Assembly (NCBI RefSeq): GCF_000738435.1
Contig: NZ_CP003984.1
Span: forward strand, 1,984,001 to 2,048,000
Source: Planktomarina temperata RCA23
GTDB lineage: Bacteria; Pseudomonadota; Alphaproteobacteria; Rhodobacterales; Rhodobacteraceae
Reading direction: 5' to 3'
Length of the DNA stretch: 64,000 nucleotides
Shown: positions 1-64,000 of the stretch, in pieces
How the letters are laid out: the number at the start of each line of letters is the position of its first letter
Position numbering within the stretch: position 1 is the stretch's first letter
Translations under genes and position numbers: made by a program
The notes under the pieces: generated by a model
Told to the model about the DNA's origin: nothing
What the model saw: only the letters and a program-made list of their open reading frames with translations
The model's database searches: none

Positions 1-1156
1 CCCGCTTGCCGCCTTTAACTTTCGCAATGCCACGGCCGAGGGCCACGCGAATGCCAGCAGCCTGCACAGCCTCCATCAAGGCCCCGCCCCCTTCGGGCCG
101 TGCATCGACGATCAGCGGCACCTCAAGGCCTGCCTCTAACAGGCAAAGCGCAGTTCGATAAGCGTCATCATTGTTGGTGACAATCACCGTGCGATCTCCC
201 GGCGACACCGCGAAATTTACAACATAGTCGCGCACAGCAGAGGCCAGCATGACGCCGGGAATATCATTGCCCGCAAAAGAGAGCGGCCGTTCGATAGCGC
301 CTGTGGCGGTGACAATCTGTTTGCAGCGCACCCGCCACAACCGGTGGCGCGGCCGCCCGTCCCCGGGTGTGTGATCGGCGATGCGCTCATAGGCCAAAGC
401 ATATCCGTGGTCATAAACCCCAGAGCCTTGGGTGCGATTGCGGATCACAACATTGTCGCAAGCGGCCAGCTCTGCCAAAGTTTGCGCCACCCAATCTTCC
501 GCCGCCAGACCATCAATGGTCACCCCATCCACCGGCGCGCGTCCGCCCCAATGCGCGGTTTGCTCGACCAGCAAAACCCGAACACCGGTTGCAGCCGCCG
601 AACGCGCCGCTTGCAGCCCGGCAATTCCGCCGCCCACCACCATCACCTCGCAATGATGATAGTAATGCTCATAGCTGTCCTGATCACGCGCTTTAGGCGC
701 TTTGCCCAGACCTGCGGAATGACGAATGATCGGCTCATAAATATGTTTCCAAAAGGAGCGCGGGTGAATGAACATCTTGTAATAAAAGCCAGCCGGCAGG
801 AAACGCGACAGCTTCGAATTGATTGCACCCACGTCAAATTCCAACGAGGGAAAATGATTTTGTGACGCGGCTGTCAAACCTGAAAATGTCTCAGTGGTTG
901 TGGCGCGCGCATTGGGTTCAAATCCGCTTTCAACGCCCAGGTTGATCAAGGCATTGGGCTCTTCGCCACCTGACGCCAAAACGCCGCGCGGACGGTGATA
1001 TTTGAACGATCGGCCCATCAGCATTTGATCATTGGCCAAAAGAGAGGCCGCCAAAGTATCGCCCTCAAAGCCGGACATAACCTTGCCATTGAAGGTGAAG
1101 GAAAGCGCTTTGGCGCGGTTGATTAACCGGCCATGGCTGGCAAGACGGGTGCTCAT
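1..1156 (-). CDS. soxA: Sarcosine oxidase alpha subunit, N-terminal part (runs off left edge)
   Basis: Alpha subunit of heterotetrameric sarcosine oxidase, which oxidises sarcosine to glycine and passes the methyl group to tetrahydrofolate as 5,10-methylene-THF. About 385 codons are visible, starting at an ATG at 1156 (MSTRLASHGRLINRAKAL); the rest, including the GcvT-like folate domain, lies beyond base 1. The visible part has the opening segment with FEGDTLAASLLAND and SFKYHRPRG, as in known alpha subunits, then a dinucleotide-binding glycine motif (VVGGGIAGLQAARS) and TGAIERPLSFAGND of the NAD/FAD module. It lies downstream of soxB and soxD on the same strand, with only 67 bp after soxD, so the three are probably one operon. 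The reading frame is open to the window edge, so no damage is indicated. soxG would be expected outside the window. Confidence 0.93.
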   Translation of the reverse strand, partial: MSTRLASHGRLINRAKALSFTFNGKVMSGFEGDTLAASLLANDQMLMGRSFKYHRPRGVLASGGEEPNALINLGVESGFEPNARATTTETFSGLTAASQNHFPSLEFDVGAINSKLSRFLPAGFYYKMFIHPRSFWKHIYEPIIRHSAGLGKAPKARDQDSYEHYYHHCEVMVVGGGIAGLQAARSAAATGVRVLLVEQTAHWGGRAPVDGVTIDGLAAEDWVAQTLAELAACDNVVIRNRTQGSGVYDHGYALAYERIADHTPGDGRPRHRLWRVRCKQIVTATGAIERPLSFAGNDIPGVMLASAVRDYVVNFAVSPGDRTVIVTNNDDAYRTALCLLEAGLEVPLIVDARPEGGGALMEAVQAAGIRVALGRGIAKVKGGKR

Positions 1157-1223
1157 TGGGCAGCTCCATTTTTGCGGAAATTATGCCGGCTTCTCGCAGG
1201 CGTATAGAGTGAAGAGACACCCA

Positions 1224-1553
1224 TCATGAGAAATCCCTCCAAGTCCAACCGGGCCGTTTGGCACTGATCGCATCTTTAATGGCTTGAGGCGGCTCAAGGG
1301 TCTGGGCCTTATAGGTGCCAAAAACCTCTAGCGTTGCCGTGCAGCGGGCGGCGTGAAACCATTTTCCGCAGCCAGAGGCACAGCGCCAGCGCTCGAAATG
1401 CACCCCTTTGGGGTTTACCCGGCCAAATAAATAGCCCTCAAACTCTGCGTCAGAGGCGCCAGGTCCAAAGCGCTTCAAATGCGCCTCGCCGCCAGCAGAC
1501 AGTTCCGTTTCATCTTTGTCGCAGCCGCAATAGGGGCAATTTAGGATGAGCAT
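1224..1553 (-). CDS. soxD: Sarcosine oxidase delta subunit
   Basis: Small subunit (109 aa) of heterotetrameric sarcosine oxidase, cytoplasmic. It opens with the zinc-ribbon-like half-site NCPYCGCDKDETEL and carries a second Cys pair in WRCASGCGKWFHAAR. Known SoxD proteins bind zinc through such residues and help assemble the alpha/beta interface. The segment RVNPKGVHFERW is typical of the family, and the length is normal. It sits between soxB (65 bp upstream) and soxA, the usual B-D-A order in Rhodobacteraceae. Nothing looks damaged. Confidence 0.95.
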   Translation of the reverse strand: MLILNCPYCGCDKDETELSAGGEAHLKRFGPGASDAEFEGYLFGRVNPKGVHFERWRCASGCGKWFHAARCTATLEVFGTYKAQTLEPPQAIKDAISAKRPGWTWRDFS

Positions 1554-1617
1554 GGCAAGGCTCCCTTTGTCGAGTTAAGAACGATAGCGCGGGGGAGGAT
1601 ATCTGTGTGACAGGCCA

Positions 1618-2862
1618 TCAGTGCGCCACCCCTGCCGCAACGCTTTCATCAATAAACCGCCCAGCGCGAAAGCGATCGAGACCAAATTGTTCCGTAAGCG
1701 GGCTTTCCCCCTTGGCCATAAGCTCCGCAAAGCCCCAGCCAGATCCCGGAATAGCTTTGAACCCGCCTGTGCCCCAACCGCAGTTGATAAAGGTGTTGCC
1801 CAACGGGGTTTTGCTCAAAATGGGTGAGCGGTCCCCTGTAACATCGACAATACCGCCCCAATGCCGCAGCATCTTCAAGCGCGACACCATGGGGAAGGTT
1901 TCAATCAACGCCCGGACAGTCTCTTCTAGATGATGAAATGAGCCGCGTTGTGTATAGGCATTATAAGCATCTGTGCCACCGCCAATCACCATCTCGCCCT
2001 TGTCCGATTGGCTCATATAGCCATGAACCGTATTGGCCATGACAACCACATCCATGCAGGGTTTGATCGGCTCGCTGACCAAAGCCTGCAGCGGAACAGA
2101 TTCAATAGGCAATTGAAAGCCGGCCATATTGGCCACCACAGAGGCGTGTCCCGCCACAACCATGCCGAGCTTTTTACAGGCGATATGACCACGGCTGGTG
2201 TCAACACCGGTCACATTACCGCCAGATTGGGTGATGCCGGTCACTTCGGTTTTTTGCAAAATATGCATGCCCATATCGGTACAAGCGCGCGCATAACCCC
2301 AGGCGACCGCGTCATGGCGCGCCGAGCCGCCGCGCGCTTGCCATAACGCCCCTAAAACCGGATAACGCGGCCCGTCGATATTCATGATCGGACAAAGCTC
2401 TTTGACCCGAGCAGGTGAGATGAATTCCGTCTTCACACCTTGCAGCGAATTGGCATGGGCTGTGCGTTGATATCCGCGCACCTCATGATGTGTTTGCGCC
2501 AGCATCATCACGCCGCGGGGGCTGAACATCACATTATAGTTGAGATCTTGGCTCATCGTTTCATACAAAGAGCGCGCCTTTTCATAGATCGCCGCCGAAG
2601 GGTCTTGCAGGTAGTTTGAGCGAATAATAGTCGTGTTGCGCCCTGTGTTGCCACCGCCCAGCCAGCCTTTTTCGATCACAGCCACATTGGTGATGCCGAA
2701 ATTCTTGCCCAGATAATAAGCCGTGGCGAGACCATGGCCCCCCGCGCCAATAATGACCACGTCATAGGCCTTTTTGGCCTCGGGATTGCCCCAGGTGCGG
2801 CCCCAACCGCTGTGTTGACGCATCGCCTCACGCGCGACAGCAAAGACTGAATTTCGCTTCAT
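1618..2862 (-). CDS. soxB: Sarcosine oxidase beta subunit
   Basis: Beta subunit (414 aa) of heterotetrameric sarcosine oxidase. It carries the FAD site and covalent FMN where sarcosine is oxidised. The dinucleotide-binding motif VVIIGAGGHGLATAYYLGKN lies near residues 35-54, followed by EKGWLGGGNTGRNTTIIRSN, the FAD-contacting stretch typical of SoxB. The C-terminus has NCGWGTGGFKAIPGSG, also diagnostic. The ATG at 2862 is preceded by a strong AAGGGGG ribosome-binding site about 7 bases upstream, which fixes the start. It is the first gene of the soxB-soxD-soxA run and is divergent from ccmI, so its promoter should lie in 2863-3030. Sarcosine here would come from glycine betaine/choline breakdown or from creatinine- or hydantoin-type sources. 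Confidence 0.96.
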   Translation of the reverse strand: MKRNSVFAVAREAMRQHSGWGRTWGNPEAKKAYDVVIIGAGGHGLATAYYLGKNFGITNVAVIEKGWLGGGNTGRNTTIIRSNYLQDPSAAIYEKARSLYETMSQDLNYNVMFSPRGVMMLAQTHHEVRGYQRTAHANSLQGVKTEFISPARVKELCPIMNIDGPRYPVLGALWQARGGSARHDAVAWGYARACTDMGMHILQKTEVTGITQSGGNVTGVDTSRGHIACKKLGMVVAGHASVVANMAGFQLPIESVPLQALVSEPIKPCMDVVVMANTVHGYMSQSDKGEMVIGGGTDAYNAYTQRGSFHHLEETVRALIETFPMVSRLKMLRHWGGIVDVTGDRSPILSKTPLGNTFINCGWGTGGFKAIPGSGWGFAELMAKGESPLTEQFGLDRFRAGRFIDESVAAGVAH

Positions 2863-3030
2863 ATTAGAATCCCCCTTGGGTGCTTGCGCGTCTTATCTCT
2901 TAAAATGCCGCGACACAGCACCTCACCTGCGTCCTTGTGTGAAATTATTGCGACATTGATCGATCCAATATAGAGCGATAGCAACCGCTGTCATCGGGCG
3001 GAAGGCGATCGATACTTATTGGAGTGATTT

Positions 3031-4227
3031 ATGATCTTTTCTGCTGCACTATTTGTTTTGGCGGTTCTATTGATCGGCGGGGTGATGCTGTTGCAGGCCC
3101 AGCGCGCAGCCGTGCCTGTTATGCGCGATGTCGATGTCTATGCCGAACAATTGCGCGGATTGGAGCGCGACTTGGCCAAAGGCGTGTTGCGCGATGAGGA
3201 ATTTGCGGCCATGCGCGCGGAAATTGGCCGCCGCATGATTTCAGCGGCCCGCGCATCGGGCCATCAGCCCAATCCGAGCGCACAAGACCGTGGGTTATGG
3301 GCTTTTGCGGGCGGCAGTATTCTGGCCTGTCTGTTGGGCGCGGGCCTTTATAGCCAAATCGGCGCGCCCTCTGTGCCCGATAGCCCTATCGCGGAACGCT
3401 ATGCGCAGTCTGAGACCCTAAAAGCAAATAGATTAGCTCAAGAGACAGCGGAGGCGCGCACGCCTGCCAATGACACCGCCACGGACCCGGACTATGTGCA
3501 ATTGGTCACTGAACTGCGCGCGGCTTTGGAGGCGCGGCCAGGGGATATCCAGGGCCATGAACTCTTGGCAAAAGCCGAATCGCGATTGGGCAATTTTACC
3601 AGTGCGCATCAAGCGCAAGCGCGGGTTTTGGAGCTCAAGGGCGCTGAGGCCACCGCAGATGAATGGTATGCCTACGCGGAATTGCTGATCATGGCGGCTG
3701 ATACCTATATCTCTCGTGAGGCCGAAACTGCCCTGCGCGAGGCCCTGCGGCGTGATCCCAACCACAAGCTGGCGCTGTTTCGCATGGGCATGTATTTCGA
3801 CGCTATTGGCCGGCCCGATCGCACCTTTGGCATTTGGCGCAAATTGCTGGAGGCCGGACCAGAAACTGCCCCCTACATCCCGCTGATCCGGCGCACCATC
3901 ACAGATTTGGCACAAATCGCTGGGGTTAATTATGACCCGCCGGCCGTCAAAGGCCCAAGCGCGGAAGATATGCAATCTGCCGCTGAAATGAGTGCAGAAG
4001 ACCGCAGCGCGATGATTGCCTCCATGGTGACAGGCCTCGCTGATCGCCTCGCCACTGAGGGTGGACCCGCCCCCGATTGGGCGCAACTTATCGTCGCCTA
4101 TGGGGTCTTGGGCGAGACGACGAGCGCGCGCGAGATCTTTGACGAGGCCGTGCAAGTCTTTGCATCCCGCCCCGGTGATCTCGAAATCCTGCAAGGCGCA
4201 GCGCAATCGGCTGGCATCTGGCCATGA
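3031..4227 (+). CDS. ccmI: Cytochrome c biogenesis protein CcmI
   Basis: Membrane-anchored apocytochrome c chaperone (398 aa) of the Ccm system, which delivers apocytochromes to the haem-ligation complex. The first 22 residues form a transmembrane helix. A cytoplasmic loop with a leucine-rich helix (DVDVYAEQLRGLERDLAKGV) follows, then a second membrane helix at about residues 90-110 and a periplasmic region with tetratricopeptide-like repeats from about 150 on. This is the standard CcmI plan. GGAG lies 6-8 bases before the ATG. Its last codons overlap the start of ruvX (ATGA), so the two are translationally coupled. CcmI is required for c-type cytochromes in Rhodobacter. The other ccm genes are not in this window. 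Confidence 0.92.
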   Translation: MIFSAALFVLAVLLIGGVMLLQAQRAAVPVMRDVDVYAEQLRGLERDLAKGVLRDEEFAAMRAEIGRRMISAARASGHQPNPSAQDRGLWAFAGGSILACLLGAGLYSQIGAPSVPDSPIAERYAQSETLKANRLAQETAEARTPANDTATDPDYVQLVTELRAALEARPGDIQGHELLAKAESRLGNFTSAHQAQARVLELKGAEATADEWYAYAELLIMAADTYISREAETALREALRRDPNHKLALFRMGMYFDAIGRPDRTFGIWRKLLEAGPETAPYIPLIRRTITDLAQIAGVNYDPPAVKGPSAEDMQSAAEMSAEDRSAMIASMVTGLADRLATEGGPAPDWAQLIVAYGVLGETTSAREIFDEAVQVFASRPGDLEILQGAAQSAGIWP

Positions 4228-4700
4228 TCTGTGAGGACATCGGCGATCTTATGACCCAGGCGCGCGCTGGCAGCTCTTGGATGGGTCTGGATCTTGGCAC
4301 AAAAACGATTGGCGTGGCGGTCTCTGATCGTCTCCTGAGCTCTGCAACCCCTTTGCACACGATACGGCGGGTAAAGTTTTCCAAGGATGCCGAAGCTTTG
4401 CTGCAGATTATTTCGGACCGAGAAATCGGTGCGATCATCTTGGGCCTGCCGCGCAATATGGACGGATCAGAAGGCCCGCGCTGCCAATCCACCCGGGCCT
4501 TTGTCCGCAATCTCGCGCGCTTGACCGATCTGCCGATTGGCTATTGGGATGAACGCCTATCCACTGTGGCCGCCGAGCGGGCCTTGCTGGAGGCGGATAC
4601 GTCTCGCAAACGTCGCGCCGAAGTCATAGATCACGTCGCGGCAGGTTATATCTTACAAGGCGCTCTAGATCGTGCGCGACATATTCGGACGGTGACATGA
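4224..4700 (+). CDS. ruvX: RuvX/YqgF family Holliday-junction resolvase-like nuclease
   Basis: RNase H-fold nuclease family protein (158 aa), linked in other bacteria to pre-16S rRNA 5'-end processing and proposed as an alternative Holliday-junction resolvase. The N-terminal motif MGLDLGTKTIGVAVSD carries the first catalytic Asp. ILGLPRNMDGSEGP, the Glu in WDERLST and the Asp in IDHVAAGYIL complete the conserved set. It starts with an ATG overlapping the ccmI stop by 4 bases and ends overlapping the next gene in the same way. This ccmI-ruvX-DUF1289 order is common in Rhodobacteraceae. Length and motifs are normal, so it is probably functional. Confidence 0.93.
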   Translation: MICEDIGDLMTQARAGSSWMGLDLGTKTIGVAVSDRLLSSATPLHTIRRVKFSKDAEALLQIISDREIGAIILGLPRNMDGSEGPRCQSTRAFVRNLARLTDLPIGYWDERLSTVAAERALLEADTSRKRRAEVIDHVAAGYILQGALDRARHIRTVT

Positions 4701-4945
4701 AAGCGCAAAATATCGACGATCTTTGGAAAAGAGATGAGATTGACAGCCCCTGCATCAAGCTGTGCTCCATTCACCCGGTCGAGCGGATCTGCATCGGCTG
4801 TTACCGCTCGATTGAGGAGATTGGCAGCTGGTCGCAATTGAGCCCCGAGCAACGGCGCGAGATCATGGCTGAGCTGCCCCAACGTGCACCCCGCGTACAA
4901 AAACGCCGCGGCGGACGCGCCAGCCGCCTGCCCAATCTTGGGTGA
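4697..4945 (+). CDS. DUF1289 family small Cys-rich protein
   Basis: Small protein (82 aa) of the DUF1289 family, function unknown. The core has four spaced cysteines in SPCIKLCSIHP and ICIGCYRSIEEIGSW, suggesting a small metal-binding module. The helix after it (SPEQRREIMAELPQR) is also typical. A basic tail (VQKRRGGRASRL) ends the protein. Its ATG overlaps the ruvX stop (ATGA), so it is the last gene of a coupled three-gene operon. No function is assigned; metal binding is inferred from the cysteines only. Confidence 0.9.
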   Translation: MKAQNIDDLWKRDEIDSPCIKLCSIHPVERICIGCYRSIEEIGSWSQLSPEQRREIMAELPQRAPRVQKRRGGRASRLPNLG

Positions 4946-5012
4946 ATTCTTCCAAAGAACCGGATTTAATCCAACAGAGATTTAAAAGCGACCTTCGCCT
5001 ATGCAAGGCACG

Positions 5013-5819
5013 CTAATACTCACCATTGAGCCAATCATTCAGATTGCCCTGTGTTTGAGGCCGAAAATACGCCACGATGCGCCCCTCTGGTGGTGCCTGT
5101 GCCCCCGTCCCCCAGGGCGCAATCCCATGCAAAGCCAAACGGTGTAGCACATAGCACTCCCCCGGCTGGGCAAGAATGCTCTTTCGGCGGCAGCGGTCAA
5201 AACAGTCTTTGCGGGCTTTGTGATAGACCTCTGTCAGATCGACTGAACCCCATTGCGCCACCGGCAGACTGTCCAATACGGATTTAAAAGCCGCGCGGAT
5301 GAGGCTGTGACTGCCTTCCCAAATCACCAGAGGGCTGGCCTCCGCGTTGCTTTTGCCCAAGGGAATTCCCAGCACATATTGATGCGGCTCATGCACAAAA
5401 CGGCGGCGCTCTGGCCCGATGGCCAAAAGACCATCCACATGAGCGGCTGCGCGATTGACGCGGTAGCGATGTGCCGCGGCGCTTTCTTGCCCATCGAAAG
5501 CCGGATAGCCCGGATAGGTGACCGAAATTTGACCGCGGTCGAGGGACATTGGCCCATGCAACGCAGTCAGACAGTCCACAACCGCCCCGCCAAGCGCAGG
5601 CCCCTGCTCTACACGGCCCTGCGCATCATTGGCCAAAATATTAACCCCTGCAAACCAAGTGCCCCCATGTCGGAGCCAATCGGCCCTATGCTCTGGATTT
5701 TGCGAGAGCGCTGCGGCAATGGGTGCCACATGCGCCGCCCAGGCCTCAAGATGAGCATCGGCGGAAAACTTGGCCCAGCCCGCCGTCCCGAGTGCCTCTA
5801 TCTGGGCCGCTACCCCCAC
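5013..5819 (-). CDS. PhyH-like Fe(II)/2-oxoglutarate dioxygenase family protein
   Basis: Probable non-haem iron dioxygenase of the phytanoyl-CoA-hydroxylase type (268 aa from the chosen start). Supporting residues, numbered from GTG 5819, are His127 and Asp129 in AAHVDGLLAI (the HxD metal motif), the distal His231 in LHRLALHGIAP, and Arg247 in EGRIVAYFRPQ as the likely 2-oxoglutarate anchor. WEGSHSLIR resembles the PhyH loop before the third strand. The open frame extends further upstream but there lies entirely inside the TauE-like gene. The GTG at 5819 overlaps the stop of that gene by 10 bases and is taken as the start. It is the last gene of a dusA-tauE-like-oxygenase run. Substrate unknown. 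Confidence 0.68.
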   Translation of the reverse strand: MGVAAQIEALGTAGWAKFSADAHLEAWAAHVAPIAAALSQNPEHRADWLRHGGTWFAGVNILANDAQGRVEQGPALGGAVVDCLTALHGPMSLDRGQISVTYPGYPAFDGQESAAAHRYRVNRAAAHVDGLLAIGPERRRFVHEPHQYVLGIPLGKSNAEASPLVIWEGSHSLIRAAFKSVLDSLPVAQWGSVDLTEVYHKARKDCFDRCRRKSILAQPGECYVLHRLALHGIAPWGTGAQAPPEGRIVAYFRPQTQGNLNDWLNGEY

Positions 5820-6628
5820 AGAGCACTGCGCACCATATTGGCCGCAACCAGCAACAAAAACGCTCCAAACAAGCGCTTGAGTGGCCGCGCATCCATACGG
5901 TGCGCCACATTGGCGCCGATAGGCGCAAAAATGAAAGTCATCGGAATGATCACGAAGAAGGCCGGAAGGTTCACCGCCCCCAACGTCCAAGGCAGGCGCG
6001 GCGCATCAACCGAAACAAAGAGCCAGGCCAGTGCCGAGGGCACAGCAATGGCCAGCCCAAAGCCCGCCGCCGTTGCGACCGCCCTGTGAATAGGGACACG
6101 GTGCAAGGTCATGAACGGCACGCCGAGCGAGCCGCCCCCGATACCAAGCAATACCGAAAGCCCGCCCAAAAGCGGCGCAATCACGATGCGCCAAAGGCCG
6201 GTCGGCAGGGCCTCGCCAATGCTCCAAGATTGCCGGCCAAAAGCCAAATACATCCCAATAGTCGCGCCCAAACCCCCAAAGATCAGTTGCAACATTTGCG
6301 ATTGCAAATTGGCAGCCAAAGCCACGCCCAATATGGCGCCAACGGCGATACCGGGCGCCCATTGGCGCAAGATCTGCCAATCCACTGCGCCTTTCTTATG
6401 GTGACTTTGCGTTGAGCGGATGGAAGTCACGATGATGGTGGCCAGAGAGGTCGCCAAACAGACCTGCATGAGCTGGGGGCCGTCATATCCTAAAGATTGA
6501 AAGGCATAGAAAAATGCCGGCACCACGACAATACCGCCGCCTACGCCCAGCAAACCGGCCAAAAATCCTGCAAACCCGCCGATCACGATCAAACTCGCAA
6601 GCACAGGCAATAGGGTGGGTATATCCAT
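5810..6628 (-). CDS. TauE/SafE-family membrane permease
   Basis: Integral membrane protein (272 aa) of the TauE/SafE (DUF81) family, whose members export sulfite, sulfoacetate or other small organic anions. It is mostly hydrophobic with about eight predicted membrane segments. The two halves begin with related glycine-rich motifs: FAGFLAGLLGVGGGIVVVPA in the first half and LGGLSVLLGIGGGSLGVPFM in the second, the family hallmark. The ATG at 6628 shares one base with the dusA stop (TGATG). An in-frame extension upstream lies within dusA and is rejected. Its substrate is not evident. Confidence 0.88.
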   Translation of the reverse strand: MDIPTLLPVLASLIVIGGFAGFLAGLLGVGGGIVVVPAFFYAFQSLGYDGPQLMQVCLATSLATIIVTSIRSTQSHHKKGAVDWQILRQWAPGIAVGAILGVALAANLQSQMLQLIFGGLGATIGMYLAFGRQSWSIGEALPTGLWRIVIAPLLGGLSVLLGIGGGSLGVPFMTLHRVPIHRAVATAAGFGLAIAVPSALAWLFVSVDAPRLPWTLGAVNLPAFFVIIPMTFIFAPIGANVAHRMDARPLKRLFGAFLLLVAANMVRSALWG

Positions 6629-7653
6629 CAATTGAGATCCAATTCTTCTTGACGCTGCGACAGCGCGGCGCGTTCCTCTAGTAATAGCCGATAATCGGCG
6701 ATCTGCGCATTGTGTTGCGCACCCAGCTCTGACAGGCGTCGTCGCCAATGCCGCGCGCCGGGCTGTCCTGAAAACAGGCCAAACATATGGCGCGTGATCT
6801 GATGCAGCCGCCCACCTTGCTGCAAATGGGCTTCCATATAGGGGATCATCTGTTCTGCAATACGTTGTGCCTCAGGCGCCGGGGTCTTGCTGCTACGAAA
6901 GATGTCGCAATCGGCGCGTGATAAAATCTCATAGGGCGTATGATAGGCCGCTCGACCGATCATCACCCCATCAAGCCCGGCCTCAAGATGGGCGCAGGCA
7001 TCCGGCAGATGCGCCACCCCGCCATTCAAGGTAAGGTGCAAGCCGGGGAACATCTGTTTCATCCGAAGAACCAGATCATAGTCCAGCGGCGGGATGTCAC
7101 GGTTTTCTTTCGGACTGAGCCCCTGCAGCCAGGCCTTACGCGCATGGATGATCACCCGCGTCACGCCGGTGCGCTCAATCATGGATAAAAATGCCGGCAG
7201 GCTGTCTTCAACAACCTGGTCATCCACGCCGATGCGACATTTCACTGTCACCTCGGCTGCGCTGGCCTCCTGCATCCGCTCAAGGCAGGCGCGCACAACG
7301 TCCGGCTCCGTCATCAGCACAGCGCCAAAGCGCCCCGATTGCACGCGATCCGAAGGGCATCCGAGATTGAGGTTGATCTCCCCGTAACCATGGGCCGCCC
7401 CGAGAGCCGTTGCCTTTGCCAAATGCTCGGGGTCCGAACCCCCAAGCTGCAAAGCCACCGGTTGCTCTTCGGGGCTGAAATCCAACAGCCTAAGCGCCCC
7501 GCCCAGAACCAAAGCCGGGGCCGTCACCATCTCTGTATAGAGCAAAACCTCCCGCGAGATCATCCGATGAAACACGCGACAATGACGATCAGTCCAAGCC
7601 ATCATGGGAGCGACAGATAGGCGCGCTGCCGCGGTGGCTGCGTTGTTGGGCAT
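6628..7653 (-). CDS. dusA: tRNA-dihydrouridine(20/20a) synthase DusA
   Basis: Flavoenzyme (341 aa from the chosen ATG) that reduces uridine to dihydrouridine in the tRNA D-loop. The N-terminal barrel motif SVAPMMAWTDRHCR is specific to DusA. LNLGCPSDRVQSGRFGAVLM carries the catalytic Cys, and ARKAWLQGLSPKENRDIPPL is another DusA signature. NGGVAHLPDA and IGRAAYHTPYEI contribute to FMN binding. The open frame continues 17 codons upstream, but MPNNAATAAARLSVAP at 7653 matches the usual length. It is followed without a gap by the TauE-like gene. Confidence 0.94.
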   Translation of the reverse strand: MPNNAATAAARLSVAPMMAWTDRHCRVFHRMISREVLLYTEMVTAPALVLGGALRLLDFSPEEQPVALQLGGSDPEHLAKATALGAAHGYGEINLNLGCPSDRVQSGRFGAVLMTEPDVVRACLERMQEASAAEVTVKCRIGVDDQVVEDSLPAFLSMIERTGVTRVIIHARKAWLQGLSPKENRDIPPLDYDLVLRMKQMFPGLHLTLNGGVAHLPDACAHLEAGLDGVMIGRAAYHTPYEILSRADCDIFRSSKTPAPEAQRIAEQMIPYMEAHLQQGGRLHQITRHMFGLFSGQPGARHWRRRLSELGAQHNAQIADYRLLLEERAALSQRQEELDLN

Positions 7654-7856
7654 TCTCAACTCTCCTATGGTCCGCGATCCGGTTTTCGGGACCATGGTGC
7701 ACACTTACTGCACAGCAATCTGGGGAGTCTAGCCCCCTTAGGGCGAAGACAAGCAAACGGCGGTGTTTGGGTGGATTACAATCAGACGGGGTTTCGGCAA
7801 ATTTGGAATAGTCACGTTTGAGTTCCAGATCCTTGATAAACTTGGCTCTCAATCCG

Positions 7857-8384
7857 CTACCCGTGCCGAAGGTGATCCAGCATGGTTTCCGCGCTTGCGA
7901 CATCGAGGGGCACCCCATCAGGATTGTCCCTCAAACCAGGCTCGGCGAAGACCTGGGCGATGCTCTCGTCCTCGACCAGCATCGAATACCGCCAGCTTCG
8001 CAGCCCCATGCCGTGATCACTCCGATCAACGAGCATGCCCATCTTTCGGGTGAAATCCGCGTTGCCATCGGGAAGCATAAAAACATTCTGGATGTCTCGC
8101 GATTTGGCCCATTGGAACATGACAAAGGCGTCGTTGACCGAAAGACACACCACCTTGTCGATGCCTTCTTTCACGAAATCCGCATGCAGACGCTCATATC
8201 CCGGCAGGTGGCTGTCCGAACAGGCCGGCGTGAACGCACCAGGCAGCCCAAACAGGACCACCCGTTTGCCCGCAAAGACATCGGCGGTCGTCAACCGCTT
8301 CCACTCATAGGGGTTGTCTCCGCCAAGGGCGTCATTGCGAACACGAGTGTGAAACACTGCGTCCGGAACATGTTGCGGCGTCAT
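7857..8384 (-). CDS. Peroxiredoxin, Prx5/AhpE-like thioredoxin fold
   Basis: Thiol peroxidase (175 aa) reducing H2O2 and alkyl hydroperoxides in the cytoplasm. The peroxidatic Cys is residue 55 in FGLPGAFTPACSDSHLPGYE, the signature of the Prx5 subgroup. VNDAFVMFQWAK and the late Arg in GMGLRSWRYSMLVED are also conserved. No C-terminal glutaredoxin domain is present, so it would rely on an external thiol donor. It lies only 33 bp downstream of a truncated aldehyde dehydrogenase on the same strand. The usual promoter context may therefore have been altered by the deletion at about 9417. Confidence 0.92.
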   Translation of the reverse strand: MTPQHVPDAVFHTRVRNDALGGDNPYEWKRLTTADVFAGKRVVLFGLPGAFTPACSDSHLPGYERLHADFVKEGIDKVVCLSVNDAFVMFQWAKSRDIQNVFMLPDGNADFTRKMGMLVDRSDHGMGLRSWRYSMLVEDESIAQVFAEPGLRDNPDGVPLDVASAETMLDHLRHG

Positions 8385-8417
8385 CGGCGGCTTCTCTTTT
8401 CTGGCTTTATCGCAGGC

Positions 8418-9416
8418 TCAGATCTTTACCGTCACCGTCTTGAGATGAGAATAATGATGAATCGCCTCGATCCCCTTTTCGCGACCATAGCCTGAGTTCT
8501 TGTAGCCACCAAACGGGGTCTGCACCGACATCGTATTCCAGACATTGACAAAGATCTGCCCGGCATCGATCCGGTCGGCCACCCGCAGCGCACGACTGAT
8601 GTTCTGGCTCCAGACCGTGCCGATGAGGCCGTAATCGCTGTCATTGGCGATGCGGATTGCGTCTTCTTCGGTGTCAAAGGGAATGACGACTCCGACGGGG
8701 CCAAAGATCTCTTCCTGTGCGATGCGCATGTCGTTCGAGACATCGGCATAGACCGTGGGCTGGATGTAAAATCCATCCCCCTCTGCCGCCGCACCACCGT
8801 GCACGAGCCGCGCACCGTCCCCTTCGGCAACCTTGAAGAAGCTTTGCACGCGCTGGAATTGAGCCGGCGTGATGATCGGGCCAAGGTTTTCACCAGGAAC
8901 AATGGCCTGGACCGCAGACTTCATCTTTTCCAGGAACACATCGTAGACCGAACGCTGCACCAGGACACGCGTCCCGGCCGAGCAAACCTGACCGGCATTG
9001 AGGGTAAAGCCCTTGACGGCTTCGGTTGCGGCAGTATCGATGTCCGCGTCGTCAAAAACAATGTTGGCGGACTTACCGCCAAGTTCCAGCGTCAGCGGGA
9101 TGATCCGATCGGCAGCAATGTGGCCGATGGCGCGCCCTACCCCGACGGACCCGGTAAAGGCAACCTTGCGCACATCGGGGTTGCGAACGATAGCCTCGCC
9201 CACCTCCTTGCCGGTGCCGAGCACGATGTTGATGACCCCGTTCGGAAACCCGACTTCGGTTGCCAGTCGTGCCATCTCGATAGTGGTTTGCGAGGTGATC
9301 TCGGATGGTTTTGCGACGATGACGTTGCCAGCCACAAGCGCAGGCGCAATGGCACGGGCGGCTTGGTTCAGCGGAAGGTTCCACGGCGTGATGACGCCGA
9401 CAATGCCCGCCTTTGG
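8418..9416 (-). pseudogene. Aldehyde dehydrogenase, 5'-truncated remnant
   Basis: C-terminal 332 codons of an NAD(P)-dependent aldehyde dehydrogenase. Homology begins abruptly at [19 protein letters not shown] (the Rossmann-fold entry, normally near residue 140-150) and then runs intact to the end. The catalytic Glu is in [11 protein letters not shown], the nucleophilic Cys in [14 protein letters not shown], and the PFGGYKNSGYGREKG tail is present. About 130-140 N-terminal residues are missing. The open frame upstream to 9500 reads antisense to a ThDP-enzyme remnant and is not aldehyde-dehydrogenase-like. Without its N-terminal NAD-site and oligomerisation segments it is unlikely to be active. 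It is best read as one side of a deletion junction. Confidence 0.85.
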
Positions 9417-9417
9417 G

Positions 9418-9801
9418 TTCAACGCGATGGAAATCGACACGGCCGTACGACACGGTGCGAAGGCAGTTTTCATCGTCTCAAACAATGCAGCCTGGAACAT
9501 CGAGCGCTACGATCAGGAGGTCAACTATGGGGGCCGGATCGTGGGCACCACTCTCAGGCATTCCGACTATGCCGCCATGGCCCGCGCGCTTGGGGCGCAT
9601 GGCGAAAGGGTCGAAAACCCTGGCGATCTCGAAGGTGCGATCCAGCGCGGCCTGAAGAACGCTCCCGCAGTCATCGACGTCATCACCTCTCAGGATGCGG
9701 TGTCGTCTGATGCGCAAAAAGGCCTTGGCTTTGTGCCAGATTATCAACCTTTGATCGCTTGGGACGAAGCAGAGCGAAAGCGACGTGGCGAAAGGTCGTG
9801 A
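9418..9801 (+). pseudogene. ThDP-dependent enzyme (acetolactate-synthase-like), C-terminal remnant
   Basis: Last 127 codons of a thiamine-diphosphate enzyme of the acetolactate synthase/benzoylformate decarboxylase superfamily. The part kept is the end of the pyrophosphate-binding domain: [20 protein letters not shown] (the NN following the GDG motif), then [20 protein letters not shown] and [21 protein letters not shown] normal protein is about 550 residues, so roughly 420 N-terminal residues are gone, including the catalytic Glu domain and the GDG half of the ThDP motif. Upstream the frame runs into antisense of the aldehyde dehydrogenase remnant with no start of its own. It is the other half of the head-to-head deletion scar near 9417. 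Confidence 0.82.
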
Positions 9802-10422
9802 CGGCTGCCAGGGGCGCTCGCTACTGCGTCACCTGTTACCACCTTTGGGACCGTTGCTGAACGATCAGCATGCGTGATTTGAGGGTGAAACCAGTCAGCA
9901 CTCCAAGAATGTTGATCCAGCGCCAAGACTTGGGGACAAAGATCGAAGGCAACAATTGCACCGGCACGCAGCCCATCACCGTGCAAAATCCTTGATCGGC
10001 GCAGTGCCAGAGAAATGACGGATTCCAGTTGCAGGATTGCTGGAGCCTTAAGTCGTTCTGGCTCCAATGCGTTTCAATTTGACCAAATCCGCGCACCCGC
10101 CAAACGCCCGATATGGCGCGGCAGAAGGCTATCTCATGTTGCACAGATGGTGCACACGCTGCATTTCAAGTGTTTGAATTTAAAAAAGAACTCGTCCAAG
10201 CCATCATCGGGGCCACCGATAGGCGGGCGGAAGATGTTAGGATATCTTGCTTGTTTTCAGTCACTTATTTCACTTCGCCTTGAACGGGTTACCGGGCGGT
10301 AAGATATCTGAACTCTGCGTGAACAACAATAGAGCTTAAGGGCAGAGGATCGCAGCCCGCCGGTGCGGTTCCGAATTTTCGAGCCCGGGCATAGGGTGCC
10401 AAAAACGCGCCACAATCGGCAC
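9802..10422. other. Unassigned 620-bp stretch, no recognisable gene
   Basis: Between the ThDP-enzyme remnant and the CurA-like reductase. Short open frames occur on both strands (for example 9836-10144 on the minus strand, about 100 codons). None has a family resemblance I recognise, a convincing ribosome-binding site, or the codon pattern of the neighbouring genes. No inverted-repeat pair, tRNA or terminator stands out. Decayed sequence left by the same rearrangement that produced the 9417 junction is a reasonable reading but is not shown. Confidence 0.5.
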
Positions 10423-11454
10423 CTAGCCCACCTTGACCACCATTTTACCGAAACTATTGCCCAAAAGCAGGTCATTGAGCGCTGCGGGGGCGTGTTCCAG
10501 GCCGTCGATCACTTGCTCTTTGTATGTGACCTCCCCGCTTTCCAGCCATCCGGTCATGTCGCGAATGAAGTCCTTGAACAGACTGGGCGGAAAGCTGTCA
10601 TAGATGATGAAGCCTTGCACTTTCACCTTCATCCGCAAGATCGTACCCATGATGGCCGGTCCAAAGTCAGGCCCATCCGGCAAACCAGAGAGATTATACC
10701 ACGACACCACACCGCAAACGGGCATGCGGGCAAAGGCATTCAACAGCGGCAGCACCGCATAAAGCACCTTGCCGCCCACATTTTCGAAGTAAATATCCAC
10801 GCCCTGCGGGCAGGCAGCTTTCAGATCAGCCGCGAAGGTTTCAGACTTGTGATCCAAACAGGCGTCAAATCCCAAATTCTCAACCACATGGGCACATTTT
10901 TCCGGGCCGCCAGCGATCCCGACCACGCGGCAGCCTTTGATCTTGGCGATTTGCCCCACAGTTGCGCCCACCGGTCCAGAGGCCGCCGCCACCACAACGG
11001 TTTCTCCCGGCTGCGGCGCGCCAATTTCAAGCAAACCCGCATAGGCTGTATAGGCTGGCATCCCCAAAATACCCAAATACCAAGAGGGATTTTGGGGCGT
11101 TTGACCAAGATTTCGCAGATCAGTGCCATCGCTGAGCGCATAGTCTTGCCAGCCGCTTCCGGCCAGAACATGATCGCCAGGCGCGTAGCCCTCGCAATTG
11201 CTTTGCATGACTTCTGCCACCACCTGCCCGGTCATGACCTCACCTAATTTGACAGGCTCCGCATAGGACTTGGCGTCATTCATGCGCCCGCGCATGTAAG
11301 GATCAAGCGACAGGTAACGCGTGCGCAACAGCACCTGGTCCGCACCGGGTGTGGGCACCTCGCTATGCTCCAACTGCAAAGTCTTGGCATCCGGCAGGCC
11401 ATTTGGCCGCTCGGAGAGAACCACTCGGCGGTTGGTATCTGCAGTTTGCGGCAT
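10423..11454 (-). CDS. CurA-like NADP-dependent oxidoreductase (MDR superfamily)
   Basis: Zinc-independent medium-chain reductase (343 aa) of the leukotriene-B4-dehydrogenase/CurA type, reducing the C=C bond of alpha,beta-unsaturated ketones and aldehydes with NADPH. Marks are LSLDPYMRGRM near residue 50, the nucleotide motif VVVAAASGPVGATVGQIAK in the middle, and VDIYFENVGGKVLYAVLP, all typical of the subfamily. GMPAYTAYAGLLEIG is also conserved. The ATG at 11454 follows GGGAGAG at good spacing. It is transcribed alone. The substrate is not predictable; detoxification of enals and quinones is common in the family. Confidence 0.88.
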   Translation of the reverse strand: MPQTADTNRRVVLSERPNGLPDAKTLQLEHSEVPTPGADQVLLRTRYLSLDPYMRGRMNDAKSYAEPVKLGEVMTGQVVAEVMQSNCEGYAPGDHVLAGSGWQDYALSDGTDLRNLGQTPQNPSWYLGILGMPAYTAYAGLLEIGAPQPGETVVVAAASGPVGATVGQIAKIKGCRVVGIAGGPEKCAHVVENLGFDACLDHKSETFAADLKAACPQGVDIYFENVGGKVLYAVLPLLNAFARMPVCGVVSWYNLSGLPDGPDFGPAIMGTILRMKVKVQGFIIYDSFPPSLFKDFIRDMTGWLESGEVTYKEQVIDGLEHAPAALNDLLLGNSFGKMVVKVG

Positions 11455-11645
11455 ATCACTCTCCCAATTATCGCGCCTTCCGGCATTTGAGCCAAAACCT
11501 AGGGCGCGGCCCAGGCTTTGGCAATTTGTTTCTGTGCAAGTGCCGCTGGACCCGGCTGGCTCAATCGCCTAGCCTCACCGAACAAAGGCAAAGCCTTGCG
11601 CCCACTTAAGGCCCATCACGTAACCAGACATAGGAACACACCGAG

Positions 11646-12863
11646 GTGACAGAGCTACACAAACGGCCGTGGTTGGTGCTGGCAGGGCTGGCGCTGGGGG
11701 TGACGGTGACCAATGGCTTTGCCCGATTTGCCTATGGGTTGATATTGCCGGCAATGCAGTCGGATTTGGGGTGGAACTATGCCCAAGCCGGGTGGCTCAA
11801 TACGGCCAATGCGCTGGGCTATATCGCGGGCGCTGTGGTGACGATGCTCATGATCGGGCGCTATTCGGCGACATCTCTATTCTCCTTTGGATTGATCACC
11901 ACCAACCTGGCGCTGCTGGCGACCGGGTTGATCGCGGAGCTTTGGTGGCAAACTCTGTGGCGCGTTTTGGTCGGCTTTTTTGGGGCCATGTCTTTCTCCA
12001 CTGCCGGCGTTTTGGCCGCTGGGCTGTTTCCAAATGATCCGCGCCGCAATGCCCTGGCCATTGCCATCTTATTTGGAACCGGTGGCGGCTTGGCAATTGT
12101 TTTATCAGGCGCGAGCCTGCCGCTGTTTTTAGATCATTACGGCGCGGATCACTGGCCCTTAGCCTGGGTCATAATCGCTGCAATCTGCTTGCTATTTTTA
12201 CCACTGTGCCTGTGGTCAGCCGCAAAGCTCAAGCGTCCAGCGCCGCCGCAAGCAAAAGCCCGAGCGCCCCTGCCAATCTCTCAAATCTGGGCACAATTGG
12301 CCGGATATGCTGGCTTTGGATTGGGCTATATCGTGTTTTTGACATTTTTATCCGCCTGGATGACACAGCAGGCCGCCAGCGCCAGCTTCATCGCGGCTGT
12401 TTGGATACTCTTGGGGTTGAGCATATGTATTTCCCCCTTGGTGTGGCGAGCTATCCTTGCGCGCCACGCCTCAGGCCTGCCATTGGCCATGATTTTAACC
12501 TGCATCGCTTTGGGATCGGCGCTGCCGGTGCTGTTTCCTGGAAACATATCTTTGTTGATTGCTGCGGTTATTTTTGGCCTTTCGGTATTTATGGCCCCCA
12601 GTGCCGTGACCAATTTTGCCCGTCAAAACCTGCCGGCGCACAGCTGGGGGGCGGCCATCAGCCTTTTCACGGTCGTCTTTGCCGTTGCGCAGACCCTTGG
12701 GCCCTATGCTGCCGGGCTATTGGGAGACTTGGCCGGCGACATCGGCATCAGCCTTCTGGGCGCATCAGGACTGCTGCTTTTGGGTGCGGTCATCGCTCTG
12801 ACGCAAAAGCCTCTGCCCAATCCCCCCAGGGGGCAGATTGCGCAATCTGGCAAGCAAGAATGA
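11646..12863 (+). CDS. YbfB/YjiJ-family MFS transporter
   Basis: Major-facilitator membrane protein (405 aa) with about twelve hydrophobic segments. The N-terminal NGFARFAYGLILPAMQSD and LGYIAGAV segments match the YbfB/YjiJ group, whose substrates are mostly unknown. The middle loop after six helices (residues about 190-205, KLKRPAPPQAKARAPL) is basic and cytoplasmic, as expected. Translation starts at GTG 11646, after an A-rich leader containing GAGG. It stands 125 bp upstream of sorbitol dehydrogenase on the same strand, so co-expression is possible but not certain. Confidence 0.82.
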   Translation: MTELHKRPWLVLAGLALGVTVTNGFARFAYGLILPAMQSDLGWNYAQAGWLNTANALGYIAGAVVTMLMIGRYSATSLFSFGLITTNLALLATGLIAELWWQTLWRVLVGFFGAMSFSTAGVLAAGLFPNDPRRNALAIAILFGTGGGLAIVLSGASLPLFLDHYGADHWPLAWVIIAAICLLFLPLCLWSAAKLKRPAPPQAKARAPLPISQIWAQLAGYAGFGLGYIVFLTFLSAWMTQQAASASFIAAVWILLGLSICISPLVWRAILARHASGLPLAMILTCIALGSALPVLFPGNISLLIAAVIFGLSVFMAPSAVTNFARQNLPAHSWGAAISLFTVVFAVAQTLGPYAAGLLGDLAGDIGISLLGASGLLLLGAVIALTQKPLPNPPRGQIAQSGKQE

Positions 12864-12988
12864 CACCTCCCAAAATCGCGGCAGTGCGGGCCTTCGGTGC
12901 TAGCGGCGCTGAAAATGTCAGCTAAAATTGGAAAAGCGCATAGAACACGGATAAGCCGGAGGATAAGTAGATCACAAAGGACAAAGAC

Positions 12989-13762
12989 ATGACCAGGTTG
13001 AACGGAAAATCCGCCCTCATCACCGGCGCCGCGCGCGGCATTGGGCGCGGCTTTGCGGAAAAATATCTCGAAGAAGGCGCAACCGTCGCCATCGCAGATA
13101 TCAATCTCGACGCCGCAGAGACTACGGCAGCTCAGCTGGGCAAAGGGGCCTATGCGGTGCCGCTGGATGTGACCGATCAAACCAGCATTGATGCAGCACT
13201 GGCTCAAGTCGTGGCCAAGACCGGAAAAATCGACATTCTTCTGAACAATGCCGCCCTCTTTGATGCGGCTGAAACCGTCGATATCACCCGCGAAAGCTAT
13301 GAGCGGCTCTATGCGGTCAATGTGGCCGGGACACTCTTTACCATGCAGGCCGCGGCTCGCCAGATGATTGCACAGGGCCATGGCGGCAAGATCATCAATA
13401 TGGCATCGCAAGCCGGACGGCGCGGCGAAAGCCTGGTTTTGGTCTACTGTTCCACCAAGGCGGCCGTGATTTCCATGACGCAATCGGCTGGGCTGAACTT
13501 GATCAAATATGGTATCAATGTGAATGCCATCGCCCCCGGGGTCGTGGATGGGGCGCATTGGGAACATGTGGATGCTATGTTTGCCAAATTGGAGGGCAAG
13601 GCGCTGGGGCAAAAGAAAACAGAGGTCGCCGCGGGCTTACCAGCCGGCCGTTTTGCGGTTCCGGCCGATCTGAGTGGCATGGCGGTTTTCTTAGCTTCCG
13701 CCGAAGCGGATTACATTGTATCACAGACCTATAATGTGGACGGTGGCCAGTGGATGAGCTGA
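12989..13762 (+). CDS. smoS: Sorbitol (L-iditol 2-) dehydrogenase, SDR family
   Basis: Short-chain dehydrogenase (257 aa) very like Rhodobacter sphaeroides SmoS, which oxidises D-sorbitol to D-fructose (also galactitol and L-iditol) with NAD. It has the cofactor motif TGAARGIG near residue 12, NNAALFDAAETVDITRESY, KIINMASQAGRRGE with the catalytic Ser, and VYCSTKAAVISMTQSAGLN with the catalytic Tyr and Lys. It ends in VSQTYNVDGGQWMS, the C-terminus seen in the R. sphaeroides enzyme. The polyol ABC transporter and mannitol dehydrogenase that accompany smoS in R. sphaeroides are absent here, so regulation and substrate may differ. Confidence 0.85.
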   Translation: MTRLNGKSALITGAARGIGRGFAEKYLEEGATVAIADINLDAAETTAAQLGKGAYAVPLDVTDQTSIDAALAQVVAKTGKIDILLNNAALFDAAETVDITRESYERLYAVNVAGTLFTMQAAARQMIAQGHGGKIINMASQAGRRGESLVLVYCSTKAAVISMTQSAGLNLIKYGINVNAIAPGVVDGAHWEHVDAMFAKLEGKALGQKKTEVAAGLPAGRFAVPADLSGMAVFLASAEADYIVSQTYNVDGGQWMS

Positions 13763-13841
13763 TGCAACACGCGTGGCAATTTGGATCAAACCAATACCGC
13801 GCGGCCCGCAATCACAGCCCACACAGGGAAGGAAGACGACC

Positions 13842-15044
13842 ATGCACCGGCAGGCCCTGATCGTCGGAGGCGGCATCGGCGGGTTATGCGCCGCCATCTG
13901 CCTGCGCTTGACCGGCTGGGACGTTCAAGTGTTTGAACAGGCCCCTGAGATCACCGAAATTGGCGCTGGGCTGCAAATCAGCCCCAATGGGGTTAAAATT
14001 CTCGAACATATCGGCGTGATGGAACGCCTTGAGCCCGCGGTTTTCGAACCCGAAGCAATCGAAATTCGAATGGGTGTCTCAGGGCGCCCAATCCTTTATC
14101 TGCCCATGAAGGGCGTTGCCGCCCAGCGCTGGGGCGCGCGCTACCTCCAGGTGCATCGCGCCGATCTTATCACCGCTTTAAGCGCGCGGCTGGACGCGCT
14201 GCAACCCGGCGCTATGCAAACCGGTTGCCCTGTGCGCGGCTATGCGCCCTGCAAAGACGGTGCCGAGGTGATTTTGGCAAATGGCCGGCGCATTCAGGCG
14301 GATTTGGTGATCGGTGCGGATGGCATTCACTCGAGGATCCGTCACCAAATGCTTGGCACAGACGCGCCTCGATTTACCGGAAATTACGCCTGGCGCGCAT
14401 TGGTGCCAGCGGCACAGCTCGGCGCTCTGGCCCCGCCGCCTTCCGGCTGCATCTGGGCCGGGCCCAAAAAACACGCGGTCACCACCTATGTGCGCGGCGG
14501 GGCTTTGGTCAATTTTGTGGGTATTGTCGAGCAAAGGACTTGGCGCGAGGAAAGCTGGAGCCGCACGGGCGATCGGCAAGAGGCCCTGGCGGATTTCAAC
14601 GGCTGGGCCCCGCCCCTCTTGGCGATACTCGAACAGGCAGAGGTGCTGCACAAATGGGCACTCTTTGACAGGGCCCCATTGCCAAAATGGCAGGACGGCC
14701 ATGTGATGCTTCTGGGCGATGCGGCCCATCCAATGCTGCCCTCTATGGCACAGGGTGCGGTGCAATCGCTCGAGGATGGCTATCACCTGGCGCGCGTGCT
14801 TGGCGCGGCGGTGGGGCCTGATATTGTCGCCGCCTGCGCCCGGCACTATGCCCAGCGTATTGACCGCAGCAGCAGGGTCCAGCGGGTGTCGGCGCAAAAC
14901 CTACAGCTATTTCACAAATCAAGCCGATTGGCGCAGCTGATGGCCTATGCGCCGATTTGGCTGGCCGGACAGCTGACCCCGTCGCTGGTGCATAGGCGCA
15001 GTGATTGGCTCTATGGCGCGCCCGTGCCACCGCTGAACATCTGA
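13842..15044 (+). CDS. FAD-dependent monooxygenase, salicylate-hydroxylase-like
   Basis: Group A flavoprotein aromatic hydroxylase (400 aa), probably NAD(P)H-dependent. It has the FAD GxGxxG motif (ALIVGGGIGGLCAAICLRL), the middle DG motif (ADLVIGADGIHSRIR) and the second FAD motif GDAAHPMLPSMAQGA. GAGLQISPNGVKIL is typical of the salicylate and 3-hydroxybenzoate 6-hydroxylase branch. The ATG at 13842 has AGGAAG about eight bases before it; the open frame extends 23 codons upstream without family resemblance. It is 80 bp downstream of smoS. No ring-cleavage dioxygenase is next to it, so the aromatic substrate is open. Confidence 0.83.
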   Translation: MHRQALIVGGGIGGLCAAICLRLTGWDVQVFEQAPEITEIGAGLQISPNGVKILEHIGVMERLEPAVFEPEAIEIRMGVSGRPILYLPMKGVAAQRWGARYLQVHRADLITALSARLDALQPGAMQTGCPVRGYAPCKDGAEVILANGRRIQADLVIGADGIHSRIRHQMLGTDAPRFTGNYAWRALVPAAQLGALAPPPSGCIWAGPKKHAVTTYVRGGALVNFVGIVEQRTWREESWSRTGDRQEALADFNGWAPPLLAILEQAEVLHKWALFDRAPLPKWQDGHVMLLGDAAHPMLPSMAQGAVQSLEDGYHLARVLGAAVGPDIVAACARHYAQRIDRSSRVQRVSAQNLQLFHKSSRLAQLMAYAPIWLAGQLTPSLVHRRSDWLYGAPVPPLNI

Positions 15045-15105
15045 CGGCCCAAAATCTCAGAGGGCCTCGCGGTGCGGTGCCGGTGCGGCCCGTGTTCCGT
15101 TACTT

Positions 15106-15212
15106 AAGACCTCTGCATAACGCCATTTCAACATGAAATGAGCGCGGCGCCTGCCCGGTGTTGCCACCGGGCAAAGTGTTTTGGCTTGGCAGCTGGGGTA
15201 TGCAGAGATCTT
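15106..15212. repeat. MITE-like palindromic element, copy 1 (complete, with target duplication)
   Basis: A 107-bp element with terminal inverted repeats: the left end AAGACCTCTGCATA and the right end read on the other strand AAGATCTCTGCATA match at 13 of 14 positions. It is flanked on both sides by the same five bases, TACTT (15101-15105 and 15213-15217), a clear target-site duplication. Inside are two stem-loops: ATTTCA/TGAAAT at 15125-15139, and GCCCGGTG-TTGC-CACCGGGC at 15153-15172. It codes for nothing. The right end touches the ytoQ stop codon; because the element begins with A, the TAA stop is kept. Confidence 0.9.
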
Positions 15213-15655
15213 TACTTGAGCAAAGCCCCTGTCATCACATACCGCAGCGCTGCGGCCACTTGTTGCGGGGTTTGCGCCACCACCAGAGCTGCGGCATCCA
15301 CTTCTTTCAGGGCGTGCTGATGCTCATCTTGATGCATAACAATAAGAGGTTTGCCCAGCGCCGCCGCATAGCCGGCATCAAAAGCGGCGTTCCATTGTTT
15401 GTATTTCTCACCAAACCGCACAACAACGACATCGGCTTGTTCGATACCGGTGCGGGTGCGAATGGCGTTGAGCTGCGCGCCTTTGCGGTCATGCCAAAAC
15501 TTATTCGGCTCCGCCCCCAAAATCTCAACACCACAATCATCGCTGGCGGCATGATCTGTCACCGGCCCATCAAAAGCGAGGTTGAGGTCCCCGCAAGCCG
15601 CAATGATTTGATCTCGCCAATCGGTGTGAATTTCGCCAGAAAGGTAAATACGCAT
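15212..15655 (-). CDS. ytoQ: YtoQ family protein
   Basis: Small cytoplasmic protein (147 aa) of the YtoQ family, function not established. It starts MRIYLSGEIHTDWR, diagnostic for the family, and has PVTDHAASDDCG, EPNKFWHDRKGAQLNAIRTR and VVVRFGEKYKQWNAAFDAGY. The fold is likely related to nucleoside 2-deoxyribosyltransferases (inference from the alternating beta-alpha pattern and GEKYKQWNAA). An open frame adds four codons upstream, but ATG 15655 gives the usual N-terminus. The stop codon lies exactly at the edge of the MITE-like copy 1. Confidence 0.9.
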   Translation of the reverse strand: MRIYLSGEIHTDWRDQIIAACGDLNLAFDGPVTDHAASDDCGVEILGAEPNKFWHDRKGAQLNAIRTRTGIEQADVVVVRFGEKYKQWNAAFDAGYAAALGKPLIVMHQDEHQHALKEVDAAALVVAQTPQQVAAALRYVMTGALLK

Positions 15656-15701
15656 GAAAATCTCCAAGTCATGGGTTGAGGGTTGCAGCAGGTGGCAAAG
15701 G

Positions 15702-16931
15702 TCAGCTGCGAATTAAGATGCCAAGATCTGCCACATTGGTGCCAGTTGCACCGGTGATATGCAAACCACCCGCCGCCGCAAGCGCGCGATAGGCGTCGTT
15801 ATTGTCCAGCAGGCCTGCCGGATCCAGCCCAGAGGCGCGAATTTGAGCCAATGTGGTCTCACAGACCACCCCGCCCGCCGCATCCGTGGGGCCATCTCTG
15901 CCATCTGTGCCCGCTTGCAGGTAAAGCCAAGGGCCTTGCCAAGCCTCCGCTTCAGCCAAAAGCGCCAGCCGCAGAGCCAAATCTTGATTGCGCCCACCAC
16001 GGCCAGTGCCGGTCAGCTTGACGGTTGTCTCGCCGCCAAAGACATGCGCCCCCCGCCCCATGTCTGCAACCCTTCGCACCGCCTCAGTCACATCTCCGAT
16101 GAGAGGCTGCGGATGCAACCTTGCCGCCGGATAGGCCGCGCCCATGGCCGCAAGGCTTTGCCCATTAGAGCCGATCAACAGATTGCGCGCATCTGGCAAG
16201 TCTTGAGGCACATCCGCGCTGAGCAGAACCCGCCGCACGGTCTCAGGCAAGGCCTCCCATATATCAAGTTGGTGCAAAATATCCCGTGCTTCAGCTTTTG
16301 TCCCGATTGGAGAGACCGTGGGACCGCTGGCCACAGCCCGCAAATCATCCCCAATCACATCCGACAAAATCAGCGCTGTCACCGGGCTTGGCGTCGCATA
16401 ACGCAGCATCCCCCCGCCCTTCAACTCGGACAGTTGCTGGCGAATTAGGTTCATCACCTCAATATCCGCCCCGCTTGCCAAGAGCTGCGCATTCACCGCC
16501 ATTTTATCTTGAAGCGACACGCCCACAACCGGAGCAGGCAAGAGCGCCGAACCACCGCCGGAAATCAAGCACAATACCGGACGGCCAGCCCGGCTGGCCG
16601 CAACAAGCGCCGCTTTTACCGCTTGCGCCGCATCAAGGCCAATTTGGTCTGGAATGGGATGGGCCGCGGCAAAGATCCGCGCCTCCGGCATCGGGGGCAG
16701 CCCATCGGTCCGCGCGGCATTTTCGGGGTTCGTGGCAACGACAAGTGCCGGCAATGGCCCCAGAAGGGATCGCGCCATGCCGGCCATACTCAGAGCCGCT
16801 TTTCCCACAGCAATCACGGTAGGCGGCATGTCAAATTCCGGCAATGACCGGCGCACCGCCTCCGCGGGATCTGCGGCGGCAACGCCCGCGTGAAACGCCG
16901 CCGACGCCTGTGTATAATAGGGATGAATCAT
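15702..16931 (-). CDS. Glycerate 2-kinase, MOFRL/DUF4147 family (TtuD/GckA type)
   Basis: Glycerate kinase (409 aa) phosphorylating D-glycerate to 2-phosphoglycerate, feeding the serine/glyoxylate routes into glycolysis. It has the N-terminal DUF4147 region with IAVGKAALSMAGMA, VLCLISGGGSALLPAP, QLSELKGGGMLRYA and ALILSDVIGDDLRAVASGPT. The C-terminal MOFRL domain shows FGGETTVKLTGTGRGGRNQD and GTDGRDGPTDAAGGVV. Older annotation calls such proteins hydroxypyruvate reductase TtuD. The start is set at ATG 16931 (MIHPYYTQ); an upstream extension of 35 codons looks non-coding. It is separated from ytoQ by 46 bp on the same strand, so the two may be cotranscribed. Confidence 0.88.
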   Translation of the reverse strand: MIHPYYTQASAAFHAGVAAADPAEAVRRSLPEFDMPPTVIAVGKAALSMAGMARSLLGPLPALVVATNPENAARTDGLPPMPEARIFAAAHPIPDQIGLDAAQAVKAALVAASRAGRPVLCLISGGGSALLPAPVVGVSLQDKMAVNAQLLASGADIEVMNLIRQQLSELKGGGMLRYATPSPVTALILSDVIGDDLRAVASGPTVSPIGTKAEARDILHQLDIWEALPETVRRVLLSADVPQDLPDARNLLIGSNGQSLAAMGAAYPAARLHPQPLIGDVTEAVRRVADMGRGAHVFGGETTVKLTGTGRGGRNQDLALRLALLAEAEAWQGPWLYLQAGTDGRDGPTDAAGGVVCETTLAQIRASGLDPAGLLDNNDAYRALAAAGGLHITGATGTNVADLGILIRS

Positions 16932-17092
16932 AACGGCCACTTCCTTTGAAGGCACCTTAAATCCTTGCGGGCCGAAAGAACATATCTTGCGCAGGCAAAT
17001 CGCCGGAAAGAAAAACACTGCCGCCGCCAAAAACACCTGTCACCTGCCGAAAAATAATGCAGACTGCCACAAAACTATGGAAAGGACACCAC

Positions 17093-17482
17093 ATGAGCAC
17101 TTTCGACGAAGATCTGTTTCTCAAAGGTTTAGAGCAGCGCAAAGCCACGCTGGGCGCGGAATATGTCACCCAAAATCTTGCCGCGGCCGATGAATTTACC
17201 CGGCCTTTCCAAGAGGCGATGACCGCCTGGTGTTGGGGCTTTGGCTGGGGCGATGATGTGATTGACGCCAAAACGCGCTCAATGATGAACCTGTCGATGA
17301 TTGGCGCCTTGGGGAAAATGCATGAATGGGAATTGCATTGCAAAGGAGCGCTGAACAATGGGGTCACCGTTGAAGAGATCCGCGCGATTATTCACGTGAT
17401 CGGCATCTATTGCGGCGTGCCGCAGGCCTTGGAATGTTTCCGCGCCGCGCGAAAGGTTTTGACGGAGGCCGGCCAGCTCTGA
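17093..17482 (+). CDS. Carboxymuconolactone decarboxylase family protein
   Basis: Small all-alpha protein (129 aa) of the PcaC-like CMD family. It has NLSMIGALGKMHEWELHCKG and LNNGVTVEEIRAIIHVIGIYCGVPQAL, which match the PcaC-type core rather than the CxxC AhpD type. PcaC decarboxylates 4-carboxymuconolactone in the protocatechuate branch, but no other pca gene is nearby, so that role is not assumed. The start MSTFDEDLF at 17093 follows AAAGGACA; 12 codons upstream are in frame but unlikely to be translated. It is 80 bp upstream of the FadH-like gene on the same strand. Confidence 0.85.
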   Translation: MSTFDEDLFLKGLEQRKATLGAEYVTQNLAAADEFTRPFQEAMTAWCWGFGWGDDVIDAKTRSMMNLSMIGALGKMHEWELHCKGALNNGVTVEEIRAIIHVIGIYCGVPQALECFRAARKVLTEAGQL

Positions 17483-17532
17483 TCCCAGTCTTCCGTGACG
17501 GAACGCTTGCAATCATAGGATAAACCCCATGA

Positions 17533-21239
<3,707 letters not shown>

Positions 21240-21393
21240 GCGTCTGCATCCTCTTGATAATCTATAGGCAGTTTATGCAGATTTGCGCCTAACGACCAGC
21301 GGAATATAAGCCAAATGTGGGTTAGATTTTCCATGGGCTGCGGCGCAAGCGCCAGTCTAGGATCCTGACGCTATTCGCTCTGTTCAGATGCAA

Positions 21394-22314
21394 TTAACTC
21401 TGCGCGCGGCGGCGCGCGGCGCCCCTATCCACCGGAGGCCATCCGCGCCAATCTGCTAGCCAGGACAAGGTTTGTGACACGCGATCTTCGAGCGGCACAT
21501 CCAGCACTTGATCAAATGCTGTCATCATACCCGCGGGCGTATTGGGCGCGCGTTTGGTGTCAGAACCGCGCGCCACCTGGCCAATAATATCTTGCATTTC
21601 CCGATCCGTGAGCCAATGCGGCGTTCCTATATTCATCCGGGATGGCGCCGCGGCGCTTACGCCCTGCGCCAGCATCGTATAAGCTAGATCCGACACGCTC
21701 ACCCAATTTTTGGCTTCAAGCCCATGCGACTCGTGACCGGCATCCAAATCCTGCCAAAGGCGTTCAATCTCATTGCAGAACCTTTGCCCAGGGCCAAAGA
21801 TCTGGCCCGCATGGAATTGCGTGACCGAGATGCCTGTCTCTTGGCCCCAATTGGCAACCATATCCTGTGCAATCAACACAGTGTCTTGAACAGAAGATAG
21901 GTCCTTGGGCAAATCTGCTCGGGCGGCACAAAGCTGCACAAATCTTGCCTCGTCGCGCATATTATTGGCCGTCCAAAACTCTTGTAGGAGCTCCAGCAAG
22001 ATGGCCGTGCCGGTCATATTTGTCGCGAGGCACCGTTCCTCACCGCCCAAGGGCCAGGCCCGGAGCGTTTCAACAGCGCAGTGGAACACCAATTGGGGTC
22101 GGGCGACCTGGATCAGTTTTTTGAGTTTATTGCGATCGCTAATGTCGCCCAACACCAATTGGTAATTGTCAGCTTCCTCAAGATCCCAAATATCCCCAAG
22201 ACTTGCGGCTGCCGTCAGGGCGTCATAATTGGTCACGAAGTGGCCCGCATTCACGGCACGGCGCACCACAACCGATCCAATGAATCCAGCGCCACCCGTC
22301 ACCAATATTTGCAT
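21394..22314 (-). CDS. NAD-dependent epimerase/dehydratase-fold protein lacking YxxxK
   Basis: Extended-SDR sugar-nucleotide enzyme fold (306 aa). The N-terminus MQILVTGGAGFIGSVVVRRA is a canonical NAD-binding motif, and VLGDISDRNKLKKLI and FHCAVETLRAWPLGGEERCL follow the RmlB-like pattern. Where the family has Ser and Tyr-x-x-x-Lys, the sequence reads LCAARADLPKD and SSVQDTVLIAQDMVANW, without the Tyr or the Lys. The protein may bind a nucleotide sugar without the usual redox chemistry, or have changed function. Its neighbour downstream is a glycosyltransferase on the same strand, 104 bp away, which fits a surface-polysaccharide role (inference). Confidence 0.75.
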   Translation of the reverse strand: MQILVTGGAGFIGSVVVRRAVNAGHFVTNYDALTAAASLGDIWDLEEADNYQLVLGDISDRNKLKKLIQVARPQLVFHCAVETLRAWPLGGEERCLATNMTGTAILLELLQEFWTANNMRDEARFVQLCAARADLPKDLSSVQDTVLIAQDMVANWGQETGISVTQFHAGQIFGPGQRFCNEIERLWQDLDAGHESHGLEAKNWVSVSDLAYTMLAQGVSAAAPSRMNIGTPHWLTDREMQDIIGQVARGSDTKRAPNTPAGMMTAFDQVLDVPLEDRVSQTLSWLADWRGWPPVDRGAARRRAQS

Positions 22315-22418
22315 TTTTGCCCCCGCAGGTTGCTTCCAATAGTGCAGTTATTGCATCAAATTATTTATATCTGGTGAAGAGCACAGGTGATTTTCCAAAA
22401 ATTGCCCCCTTTTGAGTA

Positions 22419-23468
22419 TTATTCTCTGTGTTTCAATTTTTGGTAAAGCTGAAACATCTCCCTGGCTTTGTGATCCGGTAAGATACGCCCCTCTGCGGCC
22501 ATTAAAATATCGCAGTATAACTCGTAACCTTCGGGTTGCCCGAGAATATGTGCAATGCGATTTTGATGATGCTCCACACCTGCTTGATGGGCCTGTGCAA
22601 CATCCTTGAGCGCCAGAAGGCGTTGCATTTCTGCGATCCGCGCGCGCCTGCTTCGGTCTATTGACGGGTTATGTTCTGTATTAAAGTTGCGCTGCACCCA
22701 ATAGGCCAAATCAATCGGTTTGCTGGATCGGTTTGGCAAGCCCCGCGCGTGTTTCATCAAAAAACTCTGAGCCGACCGCAAAGAATAGTGATTGCATTCG
22801 ACGGACCGCACGCCCCGCGCCATGCCGATCAAAGACATACGTTGCGGCATTTGCCCAAGCAATGTAGCGTTTTGCTCCATATCATAGGCAATCCAATAGG
22901 GCCGCGGATGCTTCGCTGCATCTTTTTGCTTCGGACGGTGCACACCAAACCCGTTGAACGGGCCGGCAGGTTTGAAAACTGTTTTGAAAAATGTTGCGGC
23001 AATTGGGAACATGGCATCGGCTGGGATCGCCTGTTGAAATTGCTCCGTAATGGGACGATCTTCGAACCGATCAATCCCAGCATTGCCGAATAGACGCCAC
23101 GGCATCGCAATCGCGTCGGTCTGATCTGGCACAGCCGCGATGAGATCATGCAAGCTGCCCTCGCCCAGATGCACATTTATAAATTCATCCACATCACAGG
23201 CCACGGCCCAATCGCAGCTCTTGCGCAAAGGATGCTTCCAAGCCGCTTTGAGCGCCTGCCATTGCGGGCTTGTCCCCTTTGGCACCTGCTGCACGATATG
23301 ATGTAGCACCCCCTGTTTGGCCAATACCGCAAGCAGGGCATCAGTGCCATCATCGCAATCATTGGTATAGACCAACAGATCCGTCACACCGATCGCGCGC
23401 ATATGAGCCACCCATTCAACGATATAAGGGGCTTCGTTTCGCAGGGTGGTGACCGCAAGAATACGCAT
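22419..23468 (-). CDS. Glycosyltransferase family 2-type protein
   Basis: Cytoplasmic glycosyltransferase (349 aa) of the GT-A type often found in Rhodobacteraceae polysaccharide clusters. It opens with MRILAVTTLRNEAPYIVEWV (start of the nucleotide-sugar binding fold). DLLVYTNDCDDGTDALLAVL and the metal-binding acidic motif WAVACDVDEFINVHLG follow. No transmembrane segments are seen. The ATG at 23468 is preferred over an in-frame one 7 codons upstream, because homology begins with MRILAVTT. It is divergent from the GMC oxidase. Together with the epimerase-like gene it forms a small pair; donor and acceptor are unknown. Confidence 0.82.
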   Translation of the reverse strand: MRILAVTTLRNEAPYIVEWVAHMRAIGVTDLLVYTNDCDDGTDALLAVLAKQGVLHHIVQQVPKGTSPQWQALKAAWKHPLRKSCDWAVACDVDEFINVHLGEGSLHDLIAAVPDQTDAIAMPWRLFGNAGIDRFEDRPITEQFQQAIPADAMFPIAATFFKTVFKPAGPFNGFGVHRPKQKDAAKHPRPYWIAYDMEQNATLLGQMPQRMSLIGMARGVRSVECNHYSLRSAQSFLMKHARGLPNRSSKPIDLAYWVQRNFNTEHNPSIDRSRRARIAEMQRLLALKDVAQAHQAGVEHHQNRIAHILGQPEGYELYCDILMAAEGRILPDHKAREMFQLYQKLKHRE

Positions 23469-23607
23469 AAAATAACTTTCTAAAACCACGAGGTTTGCGC
23501 ATATTTTGGCAAAATTTAATCACAGAGCGGGTATTTTTTATCAGCGCGACCGCTGCCCCCTTGCTCTGGCGGTAGTTTATGCCAAGCTGGCGCAAACTGG
23601 AGGATAT

Positions 23608-25269
23608 ATGGAAGCGGATTTTGTCATAATCGGATCGGGTTCGGCGGGTTCAGCCATGGCGGCCCGGCTGTCTGAAGATGGTCAATATTCCGTGATCGTG
23701 CTCGAATATGGGGGCAGCGATTCGGGGCCTTTTATTCAAATGCCCGGCGCACTCTCCTATCCGATGAATATGCCCCTCTATGATTGGGGGTATCGCTCTG
23801 AACCAGAGCCGCATTTGGGCGGGCGGCAATTGGCCTGCCCCCGCGGCAAGGTGATCGGTGGCTCCTCCTCGATCAATGGCATGGTCTATGTGCGTGGCCA
23901 TGCAGGCGATTACGACCATTGGGTCCAAAGCGGGGCGGAAGGGTGGTCCTACGCCGATGTGCTGCCCTATTTTCTGCGCATGGAGAATTGGCACGAGAGC
24001 GGCCAGGGCGGCGATCCCGATTGGCGCGGCAAAAGCGGACCGCTGCATATCACCCGCGGCAAGCGCGACATCCCGCTGCATCAAGCCTTTGTGGAGGCCG
24101 GCCGCCAGGCGGGGTTCGAAGTCACCAAAGACTACAACGGCGCGCAGCAGGAGGGGTTTTGCGCAATGGAGCAGACCGTCTGGCGCGGCCGGCGCTGGTC
24201 GGCGGCCAATGCCTATCTCAAGCCAGCCCTAAAGCGCCCCAATCTGACGCTGCACAAATGCCTGGCACGCCGCATTGTCCTGAAAGACGGCCGCGCCATT
24301 GGGGTGGAAGTGTCAAAAGGGCAAAATATCTCAGTGATCCGCGCCCGCCGCGAGGTGATTGTTGCCGCCTCCGCGATTAACTCTCCCAAACTCCTGCTGC
24401 TTTCCGGCATAGGCCCCGCCGCGCAGTTGACGCAACTGGGGATTGAGGTGCAGGCTGATCGGCCCGGCGTGGGGCAAAACCTGCAAGATCATCTGGAGCT
24501 TTACATTCAGCAGGCCTGCCTGCAGCCCATTACGCTCTACAAATATTGGAATTTCTTTGGAAAACTCCGCGTAGGTTTGGAATGGCTCATCAATAAATCC
24601 GGCCCCGGCGCGTCAAATGCCTTTGAATCCTGTGCCTTTTTGCGCTCAAAACCGGGGGTGCGCTACCCTGATATTCAATATCATTTCCTACCGATCGCGG
24701 TGCGCTATGATGGGCGCGCCGCCTCCGAAGGCCACGGGTTCCAAGCCCATGTTGGCCCCATGCGCTCTGCCTCGCGTGGATCCGTAACCCTGCGCTCTCG
24801 TGATCCAAACGACGATCCAAAGATCCTATTCAACTATATGTCCGATCCGCAGGATTGGAGCGATTTTCGCCATTGCATCCGCTTGACCCGCAAAATTTTT
24901 GGCCAATCGGCCTTTGACCCATTTCGCGGCAAGGAAATTCAACCGGGCGCATCGGTGCAAAGCGACGCCGAGCTGGACGGGTTCATCCGTGAGCATGTGG
25001 AAAGCGCCTACCATCCCTGCGGCACCTGCAAAATGGGTCGCACAGAGGATCCTATGGCCGTGGTGGATTCCGAATGCCGGGTGATTGGGGTGGACGCGCT
25101 GCGCGTGGTCGACAGCTCTATCTTCCCACGCATCCCCAATGGAAACCTGAACGGGCCATCTATTATGGTGGGCGAAAAAGGCGCCGATCACATCCTGGGC
25201 AAGCAACCGCTGCCCAAAGACAACAGAGCCCCCTGGATCAATCCAAGATGGGAGAGCTCCGACAGATAA
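23608..25269 (+). CDS. GMC-family oxidoreductase (choline dehydrogenase-like)
   Basis: FAD-dependent alcohol oxidase/dehydrogenase (553 aa) of the glucose-methanol-choline family. It starts [20 protein letters not shown] (FAD motif), then carries GMC signature 1, [40 protein letters not shown] is signature 2. The C-terminal [10 protein letters not shown] contains the catalytic His, and [20 protein letters not shown] closes the FAD site. It resembles BetA, which oxidises choline to betaine aldehyde, but betB, betC and betI are not adjacent, so another primary alcohol is possible. An open frame of 34 codons upstream is not homologous; GGAGG lies about 5 bases before ATG 23608. It is followed directly by MITE-like copy 2. 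Confidence 0.88.
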
Positions 25270-25270
25270 A

Positions 25271-25352
25271 CCGGGGGTCAGGCCGGCGCAGCCCGGTGTT
25301 GCCACCGGGCAAAGTGCTTTGGGCTTGGCTGCTCTGTGAAGCAGAAATCCCT
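25271..25352. repeat. MITE-like palindromic element, copy 2 (left end missing)
   Basis: This partial copy begins just after the GMC stop codon. It keeps the GCGCAG lead-in, the internal stem-loop GCCCGGTG-TTGC-CACCGGGC (25291-25310) and the following CAAAGTG-tttt-GGCTTGGC segment shared with the other copies. The right end (CTGTGAAGCAGAAATCC) is a degraded version of the terminal repeat, and the left terminal repeat is absent. It is non-coding and could still act as a transcript-stabilising hairpin at the 3' end of the GMC gene (inference). Confidence 0.75.
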
Positions 25353-25486
25353 CACAAACCGCTGCCGCCGTGAATCCCCAAAATTGATCATCGCCCCAGA
25401 CAAGCGCTGCTGTCATCTCTGCGCGGGGGCGACGCTATGCAGCTGTTTAAGCTGTTTTGTAGCACTCAAGCCGGTCGCAAAGCGCG

Positions 25487-26131
25487 TTAGGAGACGATCG
25501 TCGCCAGCGTCGCGGCGCGAAGATCTGCCTCGCTGACGCCCTCCGCCGTCTCCACGATTGCCAATCCGCCCTCAACCACATCCAACACCCCAAGATTGGT
25601 GATGATACGATCCACAACGCCAGCGCCCGTGAGTGGCAGGCTACAGGCAGGCAGAACTTTGCTTTCGCCCCTCTTGTTGGTGTGATCCATGACCACGACA
25701 ACCCGGCCGACACCGGCCACCAGATCCATGGCGCCGCCCATACCTTTGACCAACTTGCCGGGGATCATCCAATTGGCCAAATCGCCATTTTCCGCCACTT
25801 CCATCGCACCGAGGATCGCCATGGCAATCTTGCCGCCGCGAATCATTCCAAAGGAGGTTGCGCTGTCAAAATAAGCGGTTTGCGGCAATTCGGTAATCGT
25901 TTGCTTGCCCGCGTTGATCAGATCAGGATCCACCTCATCTTCGGTTGGAAACGGTCCCATGCCGAGCATGCCGTTTTCCGACTGCAAGGTCACCTCAACC
26001 CCCTCGGGGATATAGTTGGACACAAGCGTTGGAATCCCAATGCCCAGATTAACATAGGTGCCATCTTCCAGCTCTTGCGCGGCCCGCGCGGCCATTTGGT
26101 TGCGGTCCCAGCCTTTTGTCTCTGTGGCCAT
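25487..26131 (-). CDS. scoB: 3-oxoacid CoA-transferase subunit B
   Basis: Beta subunit (214 aa) of succinyl-CoA:3-ketoacid CoA-transferase. It moves CoA from succinyl-CoA to acetoacetate or another 3-oxoacid. The catalytic Glu lies in [63 protein letters not shown] and [20 protein letters not shown] are typical of the subunit. It starts at 26131, sharing one base with the stop of the A subunit, so the two are translated in register 1:1. It may also serve 3-oxoadipate from the box pathway, but no linkage is shown. Confidence 0.93.
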
Positions 26132-26826
26132 TATGATGCCCTCACTGTACGTTGTTCGATCCGTTTTTCATGGCTGCCTTGAATGAGCCGGTGCACATAG
26201 ATGCCCGGCAGATGAATGTGATCGGGATCCAAGCTGCCCGTGGGGACAATCTCCTCCACCTCCGCAATGCAGACCTTACCACACATGGCCGCCGGCGGGT
26301 TAAAGTTCCGCGCCGTCTTGCGGAAAATCAAATTGCCCGTCTCATCGGCCTTCCAGGCTTTGACGATCGACACATCTGCAAAGAGCCCGGTTTCGAGAAT
26401 ATAGGTCTCTCCATTAAACTCTTTATGCTCCTTGCCCTCGGCAATCACGGTGCCCACTCCGGTTTTTGTATAAAACCCCGGAATCCCACAACCTGCGGCG
26501 CGCATCCGTTCTGCCAAAGTGCCCTGAGGGTTGAATTCAAGCTCCAGCTCACCAGAGAGATATTGCTTCATAAATGTATCATTCTCGCCCACATAGGAGG
26601 AGATCATCTTTTTCACCTGCCGCGTTTGAAGCAAGATGCCAATGCCAAAATCATCCACACCGGCATTGTTCGACGCAAAGGTCAAATCCTTGGTGCCAGC
26701 GTCTCTTATTGCGGCCAATAGATTTTCCGGCAAACCACACAGACCAAAGCCCCCGGCGGCAATAAACATCCCGTCAAACAACAGCCCTTCGAGAGCCTCG
26801 CTGGCGGATCCATATAGTTTTTTCAT
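26131..26826 (-). CDS. scoA: 3-oxoacid CoA-transferase subunit A
   Basis: Alpha subunit (231 aa) of the same CoA-transferase. It begins [20 protein letters not shown] and has the CoA-binding glycine motif [19 protein letters not shown], then [36 protein letters not shown] and [21 protein letters not shown]. These match the scoA/atoD family over its full length. It is the first gene of the pair, with no other gene in the operon. Upstream lies a 468-bp gap that contains MITE-like copy 3. Confidence 0.93.
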
Positions 26827-27294
26827 GAGCAGACCGTCCTCTTCATTCCATTGACCTCAAAGACCACCGAATAAACTATGGGTCAAGACTTCGCAGCTGT
26901 TTTGCGTAAAATCCACCGCCAAACACCTGCGCCCTGTCTTGTTGCGATATGTCGCAAGAGCCGCGCCAGCTTCGATCATTGGTGACCGGACTGAAACACG
27001 CCGCTCATGAAATGACCTGGCATATCTGCGGGTGGAGATGGAAATGGCTGAGTATTTCGGTGTGGTCCGCCCTACACATCCAAGACCCCTGCATAACGCC
27101 ATTTCAACACAAAATGAGGGCAGCGCTTGCCGGGGGGCAGGCAGGCGCAGCCCGGTGTTGCCACCGGGCAAAGTGTTTTGGCGTGGCGGTTGGGGTATGC
27201 AGAGGTCTTAGTCAGCAGATTTCATTTGAGATCAAACTCGGAGCTTAGTAGTGTAAAACTCATTCAAACTAAACAAACCTTTGGACATGTCATT
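26827..27294. other. Intergenic stretch holding MITE-like copy 3; otherwise featureless
   Basis: This 468-bp gap separates scoA and the small membrane protein, which are divergently transcribed. Apart from the repeat at 27082-27209, I see no gene. Open frames here are short and partly composed of the repeat itself. Promoters for both flanking genes must lie in it, but I could not pick out confident -35/-10 boxes. Confidence 0.6.
27082..27209. repeat. MITE-like palindromic element, copy 3 (complete, 128 bp)
   Basis: The left end AAGACCCCTGCATA and the right end read on the other strand AAGACCTCTGCATA agree at 13 of 14 positions. The stem-loop GCCCGGTG-TTGC-CACCGGGC lies at 27150-27169. About 20 extra bases relative to copy 1 fall just left of the stem-loop (GGGGGGCAGGCAGGCGCAG). 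I do not see an exact flanking duplication, so this insertion is older or has been altered. It sits 85 bp upstream of the membrane protein gene at 27295. Confidence 0.88.
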
Positions 27295-27669
27295 ATGAAA
27301 TTAGCAAAAATTTCCGGCCTCACTGGCGCAGCGTTCAGCCTGTGCTTCTTCGTGCACTCCGTCTTTCATTCCTTCCGTATCAGCAAAGGTTTTGCATTCT
27401 TTGACTCGCTATTCCCAGAATTGGTCGGCAGCTTCAATACCTCCATCATTTTCTTTATGCCGGCGGCCGTGTTGCTCTTTCGATCCGCATTTTCACCGGT
27501 TTTGGAGAAGGCATCTACGGTCTATCCGATCGTGATGGCACCTACTGTTTTAAATGTGTTTTTGGCATACGATCCGCTCGCCGCAGGCCTGCCTGCAGTT
27601 TTGTTAACCATGCCTTTTTGTATAATTTTTTCAATTATTTATTTATGTTTCCCAGCGCCAAAAAATTGA
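27295..27669 (+). CDS. Small membrane protein of unknown function
   Basis: A 124-aa hydrophobic protein starting MKLAKISGLTGAAFSLCFFV, with four likely membrane segments (about residues 8-22, 45-65, 78-95 and 100-120). The intervening loops are short, and the tail is FPAPKN. No family is recognised. Its codons are visibly richer in A and T than those of neighbouring genes (for example TTTTTGGCATAC, ATAATTTTTTCA), which suggests recent arrival. The open frame continues far upstream, but that part reads through MITE-like copy 3 and is not taken as coding. It stands alone, convergent with the DmdA-like gene. Confidence 0.6.
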   Translation: MKLAKISGLTGAAFSLCFFVHSVFHSFRISKGFAFFDSLFPELVGSFNTSIIFFMPAAVLLFRSAFSPVLEKASTVYPIVMAPTVLNVFLAYDPLAAGLPAVLLTMPFCIIFSIIYLCFPAPKN

Positions 27670-27750
27670 ACCAAACCCTAGGGCGCGACTCGCAAAGCCG
27701 GAGGCAATGATCTTGCCCCCAGCTCGCAGCGCCTGTCTTGGGGGCTGTCG

Positions 27751-28857
27751 TCACAAAAATGGCATATCCACCAGCGTTGCCACGACCTTGCGACCGCCAG
27801 AGCGGGACAAGGTCACTGTGTCGCCGATCGTGCAGCTGCGTGAGATCAAGGCGTAGCCGATGTTTTTGCTCAGACGCGGGGACCAAACACAATTGGTCAT
27901 ATCGCCGACCTTCTGCCCATCTACGGTGATATCTTCCCAGTGGAAGCTCAAAGGATCGGGCGTGTCGCCCTCTAAGATCAACCCCAGCTGATGACGTTTG
28001 GGACCTTCCGCATGGATGCGGCGCAGCGCTTGAATACCGATGACATCATCGGGAACATCCAGGTCAATATAATTGCCCAAACGCACCTCATAGGGATTGG
28101 TGGTGTCATCGCTGTCAGAGCCACAGCTCACCAGTCCGCTTTCCGTCCGCTCAGGGGAGGTTGGCCCACCGTTGCCAATGCCAAAAGGCGCGCCGGCCTC
28201 TTTGACGATGTTCCATAGCTCATCGCCGCGCGTTCCATCGCGCAGGTAAATCTCAAACCCGCCCTGTTTGGACCAGCCCGAACGCTGCACGGCAACAGGA
28301 ATTCCGTTGATTTCACTCTCTGCGAACCAAAAATACTTCAGATCATGCACCCAGTCGCCAAAGATTGACGACACAACCGCGCCGGCTTTTGGCCCCTGCA
28401 CCGCCAAGGGCGAGACATCCGGTTCAGAAATTTTGACATCCAAACCACGCTCTGCCGCAATCGCGCGGGCCCAGAACCAAATATCACTGTCCGCAATCGA
28501 GAACCAAAACAAATCTTCACGCAGTTTGAGCAAGATCGGATCATTGATCAAAATACCGTCGTGATTGCAAAGCGGCACATATTTGCCCTGCCCGATTTTG
28601 CATTTTGACAAGTCGCGCGGGCTCAGGATCTGCGCCAATTTGGCAGCATCGGGCCCCTCGAGTTGCACCTGCCGCTCGGCACCCACATCCCACATGACGA
28701 CCCCATTCAACAGGTCCCAATATTCCTTATCCTTATCGCCAAAGCTCGCCGGCAAAATCATCCGATTGTAGATCGAGGCATTGGTACAGCCCTCGGCAAC
28801 CACCGAATTGAAGAAGGGCGACGGACGCAAACGCGCTGTGGCATGAACCTGAAACAT
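27751..28857 (-). CDS. DmdA-like GcvT-family protein (putative DMSP demethylase)
   Basis: Folate-binding aminomethyltransferase-fold protein (368 aa). DmdA demethylates dimethylsulfoniopropionate to methylmercaptopropionate, giving the methyl group to tetrahydrofolate. Features shared with DmdA are IYNRMILPASFGDKDKEYW, VMWDVGAERQVQLEGPDAAK, ISEPDVSPLAVQGPKAG and VQRSGWSKQGGFEIYLRDGT. Roseobacters also carry DmdA-like paralogues whose substrate is unproven, and this one lacks an adjacent acuI or dmdBCD. The demethylase reaction is therefore family-level inference. It is divergent from the hyuAB operon across 272 bp. Alternatives are a sarcosine/dimethylglycine-type demethylase. Confidence 0.72.
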   Translation of the reverse strand: MFQVHATARLRPSPFFNSVVAEGCTNASIYNRMILPASFGDKDKEYWDLLNGVVMWDVGAERQVQLEGPDAAKLAQILSPRDLSKCKIGQGKYVPLCNHDGILINDPILLKLREDLFWFSIADSDIWFWARAIAAERGLDVKISEPDVSPLAVQGPKAGAVVSSIFGDWVHDLKYFWFAESEINGIPVAVQRSGWSKQGGFEIYLRDGTRGDELWNIVKEAGAPFGIGNGGPTSPERTESGLVSCGSDSDDTTNPYEVRLGNYIDLDVPDDVIGIQALRRIHAEGPKRHQLGLILEGDTPDPLSFHWEDITVDGQKVGDMTNCVWSPRLSKNIGYALISRSCTIGDTVTLSRSGGRKVVATLVDMPFL

Positions 28858-29129
28858 TTTGAGCTCCTAATCTGACGCTGAATCGCGCTTTAGTGCAGGC
28901 AAGCCCCGTCTGGCAATCCCCTGAATTGCGCCTGGGATATGACCTTGCGTCATCAATTTTACCAGAAAATTAATCTGCGCACTGAGATGCGGGAAAATCG
29001 CACAGAATCACACCTCCCAAGCAGGTCCAAGAGCCGTTGGATCGATCAGCGTTGTTGTCACAATAATGGCGCCAAATACCTTCCCCTGCCGCCGCATTCT
29101 GTTATCCTGAGTGCAAGTTGGAGGATCGA

Positions 29130-31229
29130 ATGCAAAAGCAAGCTGTGCGCCTAGGCGTGGATATTGGCGGCACCTTTACGGATGTCGTTTTGGAGCGCGG
29201 CGGCGCCCTCTTTTCCACCAAAGTCTTAACCACCTATCGCGCCCCAGAAGAAGCCATTGTCGAGGGCATGGCCCGCGTCTGCGCGCAAGCCCAAGTCAAC
29301 CCCGGAGAGATCACCCAAATCATCCACGGCACCACTCTTGCAACAAATGCTTTGATCGAACGCCGCGGTGCTAAGACGGCTTTGATCACGACCGAGGGCT
29401 TCCGCGATGTCATTGAGATGCGCACCGAAAGCCGCTTTGAACAATATGACCTCAACCTCACCCTGCCCCCGCCGCTCCTGCCCCGCAATTTTCGCTACAC
29501 AATCACAGAGCGAATGCAGGCCGACGGCCAAGTGCTTAGGCCGATCAACCGCGCTGAGATCGAAGCCCTGGTCGGGGAGATTAAGCAGGCGGGCTTTGAG
29601 AGCATCGCTGTGGGGTTTCTGCATTCCTACGTTAATGACGCCCATGAGCGCCTTGTGGCTGAGGTTGTATCTGAGAAAATGCCCGACGCCATGCTGTCGC
29701 TGTCTTGCGAGGTCAGCCCGCAGATGCGCGAATATGAGCGTTTCAATACCACCATCGCCAATGCCTATATCAAACCCTTGATGAAAACTTATTTGGGCCG
29801 TCTTAAAGGGCGTTTGAACAGTGAGGGCGCACGATGTCCAATCTTTTTGATGCACTCCGGCGGCGGCATTATCAGCCTGGAAAATGCCGCTGAATTTCCC
29901 GTTCGCCTGGTCGAATCCGGCCCGGCCGGCGGGGCGGTTTTTGCCGCCCATATCGCCGCGCGTCACCAGATTGATAAGGTGCTCTCTTTCGATATGGGCG
30001 GCACCACGGCGAAGATTTGCCTCATCAAAGATCAAACTCCAAAAACCGCCCGTGTCTTCGAGGTTGCGCGCAGCTATCGGTTCAAAAAAGGCTCGGGCAT
30101 GCCCATTTCAATTCCCGTAATTGATATGGTTGAGATCGGCGCCGGTGGTGGCTCTTTGGCCCATGTCGACAGCCTGCGGCAAATCAGGGTTGGGCCAGAA
30201 AGCGCCGGTTCCGAGCCGGGTCCGGCCTGTTATGGCCGAGGTGGCACCCGCCCATCGGTGACCGATGCTGATTTGGTCCTGGGACGGCTGGATCCGGACA
30301 AGTTTGCAGGCGGGCGCATCACGCTGAAGCCGGCAGCGAGCGCAGCCGCGCTTGCCGCGCATTTGGGCGATACGCTCGGTATGGACAGCCAAACTGCCGC
30401 TTTCGGCCTCTCCGAGGTTGTGGATGAAAATATGGCCAATGCCGCGCGGGTGCATGCGGTGGAAAACGGTGAAGATCTCAGCGATTACACGATGATTGCC
30501 TTTGGCGGCGCAGCGCCTTTGCACGCGGGGAGATTGTGCGAGAAATTGGGCATTACCCGCCTCCTCGTGCCCAGTGGCGCAGGGGTCGGGTCTGCAATTG
30601 GCTTTCTGCGCGCGCCATTCAGCTTTGAAGCCACCCGCAGCCACTTCATGCGTTTGGCTGATTTCAGATCGGACCTGGCGACCGGCTTGCTGGCGGAATT
30701 GACTCAGGAAGCCACTGCCTTTGTGCGCAGCTGTGACGCGAAGGCCGAGATCGACGCGCAATACAAAGTCTATATGCGCTATTCGGGACAGGGATGGGAA
30801 ATTCCCGTAGCCTTTGATGCCGCCCTGGCCCAATCTCCCGATGCAGCAAAGTTTGAAGCGCTGTTTGAGCGCGAATACAAAACCCTTTTTGGCCGCAGCG
30901 TCGCCGGTATGGACATTGAGATCACAGTTTGGTCGGTCAATGCCACAACCGCCGCCGCCCCGGCCACAGCCCTGGCGCCCCAGCCAGCTGGCCAGCACTT
31001 GACGGCCACCCATTACCGCAGCCTATTTGATGCGGCATCGGCGCAAATGACACAGGCGGCCCAATGGCGCCGGGCGGATATGGCCATAGGCGCGGAGCTG
31101 GACGGGCCTGCGGTGATTGAAGAAGAGGAAACCACCATCATCGTGCCCAAATCCCGCCGCGCGCGGGCGATGAGTGATGGCTGTATTGAACTGACCGCGC
31201 GGCCAGTAGACAAAGGAGCTGTGCAATGA
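29130..31229 (+). CDS. hyuA: Hydantoinase/oxoprolinase family protein, HyuA-type subunit
   Basis: ATP-dependent hydantoinase/oxoprolinase/acetone-carboxylase alpha-type subunit (699 aa). It begins with LGVDIGGTFTDVVLERGG, the phosphate-binding motif of the ASKHA fold. HGTTLATNALIERRGAKTAL, SFDMGGTTAKICLI and VGPESAGSEPGPACYGRGGT are family signatures. GGAGG sits five bases before ATG 29130; an alternative TTG four codons upstream is rejected because the ribosome-binding site would fall inside it. It overlaps hyuB by four bases (ATGA). Family members open five-membered cyclic amides (hydantoin, N-methylhydantoin, 5-oxoproline) with ATP, or carboxylate ketones. The substrate here is undetermined. 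Confidence 0.9.
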   Translation: MQKQAVRLGVDIGGTFTDVVLERGGALFSTKVLTTYRAPEEAIVEGMARVCAQAQVNPGEITQIIHGTTLATNALIERRGAKTALITTEGFRDVIEMRTESRFEQYDLNLTLPPPLLPRNFRYTITERMQADGQVLRPINRAEIEALVGEIKQAGFESIAVGFLHSYVNDAHERLVAEVVSEKMPDAMLSLSCEVSPQMREYERFNTTIANAYIKPLMKTYLGRLKGRLNSEGARCPIFLMHSGGGIISLENAAEFPVRLVESGPAGGAVFAAHIAARHQIDKVLSFDMGGTTAKICLIKDQTPKTARVFEVARSYRFKKGSGMPISIPVIDMVEIGAGGGSLAHVDSLRQIRVGPESAGSEPGPACYGRGGTRPSVTDADLVLGRLDPDKFAGGRITLKPAASAAALAAHLGDTLGMDSQTAAFGLSEVVDENMANAARVHAVENGEDLSDYTMIAFGGAAPLHAGRLCEKLGITRLLVPSGAGVGSAIGFLRAPFSFEATRSHFMRLADFRSDLATGLLAELTQEATAFVRSCDAKAEIDAQYKVYMRYSGQGWEIPVAFDAALAQSPDAAKFEALFEREYKTLFGRSVAGMDIEITVWSVNATTAAAPATALAPQPAGQHLTATHYRSLFDAASAQMTQAAQWRRADMAIGAELDGPAVIEEEETTIIVPKSRRARAMSDGCIELTARPVDKGAVQ

Positions 31230-32950
31230 TCGCATCCACGCCCCCCCGCACCACCTCTGAGGTGCAGTATCAAGTCATGTGGAACCGCCTGATCTCTGTG
31301 GTGGAAGAGCAGGCGCAAGCGCTGGTGCGAACGGCCTTCTCAACCTCAGTGCGCGAGGCCGGGGATCTTTCTGCCGGGGTCTATGATGCGCAAGGGCACA
31401 TGCTGGCCCAAGCGGTCACCGGCACCCCAGGCCATGTCAATGCCATGGCCGACGCGGTGGCCCATTTCATACGCCGGATTGGCCGCGAAAATTTCGCCCC
31501 CGGCGATATTTACATCACCAATGACCCCTGGGAGGGCACCGGCCACTTACATGACATTACCATTGTAACCCCCAGTTACTACAACGAAACCTTTGTGGGC
31601 TTCTTTGCCTGCACCGCGCATATCGTTGATATCGGGGGCCGAGGGTTTGGAGCGGATGCCAATAGTGTTTATGAGGAAGGTCTCTACATACCCATTATGA
31701 AATTGGCCGATCGCGGCGTGGTGGATCAGACCTTGATGCGGATCATCCGCGGCAATGTGCGCGAGCCTGATCAGCTGGTGGGAGACATCTATGCGCTGGC
31801 CAGCTGCAACGAAATTGGCCACCGCCGCTTGATTGATATGATGAAGGAATTTGAGCTTGCGGATCTGTCTGGGATTTCTGAGTTTATTCTGTCCAACTCC
31901 CGCCGCGCGACACTTGAGCGGATCAACGCGCTGACGCCTGGCATGGCCCGAGGGGAAATGCGCACCGACGGCTATGCGCAGCCGGTTGATCTCAAAGTGC
32001 AGCTCACCATCGAAAAAGACCGTATTTTATGCGATTTTGCCGGCACTTCTGGCCTGGATAAGAAGGGCATCAACTGCCCATTGGTCTACACCAAAGCCTA
32101 TGCCTGCTACGCGCTCAAATGCGCCATAGCCCCAGAGATTCCCAATAACGCGGCCAGTCTGGCGCCCTTTGAAATCACGGCGCCGGACAACACCATCGTG
32201 AATGCCCTGCATCCCGCCCCTGTGGCGCTGCGCCATATCATTGGCCATATGGTGCCCGACGCGGTCTATGCGGCTTTGGATCAATTTTTGCCCGGGCGGG
32301 TGCCTGCGGAGGGCGCGGGGTGCCTGTGCAATTTCCAAGTCTCGCTGCGCCCCCGCAGCGATGCGCCCGCCCCGCCTCATGCCCGGCGCGCAGAGGTTTT
32401 GACCTTCAACTCCGGCGGATCTGGCGCTCGACCCGGTTTGGATGGAATGAACGCCACCGCTTTTCCCAGCGGAGTGATGACCATGCCCGTCGAAGCCACC
32501 GAGCAGGTCGGCCCGGTATTGATCTGGCGCAAAGAGCTGCGTGCCGACAGCGGCGGCGCCGGCCGACATCGCGGTGGATTGGGTCAATATATGGAGGTTG
32601 GAGCCCAAGAGGGTTACGAATTTGACATCCAAGCCATGTTCGATCGCGTCAATCACCCAGCAAATGGTCGCCAAGGCGGATCCAAAGGCGGCGCCACCAC
32701 GATCGCGCTTGACGATGGCGCGCCCATGCGCGGGAAAGGCAAGCAATTTGTGCCCCATGGCAAAAAGGTCATGATGGCTTTCCCAGGTGGCGCAGGCTAC
32801 GGACCTGTCTGCGAACGCAGCACCGCAGAAACCCTCAAAGATCTGGCTGGCGGCTATATCACCGCGCAGGCGGCCGAAGAGCTTTACGGTCTGGCGCCTC
32901 AACAGATCGCCGATGTTCTGGAGCGGGCCAAAAACGGTGAGGCGTTCTAA
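31226..32950 (+). CDS. hyuB: Hydantoinase/oxoprolinase family protein, HyuB-type subunit
   Basis: Partner subunit (574 aa) of the HyuA protein. It contains RLISVVEEQAQALVRTAFST, REAGDLSAGVYDAQGHMLAQ, the metal-site region GTPGHVNAMADAV and NDPWEGTGHLHDITIVTP, and late GGAGRHRGGLGQ. These are characteristic of hydantoinase B/oxoprolinase. Length is normal. It starts with an ATG overlapping the hyuA stop and is followed immediately, without a base between, by the FAD oxidoreductase. Together the two subunits form an ATP-dependent cyclic-amide hydrolase or related enzyme. Confidence 0.9.
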   Translation: MIASTPPRTTSEVQYQVMWNRLISVVEEQAQALVRTAFSTSVREAGDLSAGVYDAQGHMLAQAVTGTPGHVNAMADAVAHFIRRIGRENFAPGDIYITNDPWEGTGHLHDITIVTPSYYNETFVGFFACTAHIVDIGGRGFGADANSVYEEGLYIPIMKLADRGVVDQTLMRIIRGNVREPDQLVGDIYALASCNEIGHRRLIDMMKEFELADLSGISEFILSNSRRATLERINALTPGMARGEMRTDGYAQPVDLKVQLTIEKDRILCDFAGTSGLDKKGINCPLVYTKAYACYALKCAIAPEIPNNAASLAPFEITAPDNTIVNALHPAPVALRHIIGHMVPDAVYAALDQFLPGRVPAEGAGCLCNFQVSLRPRSDAPAPPHARRAEVLTFNSGGSGARPGLDGMNATAFPSGVMTMPVEATEQVGPVLIWRKELRADSGGAGRHRGGLGQYMEVGAQEGYEFDIQAMFDRVNHPANGRQGGSKGGATTIALDDGAPMRGKGKQFVPHGKKVMMAFPGGAGYGPVCERSTAETLKDLAGGYITAQAAEELYGLAPQQIADVLERAKNGEAF

Positions 32951-34159
32951 ATGGCACTGGCGCAGCAAACCCCAAAAGCGCATAGCTATGATATAATCCT
33001 TATTGGCGGAGCTATGTATGGCAGCTCCATCGCCTGGTGGCTCAGCCGCGATCCGGGGTTTGACGGCTCGATTCTTGTGGTGGAGCGGGATCTCAGTTTT
33101 GAATGCGCGTCCACAAGCCACACCAATTCTTGCATCCGTCAACAGTTTTCAAACCCAACCAATATCCAAGTCAGCCAATTTGGCGCGGAGTTTATCAACA
33201 ATTTTCAAAGCTATTTTGATCACGACCCGCGTGTTCCGAAAATCCATATCCAATCTTTTGGCTATATGTATTTGGCCAATACCGCCGCCGGGGCCGAAAG
33301 CCTGCGGCACAGTCAAGCGCTGCAGGCACAAATGGGCGCTGGCACGCGGCATATGACAGCCTCTGAAATTCAGGCCGAATATCCGTTTTATCATGTGGGC
33401 GACATTACCGCAGGCAATCATAACACCGTCAACGAAGGCTATTTTGACGGCGGCACGATTTTTGATTGGTGCAAGCGCGTGGCCCAAGAAAAAGGCGCTG
33501 AATATGTGCAAAATGAGGTTGTGGCGATGGACCGGCACGCAGACCGCATCCACAGCGTGACCCTGGCCTCGGGCGAGAGGCTCAGCTGCGGGCTCGTGGT
33601 CAATTGCACAGGCCCGCGCGCCGCGCAAACTGCGCGTATGGCCGGGCTAGACTTGCCAGTTGAGCCGCGCAAACGCTACAGCTTCGTCTTTGATGCCGAG
33701 CAGCCGCTGGCGCGCGACCTTCCCCTCACCATCGACCCCTCTGGCGTGCATATGCGTTCGGAGGGGCGCTATTATCTTGCCGGCTGTCCGCCCGATGATG
33801 ATGCGCCCGTAGCCTATGACGATTTCACCCAAGACCATAGCATCTGGCAAGAGAAGGTCTGGCCCATCATCGCCGCCCGTGTGCCGCAATTCGAAACGAT
33901 CAAGCTGATCAACAGCTGGGCGGGACATTACGCCTATAACACCTTCGATCAAAACGCGATCATCGGCCCGCATCATCAGGTCGAGAACTTGCTCTTTGCC
34001 AATGGGTTTTCGGGCCACGGCTTGCAACAATCTATGGCCATCGGGCGCGGATTGGCCGAATTTATCACCTATGGCGCCTATCGCAGCATTGACCTTTCGC
34101 CCTTCGCATACAAACGTATCGAAGAGGGCAAACCCTTTTTAGAAAAGGCAGTAATTTGA
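32951..34159 (+). CDS. FAD-dependent oxidoreductase, DAO family (sarcosine-oxidase-like)
   Basis: D-amino-acid-oxidase-fold flavoprotein (402 aa). The FAD motif is present near residue 14 (YDIILIGGAMYGSSIAWWLS), with Ala-Met in place of the more usual second and third glycines. It then has FECASTSHTNSCIRQQFS, a segment common to glycine/sarcosine oxidase relatives, and SWAGHYAYNTFDQNAIIGP and NGFSGHGLQQSMAIGRGLAE near the C-terminus. Enzymes of this class oxidise secondary or primary amines of N-methyl or D-amino acids. It starts at the base after the hyuB stop and overlaps the next gene by four bases, so it belongs to the same operon. A cyclic N-substituted amide opened by HyuAB and then oxidised is plausible but unproven. 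Confidence 0.85.
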   Translation: MALAQQTPKAHSYDIILIGGAMYGSSIAWWLSRDPGFDGSILVVERDLSFECASTSHTNSCIRQQFSNPTNIQVSQFGAEFINNFQSYFDHDPRVPKIHIQSFGYMYLANTAAGAESLRHSQALQAQMGAGTRHMTASEIQAEYPFYHVGDITAGNHNTVNEGYFDGGTIFDWCKRVAQEKGAEYVQNEVVAMDRHADRIHSVTLASGERLSCGLVVNCTGPRAAQTARMAGLDLPVEPRKRYSFVFDAEQPLARDLPLTIDPSGVHMRSEGRYYLAGCPPDDDAPVAYDDFTQDHSIWQEKVWPIIAARVPQFETIKLINSWAGHYAYNTFDQNAIIGPHHQVENLLFANGFSGHGLQQSMAIGRGLAEFITYGAYRSIDLSPFAYKRIEEGKPFLEKAVI

Positions 34160-34995
34160 TGAAAAAACTCGTGTTAACCGGTGCCGCGGGACGGCTGGGC
34201 TCCTATCTGCGCGAACCGCTCAGCCAGATGTGTGACCGCCTGGTCTCCACCGATTGGACCGAGGACATCGGCAAGCTTTATCCCAGTGAGACCTATGTCA
34301 AAGCAGACCTAGGCGATCTGGAGGCCATGGAGGCGGTGCTTGATGGTGCGGATATGGTGGTCCATTTTGGGGCAATTGGCGATGAGGCCGCCTGGGACAA
34401 AATCCTACATTCCAATATCATTGGCGCCTATAATGTGTGGGAAGCAGCCGCGCGCAAGGGGCTGCGCCGCGTGGTCTATGCCAGCTCCATTCATGCGGTG
34501 GGCATGTATCCCAAAACCCAAAGGATCGACACAGAAGTGCCGCACCGCCCAGACACCTACTATGGTTTGGCAAAATGTTTCGCAGAGGATCTTGGCAGCC
34601 TCTATTGGGACAAAAAGGGCATTGAGAGTGTGCATCTGCGCATCCTATCGGCCGCACAGGTCAACAATCCGCGCGCGCTTGGCTCCTGGCTGTCCTATGA
34701 CGATCTGATCCATTTGGTTCAGCAGGCCATCACCACACCGATCACGGGCTTTTGCGTGATCTATGGCGTGTCCAATAATGACCGGGTCACGGTCGACAAT
34801 CACAAGGCGGCCTTCTTGGGATATCGCCCGAAAGACAATGCCGAGCAATGTGCAGAAGAGGTCTTGGCTGCCGCCGATCCGGCAGATCCGCATGATCCCG
34901 GGCAAATGTGCCAAGGCGGGCCCTTCGCTTCGGTGGAGATTGGATTTTCCGGCACGGCCAGCATGAATATCGTGCAAGACAAAAAAGAGATATAA
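34156..34995 (+). CDS. NAD-dependent epimerase/dehydratase, uronate dehydrogenase-like
   Basis: Extended SDR (279 aa) resembling uronate dehydrogenase (Udh), which oxidises hexuronic acids to aldarolactones with NAD. It has the NAD motif LVLTGAAGRLGSYLRE, NIIGAYNVWEAAARKGLRRV, VYASSIHAVGMYPKTQRID, and the catalytic Tyr and Lys in YYGLAKCFAEDLG. FLGYRPKDNAEQCAEE matches the Udh C-terminal region. Catalytic residues are intact, in contrast with the epimerase at 21394. It overlaps the FAD oxidoreductase by four bases. How uronate-type chemistry fits a hydantoinase operon is unclear, so the true substrate may be a different polyhydroxy or cyclic compound. Confidence 0.8.
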   Translation: MMKKLVLTGAAGRLGSYLREPLSQMCDRLVSTDWTEDIGKLYPSETYVKADLGDLEAMEAVLDGADMVVHFGAIGDEAAWDKILHSNIIGAYNVWEAAARKGLRRVVYASSIHAVGMYPKTQRIDTEVPHRPDTYYGLAKCFAEDLGSLYWDKKGIESVHLRILSAAQVNNPRALGSWLSYDDLIHLVQQAITTPITGFCVIYGVSNNDRVTVDNHKAAFLGYRPKDNAEQCAEEVLAAADPADPHDPGQMCQGGPFASVEIGFSGTASMNIVQDKKEI

Positions 34996-35002
34996 TCCAC
35001 CG

Positions 35003-35956
35003 ATGACGGCGGATCCGACCTCTCCCAACTGCTGCGCCCCATCCAGACCGGAGGGCGCCAGCTCGCGGCCTGCCCCGCAATCCATGGGCAGCGGGGCGCA
35101 TCGGGGCGCGCTCTGCCTCATACCGGGCGGGGCGGGCTTGATGGGAACCAACCGGCCGGTCATCAAGCTGGACGGCGAGGCCCCGCAGCGCCGGGTCAAA
35201 CTGAAACCCTTCCTGCTGGGGCAAACCCCGGTGAGCAATGCGGAGTTTTCCCATTTCGCAGAACAGACGGGCTATGTCACAGAGGCTGAGGTTTTCGGCT
35301 GGTCTTTTGTCTTTCACCTCCAAGTTCCCGCGGCCCAAACCACGGTGCAAGGCGCGGCTGGCGCGCAATGGTGGCGGCGGGTCGATGGCGCCGATTGGCG
35401 ATATCCCGCAGGCCCTTTGGGCGCCGAAAGCCTGCCCGATCACCCTGCGGTTCATCTGTCGTGGACGGATGCGCAGGCCTATTGCGCTTGGGCGGGGGGA
35501 CGTCTTCCAAGTGAAGTGGAATGGGAGCATGCCGCCCGTGGCGGTTTGGGGGATGTGACCTATCCTTGGGGCGATGCGCCGCCCGATGATCGCGCGCATC
35601 TGCCCTGCAATATCTGGCACGGCAATTTTCCCAGTCTGAACACCGCCGCCGATGGCTATGCTTTCACCAGCCCGGCGCGCTCTTTTGCCCCCAATGGCTA
35701 CGGGCTCTATGGCATGGCCGGCAATGTCTGGGATTGGACCGCCGATCTGTTTCGCCTCAAATCCCTGTCCAAAGCCGGCAAGGCCCATGCGGCGGCCATG
35801 CGGGGATATCGCGTCATCAAGGGCGGCAGCTTTCTATGCCATGCCTCCTATTGCACGCGCTACCGGATCGCCGCGCGCACGGGCAATTCCCCTGAGAGCA
35901 CCACCAGCCATATGGGATTTCGCATCGCTTTTGACGCGCCGCCCGGGCGCGGCTGA
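35003..35956 (+). CDS. Formylglycine-generating enzyme (sulfatase-modifying factor) family
   Basis: FGE-sulfatase-fold protein (317 aa). FGE converts a Cys in the sulfatase motif CxPxR to formylglycine using copper and O2. The paired active-site cysteines are present in GGSFLCHASYCTRYRIAAR, and the end TTSHMGFRIAF is canonical. LPSEVEWEHAARGG and GLYGMAGNVWDWTADLF are family motifs. The N-terminal SPNCCAPSRP is common in bacterial FGEs. It starts 7 bp after the Udh-like gene, so it is the last member of the hyu operon. No sulfatase or phosphonate monoester hydrolase is encoded in the window, so its client must lie elsewhere or be unconventional. Confidence 0.87.
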   Translation: MTADPTSPNCCAPSRPEGASSRPAPQSMGSGAHRGALCLIPGGAGLMGTNRPVIKLDGEAPQRRVKLKPFLLGQTPVSNAEFSHFAEQTGYVTEAEVFGWSFVFHLQVPAAQTTVQGAAGAQWWRRVDGADWRYPAGPLGAESLPDHPAVHLSWTDAQAYCAWAGGRLPSEVEWEHAARGGLGDVTYPWGDAPPDDRAHLPCNIWHGNFPSLNTAADGYAFTSPARSFAPNGYGLYGMAGNVWDWTADLFRLKSLSKAGKAHAAAMRGYRVIKGGSFLCHASYCTRYRIAARTGNSPESTTSHMGFRIAFDAPPGRG

Positions 35957-35979
35957 CGCAAGCCGCAGCCACCCCGGCC

Positions 35980-37104
35980 CTATGGCCCCGCCGGCGGTTC
36001 AAGATCGGCCAGCCATTCATCGATTTGCGCCACCTTCGGCTGCACTCCCATTTCGGCATAAAGCCCCCGCGCGTGCACCCAATACTGCCGCGCCTCCAGC
36101 AGGTCACCCCGCTTGAAGGCGACAGCGCCGAGATTTGCATAAATCTGAGCCATCCCCTCCTTGCGCCCCAACTCCTCATATCGGGCAAGAGCTTGGTTAA
36201 AATAATCAACCGCGGCATCAAAGTCATCCCGCGCGGCGGCTACGACACCAAGGTTGCCATTCTGCATTGCCATCCCCTCCTTGCGCCCCAACTCCTCATC
36301 TAAGGCAAGGGCTTGAGTGAAATAGTCAACCGCCACCTCCCAGTCACCCCGCGCCATGGCAATTACGCCGAGGTTGGCATAACCGACAGCAATGGCGCGT
36401 TGGTCTTCCTGGGTCCGGCCAAGGTCCAAAACCTGGCGAAGGGCATCTTCAGCGGCCTTCAGATTCCCGAAAATAAGCTCCAATTGGCCAATAGATTCGA
36501 TTGCCGCTATATTTTCCGGGTCGAGGGCATGGGCCCGGCGATAGGCGGCGAGGGAGGCCTGCGGATCCCCGTAAAAGGTTAAGGCGCCCTCCCCCATATG
36601 GAGCTGAACCAAATCCTTGATCGGTCCCTGCTCATAATCTTGAATCAAAGCCCGCAAATCGGGAAGAAGGGCCGCCCCAAGGCTGCCCTGCCCCAAATCT
36701 GCCAAAAGCGCCCGCGCGCGGGATGCCAGCTTATCGTCACCGCCCGCCGCGATTTTCTGTGCGAGTTCAAGCGTGGTCTTCAGCTGGGCAATCAACGCCT
36801 CTTTATCTGCAAGCTCAATGTCGCGCTGGTCCAGCTCTGCGCGGTAGCGATCCAGCAGGTTGTTCAAATGCCCTATGGTTTTTTGATCCACTGGGTCACC
36901 CGTTATAATCAGATCACCGCCCACTTGGGTCACATCACCACCGATGGACACCTGTCCGCTGATATCAAGCGAAGCGTTCGATTTTTGCCATGTATGGAGG
37001 GCCCATCCCGCGCTACTTAATGCAATGACGACTGTCACGATGATCCCCGTTGCAGGGGCATTGCGATTAAGCCAGTAAAACCAATTTTGCGGGTGTTTGT
37101 CCAT
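35980..37104 (-). CDS. Membrane-anchored TPR repeat protein
   Basis: A 374-aa protein with an N-terminal membrane helix (about residues 15-36, ATGIIVTVVIALSSAGWALH). A short beta-rich stretch follows (LDISGQVSIGGDVTQVGGD), then a coiled-coil-like region (about 75-120) and at least four tetratricopeptide repeats to the end. The last repeats share 40-residue units containing ALARYEELGRKEGMA and ALALDEELGRKEGMA. The two corresponding 29-base DNA segments at 36151 and 36271 are identical, spaced exactly 120 bp. Such proteins act as scaffolds; no specific partner is known. The 3' end is 23 bp from the convergent FGE gene. Confidence 0.75.
   Translation of the reverse strand: MDKHPQNWFYWLNRNAPATGIIVTVVIALSSAGWALHTWQKSNASLDISGQVSIGGDVTQVGGDLIITGDPVDQKTIGHLNNLLDRYRAELDQRDIELADKEALIAQLKTTLELAQKIAAGGDDKLASRARALLADLGQGSLGAALLPDLRALIQDYEQGPIKDLVQLHMGEGALTFYGDPQASLAAYRRAHALDPENIAAIESIGQLELIFGNLKAAEDALRQVLDLGRTQEDQRAIAVGYANLGVIAMARGDWEVAVDYFTQALALDEELGRKEGMAMQNGNLGVVAAARDDFDAAVDYFNQALARYEELGRKEGMAQIYANLGAVAFKRGDLLEARQYWVHARGLYAEMGVQPKVAQIDEWLADLEPPAGP
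36151..36299 (-). repeat. 120-bp tandem TPR unit with identical 29-base segments
   Basis: CATCCCCTCCTTGCGCCCCA followed by ACTCCTCAT occurs at 36151-36179 and again at 36271-36299, exactly 120 bp (one 40-residue TPR unit) apart in frame within the TPR protein. The identity at DNA level suggests a recent unit duplication or gene conversion between repeats. Confidence 0.85.
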
Positions 37105-37256
37105 TCAAAGCGTTTGGGTATCAATTAAAAATGTCATGAGTTCAGGGGAGTATCGCCCCATCCGCGGCCCCTGTAAAGCCTATATATTACAACTCCCTAA
37201 AACAAAAACCCCCTCGCTTCCGGCGTTGCGCGAGCGGCAATCCGCCCCCGGCGCGC

Positions 37257-38102
37257 TTATCGCCCATAGGGGTTGGGCGGCGCGGGGGTGAAGCCGGTCA
37301 GCGTTTTGGGCGCATAGATCTCAATCACCAGCGGATGGCATTGCGCCGTGTCGCTGGAATGTTCTGCGCCGCAGTCGCCGCCCGGGCAGGCAGAGAGGCC
37401 GAGGGTGATATCAATCTGCGCCTCCAGCTCAAGAAAATCGCCCGGGCGCACGGGGCTGGCCTTCATGAAATATTGATGCGTGTCGCGGGTAAACCCCGTG
37501 AGCATGAAGACATTGAGCACATCATGCACATGCCGCTCCGCCTCTTCCGGCGGCAGATCAAAGTGCTCGGCCACAGCGCGCGTCAGATTGGAATGGCAGC
37601 AATAGTGATAATCTGAGCCGCTGAGCAGCCGGCCCGTATAGGGATCACAGCGGGTGCCAATCACATCATGCACCGAGCCGCCATCGGCGTCATAGCCATA
37701 CCAGTCCAGCGTGTCACAGGTGATATGCGCCAAGGGCCGCATGAAGGGAAAGCTCGACCAGAGGCTGTCACCCGTGCCGACATGGGTGCCGTGCAGAGCG
37801 CGTGTTTTGCCGCTGTAGAATCGCTCGGCGATGTTGTGGCTGTTCCAAATATTCAAATCCCCCACCTGCGGCCCCTCCACAGATACAATCCGCGCGAAAT
37901 GCCCGGCTGGCACGTCAATGCAGGCGGCCGAGCGGGGCGGTACAGAAAGGCGTTGCAGCAATTCTGCGCCCTCGCGCCGCGCGGCTGAGGCCGCCAGATC
38001 GAGCTGCGGCAGGGTCTCGGTGGGATAGCACACAACCACCGGACGCGCCCGCCGCGCCTGCGCATCTGTGGGTTCTGGGTGCGTGGGATGTTGATGTTTC
38101 AT
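37257..38102 (-). CDS. DUF1989 (urea carboxylase-associated) family protein
   Basis: A 281-aa protein of DUF1989, often encoded beside urea carboxylase or amine-catabolic genes and of unproven biochemical role. It has the signature stretches GHFARIVSVEGPQVGDLNIW and TRALHGTHVGTGDSLWSSFP, then VIGTRCDPYTGRLLSGSDYH with conserved Cys, and NVFMLTGFTRDTHQYFMKAS. CPGGDCGAEHSSDTAQCHPL near the end supplies further Cys/His residues that could bind a metal. It is divergent from the diaminopropionate-ammonia-lyase-like operon across 118 bp, which suggests shared control. Upstream residues 1-30 are low-complexity and may not all be needed. Confidence 0.83.
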   Translation of the reverse strand: MKHQHPTHPEPTDAQARRARPVVVCYPTETLPQLDLAASAARREGAELLQRLSVPPRSAACIDVPAGHFARIVSVEGPQVGDLNIWNSHNIAERFYSGKTRALHGTHVGTGDSLWSSFPFMRPLAHITCDTLDWYGYDADGGSVHDVIGTRCDPYTGRLLSGSDYHYCCHSNLTRAVAEHFDLPPEEAERHVHDVLNVFMLTGFTRDTHQYFMKASPVRPGDFLELEAQIDITLGLSACPGGDCGAEHSSDTAQCHPLVIEIYAPKTLTGFTPAPPNPYGR

Positions 38103-38220
38103 GCGGCCTCTCTATGTCGGTAGGCGCATGTTAATGGCGCGCGGTGAAATTGACAATTCCGCGCTGTGACAGGTCGCATATGGGCTTGCTCTTACGGGCG
38201 CGATGGGCTCCATTTGCGCC

Positions 38221-39267
38221 ATGGATATATTGCAAAACCCCCACCGCTCCACGGGCTTGACCGTCGACATCCTGCGCGACATCCCCGCCCCCTCGACCGA
38301 TGCGGCCTCAGTGCAAGCCCTTCTGGCCCGTTGTCCCGACGCCGCCGAAACGGACATGCTACAAGCGCCCAGCATGGCGCAAGATCTCAAGATCGCGCGG
38401 CTCAGCGTGAAAGATGAGCGCGGCCGCATGGGCCTGGGCAGTTTCAAAGCACTTGGCGCGGCCTATGTCATCGCCCATAGCGCCATCGTCAAAGGCGAAG
38501 CACAGAGCGCGAAAACCTATGTCACCGCCAGCGCTGGAAATCACGGGCTCAGCGTGGCGGCTGGCGCAAACGCCTTTGGCGCCGCCTCCGTGATCTTTCT
38601 GAGCCAGAGCGTGCCCGAAGCCTTTGCCGAACGCTTGATCGCTCAAGGCGCAACAGTTGAGCGCGCCGGCGAAACCTATGAGCAGAGCATGAGCGCGGCG
38701 CAAGCGGCGGCCGAAGCCAATGGCTGGACCCTGCTGTCGGACAGCTCTTGGCCAGGCTATAGCGATTTGAGCCATCGTTTGATGGAGGGCTATACCGTCT
38801 TTATGGCCGAAGCCGAGCGGCAAATTTCTGCGCCGACCCATATCTTCTTGCAAGCTGGCGTTGGCGGGTTGGCCGGAGCTGCAGCCGCGATGGCCCGCAA
38901 ACTTTGGGGCGATGCACCGGTGATCGTGGTGGTTGAACCACAGCACGCCCCCGCGCTGCACGGCTGCATTCAAGCCGGTGATTTCGTCGCTGCCAAAGGT
39001 CCAGGAAGCGCCATGGGGCGGCTGGATTGCCTGGAGGCCTCTTTGATTGCCCTGAAGGGGCTGGCCAAGGATGCCGATGTTTTTGCGCTCATCAGCGAAG
39101 AGGAAGGCCAAGCCGGCGCCGATTATGCCGCAGCCCATCAGATGGAGAGCACAGCCTCCGGGGCCGCGGGTCTGGCGGCGCTCTTGGCCTCACCGGCCCA
39201 TCGTGCAGCGCTCAAGCTTGACGCAAACTCCCATGTGCTTGTCATACTTTCAGAAGGTCCAGAATAA
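38221..39267 (+). CDS. PLP-dependent lyase, diaminopropionate ammonia-lyase-like
   Basis: Fold-type II PLP enzyme (348 aa from ATG 38221). The Schiff-base Lys is in RMGLGSFKALGAAYVIAHS. YVTASAGNHGLSVAAGANAF binds the substrate carboxylate, LSDSSWPGYSDLSHRLMEGY is shared with diaminopropionate ammonia-lyases, and IFLQAGVGGLAGAAAAMARK is the phosphate-binding glycine loop. The family eliminates ammonia from 2,3-diaminopropionate, D- or L-serine or related beta-substituted amino acids to give pyruvate. Another ATG six codons upstream is possible, as neither has a clear ribosome-binding site. Its stop shares a base with the M24 gene start (TAATG). It is the first gene of a tight three-gene operon. 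Confidence 0.8.
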   Translation: MDILQNPHRSTGLTVDILRDIPAPSTDAASVQALLARCPDAAETDMLQAPSMAQDLKIARLSVKDERGRMGLGSFKALGAAYVIAHSAIVKGEAQSAKTYVTASAGNHGLSVAAGANAFGAASVIFLSQSVPEAFAERLIAQGATVERAGETYEQSMSAAQAAAEANGWTLLSDSSWPGYSDLSHRLMEGYTVFMAEAERQISAPTHIFLQAGVGGLAGAAAAMARKLWGDAPVIVVVEPQHAPALHGCIQAGDFVAAKGPGSAMGRLDCLEASLIALKGLAKDADVFALISEEEGQAGADYAAAHQMESTASGAAGLAALLASPAHRAALKLDANSHVLVILSEGPE

Positions 39268-40406
39268 TGCCCCAAGGTTTTGAAACCACAGAATTCAAAG
39301 CGCGCCTGACAGGCGCACAAAGCCGCATGAATGCGGCGGATCTCGACGCTATTTTACTGACCACAGAGCCAGATATTCGCTATTTCACCGGCTATCTCAC
39401 AAGATTTTGGGAAAGCCCGTGCCGGCCTTGGTTCTTGGTCCTGCCCCGCTCTGGCGATCCCATTGCTGTCATCCCCTCAATTGGCGCCGCGCTCATGGCC
39501 CGCACATGGATCACAGATATTCGCACATGGCGTGCGCCAGATCTCGAAGATGATGGCATTAGCCTTTTGGCCGAGACACTGCGGGATTTAGGCCCTCGTA
39601 TTGGCACACCCAGCGGGTTGCAGTCACATCTGCGCATGCCGCTGGGCGATTTTGCCCGGCTCAATGCCGCTCTGCCCCAGCCGATTGGCGCGGATGCTGA
39701 CATTCTGCGCAGCCTGCGCTTGGTGAAATCTGAGGCTGAGATTGAGAAGATCAAAACCGCGTGCCAGATTGCCACCCGCGCCTTTGACCGCGTGCCGGAG
39801 ATTGCCCGCATCGGCCAGCCTTTGGCACCGGTGTTTCGAGATTTTCAGCGCCTCTGTCTGGATGAAGGCGCCGATTGGGTGCCCTATCTTGCCGGTGCTG
39901 CGGCGCCCGGCGGCTATGGCGATGTCATCTCTCCAGCGGACGACCGCCCGCTCGAGGCGGGAGATGTCTTGATGCTGGACACAGGCTTGGTGCATGATGG
40001 CTATTTTTGCGATTTCGATCGCAACTTTTCCGTGGGCAGCCCATCGCCGGATGTTGCCGCCGGACACAGCCGTCTGATTGAAGCCACATATGCCGCATTT
40101 GAAGCCGCACGACCTGGTGCGACCGCGGCGGAGCTGTTTCACGTTATGGATAAGATTGTCACCGGCGGCGCCGGCGGCTCCGAGGCGGGCCGCTATGGCC
40201 ATGGGCTGGGCATGAACCTCACCGAATGGCCAAGCCTGATCCCAACCGATCACACGCCGCTGGTAGAGGGCATGGTCCTCACCTTGGAGCCCGGCATCGA
40301 ATTGGCGCAAGGTCGCGCCTTGGTTCATGAGGAAAATATCGTCATTCGCGAGAATGGAGCCGAGTGGCTGAGCCAACCTTATGGCGCCGAAATGATTAGG
40401 GTTTAA
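39267..40406 (+). CDS. M24-family metallohydrolase (Xaa-Pro aminopeptidase/creatinase-like)
   Basis: Pita-bread-fold hydrolase (379 aa). The N-terminal creatinase-like domain has EPDIRYFTGYLTRFWESPCR. The C-terminal catalytic domain keeps all five metal ligands: the Asp residues in LMLDTGLVHDGYFCDFDRN, the His in YGHGLGMNLTEWP, the Glu in LTLEPGIEL and the Glu in VHEENIVIRENG. M24 members cleave Xaa-Pro peptides, creatine or other C-N bonds (for example the ectoine ring in DoeA). This protein lacks DoeA-specific N-terminal sequence, so ectoine is not claimed. It lies between the PLP lyase and the racemase-like gene with essentially no spacing, implying a joint pathway. Confidence 0.83.
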   Translation: MPQGFETTEFKARLTGAQSRMNAADLDAILLTTEPDIRYFTGYLTRFWESPCRPWFLVLPRSGDPIAVIPSIGAALMARTWITDIRTWRAPDLEDDGISLLAETLRDLGPRIGTPSGLQSHLRMPLGDFARLNAALPQPIGADADILRSLRLVKSEAEIEKIKTACQIATRAFDRVPEIARIGQPLAPVFRDFQRLCLDEGADWVPYLAGAAAPGGYGDVISPADDRPLEAGDVLMLDTGLVHDGYFCDFDRNFSVGSPSPDVAAGHSRLIEATYAAFEAARPGATAAELFHVMDKIVTGGAGGSEAGRYGHGLGMNLTEWPSLIPTDHTPLVEGMVLTLEPGIELAQGRALVHEENIVIRENGAEWLSQPYGAEMIRV

Positions 40407-40407
40407 C

Positions 40408-41154
40408 ATGAGCTTACTGCCATATGACATTGTTTCAATTGAACCAACTCGAATTGGGCTTGTGGTTTTGCAATCAGATGAAACCATCGAGCGCGATATG
40501 ATGCAGATGCGCGGCACCGCAGATCTTTTCTTTAGCCGCGTGCCCAGCGGGCAAGAGGTCACAGCTGAAACGCTGCAATCTATGGCGGGGCATATTGAGG
40601 CTTCAGCGGCGCTCTTTCCGCAGACCCTGCGCTTGAACGCCGTGGGCTATGGCTGCACGTCCGGCACGGCTCAAATTGGCGTGCAGGAGATTGAGCGGCT
40701 GGTGAAATCTGGCACAAAAACCCAGGCGGTCAGCCAGCCCGTCTCCGCATTGGTGGCAGCTTGCCAGCATCTCAAGCTCAAACGTATTGCGTTTTTGTCC
40801 CCCTACCTCGAGGAGGTCAGCGCCAATCTGCGGACGGTGTTGCAGCAGAACGGCGTTGAAACCCCAGTGTTTGGCACTTTCGGCGAGGCCGAAGAAACAA
40901 AAGTTGTGCGCATTTCTGGCGCATCGGTTCAAAGCGCGGCCCGTCATCTGCTCGCAGAGGGCGGGCTTGACGGCATTTTCCTCAGCTGCACCAACCTGCG
41001 CACCATGGATTTGATTGCCCCCATGGAAGCTGAGCTGGGCCTGCCTGTGCTGTCCAGCAACCTTGTGCTCGCGTGGCATCTCGCGCAGCTGTCTGGTGAT
41101 CCAAAGGCGTTGCAAGGTCCTGGCCGGCTCTTTGCCGCCCAGGCCGCCGAGTGA
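40408..41154 (+). CDS. Asp/Glu racemase-superfamily protein (maleate isomerase/AMDase-like)
   Basis: Cofactor-independent two-cysteine enzyme (248 aa). One catalytic Cys is in NAVGYGCTSGTAQIG and the other in GIFLSCTNLRTMDLI, the arrangement of maleate cis-trans isomerase and arylmalonate decarboxylase. EutA-type proteins in ectoine clusters also look like this. It starts one base after the M24 stop, so it is translated with the two genes before it. No N-terminal signal is present. It probably racemises or isomerises an intermediate made or used by the PLP lyase (inference). Confidence 0.82.
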   Translation: MSLLPYDIVSIEPTRIGLVVLQSDETIERDMMQMRGTADLFFSRVPSGQEVTAETLQSMAGHIEASAALFPQTLRLNAVGYGCTSGTAQIGVQEIERLVKSGTKTQAVSQPVSALVAACQHLKLKRIAFLSPYLEEVSANLRTVLQQNGVETPVFGTFGEAEETKVVRISGASVQSAARHLLAEGGLDGIFLSCTNLRTMDLIAPMEAELGLPVLSSNLVLAWHLAQLSGDPKALQGPGRLFAAQAAE

Positions 41155-41171
41155 CAGGACCGCGGCGAGAC

Positions 41172-41978
41172 TTAAACCCGCTGCAGAAAGTCAAAAACGG
41201 GCTGGGTAAAGGCCTCTGGCGCTTCGAGCAGCCCCAAATGCTTGAACTTCGGTATAATTTGGCACTCTGCCCCTGCGATTTCAGCGGCGATGTCCCGGCT
41301 CATCTGCGGCGTTGAACCCACATCTTCCGCGCAAGTCATCACCAAACTTGGCACGTTTAAGGCTGGAACTGGGCGAATTAACTCTCTGACCCCATGGGCC
41401 AAAACCCAGGCGGACTGCCCATAGCTCGTGCGATCCGCCTGCAGGCGCCAAGCCGCGACCTGCTGCGGGATTTCTGCATTCGAGGCCAGAAATTCCGGCG
41501 TGAACCACCGCTCCAATGCGGCCTGCAGCGTCGCCTCAGCGCCCCGATCCAGCGCCTTGCCTGCCCGCGTCTCCACCTCTTGCTGCATCTGCGCACCACG
41601 GTCATGGGGCGAATTCAAAATAACCAATGACCGCACCAAATGCGGGTGGTCCATGGCGACACGTCGATTGATCATCCCGCCAATGGAAAATCCAACCAGA
41701 TGTGCAGGGCCCAATGCGGTTTCCTCCAGCAGTCGGGCAATTTGATCGGCGAAGACCGACAGGTTGAGCGGGCGCTCTGCCGGAGCACTCTGCCCATGGC
41801 CATAAAGGTCATAACTCAAAACGCGATACCGGCCGCAGAGCGCTGGCAAATGGGCCTGCCACAGCGATGAGCTCAGCCCCAATCCATGGATCAGCACCAA
41901 TGGCGGCCCATCTTCGGGCCCGTCGAGCCTATAGGCCGTGTCATCGGCTGCTCTAAACACCAGCGGGATTGTCCACAT
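41172..41978 (-). CDS. Alpha/beta hydrolase (TgnD/PcaD-like)
   Basis: Alpha/beta-fold hydrolase (268 aa). It has the oxyanion motif LVLIHGLGLSSSLW, the nucleophile elbow AHLVGFSIGGMINRR (Ser), the acid MTCAEDVGSTPQM and the His in PKFKHLGLLEAPE. Relatives include 3-oxoadipate enol-lactonase and the N-methylformamido-methylene-succinate hydrolase of trigonelline breakdown. An open frame extends 27 codons upstream inside the DUF1185 gene. ATG 41978 gives a normal N-terminus (MWTIPLVFRAADD) and overlaps that gene by 26 bases. It is the last gene of the transporter-monooxygenase operon and would cleave the amide or ester product of ring opening. Confidence 0.85.
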   Translation of the reverse strand: MWTIPLVFRAADDTAYRLDGPEDGPPLVLIHGLGLSSSLWQAHLPALCGRYRVLSYDLYGHGQSAPAERPLNLSVFADQIARLLEETALGPAHLVGFSIGGMINRRVAMDHPHLVRSLVILNSPHDRGAQMQQEVETRAGKALDRGAEATLQAALERWFTPEFLASNAEIPQQVAAWRLQADRTSYGQSAWVLAHGVRELIRPVPALNVPSLVMTCAEDVGSTPQMSRDIAAEIAGAECQIIPKFKHLGLLEAPEAFTQPVFDFLQRV

Positions 41979-42549
41979 CGCGGCCCATATCGCGCAGATC
42001 ATCATAGCGGTTGCCAATCCGGTGCAAAGGATGGCCACCAATGGAGGCGCCAAGCGCAATCAAAATCTCATCCTCGGCAGGCGCATCCGGCACGGTGGTG
42101 TGAATGGTTTGGTAATGGCTTCGCATACCGCCATCATCCTTATGCATCAACGGGATCATCAAGGATGTGCCCGCGCCGCCGCGCGTATTGGTAAAAGCGA
42201 GATAGGACTTGGCATTGACCGCCTCACGAAACTGATTGCCGAAATGCAGCGTATGCGTCATCGCTTGCGCGTGCTCGACCTCGCCGCCCATGCCGACAAT
42301 ACTGGCTTTGCCGCAGCCCTCAATCTTATCCCCACAAATCTCAAGCAACAGATCGGTCAAGAGCTTACCCAGCACCGGCCCATGCTCTTGAATTTCTGGC
42401 CGGAGATTCTCAACCCACCCGCGACCAAACCAAGGGTTTTTGACAATCGCCATGGCGCTCACCAATTTGGTTGGCACCGGCACAGCCTTGCCCCCCTCCT
42501 CATAGGTGGTTTGCACCAGCGTCAACGTGCGGCGAATTTCAATACTCAT
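41953..42549 (-). CDS. DUF1185 / amino acid synthesis family protein
   Basis: A 198-aa protein of the PF06684 amino-acid-synthesis (DUF1185) family, whose biochemical activity is not known to me. It has MSIEIRRTLTLVQTTYEEGG at the start, the Pro-Trp segment AIVKNPWFGRGWVENLRP, EHAQAMTHTLHFGNQFREAV and IALGASIGGHPLHRIGNRYD. It lies between the flavin monooxygenase (11 bp upstream) and the hydrolase (overlapping). Such proteins recur beside luciferase-like monooxygenases in proteobacterial catabolic clusters. A role on an unstable ring-opened intermediate is possible but not shown. Confidence 0.82.
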   Translation of the reverse strand: MSIEIRRTLTLVQTTYEEGGKAVPVPTKLVSAMAIVKNPWFGRGWVENLRPEIQEHGPVLGKLLTDLLLEICGDKIEGCGKASIVGMGGEVEHAQAMTHTLHFGNQFREAVNAKSYLAFTNTRGGAGTSLMIPLMHKDDGGMRSHYQTIHTTVPDAPAEDEILIALGASIGGHPLHRIGNRYDDLRDMGRDVDNPAGV

Positions 42550-42560
42550 GGCGACATCCT

Positions 42561-43595
42561 TCAGGTAAATTCTGGCATAACATGGTCAATGAAACTTTGG
42601 AGGGAGCGTTTCTGCTCTGCCATCCCCAATCCCATTGACGCATAATAAATAAAAGCATCAACGCCCAAAGCCTCATAACGGCGCAGTTTTGCAATCACCT
42701 GGTCGGGCGATCCAAACATCAGATTTTCCTCAAGCATTTCTGGATCTACACGGACATTGCCCTCTAAGTCCTCCGCAGAGACCTCATCGGGAAAGCCATT
42801 GTGCACCGCTCCAGTTTTGGTCATCAGATTGCCAAATCTTCCCAAAACGCTGCGAATGGCGTCCATGGCTGCGGCGCGATCTTCTTTTGTCTCGTAAACC
42901 GCCGTGTGGCGCATCATGGCGAATGTGCCATCCCAGCCATTGCCCGCTGTCTCAATGGCCTCATCGAGCTGCGCTTTATATTTTTCCGCCTCCGCAAAGG
43001 GCATGGAAAACGGCCAAGACATAATGTTGCAGTGATTGGCCACCGCATAGTCAAAGGTGATGGGCGAGCGGGCCGCAACCCACATTGGCACCTCGCCTTG
43101 CAGCGGCTTGGGGCAGGATGTGGCCGCAGGGAACTGCCAATATGTTCCGTCATGTGTCACATCCCCCTGCCAAAGCTTGCGCACCAAAGGCAGCATTTCT
43201 TGCATATAGCGCCAGCTGTCACTTTGGGCCAATCCGGGCTTCATACGGTCAAACTCACGTTGATAGGCCCCCGAACCCAGGCCCAAATCCAACCGCCCGT
43301 CGGATAGGAGATCAACCATGGCCGCTTCACCCGCCAGATTGATCGGATGCCAATAGGCCGCATTGGCCACGCCGCATCCCAAGCGGATGTTTTCGGTGTG
43401 ATCCGCCCACCACGTCATAATTTGAAACGGATTGGGCGCAATAGTCATTTCCAGCGCGTGATGCTCCGCCGCCCAAGCAATTTCAAAGCCAGCTCGGTCA
43501 GCCATTTGAACCATTTCGAGGACATGATCGCGCACCGCGCGCATATCTGTCTGCGCATCCATACGTTCTAAATTTATCGCAATGTGAAACTTCAT
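42561..43595 (-). CDS. LLM-class flavin-dependent monooxygenase
   Basis: Luciferase-like (beta/alpha)8 monooxygenase (344 aa) that uses reduced FMN supplied by a separate reductase. It has ERMDAQTDMRAVRDHVLEMV, IAWAAEHHALEMTIAPNPFQ (the EHH motif of luciferase-alpha relatives), NIRLGCGVANAAYWHPINLA and LSDGRLDLGLGSGAYQREF. GSPDQVIAKLRRYEALGVD lies near the C-terminus. The start is ATG 43595 (MKFHIAIN); a 37-codon upstream extension lies in the aldehyde dehydrogenase region. It sits 4 bp downstream of the aldehyde dehydrogenase. Its probable partner is the flavin reductase at 50377. Ring-cleaving oxygenation of an N-heterocycle is the leading guess. Confidence 0.88.
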   Translation of the reverse strand: MKFHIAINLERMDAQTDMRAVRDHVLEMVQMADRAGFEIAWAAEHHALEMTIAPNPFQIMTWWADHTENIRLGCGVANAAYWHPINLAGEAAMVDLLSDGRLDLGLGSGAYQREFDRMKPGLAQSDSWRYMQEMLPLVRKLWQGDVTHDGTYWQFPAATSCPKPLQGEVPMWVAARSPITFDYAVANHCNIMSWPFSMPFAEAEKYKAQLDEAIETAGNGWDGTFAMMRHTAVYETKEDRAAAMDAIRSVLGRFGNLMTKTGAVHNGFPDEVSAEDLEGNVRVDPEMLEENLMFGSPDQVIAKLRRYEALGVDAFIYYASMGLGMAEQKRSLQSFIDHVMPEFT

Positions 43596-43599
43596 CTGA

Positions 43600-45075
43600 T
43601 CACCTTGGTTGAAAGGGGTTGGCGATAGGATCATCCGACAGGTTGACCCAGATGGTTTTGGCCCGGGTGTAATCATACATGGCTTGCAGCCCAGCCTCCC
43701 GCCCATGGCCGGAGGTTTTCACGCCTCCAAATTCAGCAATCGGCGAAATCATTCGGTAGGTATTGACCCAAACCATTCCGGATTTCAATGCTTTGGCCAA
43801 ACGCAGTTGCCGGGCGCCATCGCGGGTAAACAGCCCCGCGGCCAGCCCATGCTTGGTGTCATTGGCCAGGGCCAAAACCTCCGATTCCGTGCGAAACCGC
43901 TGGACGGCCAGCACCGGGCCAAAAAGCTCCGTGTCGACAATGGTCATATCTTGGCGCGGGCATTCGATGATGGTGGGTTCAAAGAACAAACCCGGCCCCG
44001 CAAGGCGGCGCCCGCCGCAAAGAAGCGTGCCCCCCTCCTCAATGGCCAGGGCCACTTGCCGCTCGATATGTTCAATTTGCCCAAGCGTGCATAGGGGGCC
44101 CATTTCCGTCGCATCGGCCTGAGGATCGCCAATGACAATGCCGCGGGCGATGTTGAGCATACGCGCCAAAAAGTCATCCGCTATGTCGTCATGCAAATAG
44201 AGCCGTGAGCCCGCCACGCAGGATTGACCGCTGGCCGCGAATATCCCAGCAATCGCACCATTCACAGCGCTCTCGATATTGGCATCGTCGAAAACAATAA
44301 TCGGGGATTTGCCGCCCAACTCCAAACTCACTTCTGCAAAATTTTCCGCAGAATTCTTGATCACCTGTGCCGCAGCCGCCGGCCCGCCCGTGAACGCGAC
44401 GCGCGCCACTTTCGGATGACGGGTTAATTCCCGACCGCAAACCGCGCCATGCCCGGTAATGATATTGACCACACCGGGCGGGATACCAGCCTCAGCCACC
44501 AACTTCCCAAAGGCCAAGAGGGGCGCACTGGCATGTTCGGAGGCCTTTAGCACCATCGTATTGCCTGCGGCCAGCGCCGGGCCCAGCTTGGTCGCGGTGA
44601 GGAACATTTGGCTGTTCCAAGGGATCACCGCCGCGATGACCCCCAAGGGCTCTCGGTTCGTAAACACAAACATTTCAGGCTTATCAATCGGCAATGTATC
44701 ACCGCTGATCTTATCGGCGGCACCCGCAAAAAAATGCAAATATTCGGCGATATAGGTGGCCTGCCAAGCGGTTTCCTTGAACATTTTACCGGTGTCGCGG
44801 GTCTCGATGCGCCCGATCTCTTCGGAATGGGCCGCCAAGAGATCTGCCAGACGGGCCAAATGCTTGCCGCGCTGGGTGGGGGTCATAGCCCCCCAGGGAC
44901 CGTCCAAGGCCGCCGCTGCGGCTTCCACAGCCCGGTTCACATCCGCATAGGTGGCCTCTGGGATGCGGGCCCAAGCCAGGCCGGTGGAGGGATCAATGCA
45001 GTCAAAGGCCGCCCCATCCGAGGCCGCGCACCACTGGCCATCAATCAGCATCTGCAATGTTTCAAGTTCAGCCAT
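43600..45075 (-). CDS. Aldehyde dehydrogenase (catabolic operon)
   Basis: Complete NAD(P)-dependent aldehyde dehydrogenase (491 aa). It has IAAVIPWNSQMFLTATKLGP (Rossmann entry), the catalytic Glu in VSLELGGKSPIIVFDDANIE, the nucleophilic Cys in FAASGQSCVAGSRLYLHDD, and EFGGVKTSGHGREAGLQAMY at the C-terminus. It follows the permease genes on the same strand and precedes the flavin monooxygenase by 4 bp. In the trigonelline-type scheme it would oxidise the semialdehyde (or its cyclic hemiacetal) formed by oxygenolytic ring opening, as TgnC does. No sign of damage. Confidence 0.9.
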   Translation of the reverse strand: MAELETLQMLIDGQWCAASDGAAFDCIDPSTGLAWARIPEATYADVNRAVEAAAAALDGPWGAMTPTQRGKHLARLADLLAAHSEEIGRIETRDTGKMFKETAWQATYIAEYLHFFAGAADKISGDTLPIDKPEMFVFTNREPLGVIAAVIPWNSQMFLTATKLGPALAAGNTMVLKASEHASAPLLAFGKLVAEAGIPPGVVNIITGHGAVCGRELTRHPKVARVAFTGGPAAAAQVIKNSAENFAEVSLELGGKSPIIVFDDANIESAVNGAIAGIFAASGQSCVAGSRLYLHDDIADDFLARMLNIARGIVIGDPQADATEMGPLCTLGQIEHIERQVALAIEEGGTLLCGGRRLAGPGLFFEPTIIECPRQDMTIVDTELFGPVLAVQRFRTESEVLALANDTKHGLAAGLFTRDGARQLRLAKALKSGMVWVNTYRMISPIAEFGGVKTSGHGREAGLQAMYDYTRAKTIWVNLSDDPIANPFQPR

Positions 45076-45184
45076 ATGCCCCTCCCCTGCTTTTTCCCTG
45101 CAAGACTAGCAGAGTTTCATAGCAAAAAAGGAAAATTGCGTCGCTTGTCCTCACGAAAACCGACGCCAGGTGATAAATTTTGCC

Positions 45185-46426
45185 TTAGGAGGGGCTGACA
45201 CCGCGCAGACGCTCCGATCTGCGGCGCAGCAATTCCACCGTAGTCAAAAGCAAGATCGAGATGATGACCAAGATCGTTGCGACAGCCAAGATAGTGGGCG
45301 AAATCTGCTCACGAATGCCGCTGAACATCTGCCGCGGGATCGTACGCTGGCGCACATCCGCCAGTTGCAACACCGCCACGACCTCGTCAAAGCTCGTGAT
45401 AAAGGCAAAAAGCGCCCCGGAAATGACCCCAGGCAGAATCAATGGCATTTGCACCTTAAAGAAGGTACGGATCGGCCCCGCCCCCATATTCGCGCTGGCC
45501 CGGGTCAGGGATTGATCAAAGCCCGACAAGGTGGCCGTCACCGTGATGATCACAAATGGTGTGCCCAAAGCCGCATGAGCCAGAATGATGCCAAGATAGG
45601 TCTTCGCCAAGCCGACACTCGAGAAAAAGAAAAACAGACCCGAGGCGGTGATCACCAAGGGCACAATCATCGGTGAAATCAACAAGGCCATGATTGGGCG
45701 GCGCCAGGGCATATCGCTGGAGGACAGGCCAACTGCGGCCAGAGTGCCCAGAGCTGTCGAGATCATCGTGGCCCAGAAGCCAATGAAAAAGGAGTTGCGA
45801 ATGGAGCGAATCCATTGCGCATTCGACCACATATCACTCCACCAACCGACAACCGCCTCCGGATCCACCATGCCATTTTGCAATATGTCGATATACCAGC
45901 GCATCGAATAGGCCAGTGGATCAAAGCGCAGCATTCCGGGGGTGAAACTGAAATAGGGCTCTTGGTTAAAGCTCAAAGGGATCAGCACGAAAATCGGCAT
46001 AATCAAAAAGACAAAGATCATGCCGCAAATCATGCGAAAACTGTAGAACCAGAGCACTTGCCGCGCCGTGGCATAGGGCGGCAGGTTCAATCGATAGCGG
46101 CCCGAAGCCAGCCAACAGGTCATGCCACCGGCAATATAGCCCACAATGGCCATCAACACGCCGTAGGCAAAGCCAACCAATCCAGTCCCAACAGCGAAGA
46201 AGGCGATCACACCCAGCCATGCGGCCAGGCGTCCACGATCCCCAAGCCGGGTCACCGCAAAAGAAAAGGCCGCAAAGAGCGCCGCGCCAATGGCCAAAAA
46301 GGGCAGCATGAGCCCTGTATCGCCCTGGGCAGTCATCAAACCAGCCAAGCCGCCAAAGCCTGCCAAAATTCCCACAGTGAACCCCAGAGGAGGTTTGGGT
46401 GGAATATAACGATAGTCACCTGTCAT
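45185..46426 (-). CDS. ABC transporter permease, PotC-type with extra N-terminal membrane region
   Basis: Inner-membrane subunit (413 aa) of a polyamine/opine-type ABC importer. The PotC-like core occupies about residues 145-405. It includes the ATPase-contact loop with EAA-type motif (LTRASANMGAGPIRTFFKVQ) followed by MPLILPGVISGALFAFITSF. Ahead of it are about 140 residues with four extra hydrophobic segments (for example MLPFLAIGAALFAAFSFAV), absent from E. coli PotC (about 264 aa). It starts 5 bp after the other permease. In-frame stop and motifs are normal. Confidence 0.85.
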   Translation of the reverse strand: MTGDYRYIPPKPPLGFTVGILAGFGGLAGLMTAQGDTGLMLPFLAIGAALFAAFSFAVTRLGDRGRLAAWLGVIAFFAVGTGLVGFAYGVLMAIVGYIAGGMTCWLASGRYRLNLPPYATARQVLWFYSFRMICGMIFVFLIMPIFVLIPLSFNQEPYFSFTPGMLRFDPLAYSMRWYIDILQNGMVDPEAVVGWWSDMWSNAQWIRSIRNSFFIGFWATMISTALGTLAAVGLSSSDMPWRRPIMALLISPMIVPLVITASGLFFFFSSVGLAKTYLGIILAHAALGTPFVIITVTATLSGFDQSLTRASANMGAGPIRTFFKVQMPLILPGVISGALFAFITSFDEVVAVLQLADVRQRTIPRQMFSGIREQISPTILAVATILVIISILLLTTVELLRRRSERLRGVSPS

Positions 46427-46431
46427 TGGTC

Positions 46432-47682
46432 TTATCCCAGTTTCATATTGTCGATGCCCACCACGCGGTCATAGACCCAGAAGAGGAACATCACGAACAC
46501 CAGCATCACCAGCCCCAGGGCCGCCGCAAGGTTCCAGTTCAGTGATTTTCGCATGTGGAAATCGATGATGTTTGACACCATCTGCCCATCTTGCCCGCCA
46601 ACCAGCGCCGGGGTGATGTAATAGCCAATGGCCAAAATGAAGACCAACAAAGCCCCTGCCCCAATGCCCGGCACGGATTGCGGGAAATAGACGCGCCAAA
46701 AGGCCGTCCAATCCGTTGCGCCCATCGACTTGGCCGCCCGCACATAGCTGGGTGGAATGGTTTTCATGACAGAAAACAACGGCAAGATCATGAAGGGCAG
46801 CAAAATATGGGTCATGGCAATCAATGTGCCGGTTTTGTTGTAGATCAAACTGAAGCGATCCTCATCCGTCGCCAGACCAAAGACCACAAAGAGGTCATTC
46901 ATCACCCCTTGAGCTTGAAGCATGGCGATCCAAGCGGTGGTGCGCACCAGCAGCGACGTCCAAAATGGCAAAAGCACTAAGATCAACAGCAAGTTCGAGG
47001 TGCGCAGCGGCAGGGAGGCCATCAGAAAGGCAATGGGATAGCCGAGGATCAAGCAAAATATCGTGACCAAAAAGGAAATTTCCATTGTCCGCGCAAAGAG
47101 CTGCACGTGAATGCGGCGTTCTTCACTTTGCTGTATGATGGACCCGTCGGCCAGCATTTTGCGGTCCAAAGCCGCCGCGATATAGGCGGGCGTAAAGATC
47201 CGGCTGGCGGTTTTCATCGCATGCCAGGTTTCAATATCGGCCCAATCTTTGTCTTTCTTGATCAAAGCCTCCATATAGGGCGGCTTCATTTTCTTGGCGT
47301 TGCGGGCGGTCTTGGTAAAAAGGCTCCGGGTGCCGCTCAGCTCGCGGTTGACCCGCGTGGCCACTTTCCCGATGGTTTTTTCTTTTTTTGCCACCACCAA
47401 ATCGGCCACCAAGGCGGCGGCCATCTGTTCGGTCGGCGCCGTGCTGCCATCCCAATCGGCCATGGCCTCGGAGGTCGCAGGCATCAGCGTCGCGAACCGC
47501 GCATCATAGACTGATTGGCGCAAGAAATCCAAAATAGGGTAGACAAAAACCACAATGATAAACGCCAAAAGCGGAAGAGCCAGACCAAAGGCCCGCGCTC
47601 GGCTTCGAAACATCGATTGCGCCAATTTCCGCTTTAGGGGGGTACCATCTACCGCAAGAAGCGGTTCAGAGGAGTCCGTCAT
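46432..47682 (-). CDS. ABC transporter permease, PotB-type with long first periplasmic loop
   Basis: Second inner-membrane subunit (416 aa). After a first membrane helix (LALPLLAFIIVVFVYPILDF) comes a hydrophilic insert of roughly 150 residues (about 60-200), rich in charged residues, where E. coli PotB has a short loop. The remaining helices are typical and include the EAA-type loop VRAAKSMGATDWTAFWRVYF. The long loop may contact the binding protein. It is separated from the binding-protein gene by 62 bp containing a stem-loop, and is followed by the other permease after 5 bp. Confidence 0.85.
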   Translation of the reverse strand: MTDSSEPLLAVDGTPLKRKLAQSMFRSRARAFGLALPLLAFIIVVFVYPILDFLRQSVYDARFATLMPATSEAMADWDGSTAPTEQMAAALVADLVVAKKEKTIGKVATRVNRELSGTRSLFTKTARNAKKMKPPYMEALIKKDKDWADIETWHAMKTASRIFTPAYIAAALDRKMLADGSIIQQSEERRIHVQLFARTMEISFLVTIFCLILGYPIAFLMASLPLRTSNLLLILVLLPFWTSLLVRTTAWIAMLQAQGVMNDLFVVFGLATDEDRFSLIYNKTGTLIAMTHILLPFMILPLFSVMKTIPPSYVRAAKSMGATDWTAFWRVYFPQSVPGIGAGALLVFILAIGYYITPALVGGQDGQMVSNIIDFHMRKSLNWNLAAALGLVMLVFVMFLFWVYDRVVGIDNMKLG

Positions 47683-47712
47683 AGGTTCAAGATCCCAAAA
47701 TAAAAAGAGAAT

Positions 47713-47732
47713 GGGGCGCCCAAGAGCGCCCC
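47713..47732 (-). terminator. Stem-loop between binding protein and permease genes
   Basis: On the minus strand GGGGCGC-TCTTGG-GCGCCCC forms a 7-bp GC stem with a 6-base loop, followed by ATTCTCTTTTTATTTTG. It sits just after the stop of the substrate-binding protein and before the permease pair. In ABC operons such hairpins act as partial terminators or 3'-end stabilisers, giving more binding protein than permease. The T run is imperfect, so read-through is likely. Confidence 0.65.
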
Positions 47733-47744
47733 ACCAAAATCAAA

Positions 47745-48836
47745 TTAGTTGATCAACCAAGCGTTGAAACGCTCGTTGAGCTCATCTGCATTGTCAGCCC
47801 AGAATTCAAAGTCATTCGGAATAGCTGTTGCAAAGTTCGCAGGCGCCGTTGGCATTTGCGGACCCATATCCAGATCTGGATTGCTATGGTATGTGCTCAC
47901 CAGCGGTGCCGATGATTTACGTGCAGGACCATAGGAGATGTAGGACGCTTGTGCTGCCAATTGCGCAGTCTCAGTGGAGAACTTCAAGAAGTCCATCGCA
48001 AGATCTGCATTTGGAGCACCTTTCACAATCGCCCACATGTCGAAGTCAAACACCTGCGCGTCCCAGACAATCTCAAACGGCTTGTTTTCGGAGGCAACAG
48101 CATTGAAAATACGGCCGTTATAGGCTGTGGTCATCGCAACTTCGCCATCTGCCAGCAATTGTGGTGGCTGTGCGCCCGCTTCCCACCAAACAACATCATT
48201 CTTGATGGTGTCGAGTTTTGCAAATGCACGGTCTACGCCTGCATCTGTGCCCAAAACTTCATAGACGTCTTCAGGAGCCACACCATCCGCAGCCAATGCC
48301 ATTTCAAGCGTTGCTTTTGGAGATTTGCGCAGGCCACGTTTGCCTGGGAATTTAGATGTGTCGAAGAAATCTGCGATTGTTTTCGGGCCGTTTGGCATGG
48401 CAGATTTGTCATAGGCGAAAATAGTGGACCAAACGATGTTTGCCACAGCACAATCGGTGAAAGAGCCATCGACAAAGTCTTCCTCAGCAGGCGTTCCGTC
48501 CGCGCCCGCTGGCAAAGAGGCCGGGTCAATTTCCATGAACAGGCCTTCATCACAGCCACGCACCGCATCGGACTTTTCAACATCGATGATGTCCCAGGTC
48601 ACATTGCCCGCTTCAACCTGTGCTTTCACCTCTGCAATACCGCCAGAATAGTCTTCTGATACAACGGTGTTACCGGTCGCCGCAGTCCAAGGCTTATGAT
48701 AGGCTTCGATTTGTGATTTGGTGTAAGCGCCACCCCAAGATACCGCTGTGATACTGCCTGTGTGGCTACCGGCAAACGCGCTGGTGGCGCCAAGCGCCAG
48801 AGCGGTTCCGGTCAAAAGTAGAGTTGTCTTTTTCAT
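47745..48836 (-). CDS. ABC transporter substrate-binding protein, PotD/PotF-like
   Basis: Periplasmic binding protein (363 aa). It opens with a signal peptide (KKTTLLLTGTALALGATSAF, cleaved after AFA). The mature start is ITAVSWGGAYTKSQIEAYHK, typical of the polyamine/opine SBP class. TWDIIDVEKSDAVRGCDEGL, VWSTIFAYDKSAMPNGPKTI and ALLADGEVA-type ligand-site segments follow. GGGAG lies 9 bases before ATG 48836 and only 3 before an in-frame ATG at 48842, so 48836 is preferred. Codons are strongly biased, consistent with high expression. The PotD class binds cations such as putrescine or quaternary amines; this ligand is not determined. Confidence 0.87.
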   Translation of the reverse strand: MKKTTLLLTGTALALGATSAFAGSHTGSITAVSWGGAYTKSQIEAYHKPWTAATGNTVVSEDYSGGIAEVKAQVEAGNVTWDIIDVEKSDAVRGCDEGLFMEIDPASLPAGADGTPAEEDFVDGSFTDCAVANIVWSTIFAYDKSAMPNGPKTIADFFDTSKFPGKRGLRKSPKATLEMALAADGVAPEDVYEVLGTDAGVDRAFAKLDTIKNDVVWWEAGAQPPQLLADGEVAMTTAYNGRIFNAVASENKPFEIVWDAQVFDFDMWAIVKGAPNADLAMDFLKFSTETAQLAAQASYISYGPARKSSAPLVSTYHSNPDLDMGPQMPTAPANFATAIPNDFEFWADNADELNERFNAWLIN

Positions 48837-48912
48837 AATCATAGTCTCCCAGTTAAAACTTAGTTATTGGCCCCGATCTACGCCGGGGGTCGTTGTCCGA
48901 CTTGGAGGCTGC

Positions 48913-50010
48913 TTAAGCGTCCAAAGCGCGGCAATCTTCGGGCATCCAGCCAATCTCAATTTGCGTGCCTGGTTTCAGACGCACTTGATCTGGCGCGTTG
49001 CGCGTTTTGATAATGAACTCATCATTGCCCGCCACGCGCAACCGCGTGCGGAAAATATCGCCCATATAGATGAACTCAAGAACCTCTGCTTGAAGCGTGT
49101 GCACACCTTTTTGCAAACGATCCTTGTTATATTCGACTCGCTCCGGGCGAATGGACACACGCGTGCGCTCACCCGGCTTGGTTACATTAACCGGTTTACA
49201 ATCGATCAAATCGCCACTGTCGAGCTCAACCAAAGCCACACCGTTTTTGATCTCTTTGACCACACCTTCAAGGGTGTTATTCTCGCCGATAAACTGCGCC
49301 ACAAAGCTATTTTCGGGGCTTTCATAAAGCTCGTCGGGCGGGGCGATTTGCTGGATGACCCCATCGTTGAACACTGCAACCCGATCCGACATTGTCAGGG
49401 CTTCAGTTTGGTCGTGGGTCACATAGACCACTGTGATCCCAAGTTTATGGGCCAAATCTGTGATCTCAAACTGCATCTTTTCCCGCAGTTGTTTGTCGAG
49501 GGCTCCCAAAGGCTCATCCATCAACACCAGTTCCGGCTCAAAGACCAAAGCCCGCGCCAATGCGATGCGCTGCTGCTGCCCACCTGACAGCTGGGCCGGA
49601 CGGCGCGTTATAAAATCTCCCATCTCAACCATATCCAGCGCGCGCTTCGCCTTAGCCTCACGCTCAGATTTTCCGAACTTGCGCACCTCCAAGGGGAACG
49701 ACAGGTTCTCCCCGACAGTCATATGCGGGAACAAGGCATAGTTTTGGAACACCATACCAATGCCACGTTTGTGAGGTGGGATATTGTTGATGGGCTTTCC
49801 ATCAAGCAAAATTTCTCCGTGCGTGGCGGTCTCAAATCCGGCCAACATCATCAGGCAGGTGGTTTTGCCGGAACCCGATGGGCCCAACATGGTTAAGAAC
49901 TCACCCCGTGGAATAGCTAAATTCAGGTCTTTGACCACTAAAACTTCGCCGTCGTAACTCTTTTGCACGCGTTGAAATTCAACAAATGCTTTCGTCTGTG
50001 CCTCAGCCAA
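48913..50010 (-). CDS. ABC transporter ATPase, PotA-like
   Basis: ATP-binding subunit (365 aa) of the importer. It shows Walker A ([20 protein letters not shown]), the Q-loop ([18 protein letters not shown]), the ABC signature ([15 protein letters not shown]) and Walker B ([19 protein letters not shown]), plus the switch His in [13 protein letters not shown]-terminal TOBE regulatory domain follows (about residues 290-360). It is the first gene of the long minus-strand operon (ATPase, binding protein, permeases, aldehyde dehydrogenase, monooxygenase, DUF1185, hydrolase). The promoter must lie in 50011-50376, shared with the divergent flavin reductase. Confidence 0.93.
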
Positions 50011-50376
50011 ACCTTGATCCCCGTGTTTTCCAATCTCGGTGGATTGGTATTATTGTGTCGGTGATTAACAAACAAACATTAGCGTGACGCAACCGGAAAC
50101 TTGAAAATATCGGCAATTTGACCCAATTTTTTTCGCGGCACCCGCTTCGGGCTGCATTACCTTGCAAAAAAACCTCGGAATGATCCGTTTTTTTTGAAGA
50201 AACTTGTCAAGGCAACTTTACGGGTCAGGTGCAAACAGAATCAGCCACCGCAAAAGTCGCCCCTGTCACTGGCACCATTCAGATTACGAAAGAAAAGACA
50301 GATCACGCCATTGAATTGTGCCGCAAAGAAGATATGTCTGGTTCGAGAAATTTTCGTGACAGGGACAGGAAAAACC
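50011..50376. promoter_or_regulatory. Divergent control region of transporter operon and flavin reductase
   Basis: This 366-bp stretch has no gene (an open frame upstream of the reductase, 50194-50376, has no family resemblance and is rejected). It is visibly AT-rich, with T tracts at 50128-50134 and 50189-50196. It separates the ABC-ATPase start from the flavin reductase start, so promoters for both transcripts and any operator of a substrate-responsive regulator should lie here. No regulator gene is adjacent, and I could not pin a specific operator. Confidence 0.55.
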
Positions 50377-50865
50377 ATGGTTGACCGCAGCTTATTCATT
50401 GAGGCGATGCGCCATGTGGCGCAATCTGTCACGGTCGTCACCACTCAGGGCGCTGACGGATGCACGGGCGCAACCGTCAGCGCTTTTTCCTCTCTCTCGG
50501 CCGACCCGCCCTCCGTTTTGGTCTGTTTGAGATCCGACAGCCGGATCGGTCTGGCGGTGGGGCGCAATCGGGTATTTTGCGTTAATGTTCTGCCTGAAGG
50601 GGCAAGCGCGCTGGCTGGCCGCTTTGCGGGTCGATTTGACGCCGAAGAGCCCGATCGTTTTGGCGCCATCGACTGCCGCCACTCCCGCAGCGGGCCCGTG
50701 CTCAGCGGCGCCACAGCCTTCGAATGTACCGTGGATCAAATCATCACCCATGGCAGCCATGACATCTGTATTGGAAATGTGACAGCCATCACCAATGCCG
50801 CCACCCCCCCCTTGGCCTATATGGACGGCAGCTTTCACATTGTGCGCCCCGAAGGGGCCTCTTAG
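50377..50865 (+). CDS. Flavin reductase (HpaC/TgnB-like), partner of LLM monooxygenase
   Basis: Flavin:NAD(P)H reductase (162 aa) of the flavin-reductase-like FMN-binding barrel family. It has FIEAMRHVAQSVTVVTTQGA, GATVSAFSSLSADPPSVLVC (flavin site) and IGLAVGRNRVFCVNVLPEGA, and near the end the His of ITHGSHDICIGNVTAITNAA. The length fits stand-alone reductase components. ATG 50377 follows GGGACAGGA. It is transcribed divergently from the transporter operon. The only oxygenase in the vicinity needing external reduced flavin is the LLM protein at 42561, so the two are taken as one two-component monooxygenase (inference). Confidence 0.88.
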   Translation: MVDRSLFIEAMRHVAQSVTVVTTQGADGCTGATVSAFSSLSADPPSVLVCLRSDSRIGLAVGRNRVFCVNVLPEGASALAGRFAGRFDAEEPDRFGAIDCRHSRSGPVLSGATAFECTVDQIITHGSHDICIGNVTAITNAATPPLAYMDGSFHIVRPEGAS

Positions 50866-50989
50866 CCCCCAGCGCGGGACGCGCGCATGTTCCGCCGCAT
50901 TGACGGAGGCCGCTCAACAGCCTACAACTCGACTAAGGCGGATATTTGGCCTTAAGATGATTATTGCCGATCCAGATTAGACAGTTACT

Positions 50990-51700
50990 ATGAAGCCAAA
51001 ACACTTTCGATATCTGTGGAAATTCTACAAAGATAAGAAACAGTGGTTGGATCAAGGCGGAAAAATAACGCGCGTGTTTCGAGTCCTGTCAGATTACTCC
51101 GACAGTGCCGGAACCGTTAAAGGCCATTATTTCCATCAAGATTTACTGATTGCAAGACTGATCCACGACCACAATCCCAAACGCCATATAGATATTGCCT
51201 CTCGCATTGATGGATTTGTCGCGCATGTGGCTTCATTTCGCGAGATCGAAGTGGTTGACGTGCGCCCCTTGCCGAAATCTGAACATGAAAACATCAAATT
51301 CCGCCAGGCCGATTTGATGAACCCACAGGATTTGGGTCAAACAGATTCTCTATCTTGTCTGCATGCAATTGAGCATTTTGGCCTGGGGCGCTACACGGAT
51401 TCAATCGACGTAAATGGTCATATCAAGGGCATAAAGAACCTTGTGGGGATGGTGTCTGACGGCTGCCGATTGTACCTTAGCTTCCCAATTGGACAGGCAG
51501 ACGAGGTCCATTTTAACGCCCATAGGGTGTTTCATGTCAGCTCCATCTTCGATCACCCATCTATTCAGAAGCACATGACGTTACAACGATTTGATTATGT
51601 CGATGATAGAGGTGATTTGCACCTGGACACCTCGGTGACAGAGGTCGATAGAAACATAAAATACGGCTGCGGAATTTATACATTTGAAAAGTCAAATTGA
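50990..51700 (+). CDS. DUF268 family protein
   Basis: A 236-aa protein of DUF268, related to methyltransferase-like folds in surface-polysaccharide loci, with no proven activity. It has GHYFHQDLLIARLIHDHNPK, HIDIASRIDGFVAHVASFRE (resembling a SAM-site glycine/acidic region), DSLSCLHAIEHFGLGRYTDS and GCRLYLSFPIGQADEVHFNA. The DNA is visibly AT-richer than its neighbours (for example 51660-51760), which suggests horizontal acquisition. It stands alone between the flavin reductase and yebC. No sugar-transfer genes adjoin it here. Confidence 0.82.
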   Translation: MKPKHFRYLWKFYKDKKQWLDQGGKITRVFRVLSDYSDSAGTVKGHYFHQDLLIARLIHDHNPKRHIDIASRIDGFVAHVASFREIEVVDVRPLPKSEHENIKFRQADLMNPQDLGQTDSLSCLHAIEHFGLGRYTDSIDVNGHIKGIKNLVGMVSDGCRLYLSFPIGQADEVHFNAHRVFHVSSIFDHPSIQKHMTLQRFDYVDDRGDLHLDTSVTEVDRNIKYGCGIYTFEKSN

Positions 51701-51817
51701 AGCATATTCTACCAAGTTGACGCCAGATTTTCGGATATGAGTAATTATATTAAATAACTTACACCGTTGTATTGCATCTAACCTCACAAGCCATGCGCCA
51801 GGTGTTCCAAGTAAAAA

Positions 51818-51833
51818 GGGGCCGCAAGGCCCC
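51818..51833 (-). terminator. Rho-independent terminator of yebC
   Basis: On the minus strand GGGGCC-TTGC-GGCCCC is followed by TTTTTAC, a short GC-rich hairpin with a U run, 26 bases beyond the yebC stop codon. The orientation of the U run fits yebC rather than the convergent DUF268 gene. Confidence 0.85.
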
Positions 51834-51858
51834 CGTTTAGTGCCTTATGTCGAACCGG

Positions 51859-52599
51859 TTACAAAGCGGCCATGACCTCGTCGCTGACCTCAAAATTGGC
51901 TGTGACACGCTGGACGTCATCGTCGTCTTCCAAGGTATCAATCAGCTTCATCAGCTTTTCCATACCCTCCAGATCCAACTCGGTGGTCGTTTGCGGCTTC
52001 CAGATCAGCTTGGCGCTCTCAGATTCGCCCAATTGCGCCTCCAAAGCGTTAGAGACCTCATTGAGGTCTGTATCAGCACAGAAAATCGCATGGCCGTCTT
52101 CGGTGGACTCCACATCTTCCGCCCCAGCTTCCAGCGCGGCCATCATCACTGTGTCCTCGTCGCCCACCTCCAACGGATAAAGCACCTGACCTTTGCGATC
52201 GAACATAAAAGACACCGAGCCTGTTTCGCCCAAATTTCCACCGCATTTGGTAAATGTGCTGCGGACGGTTGAGGCTGTGCGATTGCGGTTATCGGTCATT
52301 GCTTCCACGATCACCGCGACCCCGCCAGGCCCATAGCCCTCGTAGCGGATTTCATCATAGCTCTCGGCATCGCCGCCCTGGGATTTTTTAATCGCCCGAT
52401 CAATCACATCTTTCGGAACAGATTGCGATTTCGCCTCTTTCACCGCCAAACGCAGCCGCGGGTTTTTATCGGGATCCGGATCGCCCATTTTGGCTGCAAC
52501 GGTGATCTCCTTGGCCAATTTAGAAAATAATTTTGACCGCGCCGCATCCTGCCGCCCTTTGCGGTGCTGGATATTTGCCCATTTGGAATGGCCTGCCAT
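51859..52599 (-). CDS. yebC: YebC/PmpR family translation/regulatory protein
   Basis: Cytoplasmic protein (246 aa) of the YebC/PmpR family. It was long annotated as a transcriptional regulator and more recently linked to relief of ribosome stalling at proline-rich motifs. It begins [20 protein letters not shown], the family hallmark, with [40 protein letters not shown] and [20 protein letters not shown] following. Length matches E. coli YebC (246 aa). It is followed by a strong terminator. RuvX is elsewhere in the window and ruvABC is not nearby. Confidence 0.96.
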
Positions 52600-52809
52600 G
52601 ACAGCCCCCTAAGTTTAAAGATTTCGACCGTTTTTAGGCGGGGCGGCGGGGCAATTCAACCCATCTTTAGGTGCAATTCATACCAATCTCGTGAAAGCGC
52701 CCAGCGCGGCGGGATATTGGTGTTTTGCCGATATCTGAAAATGCGATCACCGCGCCCCACCAAAATTTCCCGCGTCTCTCGTCCCACGCCTTGGCTTTTC
52801 TGACCGCCG

Positions 52810-54600
52810 TCATCCTGCTGGATAGAGCGGCCAAAACCATGGGATGCACAGGGAGGCCAGCACGCCAATTGACAGGTTAAGCGGAATACCCACCTTCAAA
52901 AAATCCGTGAACTTATAGCCACCCGGCCCATAGACCAGCATATTGGTTTGATAGCCAATCGGCGTGGCAAAACTGGCGCTCGCCGCCACCATTACCGCGA
53001 CCACTAATGGACGAGGATCCATGCCAAGCTGGGCTGCAATGCTGATTGCCAAAGGCGTGATCACCACAGCCACCGCATTGTTCGAAACCATTTCCGTCAG
53101 CACCGAGGTTAAAAGGTAGATTGCCCAGACGATCAAAAACCCCGGTAAAATCGCCAAGTAAGGCGCCAAACCACCGGCAATAAGCACGACTGCGCCCGAA
53201 TGCTCCAGCGCGGCGCCAATGGCCAGCATGGCAAAAATCAACACCAAAAGCCGCCCATCAACGAATCCGAATGCCTCCTCTGCGTCAATGCAGCGGGTGA
53301 CCAACACCACAGCCACAGCGACAATCGCCAGCAGAAAGATCGGTGCCACTTGAAAGGCCGCCAACCCCACAAGCCCCAACAATGCCAACAGCGCGATGGG
53401 GCTATGCGACCTGCGAAAGGCCCTCTCGGACGGTGCATTCACCTCCAGCACATCCATATCCGCGGCCAATCGTGCGATATCCTCAGCCGCCCCTTCCAAC
53501 AAAAGTGTGTCGCCAATTCTGACCACCACATCATCCAGCGTGCCTTTGATGTTCTGATCACGGCGGTGCAGCGCCAATGTGTACACCCCGTAGCGCCGCC
53601 GCAGGCGCAGATCTCCCAAACTCCGGCCAATCATACGGCAGCCCGGTGAGACCAAAACTTCCACAGTAGAGGTCTGAACCGCGGAAATTTGATCCACCCG
53701 CCGCAGGCTCTTGTTGCTTTGGAGCGACAAAAGCTCGGTCATTTCGGTGCGCAGCACCACGCGGTCCCCCAATTGCAACTGCACATCTTGCAAACTGCGC
53801 CGCAAAGAGCGGTCACCGCGCAGCACGTCAACCAGCCGCACGCCCGGGCGTTTGAACAATTGCACGCCCGCCACCGCCCGGCCAATCAAATTCGACTCCG
53901 GCGGGATCACCGCTTCGGTAAAAAATTTCATCTTTGGGCGATCAGATAAGAGATTGGCCAAACTGGCACGGGTCGGCAGCAATCTCGGGGCGATAAACCG
54001 CAGATAGAACATGCCCCAGAGCACCAAAATAGCGCCCAAGGGTGTGACTTCGAAGATCGAAAACCCCGCCAGCCCATTGGCCCGCGCAACCCCATCGACC
54101 AAAAGATTGGTCGAGGTGCCAATCAGGGTTAAAGTCCCGCCCAAAATCGCCGCATAGGACAGGGGGATCAAGAGCTTGCTGGCCGATGTGTCCAGGGTTT
54201 TGGCCAATTGCACAAACACAGGGATCATCACCACCACCACAGGCGTATTGCTCACCACCGCAGAGGCCAGAACCACAAATCCAAACAAAAATCCCAACCC
54301 CAAGGCCGGGCTCCTTTGGGTCAGGCGATGGGCCAGTTTGGTAAATCCGATAAGACTGCCTGTGCGCACCAATGCGCCCATGACTAAAAACATGGCCGCG
54401 ATGGTCCAAGGGGCAGGATTGGACAAAACCGCAAGCGCCACATCATAGGGCAGCACCCCGCTGATCAACAAAACAGCCACCCCAAAAATCGCGACGACCT
54501 CCGTTGGGAAGCTTTCGCGCAGAAATAACAAAAACATCACGGCGACCACCCCAAGCGCAAAAAGCGCTTGGCTGTGATCATTCAAAGTGAGGTTTTCCAT
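52810..54600 (-). CDS. SLC13/ArsB-type anion permease with central RCK_C domains
   Basis: Membrane transporter (596 aa) of the SLC13/DASS superfamily with two membrane halves separated by a cytoplasmic region. The first half has VVSNTPVVVVMIPVFVQLAK and LGGTLTLIGTSTNLLVDGVA (substrate/Na motif). The middle (about 210-400) contains two TrkA-C-like domains (IPPESNLIGRAVAGVQLFK; SPGCRMIGRSLGDLRLRRR). The second half has MVSNNAVAVVITPLAISIAA and ATPIGYQTNMLVYGPGGYKF. Proteins of this architecture carry sulfate, dicarboxylates or similar anions. It overlaps the EamA gene upstream by 23 bases. The specific anion is not predictable. Confidence 0.88.
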   Translation of the reverse strand: MENLTLNDHSQALFALGVVAVMFLLFLRESFPTEVVAIFGVAVLLISGVLPYDVALAVLSNPAPWTIAAMFLVMGALVRTGSLIGFTKLAHRLTQRSPALGLGFLFGFVVLASAVVSNTPVVVVMIPVFVQLAKTLDTSASKLLIPLSYAAILGGTLTLIGTSTNLLVDGVARANGLAGFSIFEVTPLGAILVLWGMFYLRFIAPRLLPTRASLANLLSDRPKMKFFTEAVIPPESNLIGRAVAGVQLFKRPGVRLVDVLRGDRSLRRSLQDVQLQLGDRVVLRTEMTELLSLQSNKSLRRVDQISAVQTSTVEVLVSPGCRMIGRSLGDLRLRRRYGVYTLALHRRDQNIKGTLDDVVVRIGDTLLLEGAAEDIARLAADMDVLEVNAPSERAFRRSHSPIALLALLGLVGLAAFQVAPIFLLAIVAVAVVLVTRCIDAEEAFGFVDGRLLVLIFAMLAIGAALEHSGAVVLIAGGLAPYLAILPGFLIVWAIYLLTSVLTEMVSNNAVAVVITPLAISIAAQLGMDPRPLVVAVMVAASASFATPIGYQTNMLVYGPGGYKFTDFLKVGIPLNLSIGVLASLCIPWFWPLYPAG

Positions 54601-55486
54601 TTTGAGTGTCCCTTAAATTCGGGCTGACCAAATAAATGCCCATGAACATCAAAGCCAAAGCCAGCCATATAGGTCCGGCGTAGCGTTCGCCTAAAATCAA
54701 CATGGCCCAGCCCAGCCCCGCGGCGGTCACAACATAGCTCACCTGCACCGAAAAAACTGGACCGAACTGGCGCACAATCATCACATATAAAGTATAAACT
54801 ATGGAGTGGATCAAGGCCGAGGTGACCACAGCCACATCCGCAATGCCCCAGACATGCAGCGGGTTGATCCATTGTCCGCTGTAGACGGCCAGCGGCCCGG
54901 TGATCCCCACCCCGATGATCGAAGCGCCCAAGAGCAGCTGCAATGGCCCCGCACCCCCCGTGCCAAAACGTGCCACGAAATTGCCCTCAAACGCATACAT
55001 AAGGCTCGGCACCAACCCCAGAGGAATAAAAGCCAGCATGGCTGCATTTGGCAGGGCCTCAGGCACGCCAACAATCAACAAAACCGCAAATAGCCCCAAA
55101 GACAGACCGGCCATGCGTTTGAAACTGAACCGATCGAGGCCCAGCATCAAAGCAATTGGAAATGCGATCATGGGAATGAGGGATAAAAGCAAGGACATGA
55201 TCCCCGCCGGCAGAACCGTATAGGCTTTGTAGGAGGCTGCATTTGGGATAACCGTCCCGATCAAGGCAATCGCCAGATAGAATGGAAGCACCCGCCGATT
55301 GATCGGCAAAGGTCGACGGCGGATCATATTGACCAGTCCCAAAACCACAGCGCTTATGGACATCTGCCAAAAAATCAGCCCCAGCGGTTGATAGCCGCTG
55401 GACACAGCGATTTTCGCCAATGGCTGAGTTGCCCCCCAGCTGATGCCGATAAACAAAAGCCAACCATAGGGGATAAGACGCCTCAT
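54578..55486 (-). CDS. DMT/EamA-family exporter
   Basis: Membrane protein (302 aa) with ten likely helices in two EamA repeats. The first starts GWLLFIGISWGATQPLAKIA; the second is around LQLLLGASIIGVGITGPLAV. Such proteins usually export amino acids, metabolites or nucleotide sugars. The C-terminal tail (SPNLRDTQNGKPHFE) is short and polar. It overlaps the SLC13 gene downstream by 23 bases and the phosphoesterase gene upstream by four, so the three form one operon. No substrate is apparent. Confidence 0.85.
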   Translation of the reverse strand: MRRLIPYGWLLFIGISWGATQPLAKIAVSSGYQPLGLIFWQMSISAVVLGLVNMIRRRPLPINRRVLPFYLAIALIGTVIPNAASYKAYTVLPAGIMSLLLSLIPMIAFPIALMLGLDRFSFKRMAGLSLGLFAVLLIVGVPEALPNAAMLAFIPLGLVPSLMYAFEGNFVARFGTGGAGPLQLLLGASIIGVGITGPLAVYSGQWINPLHVWGIADVAVVTSALIHSIVYTLYVMIVRQFGPVFSVQVSYVVTAAGLGWAMLILGERYAGPIWLALALMFMGIYLVSPNLRDTQNGKPHFE

Positions 55487-56307
55487 TCAGATGACGCCCC
55501 ATCTGATTGGCTCAAGACCCCGCCATGGCGGATCATCTGGATGGATTTGGCCTTGCCAGTGGACTCCTCCGTTTCAACCAAAAGACCGCAGAGAGTCGCC
55601 GGTCCCAGAGCCGGCTCAAACCGCGCCTTGGGCATGCCAGTGATAAAACGGCGCAGCGGCTCGGCCTTTTGCATACCGATAACGGAGTTGTAATCACCGC
55701 ACATGCCGGCATCGCTTTGAAAGCCCGTGCCGCGTTCCAAAATCTGCGCATCGGCCGTGGGCACATGGGTGTGCGAGCCCACAACCACACTGGCCTTGCC
55801 ATCGCAAAAATGCCCCATCGCCATTTTTTCAGAGGTGGCCTCACAATGGATGTCCACCAAGCTCGCCGCAACCTGCCCGCCCAAAGGATGGCGCGACAAT
55901 ATGGCGTCCACAGCGGAAAACGGATCGTCGAAGGGCCGCTTCATAAAGACCTGCCCCAGAACTTGCGCCACCAAAACCTTTCGTCCACGCGTGGCCGTGA
56001 AAATCGCCGCCCCGCGCCCCGGTGCTGATTTGGAAAAGTTGAGCGGGCGGATGATGCGGGGTTCGGTTTCGATGAATTGCAGCATATCCTTTTGATCAAA
56101 GGCATGATCGCCAAGCGTGATGCAATCGGCGCCCGCCTTTAGAATTTCCTGAGCATGGTTGCCGGACAGCCCCATGCCACCGGTGGCATTCTCGCCGTTG
56201 ACCACAACAAAATCCGCCTTCAAACGCGCCCGCAAATCGGGCAGCTCATTTGAAATTGCCTGCCGCCCGGAGCGGCCCATCACATCACCAAGATATAGAA
56301 TTTTCAT
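55483..56307 (-). CDS. TIGR00282-family metallophosphoesterase (YmdB-like)
   Basis: Dinuclear metallophosphoesterase (274 aa); B. subtilis YmdB of this family hydrolyses 2',3'-cyclic nucleotides. The metal ligands are in MKILYLGDVMGRSGRQA (Asp), VVNGENATGGMGLS (Asn/Glu), CITLGDHAFDQKDM, VDIHCEATSEKMAMGHFCDG and VVVGSHTHVPTADAQILERG (His). The last 20 residues add a short acidic tail. It is the first gene of the three-gene group with the EamA and SLC13 genes. Length is normal. Confidence 0.92.
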   Translation of the reverse strand: MKILYLGDVMGRSGRQAISNELPDLRARLKADFVVVNGENATGGMGLSGNHAQEILKAGADCITLGDHAFDQKDMLQFIETEPRIIRPLNFSKSAPGRGAAIFTATRGRKVLVAQVLGQVFMKRPFDDPFSAVDAILSRHPLGGQVAASLVDIHCEATSEKMAMGHFCDGKASVVVGSHTHVPTADAQILERGTGFQSDAGMCGDYNSVIGMQKAEPLRRFITGMPKARFEPALGPATLCGLLVETEESTGKAKSIQMIRHGGVLSQSDGASSE

Positions 56308-56357
56308 GGCACCCCCTTAGGCCTCAGTTGGCGCTAAAGCAAGACGGGCGCTTGGCT

Positions 56358-56825
56358 TTAGATTTCTGCAAAGTCGTATTGCGCGGCGATGCGAACGGGG
56401 AAGTTGACGGATCTGGCGATGAAGCAGACATCATGGATCTGGTCATGCACCGCATCGGCCGCCTGCGCGTCCATTCCGGGCGCCAATGTGATCTGCGGCC
56501 GCAGCGTTGCCGCAACAAAGCGCCCCGCCCCAGAAGGCGCGCTCTCACCATGGCCGATAGGGTGATCTTCATAGCCCATCACAACAATCCCAGCATTGAA
56601 AGACAAATGTAAAAACCACATCATATGACAAGAGCTCAGCGCGGTGATCAGCAAGTCTTCGGGATTATACAGCGGAGGATCCCCACCCAATAGCGGATCA
56701 TTGGAGCAGTCTAGGACCGGTTTTCCCGGGCTGCACAGCTGCCAGCGCCGATCATAGCCCTCGTAACGTGCATTGCCATCGCCGCGATTGCCTGTCCAAC
56801 GAATATGTGATGTGAAATCATGCAC
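56358..56825 (-). CDS. OsmC-family peroxiredoxin
   Basis: OsmC/Ohr-fold protein (155 aa) that in characterised relatives reduces organic hydroperoxides through a Cys pair. It begins MHDFTSHIRWTGNRGDGNAR. One conserved Cys is in LITALSSCHMMWFLHLSFNA and the second in ADAVHDQIHDVCFIARSVNF. YNPEDLLITALSSCHM and the latter segment (VNFPVRIAAQ) place it in the OsmC branch rather than Ohr. It stands alone between the phosphoesterase gene and MITE-like copy 4. Confidence 0.9.
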   Translation of the reverse strand: MHDFTSHIRWTGNRGDGNARYEGYDRRWQLCSPGKPVLDCSNDPLLGGDPPLYNPEDLLITALSSCHMMWFLHLSFNAGIVVMGYEDHPIGHGESAPSGAGRFVAATLRPQITLAPGMDAQAADAVHDQIHDVCFIARSVNFPVRIAAQYDFAEI

Positions 56826-56908
56826 GGCAGGTATAGCTCCTAAACTTATGTTTTAAATCGTATTAAATGCGCAGTTGAGCGCCCTGGCAAGTATAAATTT
56901 TGCATCAC

Positions 56909-57032
56909 AAACCCCTCTGCACAACGCAATTTCGACGCGCAAAGAGGGCAGTGCCGGCCTGGGCAGGCGCAGCCGGGTGTTGTCACCGGGCAAAGTGTTT
57001 TGGCTTGGCGGCTCGGTTATTCGGAGGTCTTT
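56909..57032. repeat. MITE-like palindromic element, copy 4 (diverged, about 124 bp)
   Basis: The left end reads AACCCCTCTGCACAACGC and the right end on the other strand AAAGACCTCCGAATAACC, both degenerate versions of the family's termini. The middle GGCAGGCGCAGCCGGGTGTTGTCACCGGGCAAAGTG corresponds to the internal stem-loop but has mismatches, so the hairpin is weaker. It lies downstream of the fused hydratase/dehydrogenase gene, before osmC. I see no clear target duplication. Confidence 0.8.
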
Positions 57033-57044
57033 CATAACCACCGC

Positions 57045-59111
57045 TCACAGCTTCGGCCGGGCTTCTGCCAAGGATTGCCCGGCCTCTGCGCAGCGGCGGA
57101 GCAGCGGTGAGACCTTCCAAGCCACAGGATCCTCCCGCGCCAAAATCTCAAGCTGCGCCACGATTGCCTTCACCCCAAGACTGTCTGCATAATCCATCAG
57201 CCCGCCGCGCCAGCGCGGGAAGCCGTAGCCAAAAACCGTTACCAGATCGATGTCACTGGCCGATTGCGCAATGCCCGCGTCCAAAATATCAGCTGCCTCA
57301 TTGATCATGGCCAGTAAAAGCCTTCGGCAGATCTCTGGCCCAGAATAATCCGTGCGAGACATTCCGGCAAAATGCGCCTCCTCTATGGCCAGATCCGCCA
57401 CGATTGGATCCTCCACCTTGCCCCCACCCCCGGGGTAGCGATACCAACCTGCACCTGTCTTGCGGCCCAATTTCCCCAGCTCAATCATGCGATCGGCAAT
57501 GGGGATATAGCGCCTGTTTGGATCGCGAGTCGGCGCCTGACGTTGCCGATTGGCATGGGCGATATCCAAGCCCGAGAGATCCTGGGCTTCATAGGGTCCC
57601 ATGGCATAGCCAAAATCTACCATGGCCTCATCCACGTCCCAAGGGGTTGAACCATCCATGAACACCGTATCGGCCGCCTCACGATAGCGCGCTAAAATGC
57701 GATTGCCGATAAACCCATCACAGACCCCGGCCAAAACCGGAACCTTGCCCAGGCGTTTTGCCAAAGCATACCCCGTGGAAATCGCACGATCGCTGCTCTG
57801 TGCCCCTTGAACAATTTCCAACAATTTCATGATATGGGCCGGTGCGAAGAAATGCAGGCCGATGACACGCGTGGGATCCATAAGCCGCGCGGCCATCTCA
57901 TTCACATCCAGATAAGACGTATTGGTGGCCAGCACGGCATCCGCTGGCATCACAGCTTCCAATTTGGCTAAAATTTCGTGTTTCACCGCCATATCTTCAA
58001 ACACCGCCTCAATAGCCAATTGCGCAGAGGCCGCTTCGCTATATTGCGTGCTCAGCGTCATCCGGCGGCGCTGATCGGCGGCCTGAGCGGCATCTATGAT
58101 ACCCCGTCTTAAGCTGGCCTCGGTAAGTTTGCCGATCGTGTCTTCAGCCCGTTGCAGCCCGGCGGCATCTGCCTCCAATACCGTGACCTGCAGGCCCGCT
58201 GCCAAAAGCGCATAGGCAATCCCGGCGCCCATCGTGCCGCCACCAACCACCACCGCGTGCCGCACCTCCAACGCCACGCCTCTTAAATGCGCTGGTGCTT
58301 TCGCGGCGCGCTGCGCAAAGAAAATATGTCTCAACGCCTTGGCTTGTGGCCCGGTCTTCAGCTCCAAAAACACCTGGCGTTCCTGCGTCAAAGCCTGGTG
58401 AAATGGCAAAGACAGCCCTGCCTCGATCACCTCAAGCGCCCGCAAAGGCGCCTCTTGCCCAGCCATTTTTGCTTTTAGATTTTCACGCGCCATGTGGAAC
58501 AGATCCGGGTCATGCGCGGGGGCATGAAATTCCCATGTGGGCACAATGCAGCCCAGCTCTTCGCTGTTGACCATGAAGGCAGCCTCAATGGGATCGTCCT
58601 CCACCGCATGGACCAATCCCGCCGAGCGGGCCTCTTGCGCCCCAATGGGCTTGCCCATGGTGATCATCTCAACGGCTTTTTGCAGCCCGACCAGACGCGG
58701 CAGGCGCGCGGTGCCACCGGCTCCAGGGATAACCCCCAACGTCACCTCCGGCAGGCCAATGCGCGCATCAGGCGCCATAATGCGCATGCGGCAGGCCATG
58801 GCAATTTCAGCGCCGCCCCCCAAGGCCACGCCCTCAATTGCGGCAATCCACGGCACGAAGCTTTCATCAATCGCATTCAAAACCTCCGGCAGATGCGGCA
58901 CTTGCGGTGGGCTGTCAAATTCCTTTGCGTCTGCGCCCGCTGCGAAAACGCCCCCGGCACCAAAGACAATGACCCGGTCCAACCTGTCCCGCTCCGCCCA
59001 GCGCACCGCCTCAAGCAGACCTTGGCGGAGGGCTTGGCCAATGGCGTTCACCGGTGGATTGCTCAAGGTTACATAGCCAACATGATTTTCACTGCGCATG
59101 GTCACCTGCAT
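57045..59111 (-). CDS. Fused enoyl-CoA hydratase/3-hydroxyacyl-CoA dehydrogenase (FadJ-type)
   Basis: Bifunctional beta-oxidation-type enzyme (688 aa). The N-terminal crotonase domain (about 1-190) contains IEGVALGGGAEIAMACRMRI and GLPEVTLGVIPGAGGTARLP. The C-terminal part has the NAD motif VVGGGTMGAGIAYALLAAGL near residue 290, FFAPAHIMKLLEIVQGAQSS and VGVCDG-type GVCDGFIGNRILARYREA. It lies 39 bp after boxR in the box operon. Here it probably hydrates the unsaturated C6 dicarboxyl-CoA from BoxC/BoxD and oxidises the hydroxyacyl-CoA to 3-oxoadipyl-CoA (the PaaF/PaaH steps). A general fatty-acid role is also possible. No ketothiolase is in view. Confidence 0.9.
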   Translation of the reverse strand: MQVTMRSENHVGYVTLSNPPVNAIGQALRQGLLEAVRWAERDRLDRVIVFGAGGVFAAGADAKEFDSPPQVPHLPEVLNAIDESFVPWIAAIEGVALGGGAEIAMACRMRIMAPDARIGLPEVTLGVIPGAGGTARLPRLVGLQKAVEMITMGKPIGAQEARSAGLVHAVEDDPIEAAFMVNSEELGCIVPTWEFHAPAHDPDLFHMARENLKAKMAGQEAPLRALEVIEAGLSLPFHQALTQERQVFLELKTGPQAKALRHIFFAQRAAKAPAHLRGVALEVRHAVVVGGGTMGAGIAYALLAAGLQVTVLEADAAGLQRAEDTIGKLTEASLRRGIIDAAQAADQRRRMTLSTQYSEAASAQLAIEAVFEDMAVKHEILAKLEAVMPADAVLATNTSYLDVNEMAARLMDPTRVIGLHFFAPAHIMKLLEIVQGAQSSDRAISTGYALAKRLGKVPVLAGVCDGFIGNRILARYREAADTVFMDGSTPWDVDEAMVDFGYAMGPYEAQDLSGLDIAHANRQRQAPTRDPNRRYIPIADRMIELGKLGRKTGAGWYRYPGGGGKVEDPIVADLAIEEAHFAGMSRTDYSGPEICRRLLLAMINEAADILDAGIAQSASDIDLVTVFGYGFPRWRGGLMDYADSLGVKAIVAQLEILAREDPVAWKVSPLLRRCAEAGQSLAEARPKL

Positions 59112-59150
59112 CGGACCCCTCCTTGAGAATATGAAAAAGCGGCGCGGATG

Positions 59151-60071
59151 TTACACCGCCCGCGCATTTAGAATTTGACAGCTCTCAATGAGCTGGGACA
59201 ATTCGATCTGGCTTTGGTTCACCGATTTGCCACTGGTGTCCAAAACATGATCGGACTGCGTGTAGAGAGCCTCGCGCGATCTCAAAATTTGGCGCAATTG
59301 GATCATCGCCTGCGGATTGTCCTGCATCGGTCGCACGTCGCCTTGCGCACGCACGCGCTCCATATGCTCCGAAGCAGAGGCTTTTAGCCACACCGTGTGG
59401 AAGCGCGACAACACATGGTAAAAACTACCCTCCTCCGACACGATTCCGCCTGCCACGGCGACAACAGCGCGGCTGTGCCCCTCAATAATGCCCGTCAAAG
59501 TATCGGCCTCAAGCTGGCGATAGCCCTCTTGCCCGTAGAGCGCGATGATCTCGCGAAGCGCCATGCCTGCATTTTTTTCAATCTCGCGGTTCAGCTCAAT
59601 AAATGGCGCGTCAAACACCTTCGCCACCCGTGCGCCCAGGGTTGATTTCCCGGCCCCCCGCAGACCCACCAGACACAGGCGCTGCGCTTTTTGCCGCCCC
59701 ATACGCTCGGGATCTAGCACCTGCAAGACCCGCGCGCGCACAGCGGCATCGGCGCGCGCATAAAGCTGTGCGATATGCGGTAAGTCCGAATGAAACATCG
59801 CATCCGCCATCAAGAAATGCTCCAACGGCTGCTCCAAGGCCGCAGCGAGTTTGATCAAGAGGCCAATGGAGATATTGCCATCTCCAGCCTCAACTTTGGC
59901 CAAATACCGCGGTGAAACGCCCGAGCGCTCGGACAGGCTGCGACGGCTTAACCCTTGGGATTTTCGCATCTGCCGTAGGCGCGTGCCCAAACTGCGCAAA
60001 AGCGCAGCGCTTGGCGGGTCAAGAGCCGCGCTCTTTTGAACATTCAAGTGATCGTTGCGCTCAAAACTCAT
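59151..60071 (-). CDS. boxR: BoxR: XRE-type regulator fused to shikimate-kinase-like domain
   Basis: Benzoyl-CoA-responsive transcriptional repressor (306 aa) of the BoxR/BzdR family. The N-terminal helix-turn-helix is at about residues 24-85 (RQMRKSQGLSRRSLSERSGV, RYLAKVEAGDGNISIGLLIK). The C-terminal half resembles shikimate kinase, with the P-loop CLVGLRGAGKSTLGARVAKV and VAVAGGIVSEEGSFYHVLSR. In known relatives the kinase-like domain senses benzoyl-CoA rather than acting as an enzyme. It lies within the box operon between the thioesterase (overlap of four bases) and the fused hydratase. It is likely autoregulatory (inference). Confidence 0.93.
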   Translation of the reverse strand: MSFERNDHLNVQKSAALDPPSAALLRSLGTRLRQMRKSQGLSRRSLSERSGVSPRYLAKVEAGDGNISIGLLIKLAAALEQPLEHFLMADAMFHSDLPHIAQLYARADAAVRARVLQVLDPERMGRQKAQRLCLVGLRGAGKSTLGARVAKVFDAPFIELNREIEKNAGMALREIIALYGQEGYRQLEADTLTGIIEGHSRAVVAVAGGIVSEEGSFYHVLSRFHTVWLKASASEHMERVRAQGDVRPMQDNPQAMIQLRQILRSREALYTQSDHVLDTSGKSVNQSQIELSQLIESCQILNARAV

Positions 60072-60526
60072 CGGGCCGACTCCGCCATGGCGCTTAGGAC
60101 AATCTCACGCAGATCCACCGGTGGGGGGCATTTCTTAAACGCATTCGCGGTGACAAAAACATTGACCGACCGGCTGGAAAAACACCGCTGCCCCTCTTGC
60201 TCACCATCGACGCGGAAGGTGATGGATGTCTCGCCCAAATGCTCGGGCCAAACATAGCACAATAGGGGATGACGGGGCGTGACCGGGCGGGCAAAATCCA
60301 TTTCCAGCCGCACAAAAGGCGTTCCCAAATTGCGGTCAACTTCCAACTGGAACCAGCCATCACCGCCCAGCTGCGCTTCCCACCAGCCATTAATTGCGTC
60401 CAATGCAAACCATGGCAGACGGCCCGTATAGACGATGCGCGCAGGATCACAATCGCCCCATGTCACATTGATTTTATGACAAAATGCGCCAAGGGGGCGC
60501 GGGTCCATCTCAGTAGGTTTCGACAT
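60068..60526 (-). CDS. Acyl-CoA thioesterase, 4HBT hotdog family
   Basis: Hotdog-fold thioesterase (152 aa from ATG 60526). The catalytic Asp motif VTWGDCDPARIVYTGRLPWF is that of 4-hydroxybenzoyl-CoA thioesterases. INGWWEAQLGGDGWFQLEVD and VWPEHLGETSITFRVDGEQE follow. In box clusters such enzymes are thought to release CoA from aromatic or dead-end acyl-CoAs. ATG 60526 overlaps the boxA stop by 17 bases and has a GGA ribosome-binding site. Another ATG at 60508, one base after the boxA stop, is also possible. It overlaps boxR by four bases. Confidence 0.88.
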   Translation of the reverse strand: MSKPTEMDPRPLGAFCHKINVTWGDCDPARIVYTGRLPWFALDAINGWWEAQLGGDGWFQLEVDRNLGTPFVRLEMDFARPVTPRHPLLCYVWPEHLGETSITFRVDGEQEGQRCFSSRSVNVFVTANAFKKCPPPVDLREIVLSAMAESAR

Positions 60527-61700
60527 GATAGCGTCCAGCTTCACGCAGGGTGTCGCGCAGATCAGGCCAGTTGCCTCCGAAGCTTTGGGCAATCTCCTCA
60601 AAGGCCGCCTCCACGCCCGCTTCCATTTCCTTCAAGCCACAAATGTAAATATGGGTCTGGCCATCTTGTAGCATCCCGGCCACCAGATCCCGCGCCTGTC
60701 GCATACAATCTTGCACATATTCCCGCGGTCCACCCGCAACGCGGCTATAGCTGAGGTGCTTTTGCAAAAGAGACTCGGGCAATTTGTTGAGCGGGCCGAA
60801 ATAGGGCAGGCTTTCGGGCGTCCGCGCGCCAAAGAACATGACCATACCCCCATCTTTCGGGCCCACGCGGCGTTGCCGGGCCATTGTGAAAGCCCGCATC
60901 GGCGCCGAACCCGTGCCTGTGCAAATCATCAACAAGCGCGCCTCTTGATCTGCAGGCATCAAGAAGGTGGCGCCAAAAGGCCCGGTGACATTCACCCGGT
61001 CACCGGGCTGCAAATCACAGATGTAGTTGGAGCACACGCCCTGTGCCTCGCGCTTCACGGTCAAAGACACATTGTGATACCCTGGCCGCTCGCCGTCCTG
61101 CGGGCTTGACACAGAATAGAGCCGGGGCAAATGCGCCTTGCCTTCGCAATCCTCGCCAGGGGCAAGAATGCCCAAAGATTGGCCCTCAAGCACAGGAAAG
61201 GGCCGGCCTTGGAAGTCTAGGATGATATGGCGGACATCGTGCTCTGGATCTTGGGTCAACGGATAATTGCCCTGCACCACCGCCTCAACGGGATGGCTAA
61301 GATTGTAAAGATTCACGGTTGGTTTTGCCGCAGAGACGGGCGCCACCGCCCGACCACCCGCGCCTTTTTGCGCCTCGGCCAGAAGCGCGGCGATCGGGTC
61401 TTGCTCTCCCTCCGCTCCGTCCGCAGGATCCACTGGGGCGGCCAGCTCTTCCTGTTCAGGCAGCTCCTCCCACTCATATTGCGCCTCAAGCGTGTAGGGC
61501 GTTTCAACCACCCGCCATTCGTCAATGGAGCCTGTGGGGCAAACGGGAATGCAATCCATGCAAAAATTACACAGATCCGCATTGACCACCACATTGTTAT
61601 CATCATGTTCAATCGCCCCAAGCGGACAGGTCATCTCGCAGGTGTAACAGCGGATGCAGATCTCTGGATCGATCAGATGTTGTTTGAGCGGCGTGTTCAT
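60510..61700 (-). CDS. boxA: Benzoyl-CoA 2,3-epoxidase, reductase component BoxA
   Basis: NADPH-dependent reductase (396 aa) supplying electrons to BoxB. The N-terminus is a two-cluster ferredoxin domain: CIRCYTCEMTCPLGAIEHDD and LCNFCMDCIPVCPTGSIDEW. After an acidic linker (about 85-125) a ferredoxin-NADP reductase-like domain follows, with RLYSVSSPQDGERPGYHNVS (FAD), TGPFGATFLMP and MICTGTGSAPMRAFTMARQR (NADP), and it ends in EAGRYHVETY. The length fits BoxA. It is 33 bp downstream of boxB. Confidence 0.96.
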   Translation of the reverse strand: MNTPLKQHLIDPEICIRCYTCEMTCPLGAIEHDDNNVVVNADLCNFCMDCIPVCPTGSIDEWRVVETPYTLEAQYEWEELPEQEELAAPVDPADGAEGEQDPIAALLAEAQKGAGGRAVAPVSAAKPTVNLYNLSHPVEAVVQGNYPLTQDPEHDVRHIILDFQGRPFPVLEGQSLGILAPGEDCEGKAHLPRLYSVSSPQDGERPGYHNVSLTVKREAQGVCSNYICDLQPGDRVNVTGPFGATFLMPADQEARLLMICTGTGSAPMRAFTMARQRRVGPKDGGMVMFFGARTPESLPYFGPLNKLPESLLQKHLSYSRVAGGPREYVQDCMRQARDLVAGMLQDGQTHIYICGLKEMEAGVEAAFEEIAQSFGGNWPDLRDTLREAGRYHVETY

Positions 61701-61733
61701 ATCGGTTCCTTCCGTGCCGGTCGCAACCAGGTC

Positions 61734-63185
61734 TTAGGCCATGTGCAATTTGACATATTCAAAGTCACCGGGCTTGTTGTCGATGCCCACCTTGGGCGCT
61801 GCGATCCAAGGTGCGAATTTGCCAGGCTCAAAACAAGGCACCATCAGCGATTGAATATAGGCGCCGTCCTCCTTGGTCGGCAGCCATTTTCCCGCCTGCG
61901 CCTCCCACTCTGCTTGGGAAATCACATCCCCCGCCGGGTTGGCTTTGATCGCAGCAAAGACGCCTATTTGACGATGGAAGGCCTCATGCGGCAAAGCCAG
62001 TTCAAACTCAATTCCGGTTTTGGCGATGAGCTTGTTCCACCGACCAATTCCGCCCGAGGCATCGCGGATATAATCATCCCGCAGGCGCATATTTATAGCG
62101 GTCAGCGCCGGAACCTCTTGGGCAACAATCTGGCCATCGACGACGCTACGCACGGTGTAGCTGTCATGTTTGAGCTGGTGGTCGTCTTGAATACGCTGCT
62201 CCATATAGCGGCCTTTGATGCCGGAATTGAAGGCATTGGCCGCATTGGTCGAGACTTCTTGACCAAACAGATCCAGCGACAAGGAATAATGCAGATTGAG
62301 CTTTTTCTGGATGGTCGGCAGATCAATCACGCCCAAATCCCGCACCTTACCGATGTCATAGGGATCTGTGATCCCGGCTTTATTCATCGCCTCGCAGGTG
62401 GCCTGCACCACACGGCCCACGCCGGTCTCGCCAACGAACATGTGATGGGCTTCCTCGGTGAGCATAAAGCGGCAGGTGCGGCTGAGCGGATCAAAACCTG
62501 ATTGCGCCAGGCTTTCCAGCTGCATCTTGCCATCGCGGTCGGTGAAATAGGTGAACATGAAAAACGACAGCCAATCTGGTGTCTCCTCATTGAAGGCCCC
62601 CAGCATGCGCGGCGCTTCCTCCGAACCTGACGAACGGCGCAGCAAGTCATCCGCCTCTTCCCGCCCGTCTTTGCCAAAATATTTTTGCAACAGATAGACC
62701 ATCGCCCAGAGGTGACGCCCCTCCTCCACATTCACCTGAAACAGGTTGCGCATGTCATAAAGTGATGGCGCCGTGAGGCCGAGAAATCGCTGTTGTTCCA
62801 CAGATCCCGGCTCTGTATCTCCTTGGATTACGATCAAGCGCTTGAGCATATTGCGATACTCACCGGGCACCTCTTGCCAGGCAGGCTGCCCGGCATGCTC
62901 CCCCATCGGGATCACGCGGTCTTCCACTTGCGGCGCCAAGAGGACACCCCAGCGGTATTCTGGCATTTTTACATAATCAAACTTGGCCCAACCCTTTGGA
63001 TCCACGCTGACCGCTGTGCGCAGATACACCATGCTGTCTTGAAAATTCTGCGGGATCAGATCATTCCACCAATTGATATAGCCCGGATGCCATTTCTCCA
63101 GCGCTTTGAGAACCTTACGGTCCTCCGATAGGCCCACGTTATTGGGAATCATCGTGTCATAATTGACGTTAATTAGATCCAGCAT
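61734..63185 (-). CDS. boxB: Benzoyl-CoA 2,3-epoxidase, oxygenase component BoxB
   Basis: Diiron oxygenase (483 aa) that epoxidises benzoyl-CoA to 2,3-epoxybenzoyl-CoA with O2 and electrons from BoxA. The diiron ligands lie in RNLFQVNVEEGRHLWAMVYL and RFMLTEEAHHMFVGETGVGR (E...EExxH pattern). NYDTMIPNNVGLSEDRKVLK at the start and LKHDSYTVRSVVDGQIVAQE are typical. The start is ATG 63185 (MLDLINVN) with AGGAGA just upstream. An in-frame extension of 47 codons upstream is out of family and runs towards boxC. The protein is full length. Confidence 0.97.
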   Translation of the reverse strand: MLDLINVNYDTMIPNNVGLSEDRKVLKALEKWHPGYINWWNDLIPQNFQDSMVYLRTAVSVDPKGWAKFDYVKMPEYRWGVLLAPQVEDRVIPMGEHAGQPAWQEVPGEYRNMLKRLIVIQGDTEPGSVEQQRFLGLTAPSLYDMRNLFQVNVEEGRHLWAMVYLLQKYFGKDGREEADDLLRRSSGSEEAPRMLGAFNEETPDWLSFFMFTYFTDRDGKMQLESLAQSGFDPLSRTCRFMLTEEAHHMFVGETGVGRVVQATCEAMNKAGITDPYDIGKVRDLGVIDLPTIQKKLNLHYSLSLDLFGQEVSTNAANAFNSGIKGRYMEQRIQDDHQLKHDSYTVRSVVDGQIVAQEVPALTAINMRLRDDYIRDASGGIGRWNKLIAKTGIEFELALPHEAFHRQIGVFAAIKANPAGDVISQAEWEAQAGKWLPTKEDGAYIQSLMVPCFEPGKFAPWIAAPKVGIDNKPGDFEYVKLHMA

Positions 63186-63249
63186 TTCTATCTCCTGTTG
63201 ATCAAACCCAGCAGTGGCACATGGCCCGTTGGTGAGCATCCATGGGCGT

Positions 63250-64000
63250 CTACACCCGTTCCATATCGAAATTTCCGCGCAGGCCCGTGCCATAGCGCTG
63301 CAAAGCACCCTCTTGGCCCACCGCATTTGGACGGTTGAAAATCCAATTTTGCCAAGCGGTCAGACGACCAAAGATACGCGTTTCCATCGTCTCTGGACCG
63401 GCAAACCGCAAATTGGCCTCCATCCCCGTCATCGCATCGGGGGAAAAGCTGGCGCGTTCTTCCATGAAAATACGCAGCTCATCATCCCAATCAATATCAT
63501 CAAGGATCATTGTCACCAGGCCCAAGGCATCGGCCTGCTCTGCCGCGAGTGGCACGCCGATCATGTCCTGCGCCTGTTCGACACGCTCAGGCTCGCCCAG
63601 AAACCGCGTTTGCAATCGGGTCAAATCATTGCCCATGGGGACTGGACCGAAATTCGCAGCCGACAGGCAAATTTCAGCCTCGGGTCGTTCATCATCTTCG
63701 AACTCCCCCTCCATCATATAGGTCCGATCCACCGCAAAGAGTATTTCTGACAATAGCCCGGCAAAACAAGAACCGTTTTCCACAAAAGCCGCCAAAGAGC
63801 GCGAGGTCACATCGATCCGCTTGAGCGTGCGTTTCCAGTAATGACGGATTTCGGCCGCCAGCCAGTGATCGCTCGTGGCAATCACAGCCTCATGGGCCAA
63901 AAAGGCCGCGCCATCCCCTTGGGATTTAAACACCCAAAGCCCAAGATCCATTTCGTTAAACCGCAGATGCAAAATCGCATCTTCAAGCTCTCGGCAAAGC
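63250..64000 (-). CDS. boxC: 2,3-Epoxybenzoyl-CoA dihydrolase BoxC, C-terminal part (runs off right edge)
   Basis: Crotonase-superfamily enzyme that opens the epoxidised ring to 3,4-didehydroadipyl-CoA semialdehyde and formate. About 250 C-terminal codons are visible. Segments include EMDLGLWVFKSQGDGAAFLA, SRSLAAFVENGSCFAGLLSE, LSAANFGPVPMGNDLTRLQT, GVPLAAEQADALGLVTMILD and RLTAWQNWIFNRPNAVGQEG, and the protein ends NFDMERV. The frame is open to the window edge with no stop, so the N-terminal half lies beyond base 64000. It is the first of the box genes in this window and is 64 bp before boxB. Confidence 0.94.
   Translation of the reverse strand, partial: LCRELEDAILHLRFNEMDLGLWVFKSQGDGAAFLAHEAVIATSDHWLAAEIRHYWKRTLKRIDVTSRSLAAFVENGSCFAGLLSEILFAVDRTYMMEGEFEDDERPEAEICLSAANFGPVPMGNDLTRLQTRFLGEPERVEQAQDMIGVPLAAEQADALGLVTMILDDIDWDDELRIFMEERASFSPDAMTGMEANLRFAGPETMETRIFGRLTAWQNWIFNRPNAVGQEGALQRYGTGLRGNFDMERV

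Follow-up and report, generated by a model that had tools for sequence, protein, structure and literature searches.

A luciferase-like monooxygenase operon with a PotABCD-type importer in Planktomarina temperata RCA23: a candidate module for homarine ring opening

Gene content and layout of the locus

The DNA analysed is a 64,000-nucleotide stretch of Planktomarina temperata RCA23 (NZ_CP003984.1, positions 1,984,001–2,048,000; the window), of which an earlier note had described positions 41172..50865. Eight minus-strand genes running from 50010 to 41172, with intergenic gaps of at most 109 nt, encode in order an ABC ATPase, a periplasmic binding protein (SBP), two permeases, an aldehyde dehydrogenase (ALDH), a luciferase-like flavin monooxygenase (LLM), a DUF1185 protein and an alpha/beta hydrolase. 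A flavin reductase gene on the plus strand (50377–50865) diverges from this run, so that LLM and reductase belong to one divergent unit. Profile matches confirmed the gene set claimed in the earlier note (a complete PotABCD-type importer, the four genes of the enzyme block and the divergent reductase), and LLM and reductase are encoded together as in a two-component FMN oxygenase. Beyond the range of that note, plus-strand PALP, M24 and EutA-like genes (38203–41154) and a minus-strand DUF1989 gene (37257–38102) adjoin the operon. The features are as follows, paired bit values being score/cut-off.

37257..38102, minus strand: DUF1989 protein (PF09347, 151 bits)
38203..39267, plus strand: PLP-dependent lyase (PALP), diaminopropionate ammonia-lyase-like (236/276 bits)
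39267..40406, plus strand: M24 creatinase-fold hydrolase (profile match)
40408..41154, plus strand: EutA/arylmalonate-decarboxylase-like protein (TIGR02990, 130/318 bits)
41172..41978, minus strand: alpha/beta hydrolase, TgnD-like (PF00561, 93 bits; 268 aa, start inferred and extent probable)
41953..42549, minus strand: DUF1185/AA_synth protein (PF06684, 195 bits; solved relatives 2qtp and 3byq)
42561..43595, minus strand: LLM, predicted ring-opening oxygenase (PF00296, 190 bits; 344 aa)
43600..45075, minus strand: ALDH, TgnC-like (PF00171, 514 bits)
45185..46426, minus strand: ABC permease, PotC-like, with a long N-terminal extension (profile match)
46432..47682, minus strand: ABC permease, PotB-like, with a long N-terminal extension (profile match)
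47710..47735, minus strand: hairpin with a T-rich tail just 3' of the binding-protein gene (11 pairs, 7 G-C)
47745..48842, minus strand: periplasmic binding protein of PotD/GABA/opine type (solved structure 8jv1, E 3e-84)
48913..50010, minus strand: ABC ATPase, PotA type (TIGR01187, 376 bits, cut-off 356)
50377..50865, plus strand: flavin reductase, RutF/HpaC-like, predicted FMNH2 donor for the LLM (PF01613, 109 bits; 162 aa, extent probable)

The hydrolase gene overlaps the DUF1185 gene by 26 nt and is convergent with the EutA-like gene, 17 nt away; its product keeps a GFSIG nucleophile motif, matches the PcaD model below cut-off and is predicted to cleave an N-formyl enamide. The ALDH retains its Cys (GQSC) and Glu (LELGGK) motifs, with betaine-aldehyde dehydrogenase as the best curated model, again under cut-off (456/669 bits), and the AlphaFold model of the LLM has a pLDDT of 88.8. 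The DUF1185 protein shares its Pfam family with the solved BB2672 and SPO0826 (E 8e-27 to 2qtp); PMC2954203 sets SPO0826 beside genes for branched-chain amino-acid transport and not beside an LLM.

Common descent with the trigonelline module

The enzyme block was found again in other genera and, judging by the names of metagenome-assembled genomes (MAGs), in other phyla, and its grouping is therefore not due to chance. In a tree of 46 LLM sequences the window protein belongs to a clade designated A1; A2 is the Ruegeria pomeroyi sub-type, and within clade B we distinguish GntR-type loci (B1) from LysR-type modules (B2). Trees of LLM, ALDH and hydrolase, the proteins on which common descent was assessed, were broadly congruent and join A1 to a five-gene module containing clade B; among the clade-B loci are a tgn-like cluster of Acinetobacter and, next to nifAB, an operon on Sinorhizobium pSymA, both with the five gene types of the A1 module. 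Clade B is nonetheless separate from A1 (support 100/100), and in the hydrolase tree the window protein lies in the A1 clade with A2 as sister and B apart. The trees proposed in the earlier note thus tie the enzymes to the tgn-like module, upholding its view that they are related to the two-component ring-opening Tgn system, but place the window LLM outside the Acinetobacter/Sinorhizobium clade.

Perchat and colleagues reportedly described, in PNAS in 2018, the degradation of trigonelline by Tgn in Acinetobacter baylyi, and the B1 genes of the S. meliloti pSymA are presumably the trc locus. Tgn/clade-B and A1 loci have in common a cluster of flavin reductase, LLM, ALDH, alpha/beta hydrolase and DUF1185 genes, and several B1 loci also carry PotABCD, as the window operon does. 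DUF1185 and ABC-type uptake had been put forward as departures from the Tgn set; they are not, since DUF1185 is also encoded in both the Acinetobacter and the Sinorhizobium loci and PotABCD lies in the same gene run on pSymA. The differences lie elsewhere: gene order is usually reductase-ALDH-LLM-DUF1185-hydrolase in A1 but DUF1185-hydrolase-reductase-LLM-ALDH in tgn-like/B loci; the reductase has about 162–172 aa in A1 and 311 in Tgn/clade B; and the regulator is of LysR type in 42 of 57 A1 loci but of GntR type in the Tgn/B1 kind. Within 4 kb of the LLM a DUF1185 gene was present at 45 of these 57 loci, and a reductase homologue (41–57%) preceded ALDH-LLM at 22, that is, wherever one was seen. 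One A1 locus, L153, has a hydratase-like gene near its LLM. The Planktomarina genome lacks an orthologue of the TPP enzyme encoded in typical A1 operons, its best match being 33–34%. Going by name, A1 hosts are mostly marine groups, two SAR116 MAGs among them; a SAR11-like genome (G765) carries a B-type module.

A2 modules were found in R. pomeroyi (about SPO2698–2712 by gene counting), Parasedimentitalea and Aminobacter. They resemble A1 in having sister LLM, ALDH and hydrolase proteins and a PotABCD system alongside, and are unlike A1 in carrying RidA, carnitine-like CoA genes and a GlxA-type regulator; in R. pomeroyi and Parasedimentitalea a CoA-transferase is fused to the flavin reductase. 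The genome taken for R. pomeroyi, because chain 2qtp matched it at 100%, encodes a single A-clade LLM (66%) and none of clade B; it had just one further match at E 1e-15 or better, and this was 29% identical. By gene counting at this locus (L088) SPO2708 would be the ALDH, at odds with its naming as carnitine dehydratase in PMC10041152; the main texts of PMC9723723, PMC9038784, PMC8027193 and PMC12817926 contain no locus tags beginning SPO269, SPO270 or SPO271.

The importer and the neighbouring island

After 8jv1, the structure matches of the binding protein were 4i1d, MotA and a GABA sensor; its own predicted structure is poor (pLDDT 54), and it falls in a clade of its own with SBPs encoded near other A1 operons. 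The hairpin 3' of its gene is a possible attenuator; such hairpins occur at chance level in the whole region (12 found, 12.3 expected).

Homologues of the PALP, M24, EutA-like and DUF1989 genes recur near other LLM modules, with an M24 homologue within 15 kb at 15 of 98 LLM places and a 69% DUF1989 homologue adjoining three B2-type modules. It is conceivable, if less likely than not, that the importer serves this arm, as an ectoine-like solute pathway, and lies upstream of the ALDH-LLM genes only fortuitously; the LLM substrate would then enter otherwise, which is compatible with any reading of the enzymes. In four genomes (G111, G010, G121, G135) M24-EutA is followed directly, on the same strand, by the same transporter type (ATPase 81–84%). 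Against this, the transporter type was absent from all seven loci examined that have the PALP/M24/EutA trio but lack the LLM module, and present in five of the eight trio-plus-LLM loci examined in full (those four and G000; the exceptions are G183, G221 and G239). It also lies 5–10 kb from the A1 operon in Loktanella (L169) and in a MAG (L151), and in the Planktomarina window it is contiguous with ALDH-LLM-DUF1185-hydrolase.

Candidate substrates

The analysis showed which genes are present, that the module is of common descent, how its clades are arranged and which genes are associated with it, and it partly supported the interpretation in the earlier note. Judged from sequence, the operon would be a divergent A1 version of the trigonelline flavin-dependent ring-opening module, with homarine (N-methylpicolinate) its most likely substrate at a little under an even chance; of the two cations proposed earlier, homarine is the better on present evidence, with trigonelline or a carnitine-like substrate possible instead. 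The PotABCD importer would take up the cation, or one of several osmolytes. By analogy with Tgn chemistry, the flavin reductase would give FMNH2 and the LLM would add O2 beside N+, so that C5-C6 is split and an N-formyl, C5-aldehyde chain results. The ALDH would oxidize the aldehyde, and the hydrolase, with DUF1185 as helper, might release formate to give N-methyl-dehydroglutamate, leading on to N-methylglutamate or to 2-oxoglutarate and methylamine. N-methylglutamate dehydrogenase (mgd), which has an orthologue elsewhere in the genome, could finish the route.

Several associations argue for homarine. Besides the congruent trees and the mostly marine A1 hosts, mgd is enriched in genomes with A modules only (13 of 17, compared with 53 of 199 with neither module; also common with B modules, 50 of 72; all counts ignore kinship), is present in Planktomarina at 2099361 (88% identical to its R. 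pomeroyi counterpart at 1.68 Mb) and adjoins the A1 operons of L138, L139 and L162. The R. pomeroyi gene is so called from its position near SPO1586 (PMC10041152). A soxB-like gene in the window (1618–2862) was ruled out as mgd: it is 48% identical to the R. pomeroyi mgd gene, whereas a different gene of that species matches it at 81%. R. pomeroyi is reported to remove diatom-derived homarine so fast that its mean lifetime is at most 2 h (PMC12817926), and the genome taken for this species encodes an LLM of clade A and none of clade B. Its module is, however, of the A2 sub-type and set among carnitine-like genes, and three genomes (G106, G130, G251) each hold both A1 and A2 modules, suggesting that the two differ in function; this weakens the R. 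pomeroyi argument and lowered our estimate for homarine slightly, from an even chance. LysR-type B2 modules, which have the transporter type of the window and mgd nearby, could themselves be homarine genes.

That A1 is instead a second, iso-functional lineage for trigonelline we consider unlikely, even though A1 and tgn-like clusters are built of the same five gene families and no genome in a 292-genome draw held both A1 and B LLMs at E 1e-60, so that one could replace the other. The A1 LLM is only 35–39% identical to those of clade B, a comparison of 8 A with 5 B rows found 24 positions fixed differently, and two genomes (G027, G288) hold A2 and B LLMs together. Succinate-semialdehyde dehydrogenase (TgnE) is part of the trigonelline route; its gene was found near the LLM in none of the 51 named A1 loci for which long flanks were available, nor in the window cluster, unlike B1, where it lies within 10.5 kb in 5 of 17 loci. 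This speaks for homarine and against trigonelline, although 5 of 17 makes it a weak criterion for the Tgn type. Equally improbable is that the A-clade substrate is a quaternary or N-alkyl compound other than a pyridine, akin to carnitine or gamma-butyrobetaine, with the A2 layout as the true pathway. A2 modules directly adjoin genes resembling those for carnitine dehydrogenase and crotonobetainyl-CoA hydratase, together with BKACE and CaiB-like genes, of which the CaiB-like one is fused to the flavin reductase, but these proteins score under the carnitine cut-offs (305/414 and 305/500 bits), none of the 57 A1 loci showed a carnitine-dehydrogenase-like or RidA gene up to 4 kb from its LLM, and PMC10130141 puts the verified carnitine importer of R. 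pomeroyi elsewhere (SPO2995–2998).

Use of polyamines, pyrimidines (Rut) or alkanesulfonates is very improbable. The transporter is of Pot type and the reductase and hydrolase are RutF-like (90.8/255 bits) and RutD-like (78.6/238.5 bits), but every Rut, Ssu and Pot equivalog model that matched did so under cut-off, only the PotA subfamily model being reached (SBP to PotF, 19.9/636; permeases, 153/348 and 132/326). RutB- and RutC-like genes were absent from the Pfam matches of the cluster, and RutA was not among the 25 of 32 families listed. The LLM scored 38.9 bits to SsuD (cut-off 518), and the kinship with polyamine or alkanesulfonate enzymes that the earlier note had named as its refuter was unsupported.

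A broader version of the homarine reading, which we regard as doubtful, would make the A clade a ring-opening lineage for homarine and close betaines, paired with three ways of disposing of the product. Typical A1 operons would use the TPP-dependent enzyme, and A2 of R. pomeroyi a CoA-thioester/beta-keto-cleavage route with the fused CoA-transferase. Planktomarina would have neither, its module being joined to PotABCD and the ectoine-like PALP/M24/EutA/DUF1989 island; an island of this type also adjoins distantly related B2 modules and mgd.

Ferrer-Gonzalez and colleagues are said to have described, in Nat Microbiol in 2026, a homarine catabolism operon, homABCDER, from Rhodobacterales and SAR116, with N-methylglutamate as product and Mgd (the study is cited in PMC13390433). 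These taxa and this product fit the A1 module, whose five enzymes and regulator would suit an operon of that size, and the A1 module may already be described in that paper. Algae and plants contain homarine and trigonelline as osmolytes rich in nitrogen, and with a sequence rule separating homarine- from trigonelline-type operons, metatranscriptomes could be read for how each is turned over. Such a rule would also place the DUF1185 family, whose structure is solved, and the pelagic Roseobacter Planktomarina in a physiological context.

The window operon among related gene modules

Every gene named in the earlier note was found between 41172 and 50865 of the window, and the features referred to here are as follows.

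50010 (ATPase start) to 41172 (hydrolase stop): eight co-directional genes with gaps of at most 109 nt; the flavin reductase gene is divergent from this run
37257-41154: DUF1989 gene (37257-38102) and the PALP, M24 and EutA-like genes (the trio; 38203-41154, + strand), adjoining the operon
29118-34995: hydantoinase/oxoprolinase A and B, DAO-type oxidase and an epimerase-like gene
27751-28857: DMSP-demethylase-like aminomethyltransferase (357 bits, under the cut-off of 410)
1618-2862: SoxB-family gene of the sarcosine-oxidase beta type, scoring above the cut-off; the genome has four matched paralogues of this kind, this one included

The luciferase-like monooxygenase (LLM) of the window has 99% identity with that of Rhodobacteraceae bacterium IMCC1909 and 95% with that of the 'Planktomarina sp.' MAG K_MB221_1; no second LLM of the same kind was found in the window's genome, where the next match is at 23% (E 2.8e-4). 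In 93 of 292 genomes drawn from the window's order, an LLM match reached E 1e-60 or better. Twenty stretches (L-numbers; G-numbers are genomes) extending up to 20 kb were mapped at A-like and intermediate matches, and fifteen at weaker matches; flavin reductase, aldehyde dehydrogenase (ALDH), LLM, DUF1185 and hydrolase genes co-occur in most stretches of both sets, with a partial gene set in some loci (e.g. L038, L044, L049 and L061).

The tree built from 46 LLMs resolved clade B (21 rows, support 100/100), clade C (Agrobacterium pAt, Thalassospira and L048; three rows, 100/99) and clade A, which comprises A1 (12 rows including the window, 100/100) and A2-like rows. The loci sorted broadly alike when trees were built from 40 ALDHs and from 40 hydrolases: in both trees a branch sets B apart from all other rows (92 and 99 respectively), and in the hydrolase tree a branch does so for A1 (96), but in the ALDH tree A2 is nested inside A1. 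Since L045 and L046 combine the A1 gene order with LLMs placed among the A2-like rows of the LLM tree, not every gene divides A1 neatly from A2.

Two gene sets mark clade B as the module of the trigonelline kind. An Acinetobacter baumannii record from the plasmid collection has GntR, then DUF1185-hydrolase-flavin reductase-LLM-ALDH-permease-porin (the last two named by eye) followed by succinate-semialdehyde dehydrogenase (SSADH), a set that presumably matches the tgn genes of A. baylyi. Sinorhizobium meliloti pSymA has GntR and DUF1185-hydrolase-flavin reductase-LLM-ALDH-NIPSNAP-PotABCD-SSADH between nodL/noeAB and nifAB, at what we take to be the site of the trc trigonelline genes. DUF1185 and ABC-type uptake had been proposed as differences from the Tgn set; this does not hold, since pSymA carries both and the A. 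baumannii record has DUF1185, and both features thus belong to the known kind.

For A1 contexts, 80 named loci were kept from 505 relatives; counts were made on the 57 in which both flanks of the LLM are 4 kb or longer, 23 being dropped for short flanks. Within 4 kb of the LLM, queries at E 1e-12, which may miss some genes, matched hydrolase in 51, ALDH in 48, DUF1185 in 45, LysR in 42, a TPP enzyme in 39 and a short flavin reductase in 22. An A1 operon typically reads LysR / (flavin reductase)-ALDH-LLM-DUF1185-hydrolase-TPP enzyme, this usual last gene (e.g. L032:11515-13206) being sulfoacetaldehyde-acetyltransferase-like (434 of 620 bits). The three Planktomarina loci have the PotABCD importer in front and a divergent flavin reductase; neither LysR nor the TPP enzyme of the usual A1 type was seen in them, and no orthologue of the latter was found in the Planktomarina genome. 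A1 hosts, as named in records, are Roseobacter-group genera, SAR116, MAGs called Granulosicoccaceae, Acidimicrobiales, Rhizobiaceae and others, and by these names are mostly marine groups. Homologues of HyuA (67-74%) occur close to the A1 operons of L034, L132, L177 and L207, and to the B module of L066.

The importer and the PALP-M24-EutA island

Six of the 80 named loci have the window-type transporter close to an A1 operon: three Planktomarina, L169 (Loktanella sp. Alg231-35), L164 (uncultured Rhodobacteraceae, the same place as G111) and L151 (Paracoccaceae MAG). In the binding-protein tree, this transporter type has a clade separate from the A2 and B1 proteins (B1 being the GntR-type B modules). 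Between two of the Planktomarina copies, 47745-48842 of the window and L131:4332-5429, binding-protein identity is only 45-46%, and that of ATPase, LLM and ALDH 86-88%, as if importer specificity had been exchanged or had evolved fast.

In G111, G010, G121 and G135 (the last two of genus g22), the transporter directly follows homologues of the M24-EutA genes of the window (39267-41154). The M24 family is broader than the LLM modules (154/292 genomes); the 150 M24 matches listed place an M24 gene no more than 15 kb from the LLM at 15 or more of 98 LLM places. The trio also exists as a separate gene run, and recurs by LLM modules of two clades. No window-type transporter was found in seven trio loci lacking an LLM module (L218-L220 and L224-L227; no EutA was seen in L219). 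Where trio and LLM module occur together, the transporter is present in five of eight loci examined in full (G000, the window's genome, G111, G010, G121 and G135) and absent from three (G183, G221 and G239). We take importer, LLM module and trio to be parts of one recurring island, in which the importer may serve either the LLM arm or the trio arm.

Evidence bearing on the substrate

Four points bear on the substrate: SSADH, Ruegeria pomeroyi, N-methylglutamate dehydrogenase (mgd) and the mostly marine A1 hosts. SSADH (at least 48% identity to the pSymA gene, within 10.5 kb of the LLM; entries not de-duplicated) was found in 5/17 B1, 0/11 B2 (LysR-type), 0/5 unassigned B, 0/10 A2, 1/6 C and 0/93 A1 loci. 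None of the 51 named A1 loci whose two flanks are each 9 kb or longer has it (Fisher p 6e-4 versus 5/17 B1, relatedness ignored), although this absence is only a hint because most B1 loci also lack SSADH.

G509 was taken for R. pomeroyi from a 100% match to chain 2qtp, which we assume to be SPO0826. This genome encodes a single A-clade LLM (66%, at 2860548-2861576), its only other match being at 29%. R. pomeroyi reportedly removes diatom-derived homarine, whose mean lifetime is then at most 2 h (PMC12817926). The mgd query was a G509 gene, named from its position where SPO1586, reported as mgdC (PMC10041152), is expected. It matched at E 1e-195 in 118/292 genomes: 13/17 with an A module only, 50/72 with a B module only and 53/199 with neither, two intermediate genomes being set apart and relatedness ignored. 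It lies near A1 operons in L138, L139 and L162, and near B modules in five stretches picked for closeness of LLM and mgd positions. This association speaks for an N-methylated substrate in both clades; taken alone, it does not tell homarine from trigonelline.

Other evidence cuts the other way. The R. pomeroyi module is of the A2 form (L088), in the order AcylDH, PotABCD, BKACE, GlxA regulator, carnitine-dehydrogenase-like, crotonobetainyl-CoA-hydratase-like, LLM and ALDH, then divergent RidA, hydrolase, CoA-transferase/flavin-reductase fusion and DUF1185. From gene order and published annotation its PotABCD is SPO2699-2702, given values of 3.1-5.4 for Micromonas co-culture (PMC9870897). Such an arrangement leaves open a possible carnitine-like or CoA-dependent route, despite scores under the carnitine cut-offs for the Parasedimentitalea homologues of the carnitine-type genes and a verified R. 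pomeroyi carnitine importer reportedly encoded elsewhere (PMC10130141). The fusion of a CaiB-like CoA-transferase to a flavin reductase domain within A2 modules (L068:7028-9151, Parasedimentitalea, 707 aa, for which the domains were shown; L088:13437-15548, R. pomeroyi, 703 aa) suggests a monooxygenase step and a CoA step in one pathway. The presence of A1 and A2 modules side by side in three genomes (G106, G130 and G251) speaks for a difference in role between them. LysR-type B2 modules, which adjoin mgd and the window-type transporter, could likewise be the published hom genes. A B-type module is present in the AT-rich, 1.4-Mb genome G765, which on its size and G+C is probably SAR11-like.

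No paper naming homarine-catabolism genes, judged by title, was found in the literature searched on homarine and homABCDER. As homarine catabolism was reported in 2026 by Ferrer-Gonzalez et al. (as cited in PMC13390433), the window module may correspond to an already known operon and host group; on the evidence tested here, we class it as a variant of the established trigonelline type.

Follow-up and report, generated by a model that had tools for sequence, protein, structure and literature searches.

What might Planktomarina temperata RCA23 take up and degrade with a gene cluster that joins a PotABCD-type importer to a luciferase-like monooxygenase (LLM)? An earlier note on this DNA had compared the enzymes with the Tgn set and named trigonelline or homarine as the cargo. 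We re-examined positions 41172..50865 of the 64,000-nt stretch under study (the window), and favour, with moderate confidence, a role in importing an N-methylated pyridinium carboxylate and degrading it by Tgn-like chemistry; homarine (N-methylpicolinate) is the most likely substrate. Family matches bear out the gene content, order and strands given earlier for all nine genes:

48913..50010, minus strand: importer ATPase, PotA-type, with a TOBE_2 domain and a TTG start (Pfam ABC_tran 128.5 bits, TOBE_2 58.5 bits)
47745..48842, minus strand: periplasmic binding protein of the GABA/opine-binding PotD-like branch (SBP_bac_8 175.3 bits)
46432..47682, minus strand: importer permease, PotB-type (best NCBIfam match PotB, 152.6 bits, below the cut-off of 348)
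45185..46426, minus strand: importer permease, PotC-type (best NCBIfam match PotC, 131.8 bits, below the cut-off of 326)
43600..45075, minus strand: aldehyde dehydrogenase (ALDH), TgnC-like (Aldedh 514.4 bits)
42561..43595, minus strand: flavin-dependent LLM, the proposed ring-opening oxygenase (Bac_luciferase 190.1 bits)
41953..42549, minus strand: DUF1185/AA_synth protein, TgnF-like (PF06684 194.7 bits, cut-off 27)
41172..41960, minus strand: alpha/beta hydrolase, proposed deformylase/enamine hydrolase and TgnD analogue (Abhydrolase_1 92.9 bits)
50377..50865, plus strand: flavin reductase, the proposed FMNH2 supplier (Flavin_Reduct 109 bits)

The flavin reductase gene thus stands alone on the plus strand, divergent from the other eight. 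Three genes were over-extended in the longest open reading frames: the LLM has 344 aa and starts at 43595, the flavin reductase (162 aa) most likely begins with the ATG at 50377, and the hydrolase (262 aa) most likely with the GTG at 41960, so that its gene and the DUF1185 gene share 8 bases. Because the gaps among the minus-strand genes measure only -8 to 109 bases, a single operon of eight genes is plausible. A terminator-like stem-loop of 11 pairs (47735-47710) lies between the binding-protein and permease genes; stem-loop sites are not enriched in the region (12 observed versus 13.6 in shuffles), and promoter and terminator scans gave counts at the level of shuffled sequence. Scans of the window returned no Rfam match and no tRNA, and no operator was drawn from an intergenic alignment of four Planktomarina loci.

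We compared the enzymes with those of known pyridinium pathways. Trigonelline is reportedly degraded by TgnA-TgnF in Acinetobacter baylyi ADP1 (Perchat et al. 2018, cited in PMC7913881 and PMC8269262). The likeness drawn in the earlier note is supported at the level of homology: all five enzyme types (LLM oxygenase, flavin reductase, ALDH, alpha/beta hydrolase and DUF1185 protein) match the tgn-like sets of Acinetobacter and of Sinorhizobium meliloti pSymA. The latter cluster (L018, strain R14) adjoins nif/noe genes, and we take it to be the trc trigonelline region; a homologous importer stands beside it (binding protein 36%, ATPase 44%, permeases 33-39% identical). ABC-type uptake, listed earlier as a difference from tgn-like systems, is therefore not one. 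Nor is the DUF1185 protein, since TgnF is itself called a DUF1185 homologue in a passage of PMC7913881. L018 differs from the window in its TgnA-clade LLM, a GntR regulator, and genes for a NIPSNAP protein and succinate-semialdehyde dehydrogenase. S. meliloti strains without pSymA do not grow on trigonelline according to the relevant portion of PMC4207669, an observation that links a pyridinium carboxylate with the tgn-like clade.

Conservation is uneven along the set. Over its full length the window ALDH is 54–55% identical to tgn-like ALDHs of S. meliloti, A. baumannii and Leisingera, and the DUF1185 protein, whose family has no other match in the genome, is 54–61% identical to its tgn-like counterparts. 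The hydrolase belongs to the same superfamily as the tgn-like hydrolases but is only 25–28% identical to them; its nearest library and solved matches are PcaD-type, the nearest solved chain being a 3-oxoadipate enol-lactonase. Measured against the Tgn system, as represented by the Acinetobacter, S. meliloti and Leisingera loci rather than by ADP1 itself, the window further differs in a short, divergently placed reductase (only 32–38% identical), in its PotABCD-type importer, and in having no clustered succinate-semialdehyde dehydrogenase (TgnE), a 65% homologue of the S. meliloti enzyme lying far away (G000:C1:129683). The cluster enzymes are related to, but distinct from, the known trigonelline enzymes.

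The clearest separation is seen in the oxygenase, the one protein for which phylogenetic trees were built. The earlier note had suggested placing it in a tree with TgnA. Among 153 rows, the TgnA clade comprises 22 and the window LLM falls among the other 131, with 100 SH-aLRT on both sides, so that we rejected it as a direct TgnA orthologue. Within the larger group it belongs to a clade of 89 rows (99 SH-aLRT), here called type H. It is about 37% identical to the Acinetobacter-type enzyme, many fixed residue differences separate its clade from that of TgnA, and its structure model has the bacterial luciferase fold (mean pLDDT 91.4). One contrast, S108/R113 in type H and in a further group, type C, versus R108/F-or-Y113 in the TgnA clade, was considered as a moved site for the substrate carboxylate and dropped: the equivalent arginine of luciferases is a flavin-phosphate ligand, and the difference therefore shows only that the clades are distinct.

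Relatives of the LLM occur in a conserved operon in Planktomarina, Roseovarius, SAR116, Granulosicoccaceae and Acidimicrobiales. We surveyed 80 LLM loci and classed 70 as type H. The window order ALDH-LLM-DUF1185-hydrolase is that of the type-H operon, and since enzyme order is conserved in relatives, the arrangement is not due to chance. Identity of the window ALDH to six type-H and type-C ALDHs is 68–75%. A LysR regulator is found in 46 of the 80 loci and a ThDP enzyme of the 2-oxo-acid class in 41; both components of the usual type-H operon are absent beside the window cluster, and the best ThDP homologues in its genome are only 31% identical. Type-C clusters carry RidA and, behind the LLM, crotonobetainyl-CoA hydratase-like, carnitine-dehydrogenase-like and BKACE genes. 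Homarine breakdown has no obvious need for these carnitine-like genes, an observation that counts against a homarine reading.

The importer is more likely to serve a zwitterion than a polyamine, because the closest solved relative of its binding protein by sequence is chain 8jv1 (286.5 bits, 3e-84), entitled 'Structure of the SAR11 PotD in complex with GABA'. The four-gene architecture and domain families are those of PotABCD spermidine/putrescine importers; the binding protein falls among GABA- and opine-binding proteins and apart from the polyamine-binding PotD/PotF, its nearest solved relatives being binders of GABA or opines. The polyamine-binding VcPotD1 (7xjm) is a far weaker match (5.9e-4). 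For the binding protein, an AlphaFold model from 7 sequences (mean pLDDT 55.5) served solely for ranking solved relatives and reading the titles of their entries. Two uses raised in the earlier note can be dismissed: in sequence comparison the binding protein falls outside the polyamine binders, and the LLM reaches only 39.4 bits against the FMNH2-dependent alkanesulfonate monooxygenase model, versus a cut-off of 518.2.

On the homarine reading, the binding protein would capture the zwitterion and the ABC transporter bring it in. With reduced flavin provided by the flavin reductase, the LLM would add oxygen next to the ring nitrogen and break the C5-C6 bond; the resulting N-formyl-N-methyl enamide would carry an aldehyde, which the ALDH would convert to the acid. 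The hydrolase, perhaps with the DUF1185 protein, would then release formate and subsequently methylamine, leaving 2-oxoglutarate, or N-methylglutamate if the imine were reduced. By this mechanism a 2-imino/2-oxo acid is expected from a 2-carboxylate such as homarine, not from the 3-carboxylate trigonelline, and the ThDP enzyme of 41 loci together with type-C RidA would suit such an acid. Of the two cargoes named earlier, homarine is the better candidate; the position of the LLM outside the TgnA clade counts against trigonelline. Homarine is produced by marine phytoplankton and is reported from marine particles at 0.02-2.7 nM (corrected value); trigonelline has been reported at 1-300 pM. Heal et al. 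argued on steric grounds that homarine is an unlikely substrate for TgnA-type machinery; their R. pomeroyi growth comparison has been withdrawn and bears neither way. Ferrer-Gonzalez et al. 2026 (Nat Microbiol 11:1531, cited in PMC13390433) reportedly describe a homarine catabolic pathway in environmental bacteria, with an operon homABCDER that is said to have a marine distribution and to consist of five genes and a regulator. Type H would fit that operon; the window differs in having no type-H LysR gene.

Methylamine would be processed by GmaS/Mgs and a putative Mgd encoded elsewhere in the genome. There, gmaS scores above its cut-off, mgsABC-gmaS is present at 71–84% identity, and four SoxA-like genes exceed the sarcosine-oxidase cut-off. 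Our candidate for Mgd, chosen by gene context among these four SoxA-like copies, is a SoxBDAG-like operon beside an AraC gene, with large subunits 66% and 78% identical to those of L053. Type-H operons adjoin methylamine/N-methylglutamate-type genes in 7 of the 80 loci (mgs-type in 5, mgd-type in 2). These adjacencies are clustered among relatives: assuming 3.5 Mb genomes with one cluster each, the chance probability is ~8e-6 for seven independent loci and ~0.15 for at least two independent events. A link to N-methylglutamate dehydrogenase would be shared with the homarine pathway, as a section of PMC13390433 assigns Mgd a part in homarine catabolism.

The alternative that survives best, although we consider it unlikely, is that the cluster acts not on a pyridinium carboxylate but on some other quaternary or N-methyl zwitterion (a GABA-betaine/carnitine-like compound, for instance) through different oxygenase chemistry. 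The carnitine-type genes of type-C relatives favour it, as do a 98% identical binding protein common to one Planktomarina type-H locus and two type-C loci, the binding of GABA by the nearest solved binding proteins, and the Rieske genes that adjoin some LLMs. Against this, the combination of DUF1185 protein, LLM, ALDH, hydrolase and reductase is the pyridinium-pathway set, and none of the type-C kinds of carnitine-like genes reaches 150 bits in the 70 type-H loci, many of which are on short contigs.

It is quite improbable that the cluster degrades trigonelline, its LLM being a diverged TgnA that performs the same reaction on the 3-carboxylate. The shared enzyme set with its DUF1185 protein would suit this, as would the identities of the ALDH and DUF1185 proteins; JGI protein P0067, from the same LLM clade, is annotated with a trigonelline name, and the LLM types look like alternatives in Planktomarina, where 13 of 20 genomes contain a single LLM, of type H in six, of type C in another six and of the TgnA type in one. 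The separate LLM clade with its many fixed differences, the low identity of the hydrolase and the missing succinate-semialdehyde dehydrogenase speak against it. So does genome G596, in which all three LLM types (H, C and TgnA) coexist, arguing for different substrates.

An equally small chance attaches to the view that the importer, serving GABA or an amino acid, forms a unit of its own beside an unrelated oxygenase operon. The gap between permease and ALDH genes is the one of 109 bases, window-like binding proteins (at least 60 bits) were found in only 6 of the 80 loci, two of these being 31% identical and type C, and most type-H loci show no such importer; the binding-protein family is also broad, with 483 plasmid records. 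Within Planktomarina, no such importer was seen in the 20 kb that were read of type-H genome G012, but in the four type-H genomes read across the border (G000, G002, G004 and G007) the importer directly adjoins the enzymes; in a fifth, G006, the contig ends inside the LLM, short of the border. Homologous importers also accompany type-C and tgn-like clusters.

If the homarine reading holds, Planktomarina, a pelagic Roseobacter genus (in a passage of PMC12661815), offers a concrete importer and oxygenase to test; for R. pomeroyi, a 2022 list in the relevant part of PMC9723723 counts homarine as one of the compounds whose transporter is unconfirmed. A marine oxygenase clade split from TgnA would also allow metagenome genes named trigonelline or alkanesulfonate monooxygenase to be properly assigned. 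A more specific proposal, which we advance only tentatively and regard as rather doubtful, is that type H forms a second branch of luciferase-like pyridinium ring-openers, one that is marine and acts specifically on the 2-carboxylate homarine, and that it is coupled in Planktomarina to a GABA-type PotABCD importer acting as a dedicated homarine transporter; type-C clusters would use the same kind of importer and oxygenase and route their product via a carnitine-like lower pathway towards an end product of the N-methylglycine type.

Three smaller observations concern the neighbours of these genes. The window ATPase is 86% identical to that of another Planktomarina type-H locus (L046) and 81% to that of L063. 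Reductases 41–57% identical to the window enzyme lie 3–62 bases upstream of the ALDH gene in 25 of the 70 type-H loci. ProX-like betaine importers adjoin 5 of the 80 loci.

All nine genes claimed for the cluster at 41172–50865 were confirmed in position and in family. The eight minus-strand genes, encoding a PotABCD-type importer, an aldehyde dehydrogenase (ALDH), a luciferase-like monooxygenase (LLM), a DUF1185 protein and an alpha/beta hydrolase, are separated by −8 to 109 bases. The likeliest starts are ATG 50377 for the divergent flavin reductase (162 aa) and GTG 41960 for the hydrolase (262 aa). The window spans 1984001–2048000 of the host genome, a single contig of 3,288,122 bases. In this genome, the cluster's own protein is the single DUF1185 match, and the LLM matches only itself at E <= 1e-60. 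Its nearest named relatives are from Rhodobacteraceae bacterium IMCC1909 (99%) and uncultured Planktomarina (95% and 87%), which places the host in Planktomarina (RCA cluster). A separate convergent group beside the cluster, kept in Planktomarina relatives, resembles parts of ectoine degradation, with all NCBIfam scores below curated cut-offs:

within 37257–41154, minus strand: urea-carboxylase-associated-like protein (below cut-off)
within 37257–41154, plus strand: diaminopropionate-ammonia-lyase-like PLP enzyme, then M24 peptidase and EutA-like protein (below cut-off)

Among the cluster proteins a tree was built for the LLM alone, using 145 collected rows (at least 320 aa kept) and 8 database proteins (153 rows, 139 different). 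It splits into a 22-row TgnA clade, which takes in every Acinetobacter and S. meliloti protein, and 131 rows including the window LLM, both at 100 SH-aLRT. Within the larger side, the window LLM lies in an 89-row clade (99 SH-aLRT), which together with one further row (95 SH-aLRT) we term type H. Type C, likewise our label, denotes 31 rows adjoining type H that we sorted ourselves and that are not one clade; 10 deep rows make up the remainder. Because 51 of 136 inner branches are open, the finer branching order of this quick tree is not usable. Types H and C differ from the TgnA clade at many fixed residues (e.g. A6/F, N8/H, A43/G, S108/R, Y318/W and S320/D, each in 90/90 type-H and 22/22 TgnA-clade rows). 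The Tgn comparison drew on Acinetobacter, S. meliloti and Leisingera loci rather than on ADP1; the A. baumannii LLM (L019) is 93–94% identical to the Acinetobacter database proteins P0121–P0123, which NCBI names flavin-dependent trigonelline monooxygenase. The parallel with the trigonelline (Tgn) system drawn in the earlier note needs qualifying for the oxygenase, which falls outside the TgnA clade: judged by its sequence, the window LLM is not TgnA.

Two features that had been called differences from Tgn also occur in Tgn or tgn-like sets. The DUF1185 protein is not a departure, since PMC7913881 describes A. baylyi TgnF as a homologue of a DUF1185-family protein. A plasmid tblastn search gave 324 records with a match, and among the 60 listed, tgn-like clusters were located on S. 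meliloti pSymA (L018) and in Leisingera (L020) and Acinetobacter (L019). The pSymA cluster, which adjoins nif and noe genes, encodes GntR, DUF1185, hydrolase, reductase, LLM, ALDH and NIPSNAP proteins, a succinate-semialdehyde dehydrogenase and an importer homologous to that of the window. PMC4207669 reports growth of wild-type S. meliloti on trigonelline but none for a strain lacking pSymA; those data come from a strain other than R14, whose pSymA sequence we analysed. Given this homologous importer and pSymA-dependent growth, ABC-type uptake is therefore no departure either.

Among named genome contigs, 103 stretches matched; 90 were relatives, and the best 80 of these were kept and sorted into 70 type-H, 5 type-C and 5 odd loci. 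The usual type-H order is a LysR gene divergent from [flavin reductase]–ALDH–LLM–DUF1185–hydrolase–ThDP enzyme (2-oxo-acid class), followed in some by a NIPSNAP protein. Because many contigs are short, counts are lower bounds: LysR is present in at least 46/80 loci, the ThDP enzyme in at least 41/80, and a reductase like that of the window (41–57%), 3–62 bases upstream of ALDH, in at least 25 of the 70 type-H loci. Carriers of type H include Roseovarius, Yoonia, Litoreibacter, SAR116, Granulosicoccaceae, marine Rhizobiaceae and Acidimicrobiales. The nine-gene region of the window lacks LysR and ThDP genes and has the importer in their stead; the best ThDP homologue across the host genome is only 31% identical. 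Importer and enzymes are neighbours in four type-H Planktomarina genomes (G000, the host, and G002, G004 and G007). The importer was not found within the 20 kb read in a fifth, G012, which has LysR and ThDP genes, and in G006 the contig stops inside the LLM, leaving the importer border beyond the sequence. At nine loci (L063, L094, L100, L101, L119, L120, L115, L116 and L123) a Rieske oxygenase-like gene adjoins the LLM, in four of them between ALDH and LLM.

Sequence comparison puts the binding protein nearest to 8jv1 (286.5 bits), titled 'Structure of the SAR11 PotD in complex with GABA', followed by 4i1d, MotA and GABA sensors, with the polyamine binder VcPotD1 well behind (E 5.9e-4). Because the structural model of the binding protein is poor (pLDDT 55.5), the ranking by structure carries less weight than this sequence result. 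The binding protein of G007 (type H, locus L025) is 98% identical to those of two type-C clusters (L030 and L031; 283 and 313 residues) and only 46% identical to that of the window. This near-identity suggests that the imported compounds handled by types H and C are identical or closely related. The position of such an importer beside H enzymes in one Planktomarina species (L025) and beside C enzymes in two others (L030, L031) also suggests module exchange. A ProX-like betaine importer lies near the LLM operon in 5/80 loci. On plasmids, the nearest relatives of the binding protein (55–59%; best 15 of 483 records) occur in varied settings among the three loci read, one with Rieske, RidA and FMN-glutamate-synthase genes.

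Within the window's genus, 6 of the 13 genomes with an LLM carry a type-C cluster; others occur in Aminobacter, Parasedimentitalea and a strain of Ruegeria pomeroyi. Alongside the shared enzymes, these clusters have genes resembling crotonobetainyl-CoA hydratase and carnitine dehydrogenase (e.g. L021, L030, L112, L230); in L114, type C by layout, none of the three carnitine-like genes was found. Several contain RidA, BKACE and a mesaconate-type CoA transferase, and in the stretch examined of the R. pomeroyi cluster such a BKACE was not found. The single LLM of the R. pomeroyi strain at E <= 1e-40 is type C.

In the Tgn reaction course the oxygenase cleaves C5–C6. Applied to a 2-carboxylate such as homarine, C5–C6 cleavage, oxidation and hydrolysis would give a 2-imino acid and then 2-oxoglutarate, methylamine and formate; the same course from a 3-carboxylate such as trigonelline would give succinate semialdehyde. 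The window cluster contains no succinate-semialdehyde dehydrogenase. This absence, the separate clade of the LLM, the marine origin of the carriers and the presence of ThDP and RidA genes in related clusters make homarine a better fit than trigonelline as the candidate substrate. For type C, one might speculate that the ring-opened homarine product is decarboxylated to methylamino-crotonate, which would enter carnitine-like steps. Heal et al. give a corrected value of 0.02–2.7 nM for homarine in marine particles and 1–300 pM for trigonelline, and argue that activity of TgnA on homarine is improbable on steric grounds; the R. pomeroyi growth comparison was withdrawn by its authors (Heal et al.). 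Homarine disappeared from diatom-derived medium within hours, removed by R. pomeroyi, according to PMC12817926.

At E <= 1e-55, 78/296 genomes of the family have an LLM match, 6 of them more than one. By tree placement, G596 carries type H, type C and TgnA type, G593 and G341 each H and C, G348 C and TgnA, and G506 a deep type and TgnA; the second copy in G555 is outside tree placement. At E <= 1e-60, 22/288 genomes of the class match, two with two copies (45–50% range). Since several types share one genome, one type does not simply replace another in all cases. In the window's genus, 13/20 genomes have exactly one match (six H, six C, one TgnA type), which looks more like alternatives. In L033 (genome G033) an LLM relative is broken by in-frame stop codons near an apparent ThDP gene fragment, and the operon is apparently in decay.

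In 5/80 loci, all titled Roseovarius (L078, L087, L088, L102, L122), the operon is followed by glutamine-amidotransferase, GXGXG and glutamate-synthase-like genes, and three of the five loci have a type III glutamine-synthetase-like gene further on. By family and context these are mgsABC and gmaS, with families tested on L078 and L088 and the other three assigned by similarity. The host genome has mgsA (73% identity), mgsB (71%), mgsC (84%) and gmaS (80%) in one operon. In two marine Rhizobiaceae loci of the 80 (L053, L054), the operon has an AraC-family gene and a SoxBDAG-like operon in its vicinity (families tested on L053); neighbouring AraC and SoxBDAG genes are also seen in one strain of Ruegeria pomeroyi and one Roseovarius. 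According to PMC13390433, the AraC-type tmaR of R. pomeroyi DSS-3 adjoins mgdABCD; the same paper cites a report of a part for Mgd in homarine catabolism. From AraC/tmaR gene context alone, the SoxBDAG-like operons are candidate mgd, not sarcosine oxidase. The adjacency of mgs- and mgd-type genes to the operon is no more than suggestive of a link with N-methyl metabolism. Four SoxA-like genes occur in the host genome, one in a SoxBDAG operon adjoining an AraC gene (SoxB 78% and SoxA 66% identical to L053). One of these four sarcosine-oxidase-alpha-like (SoxA-like) genes crosses the left window end (window 1–1147; G000:C1:1982151-1985147).
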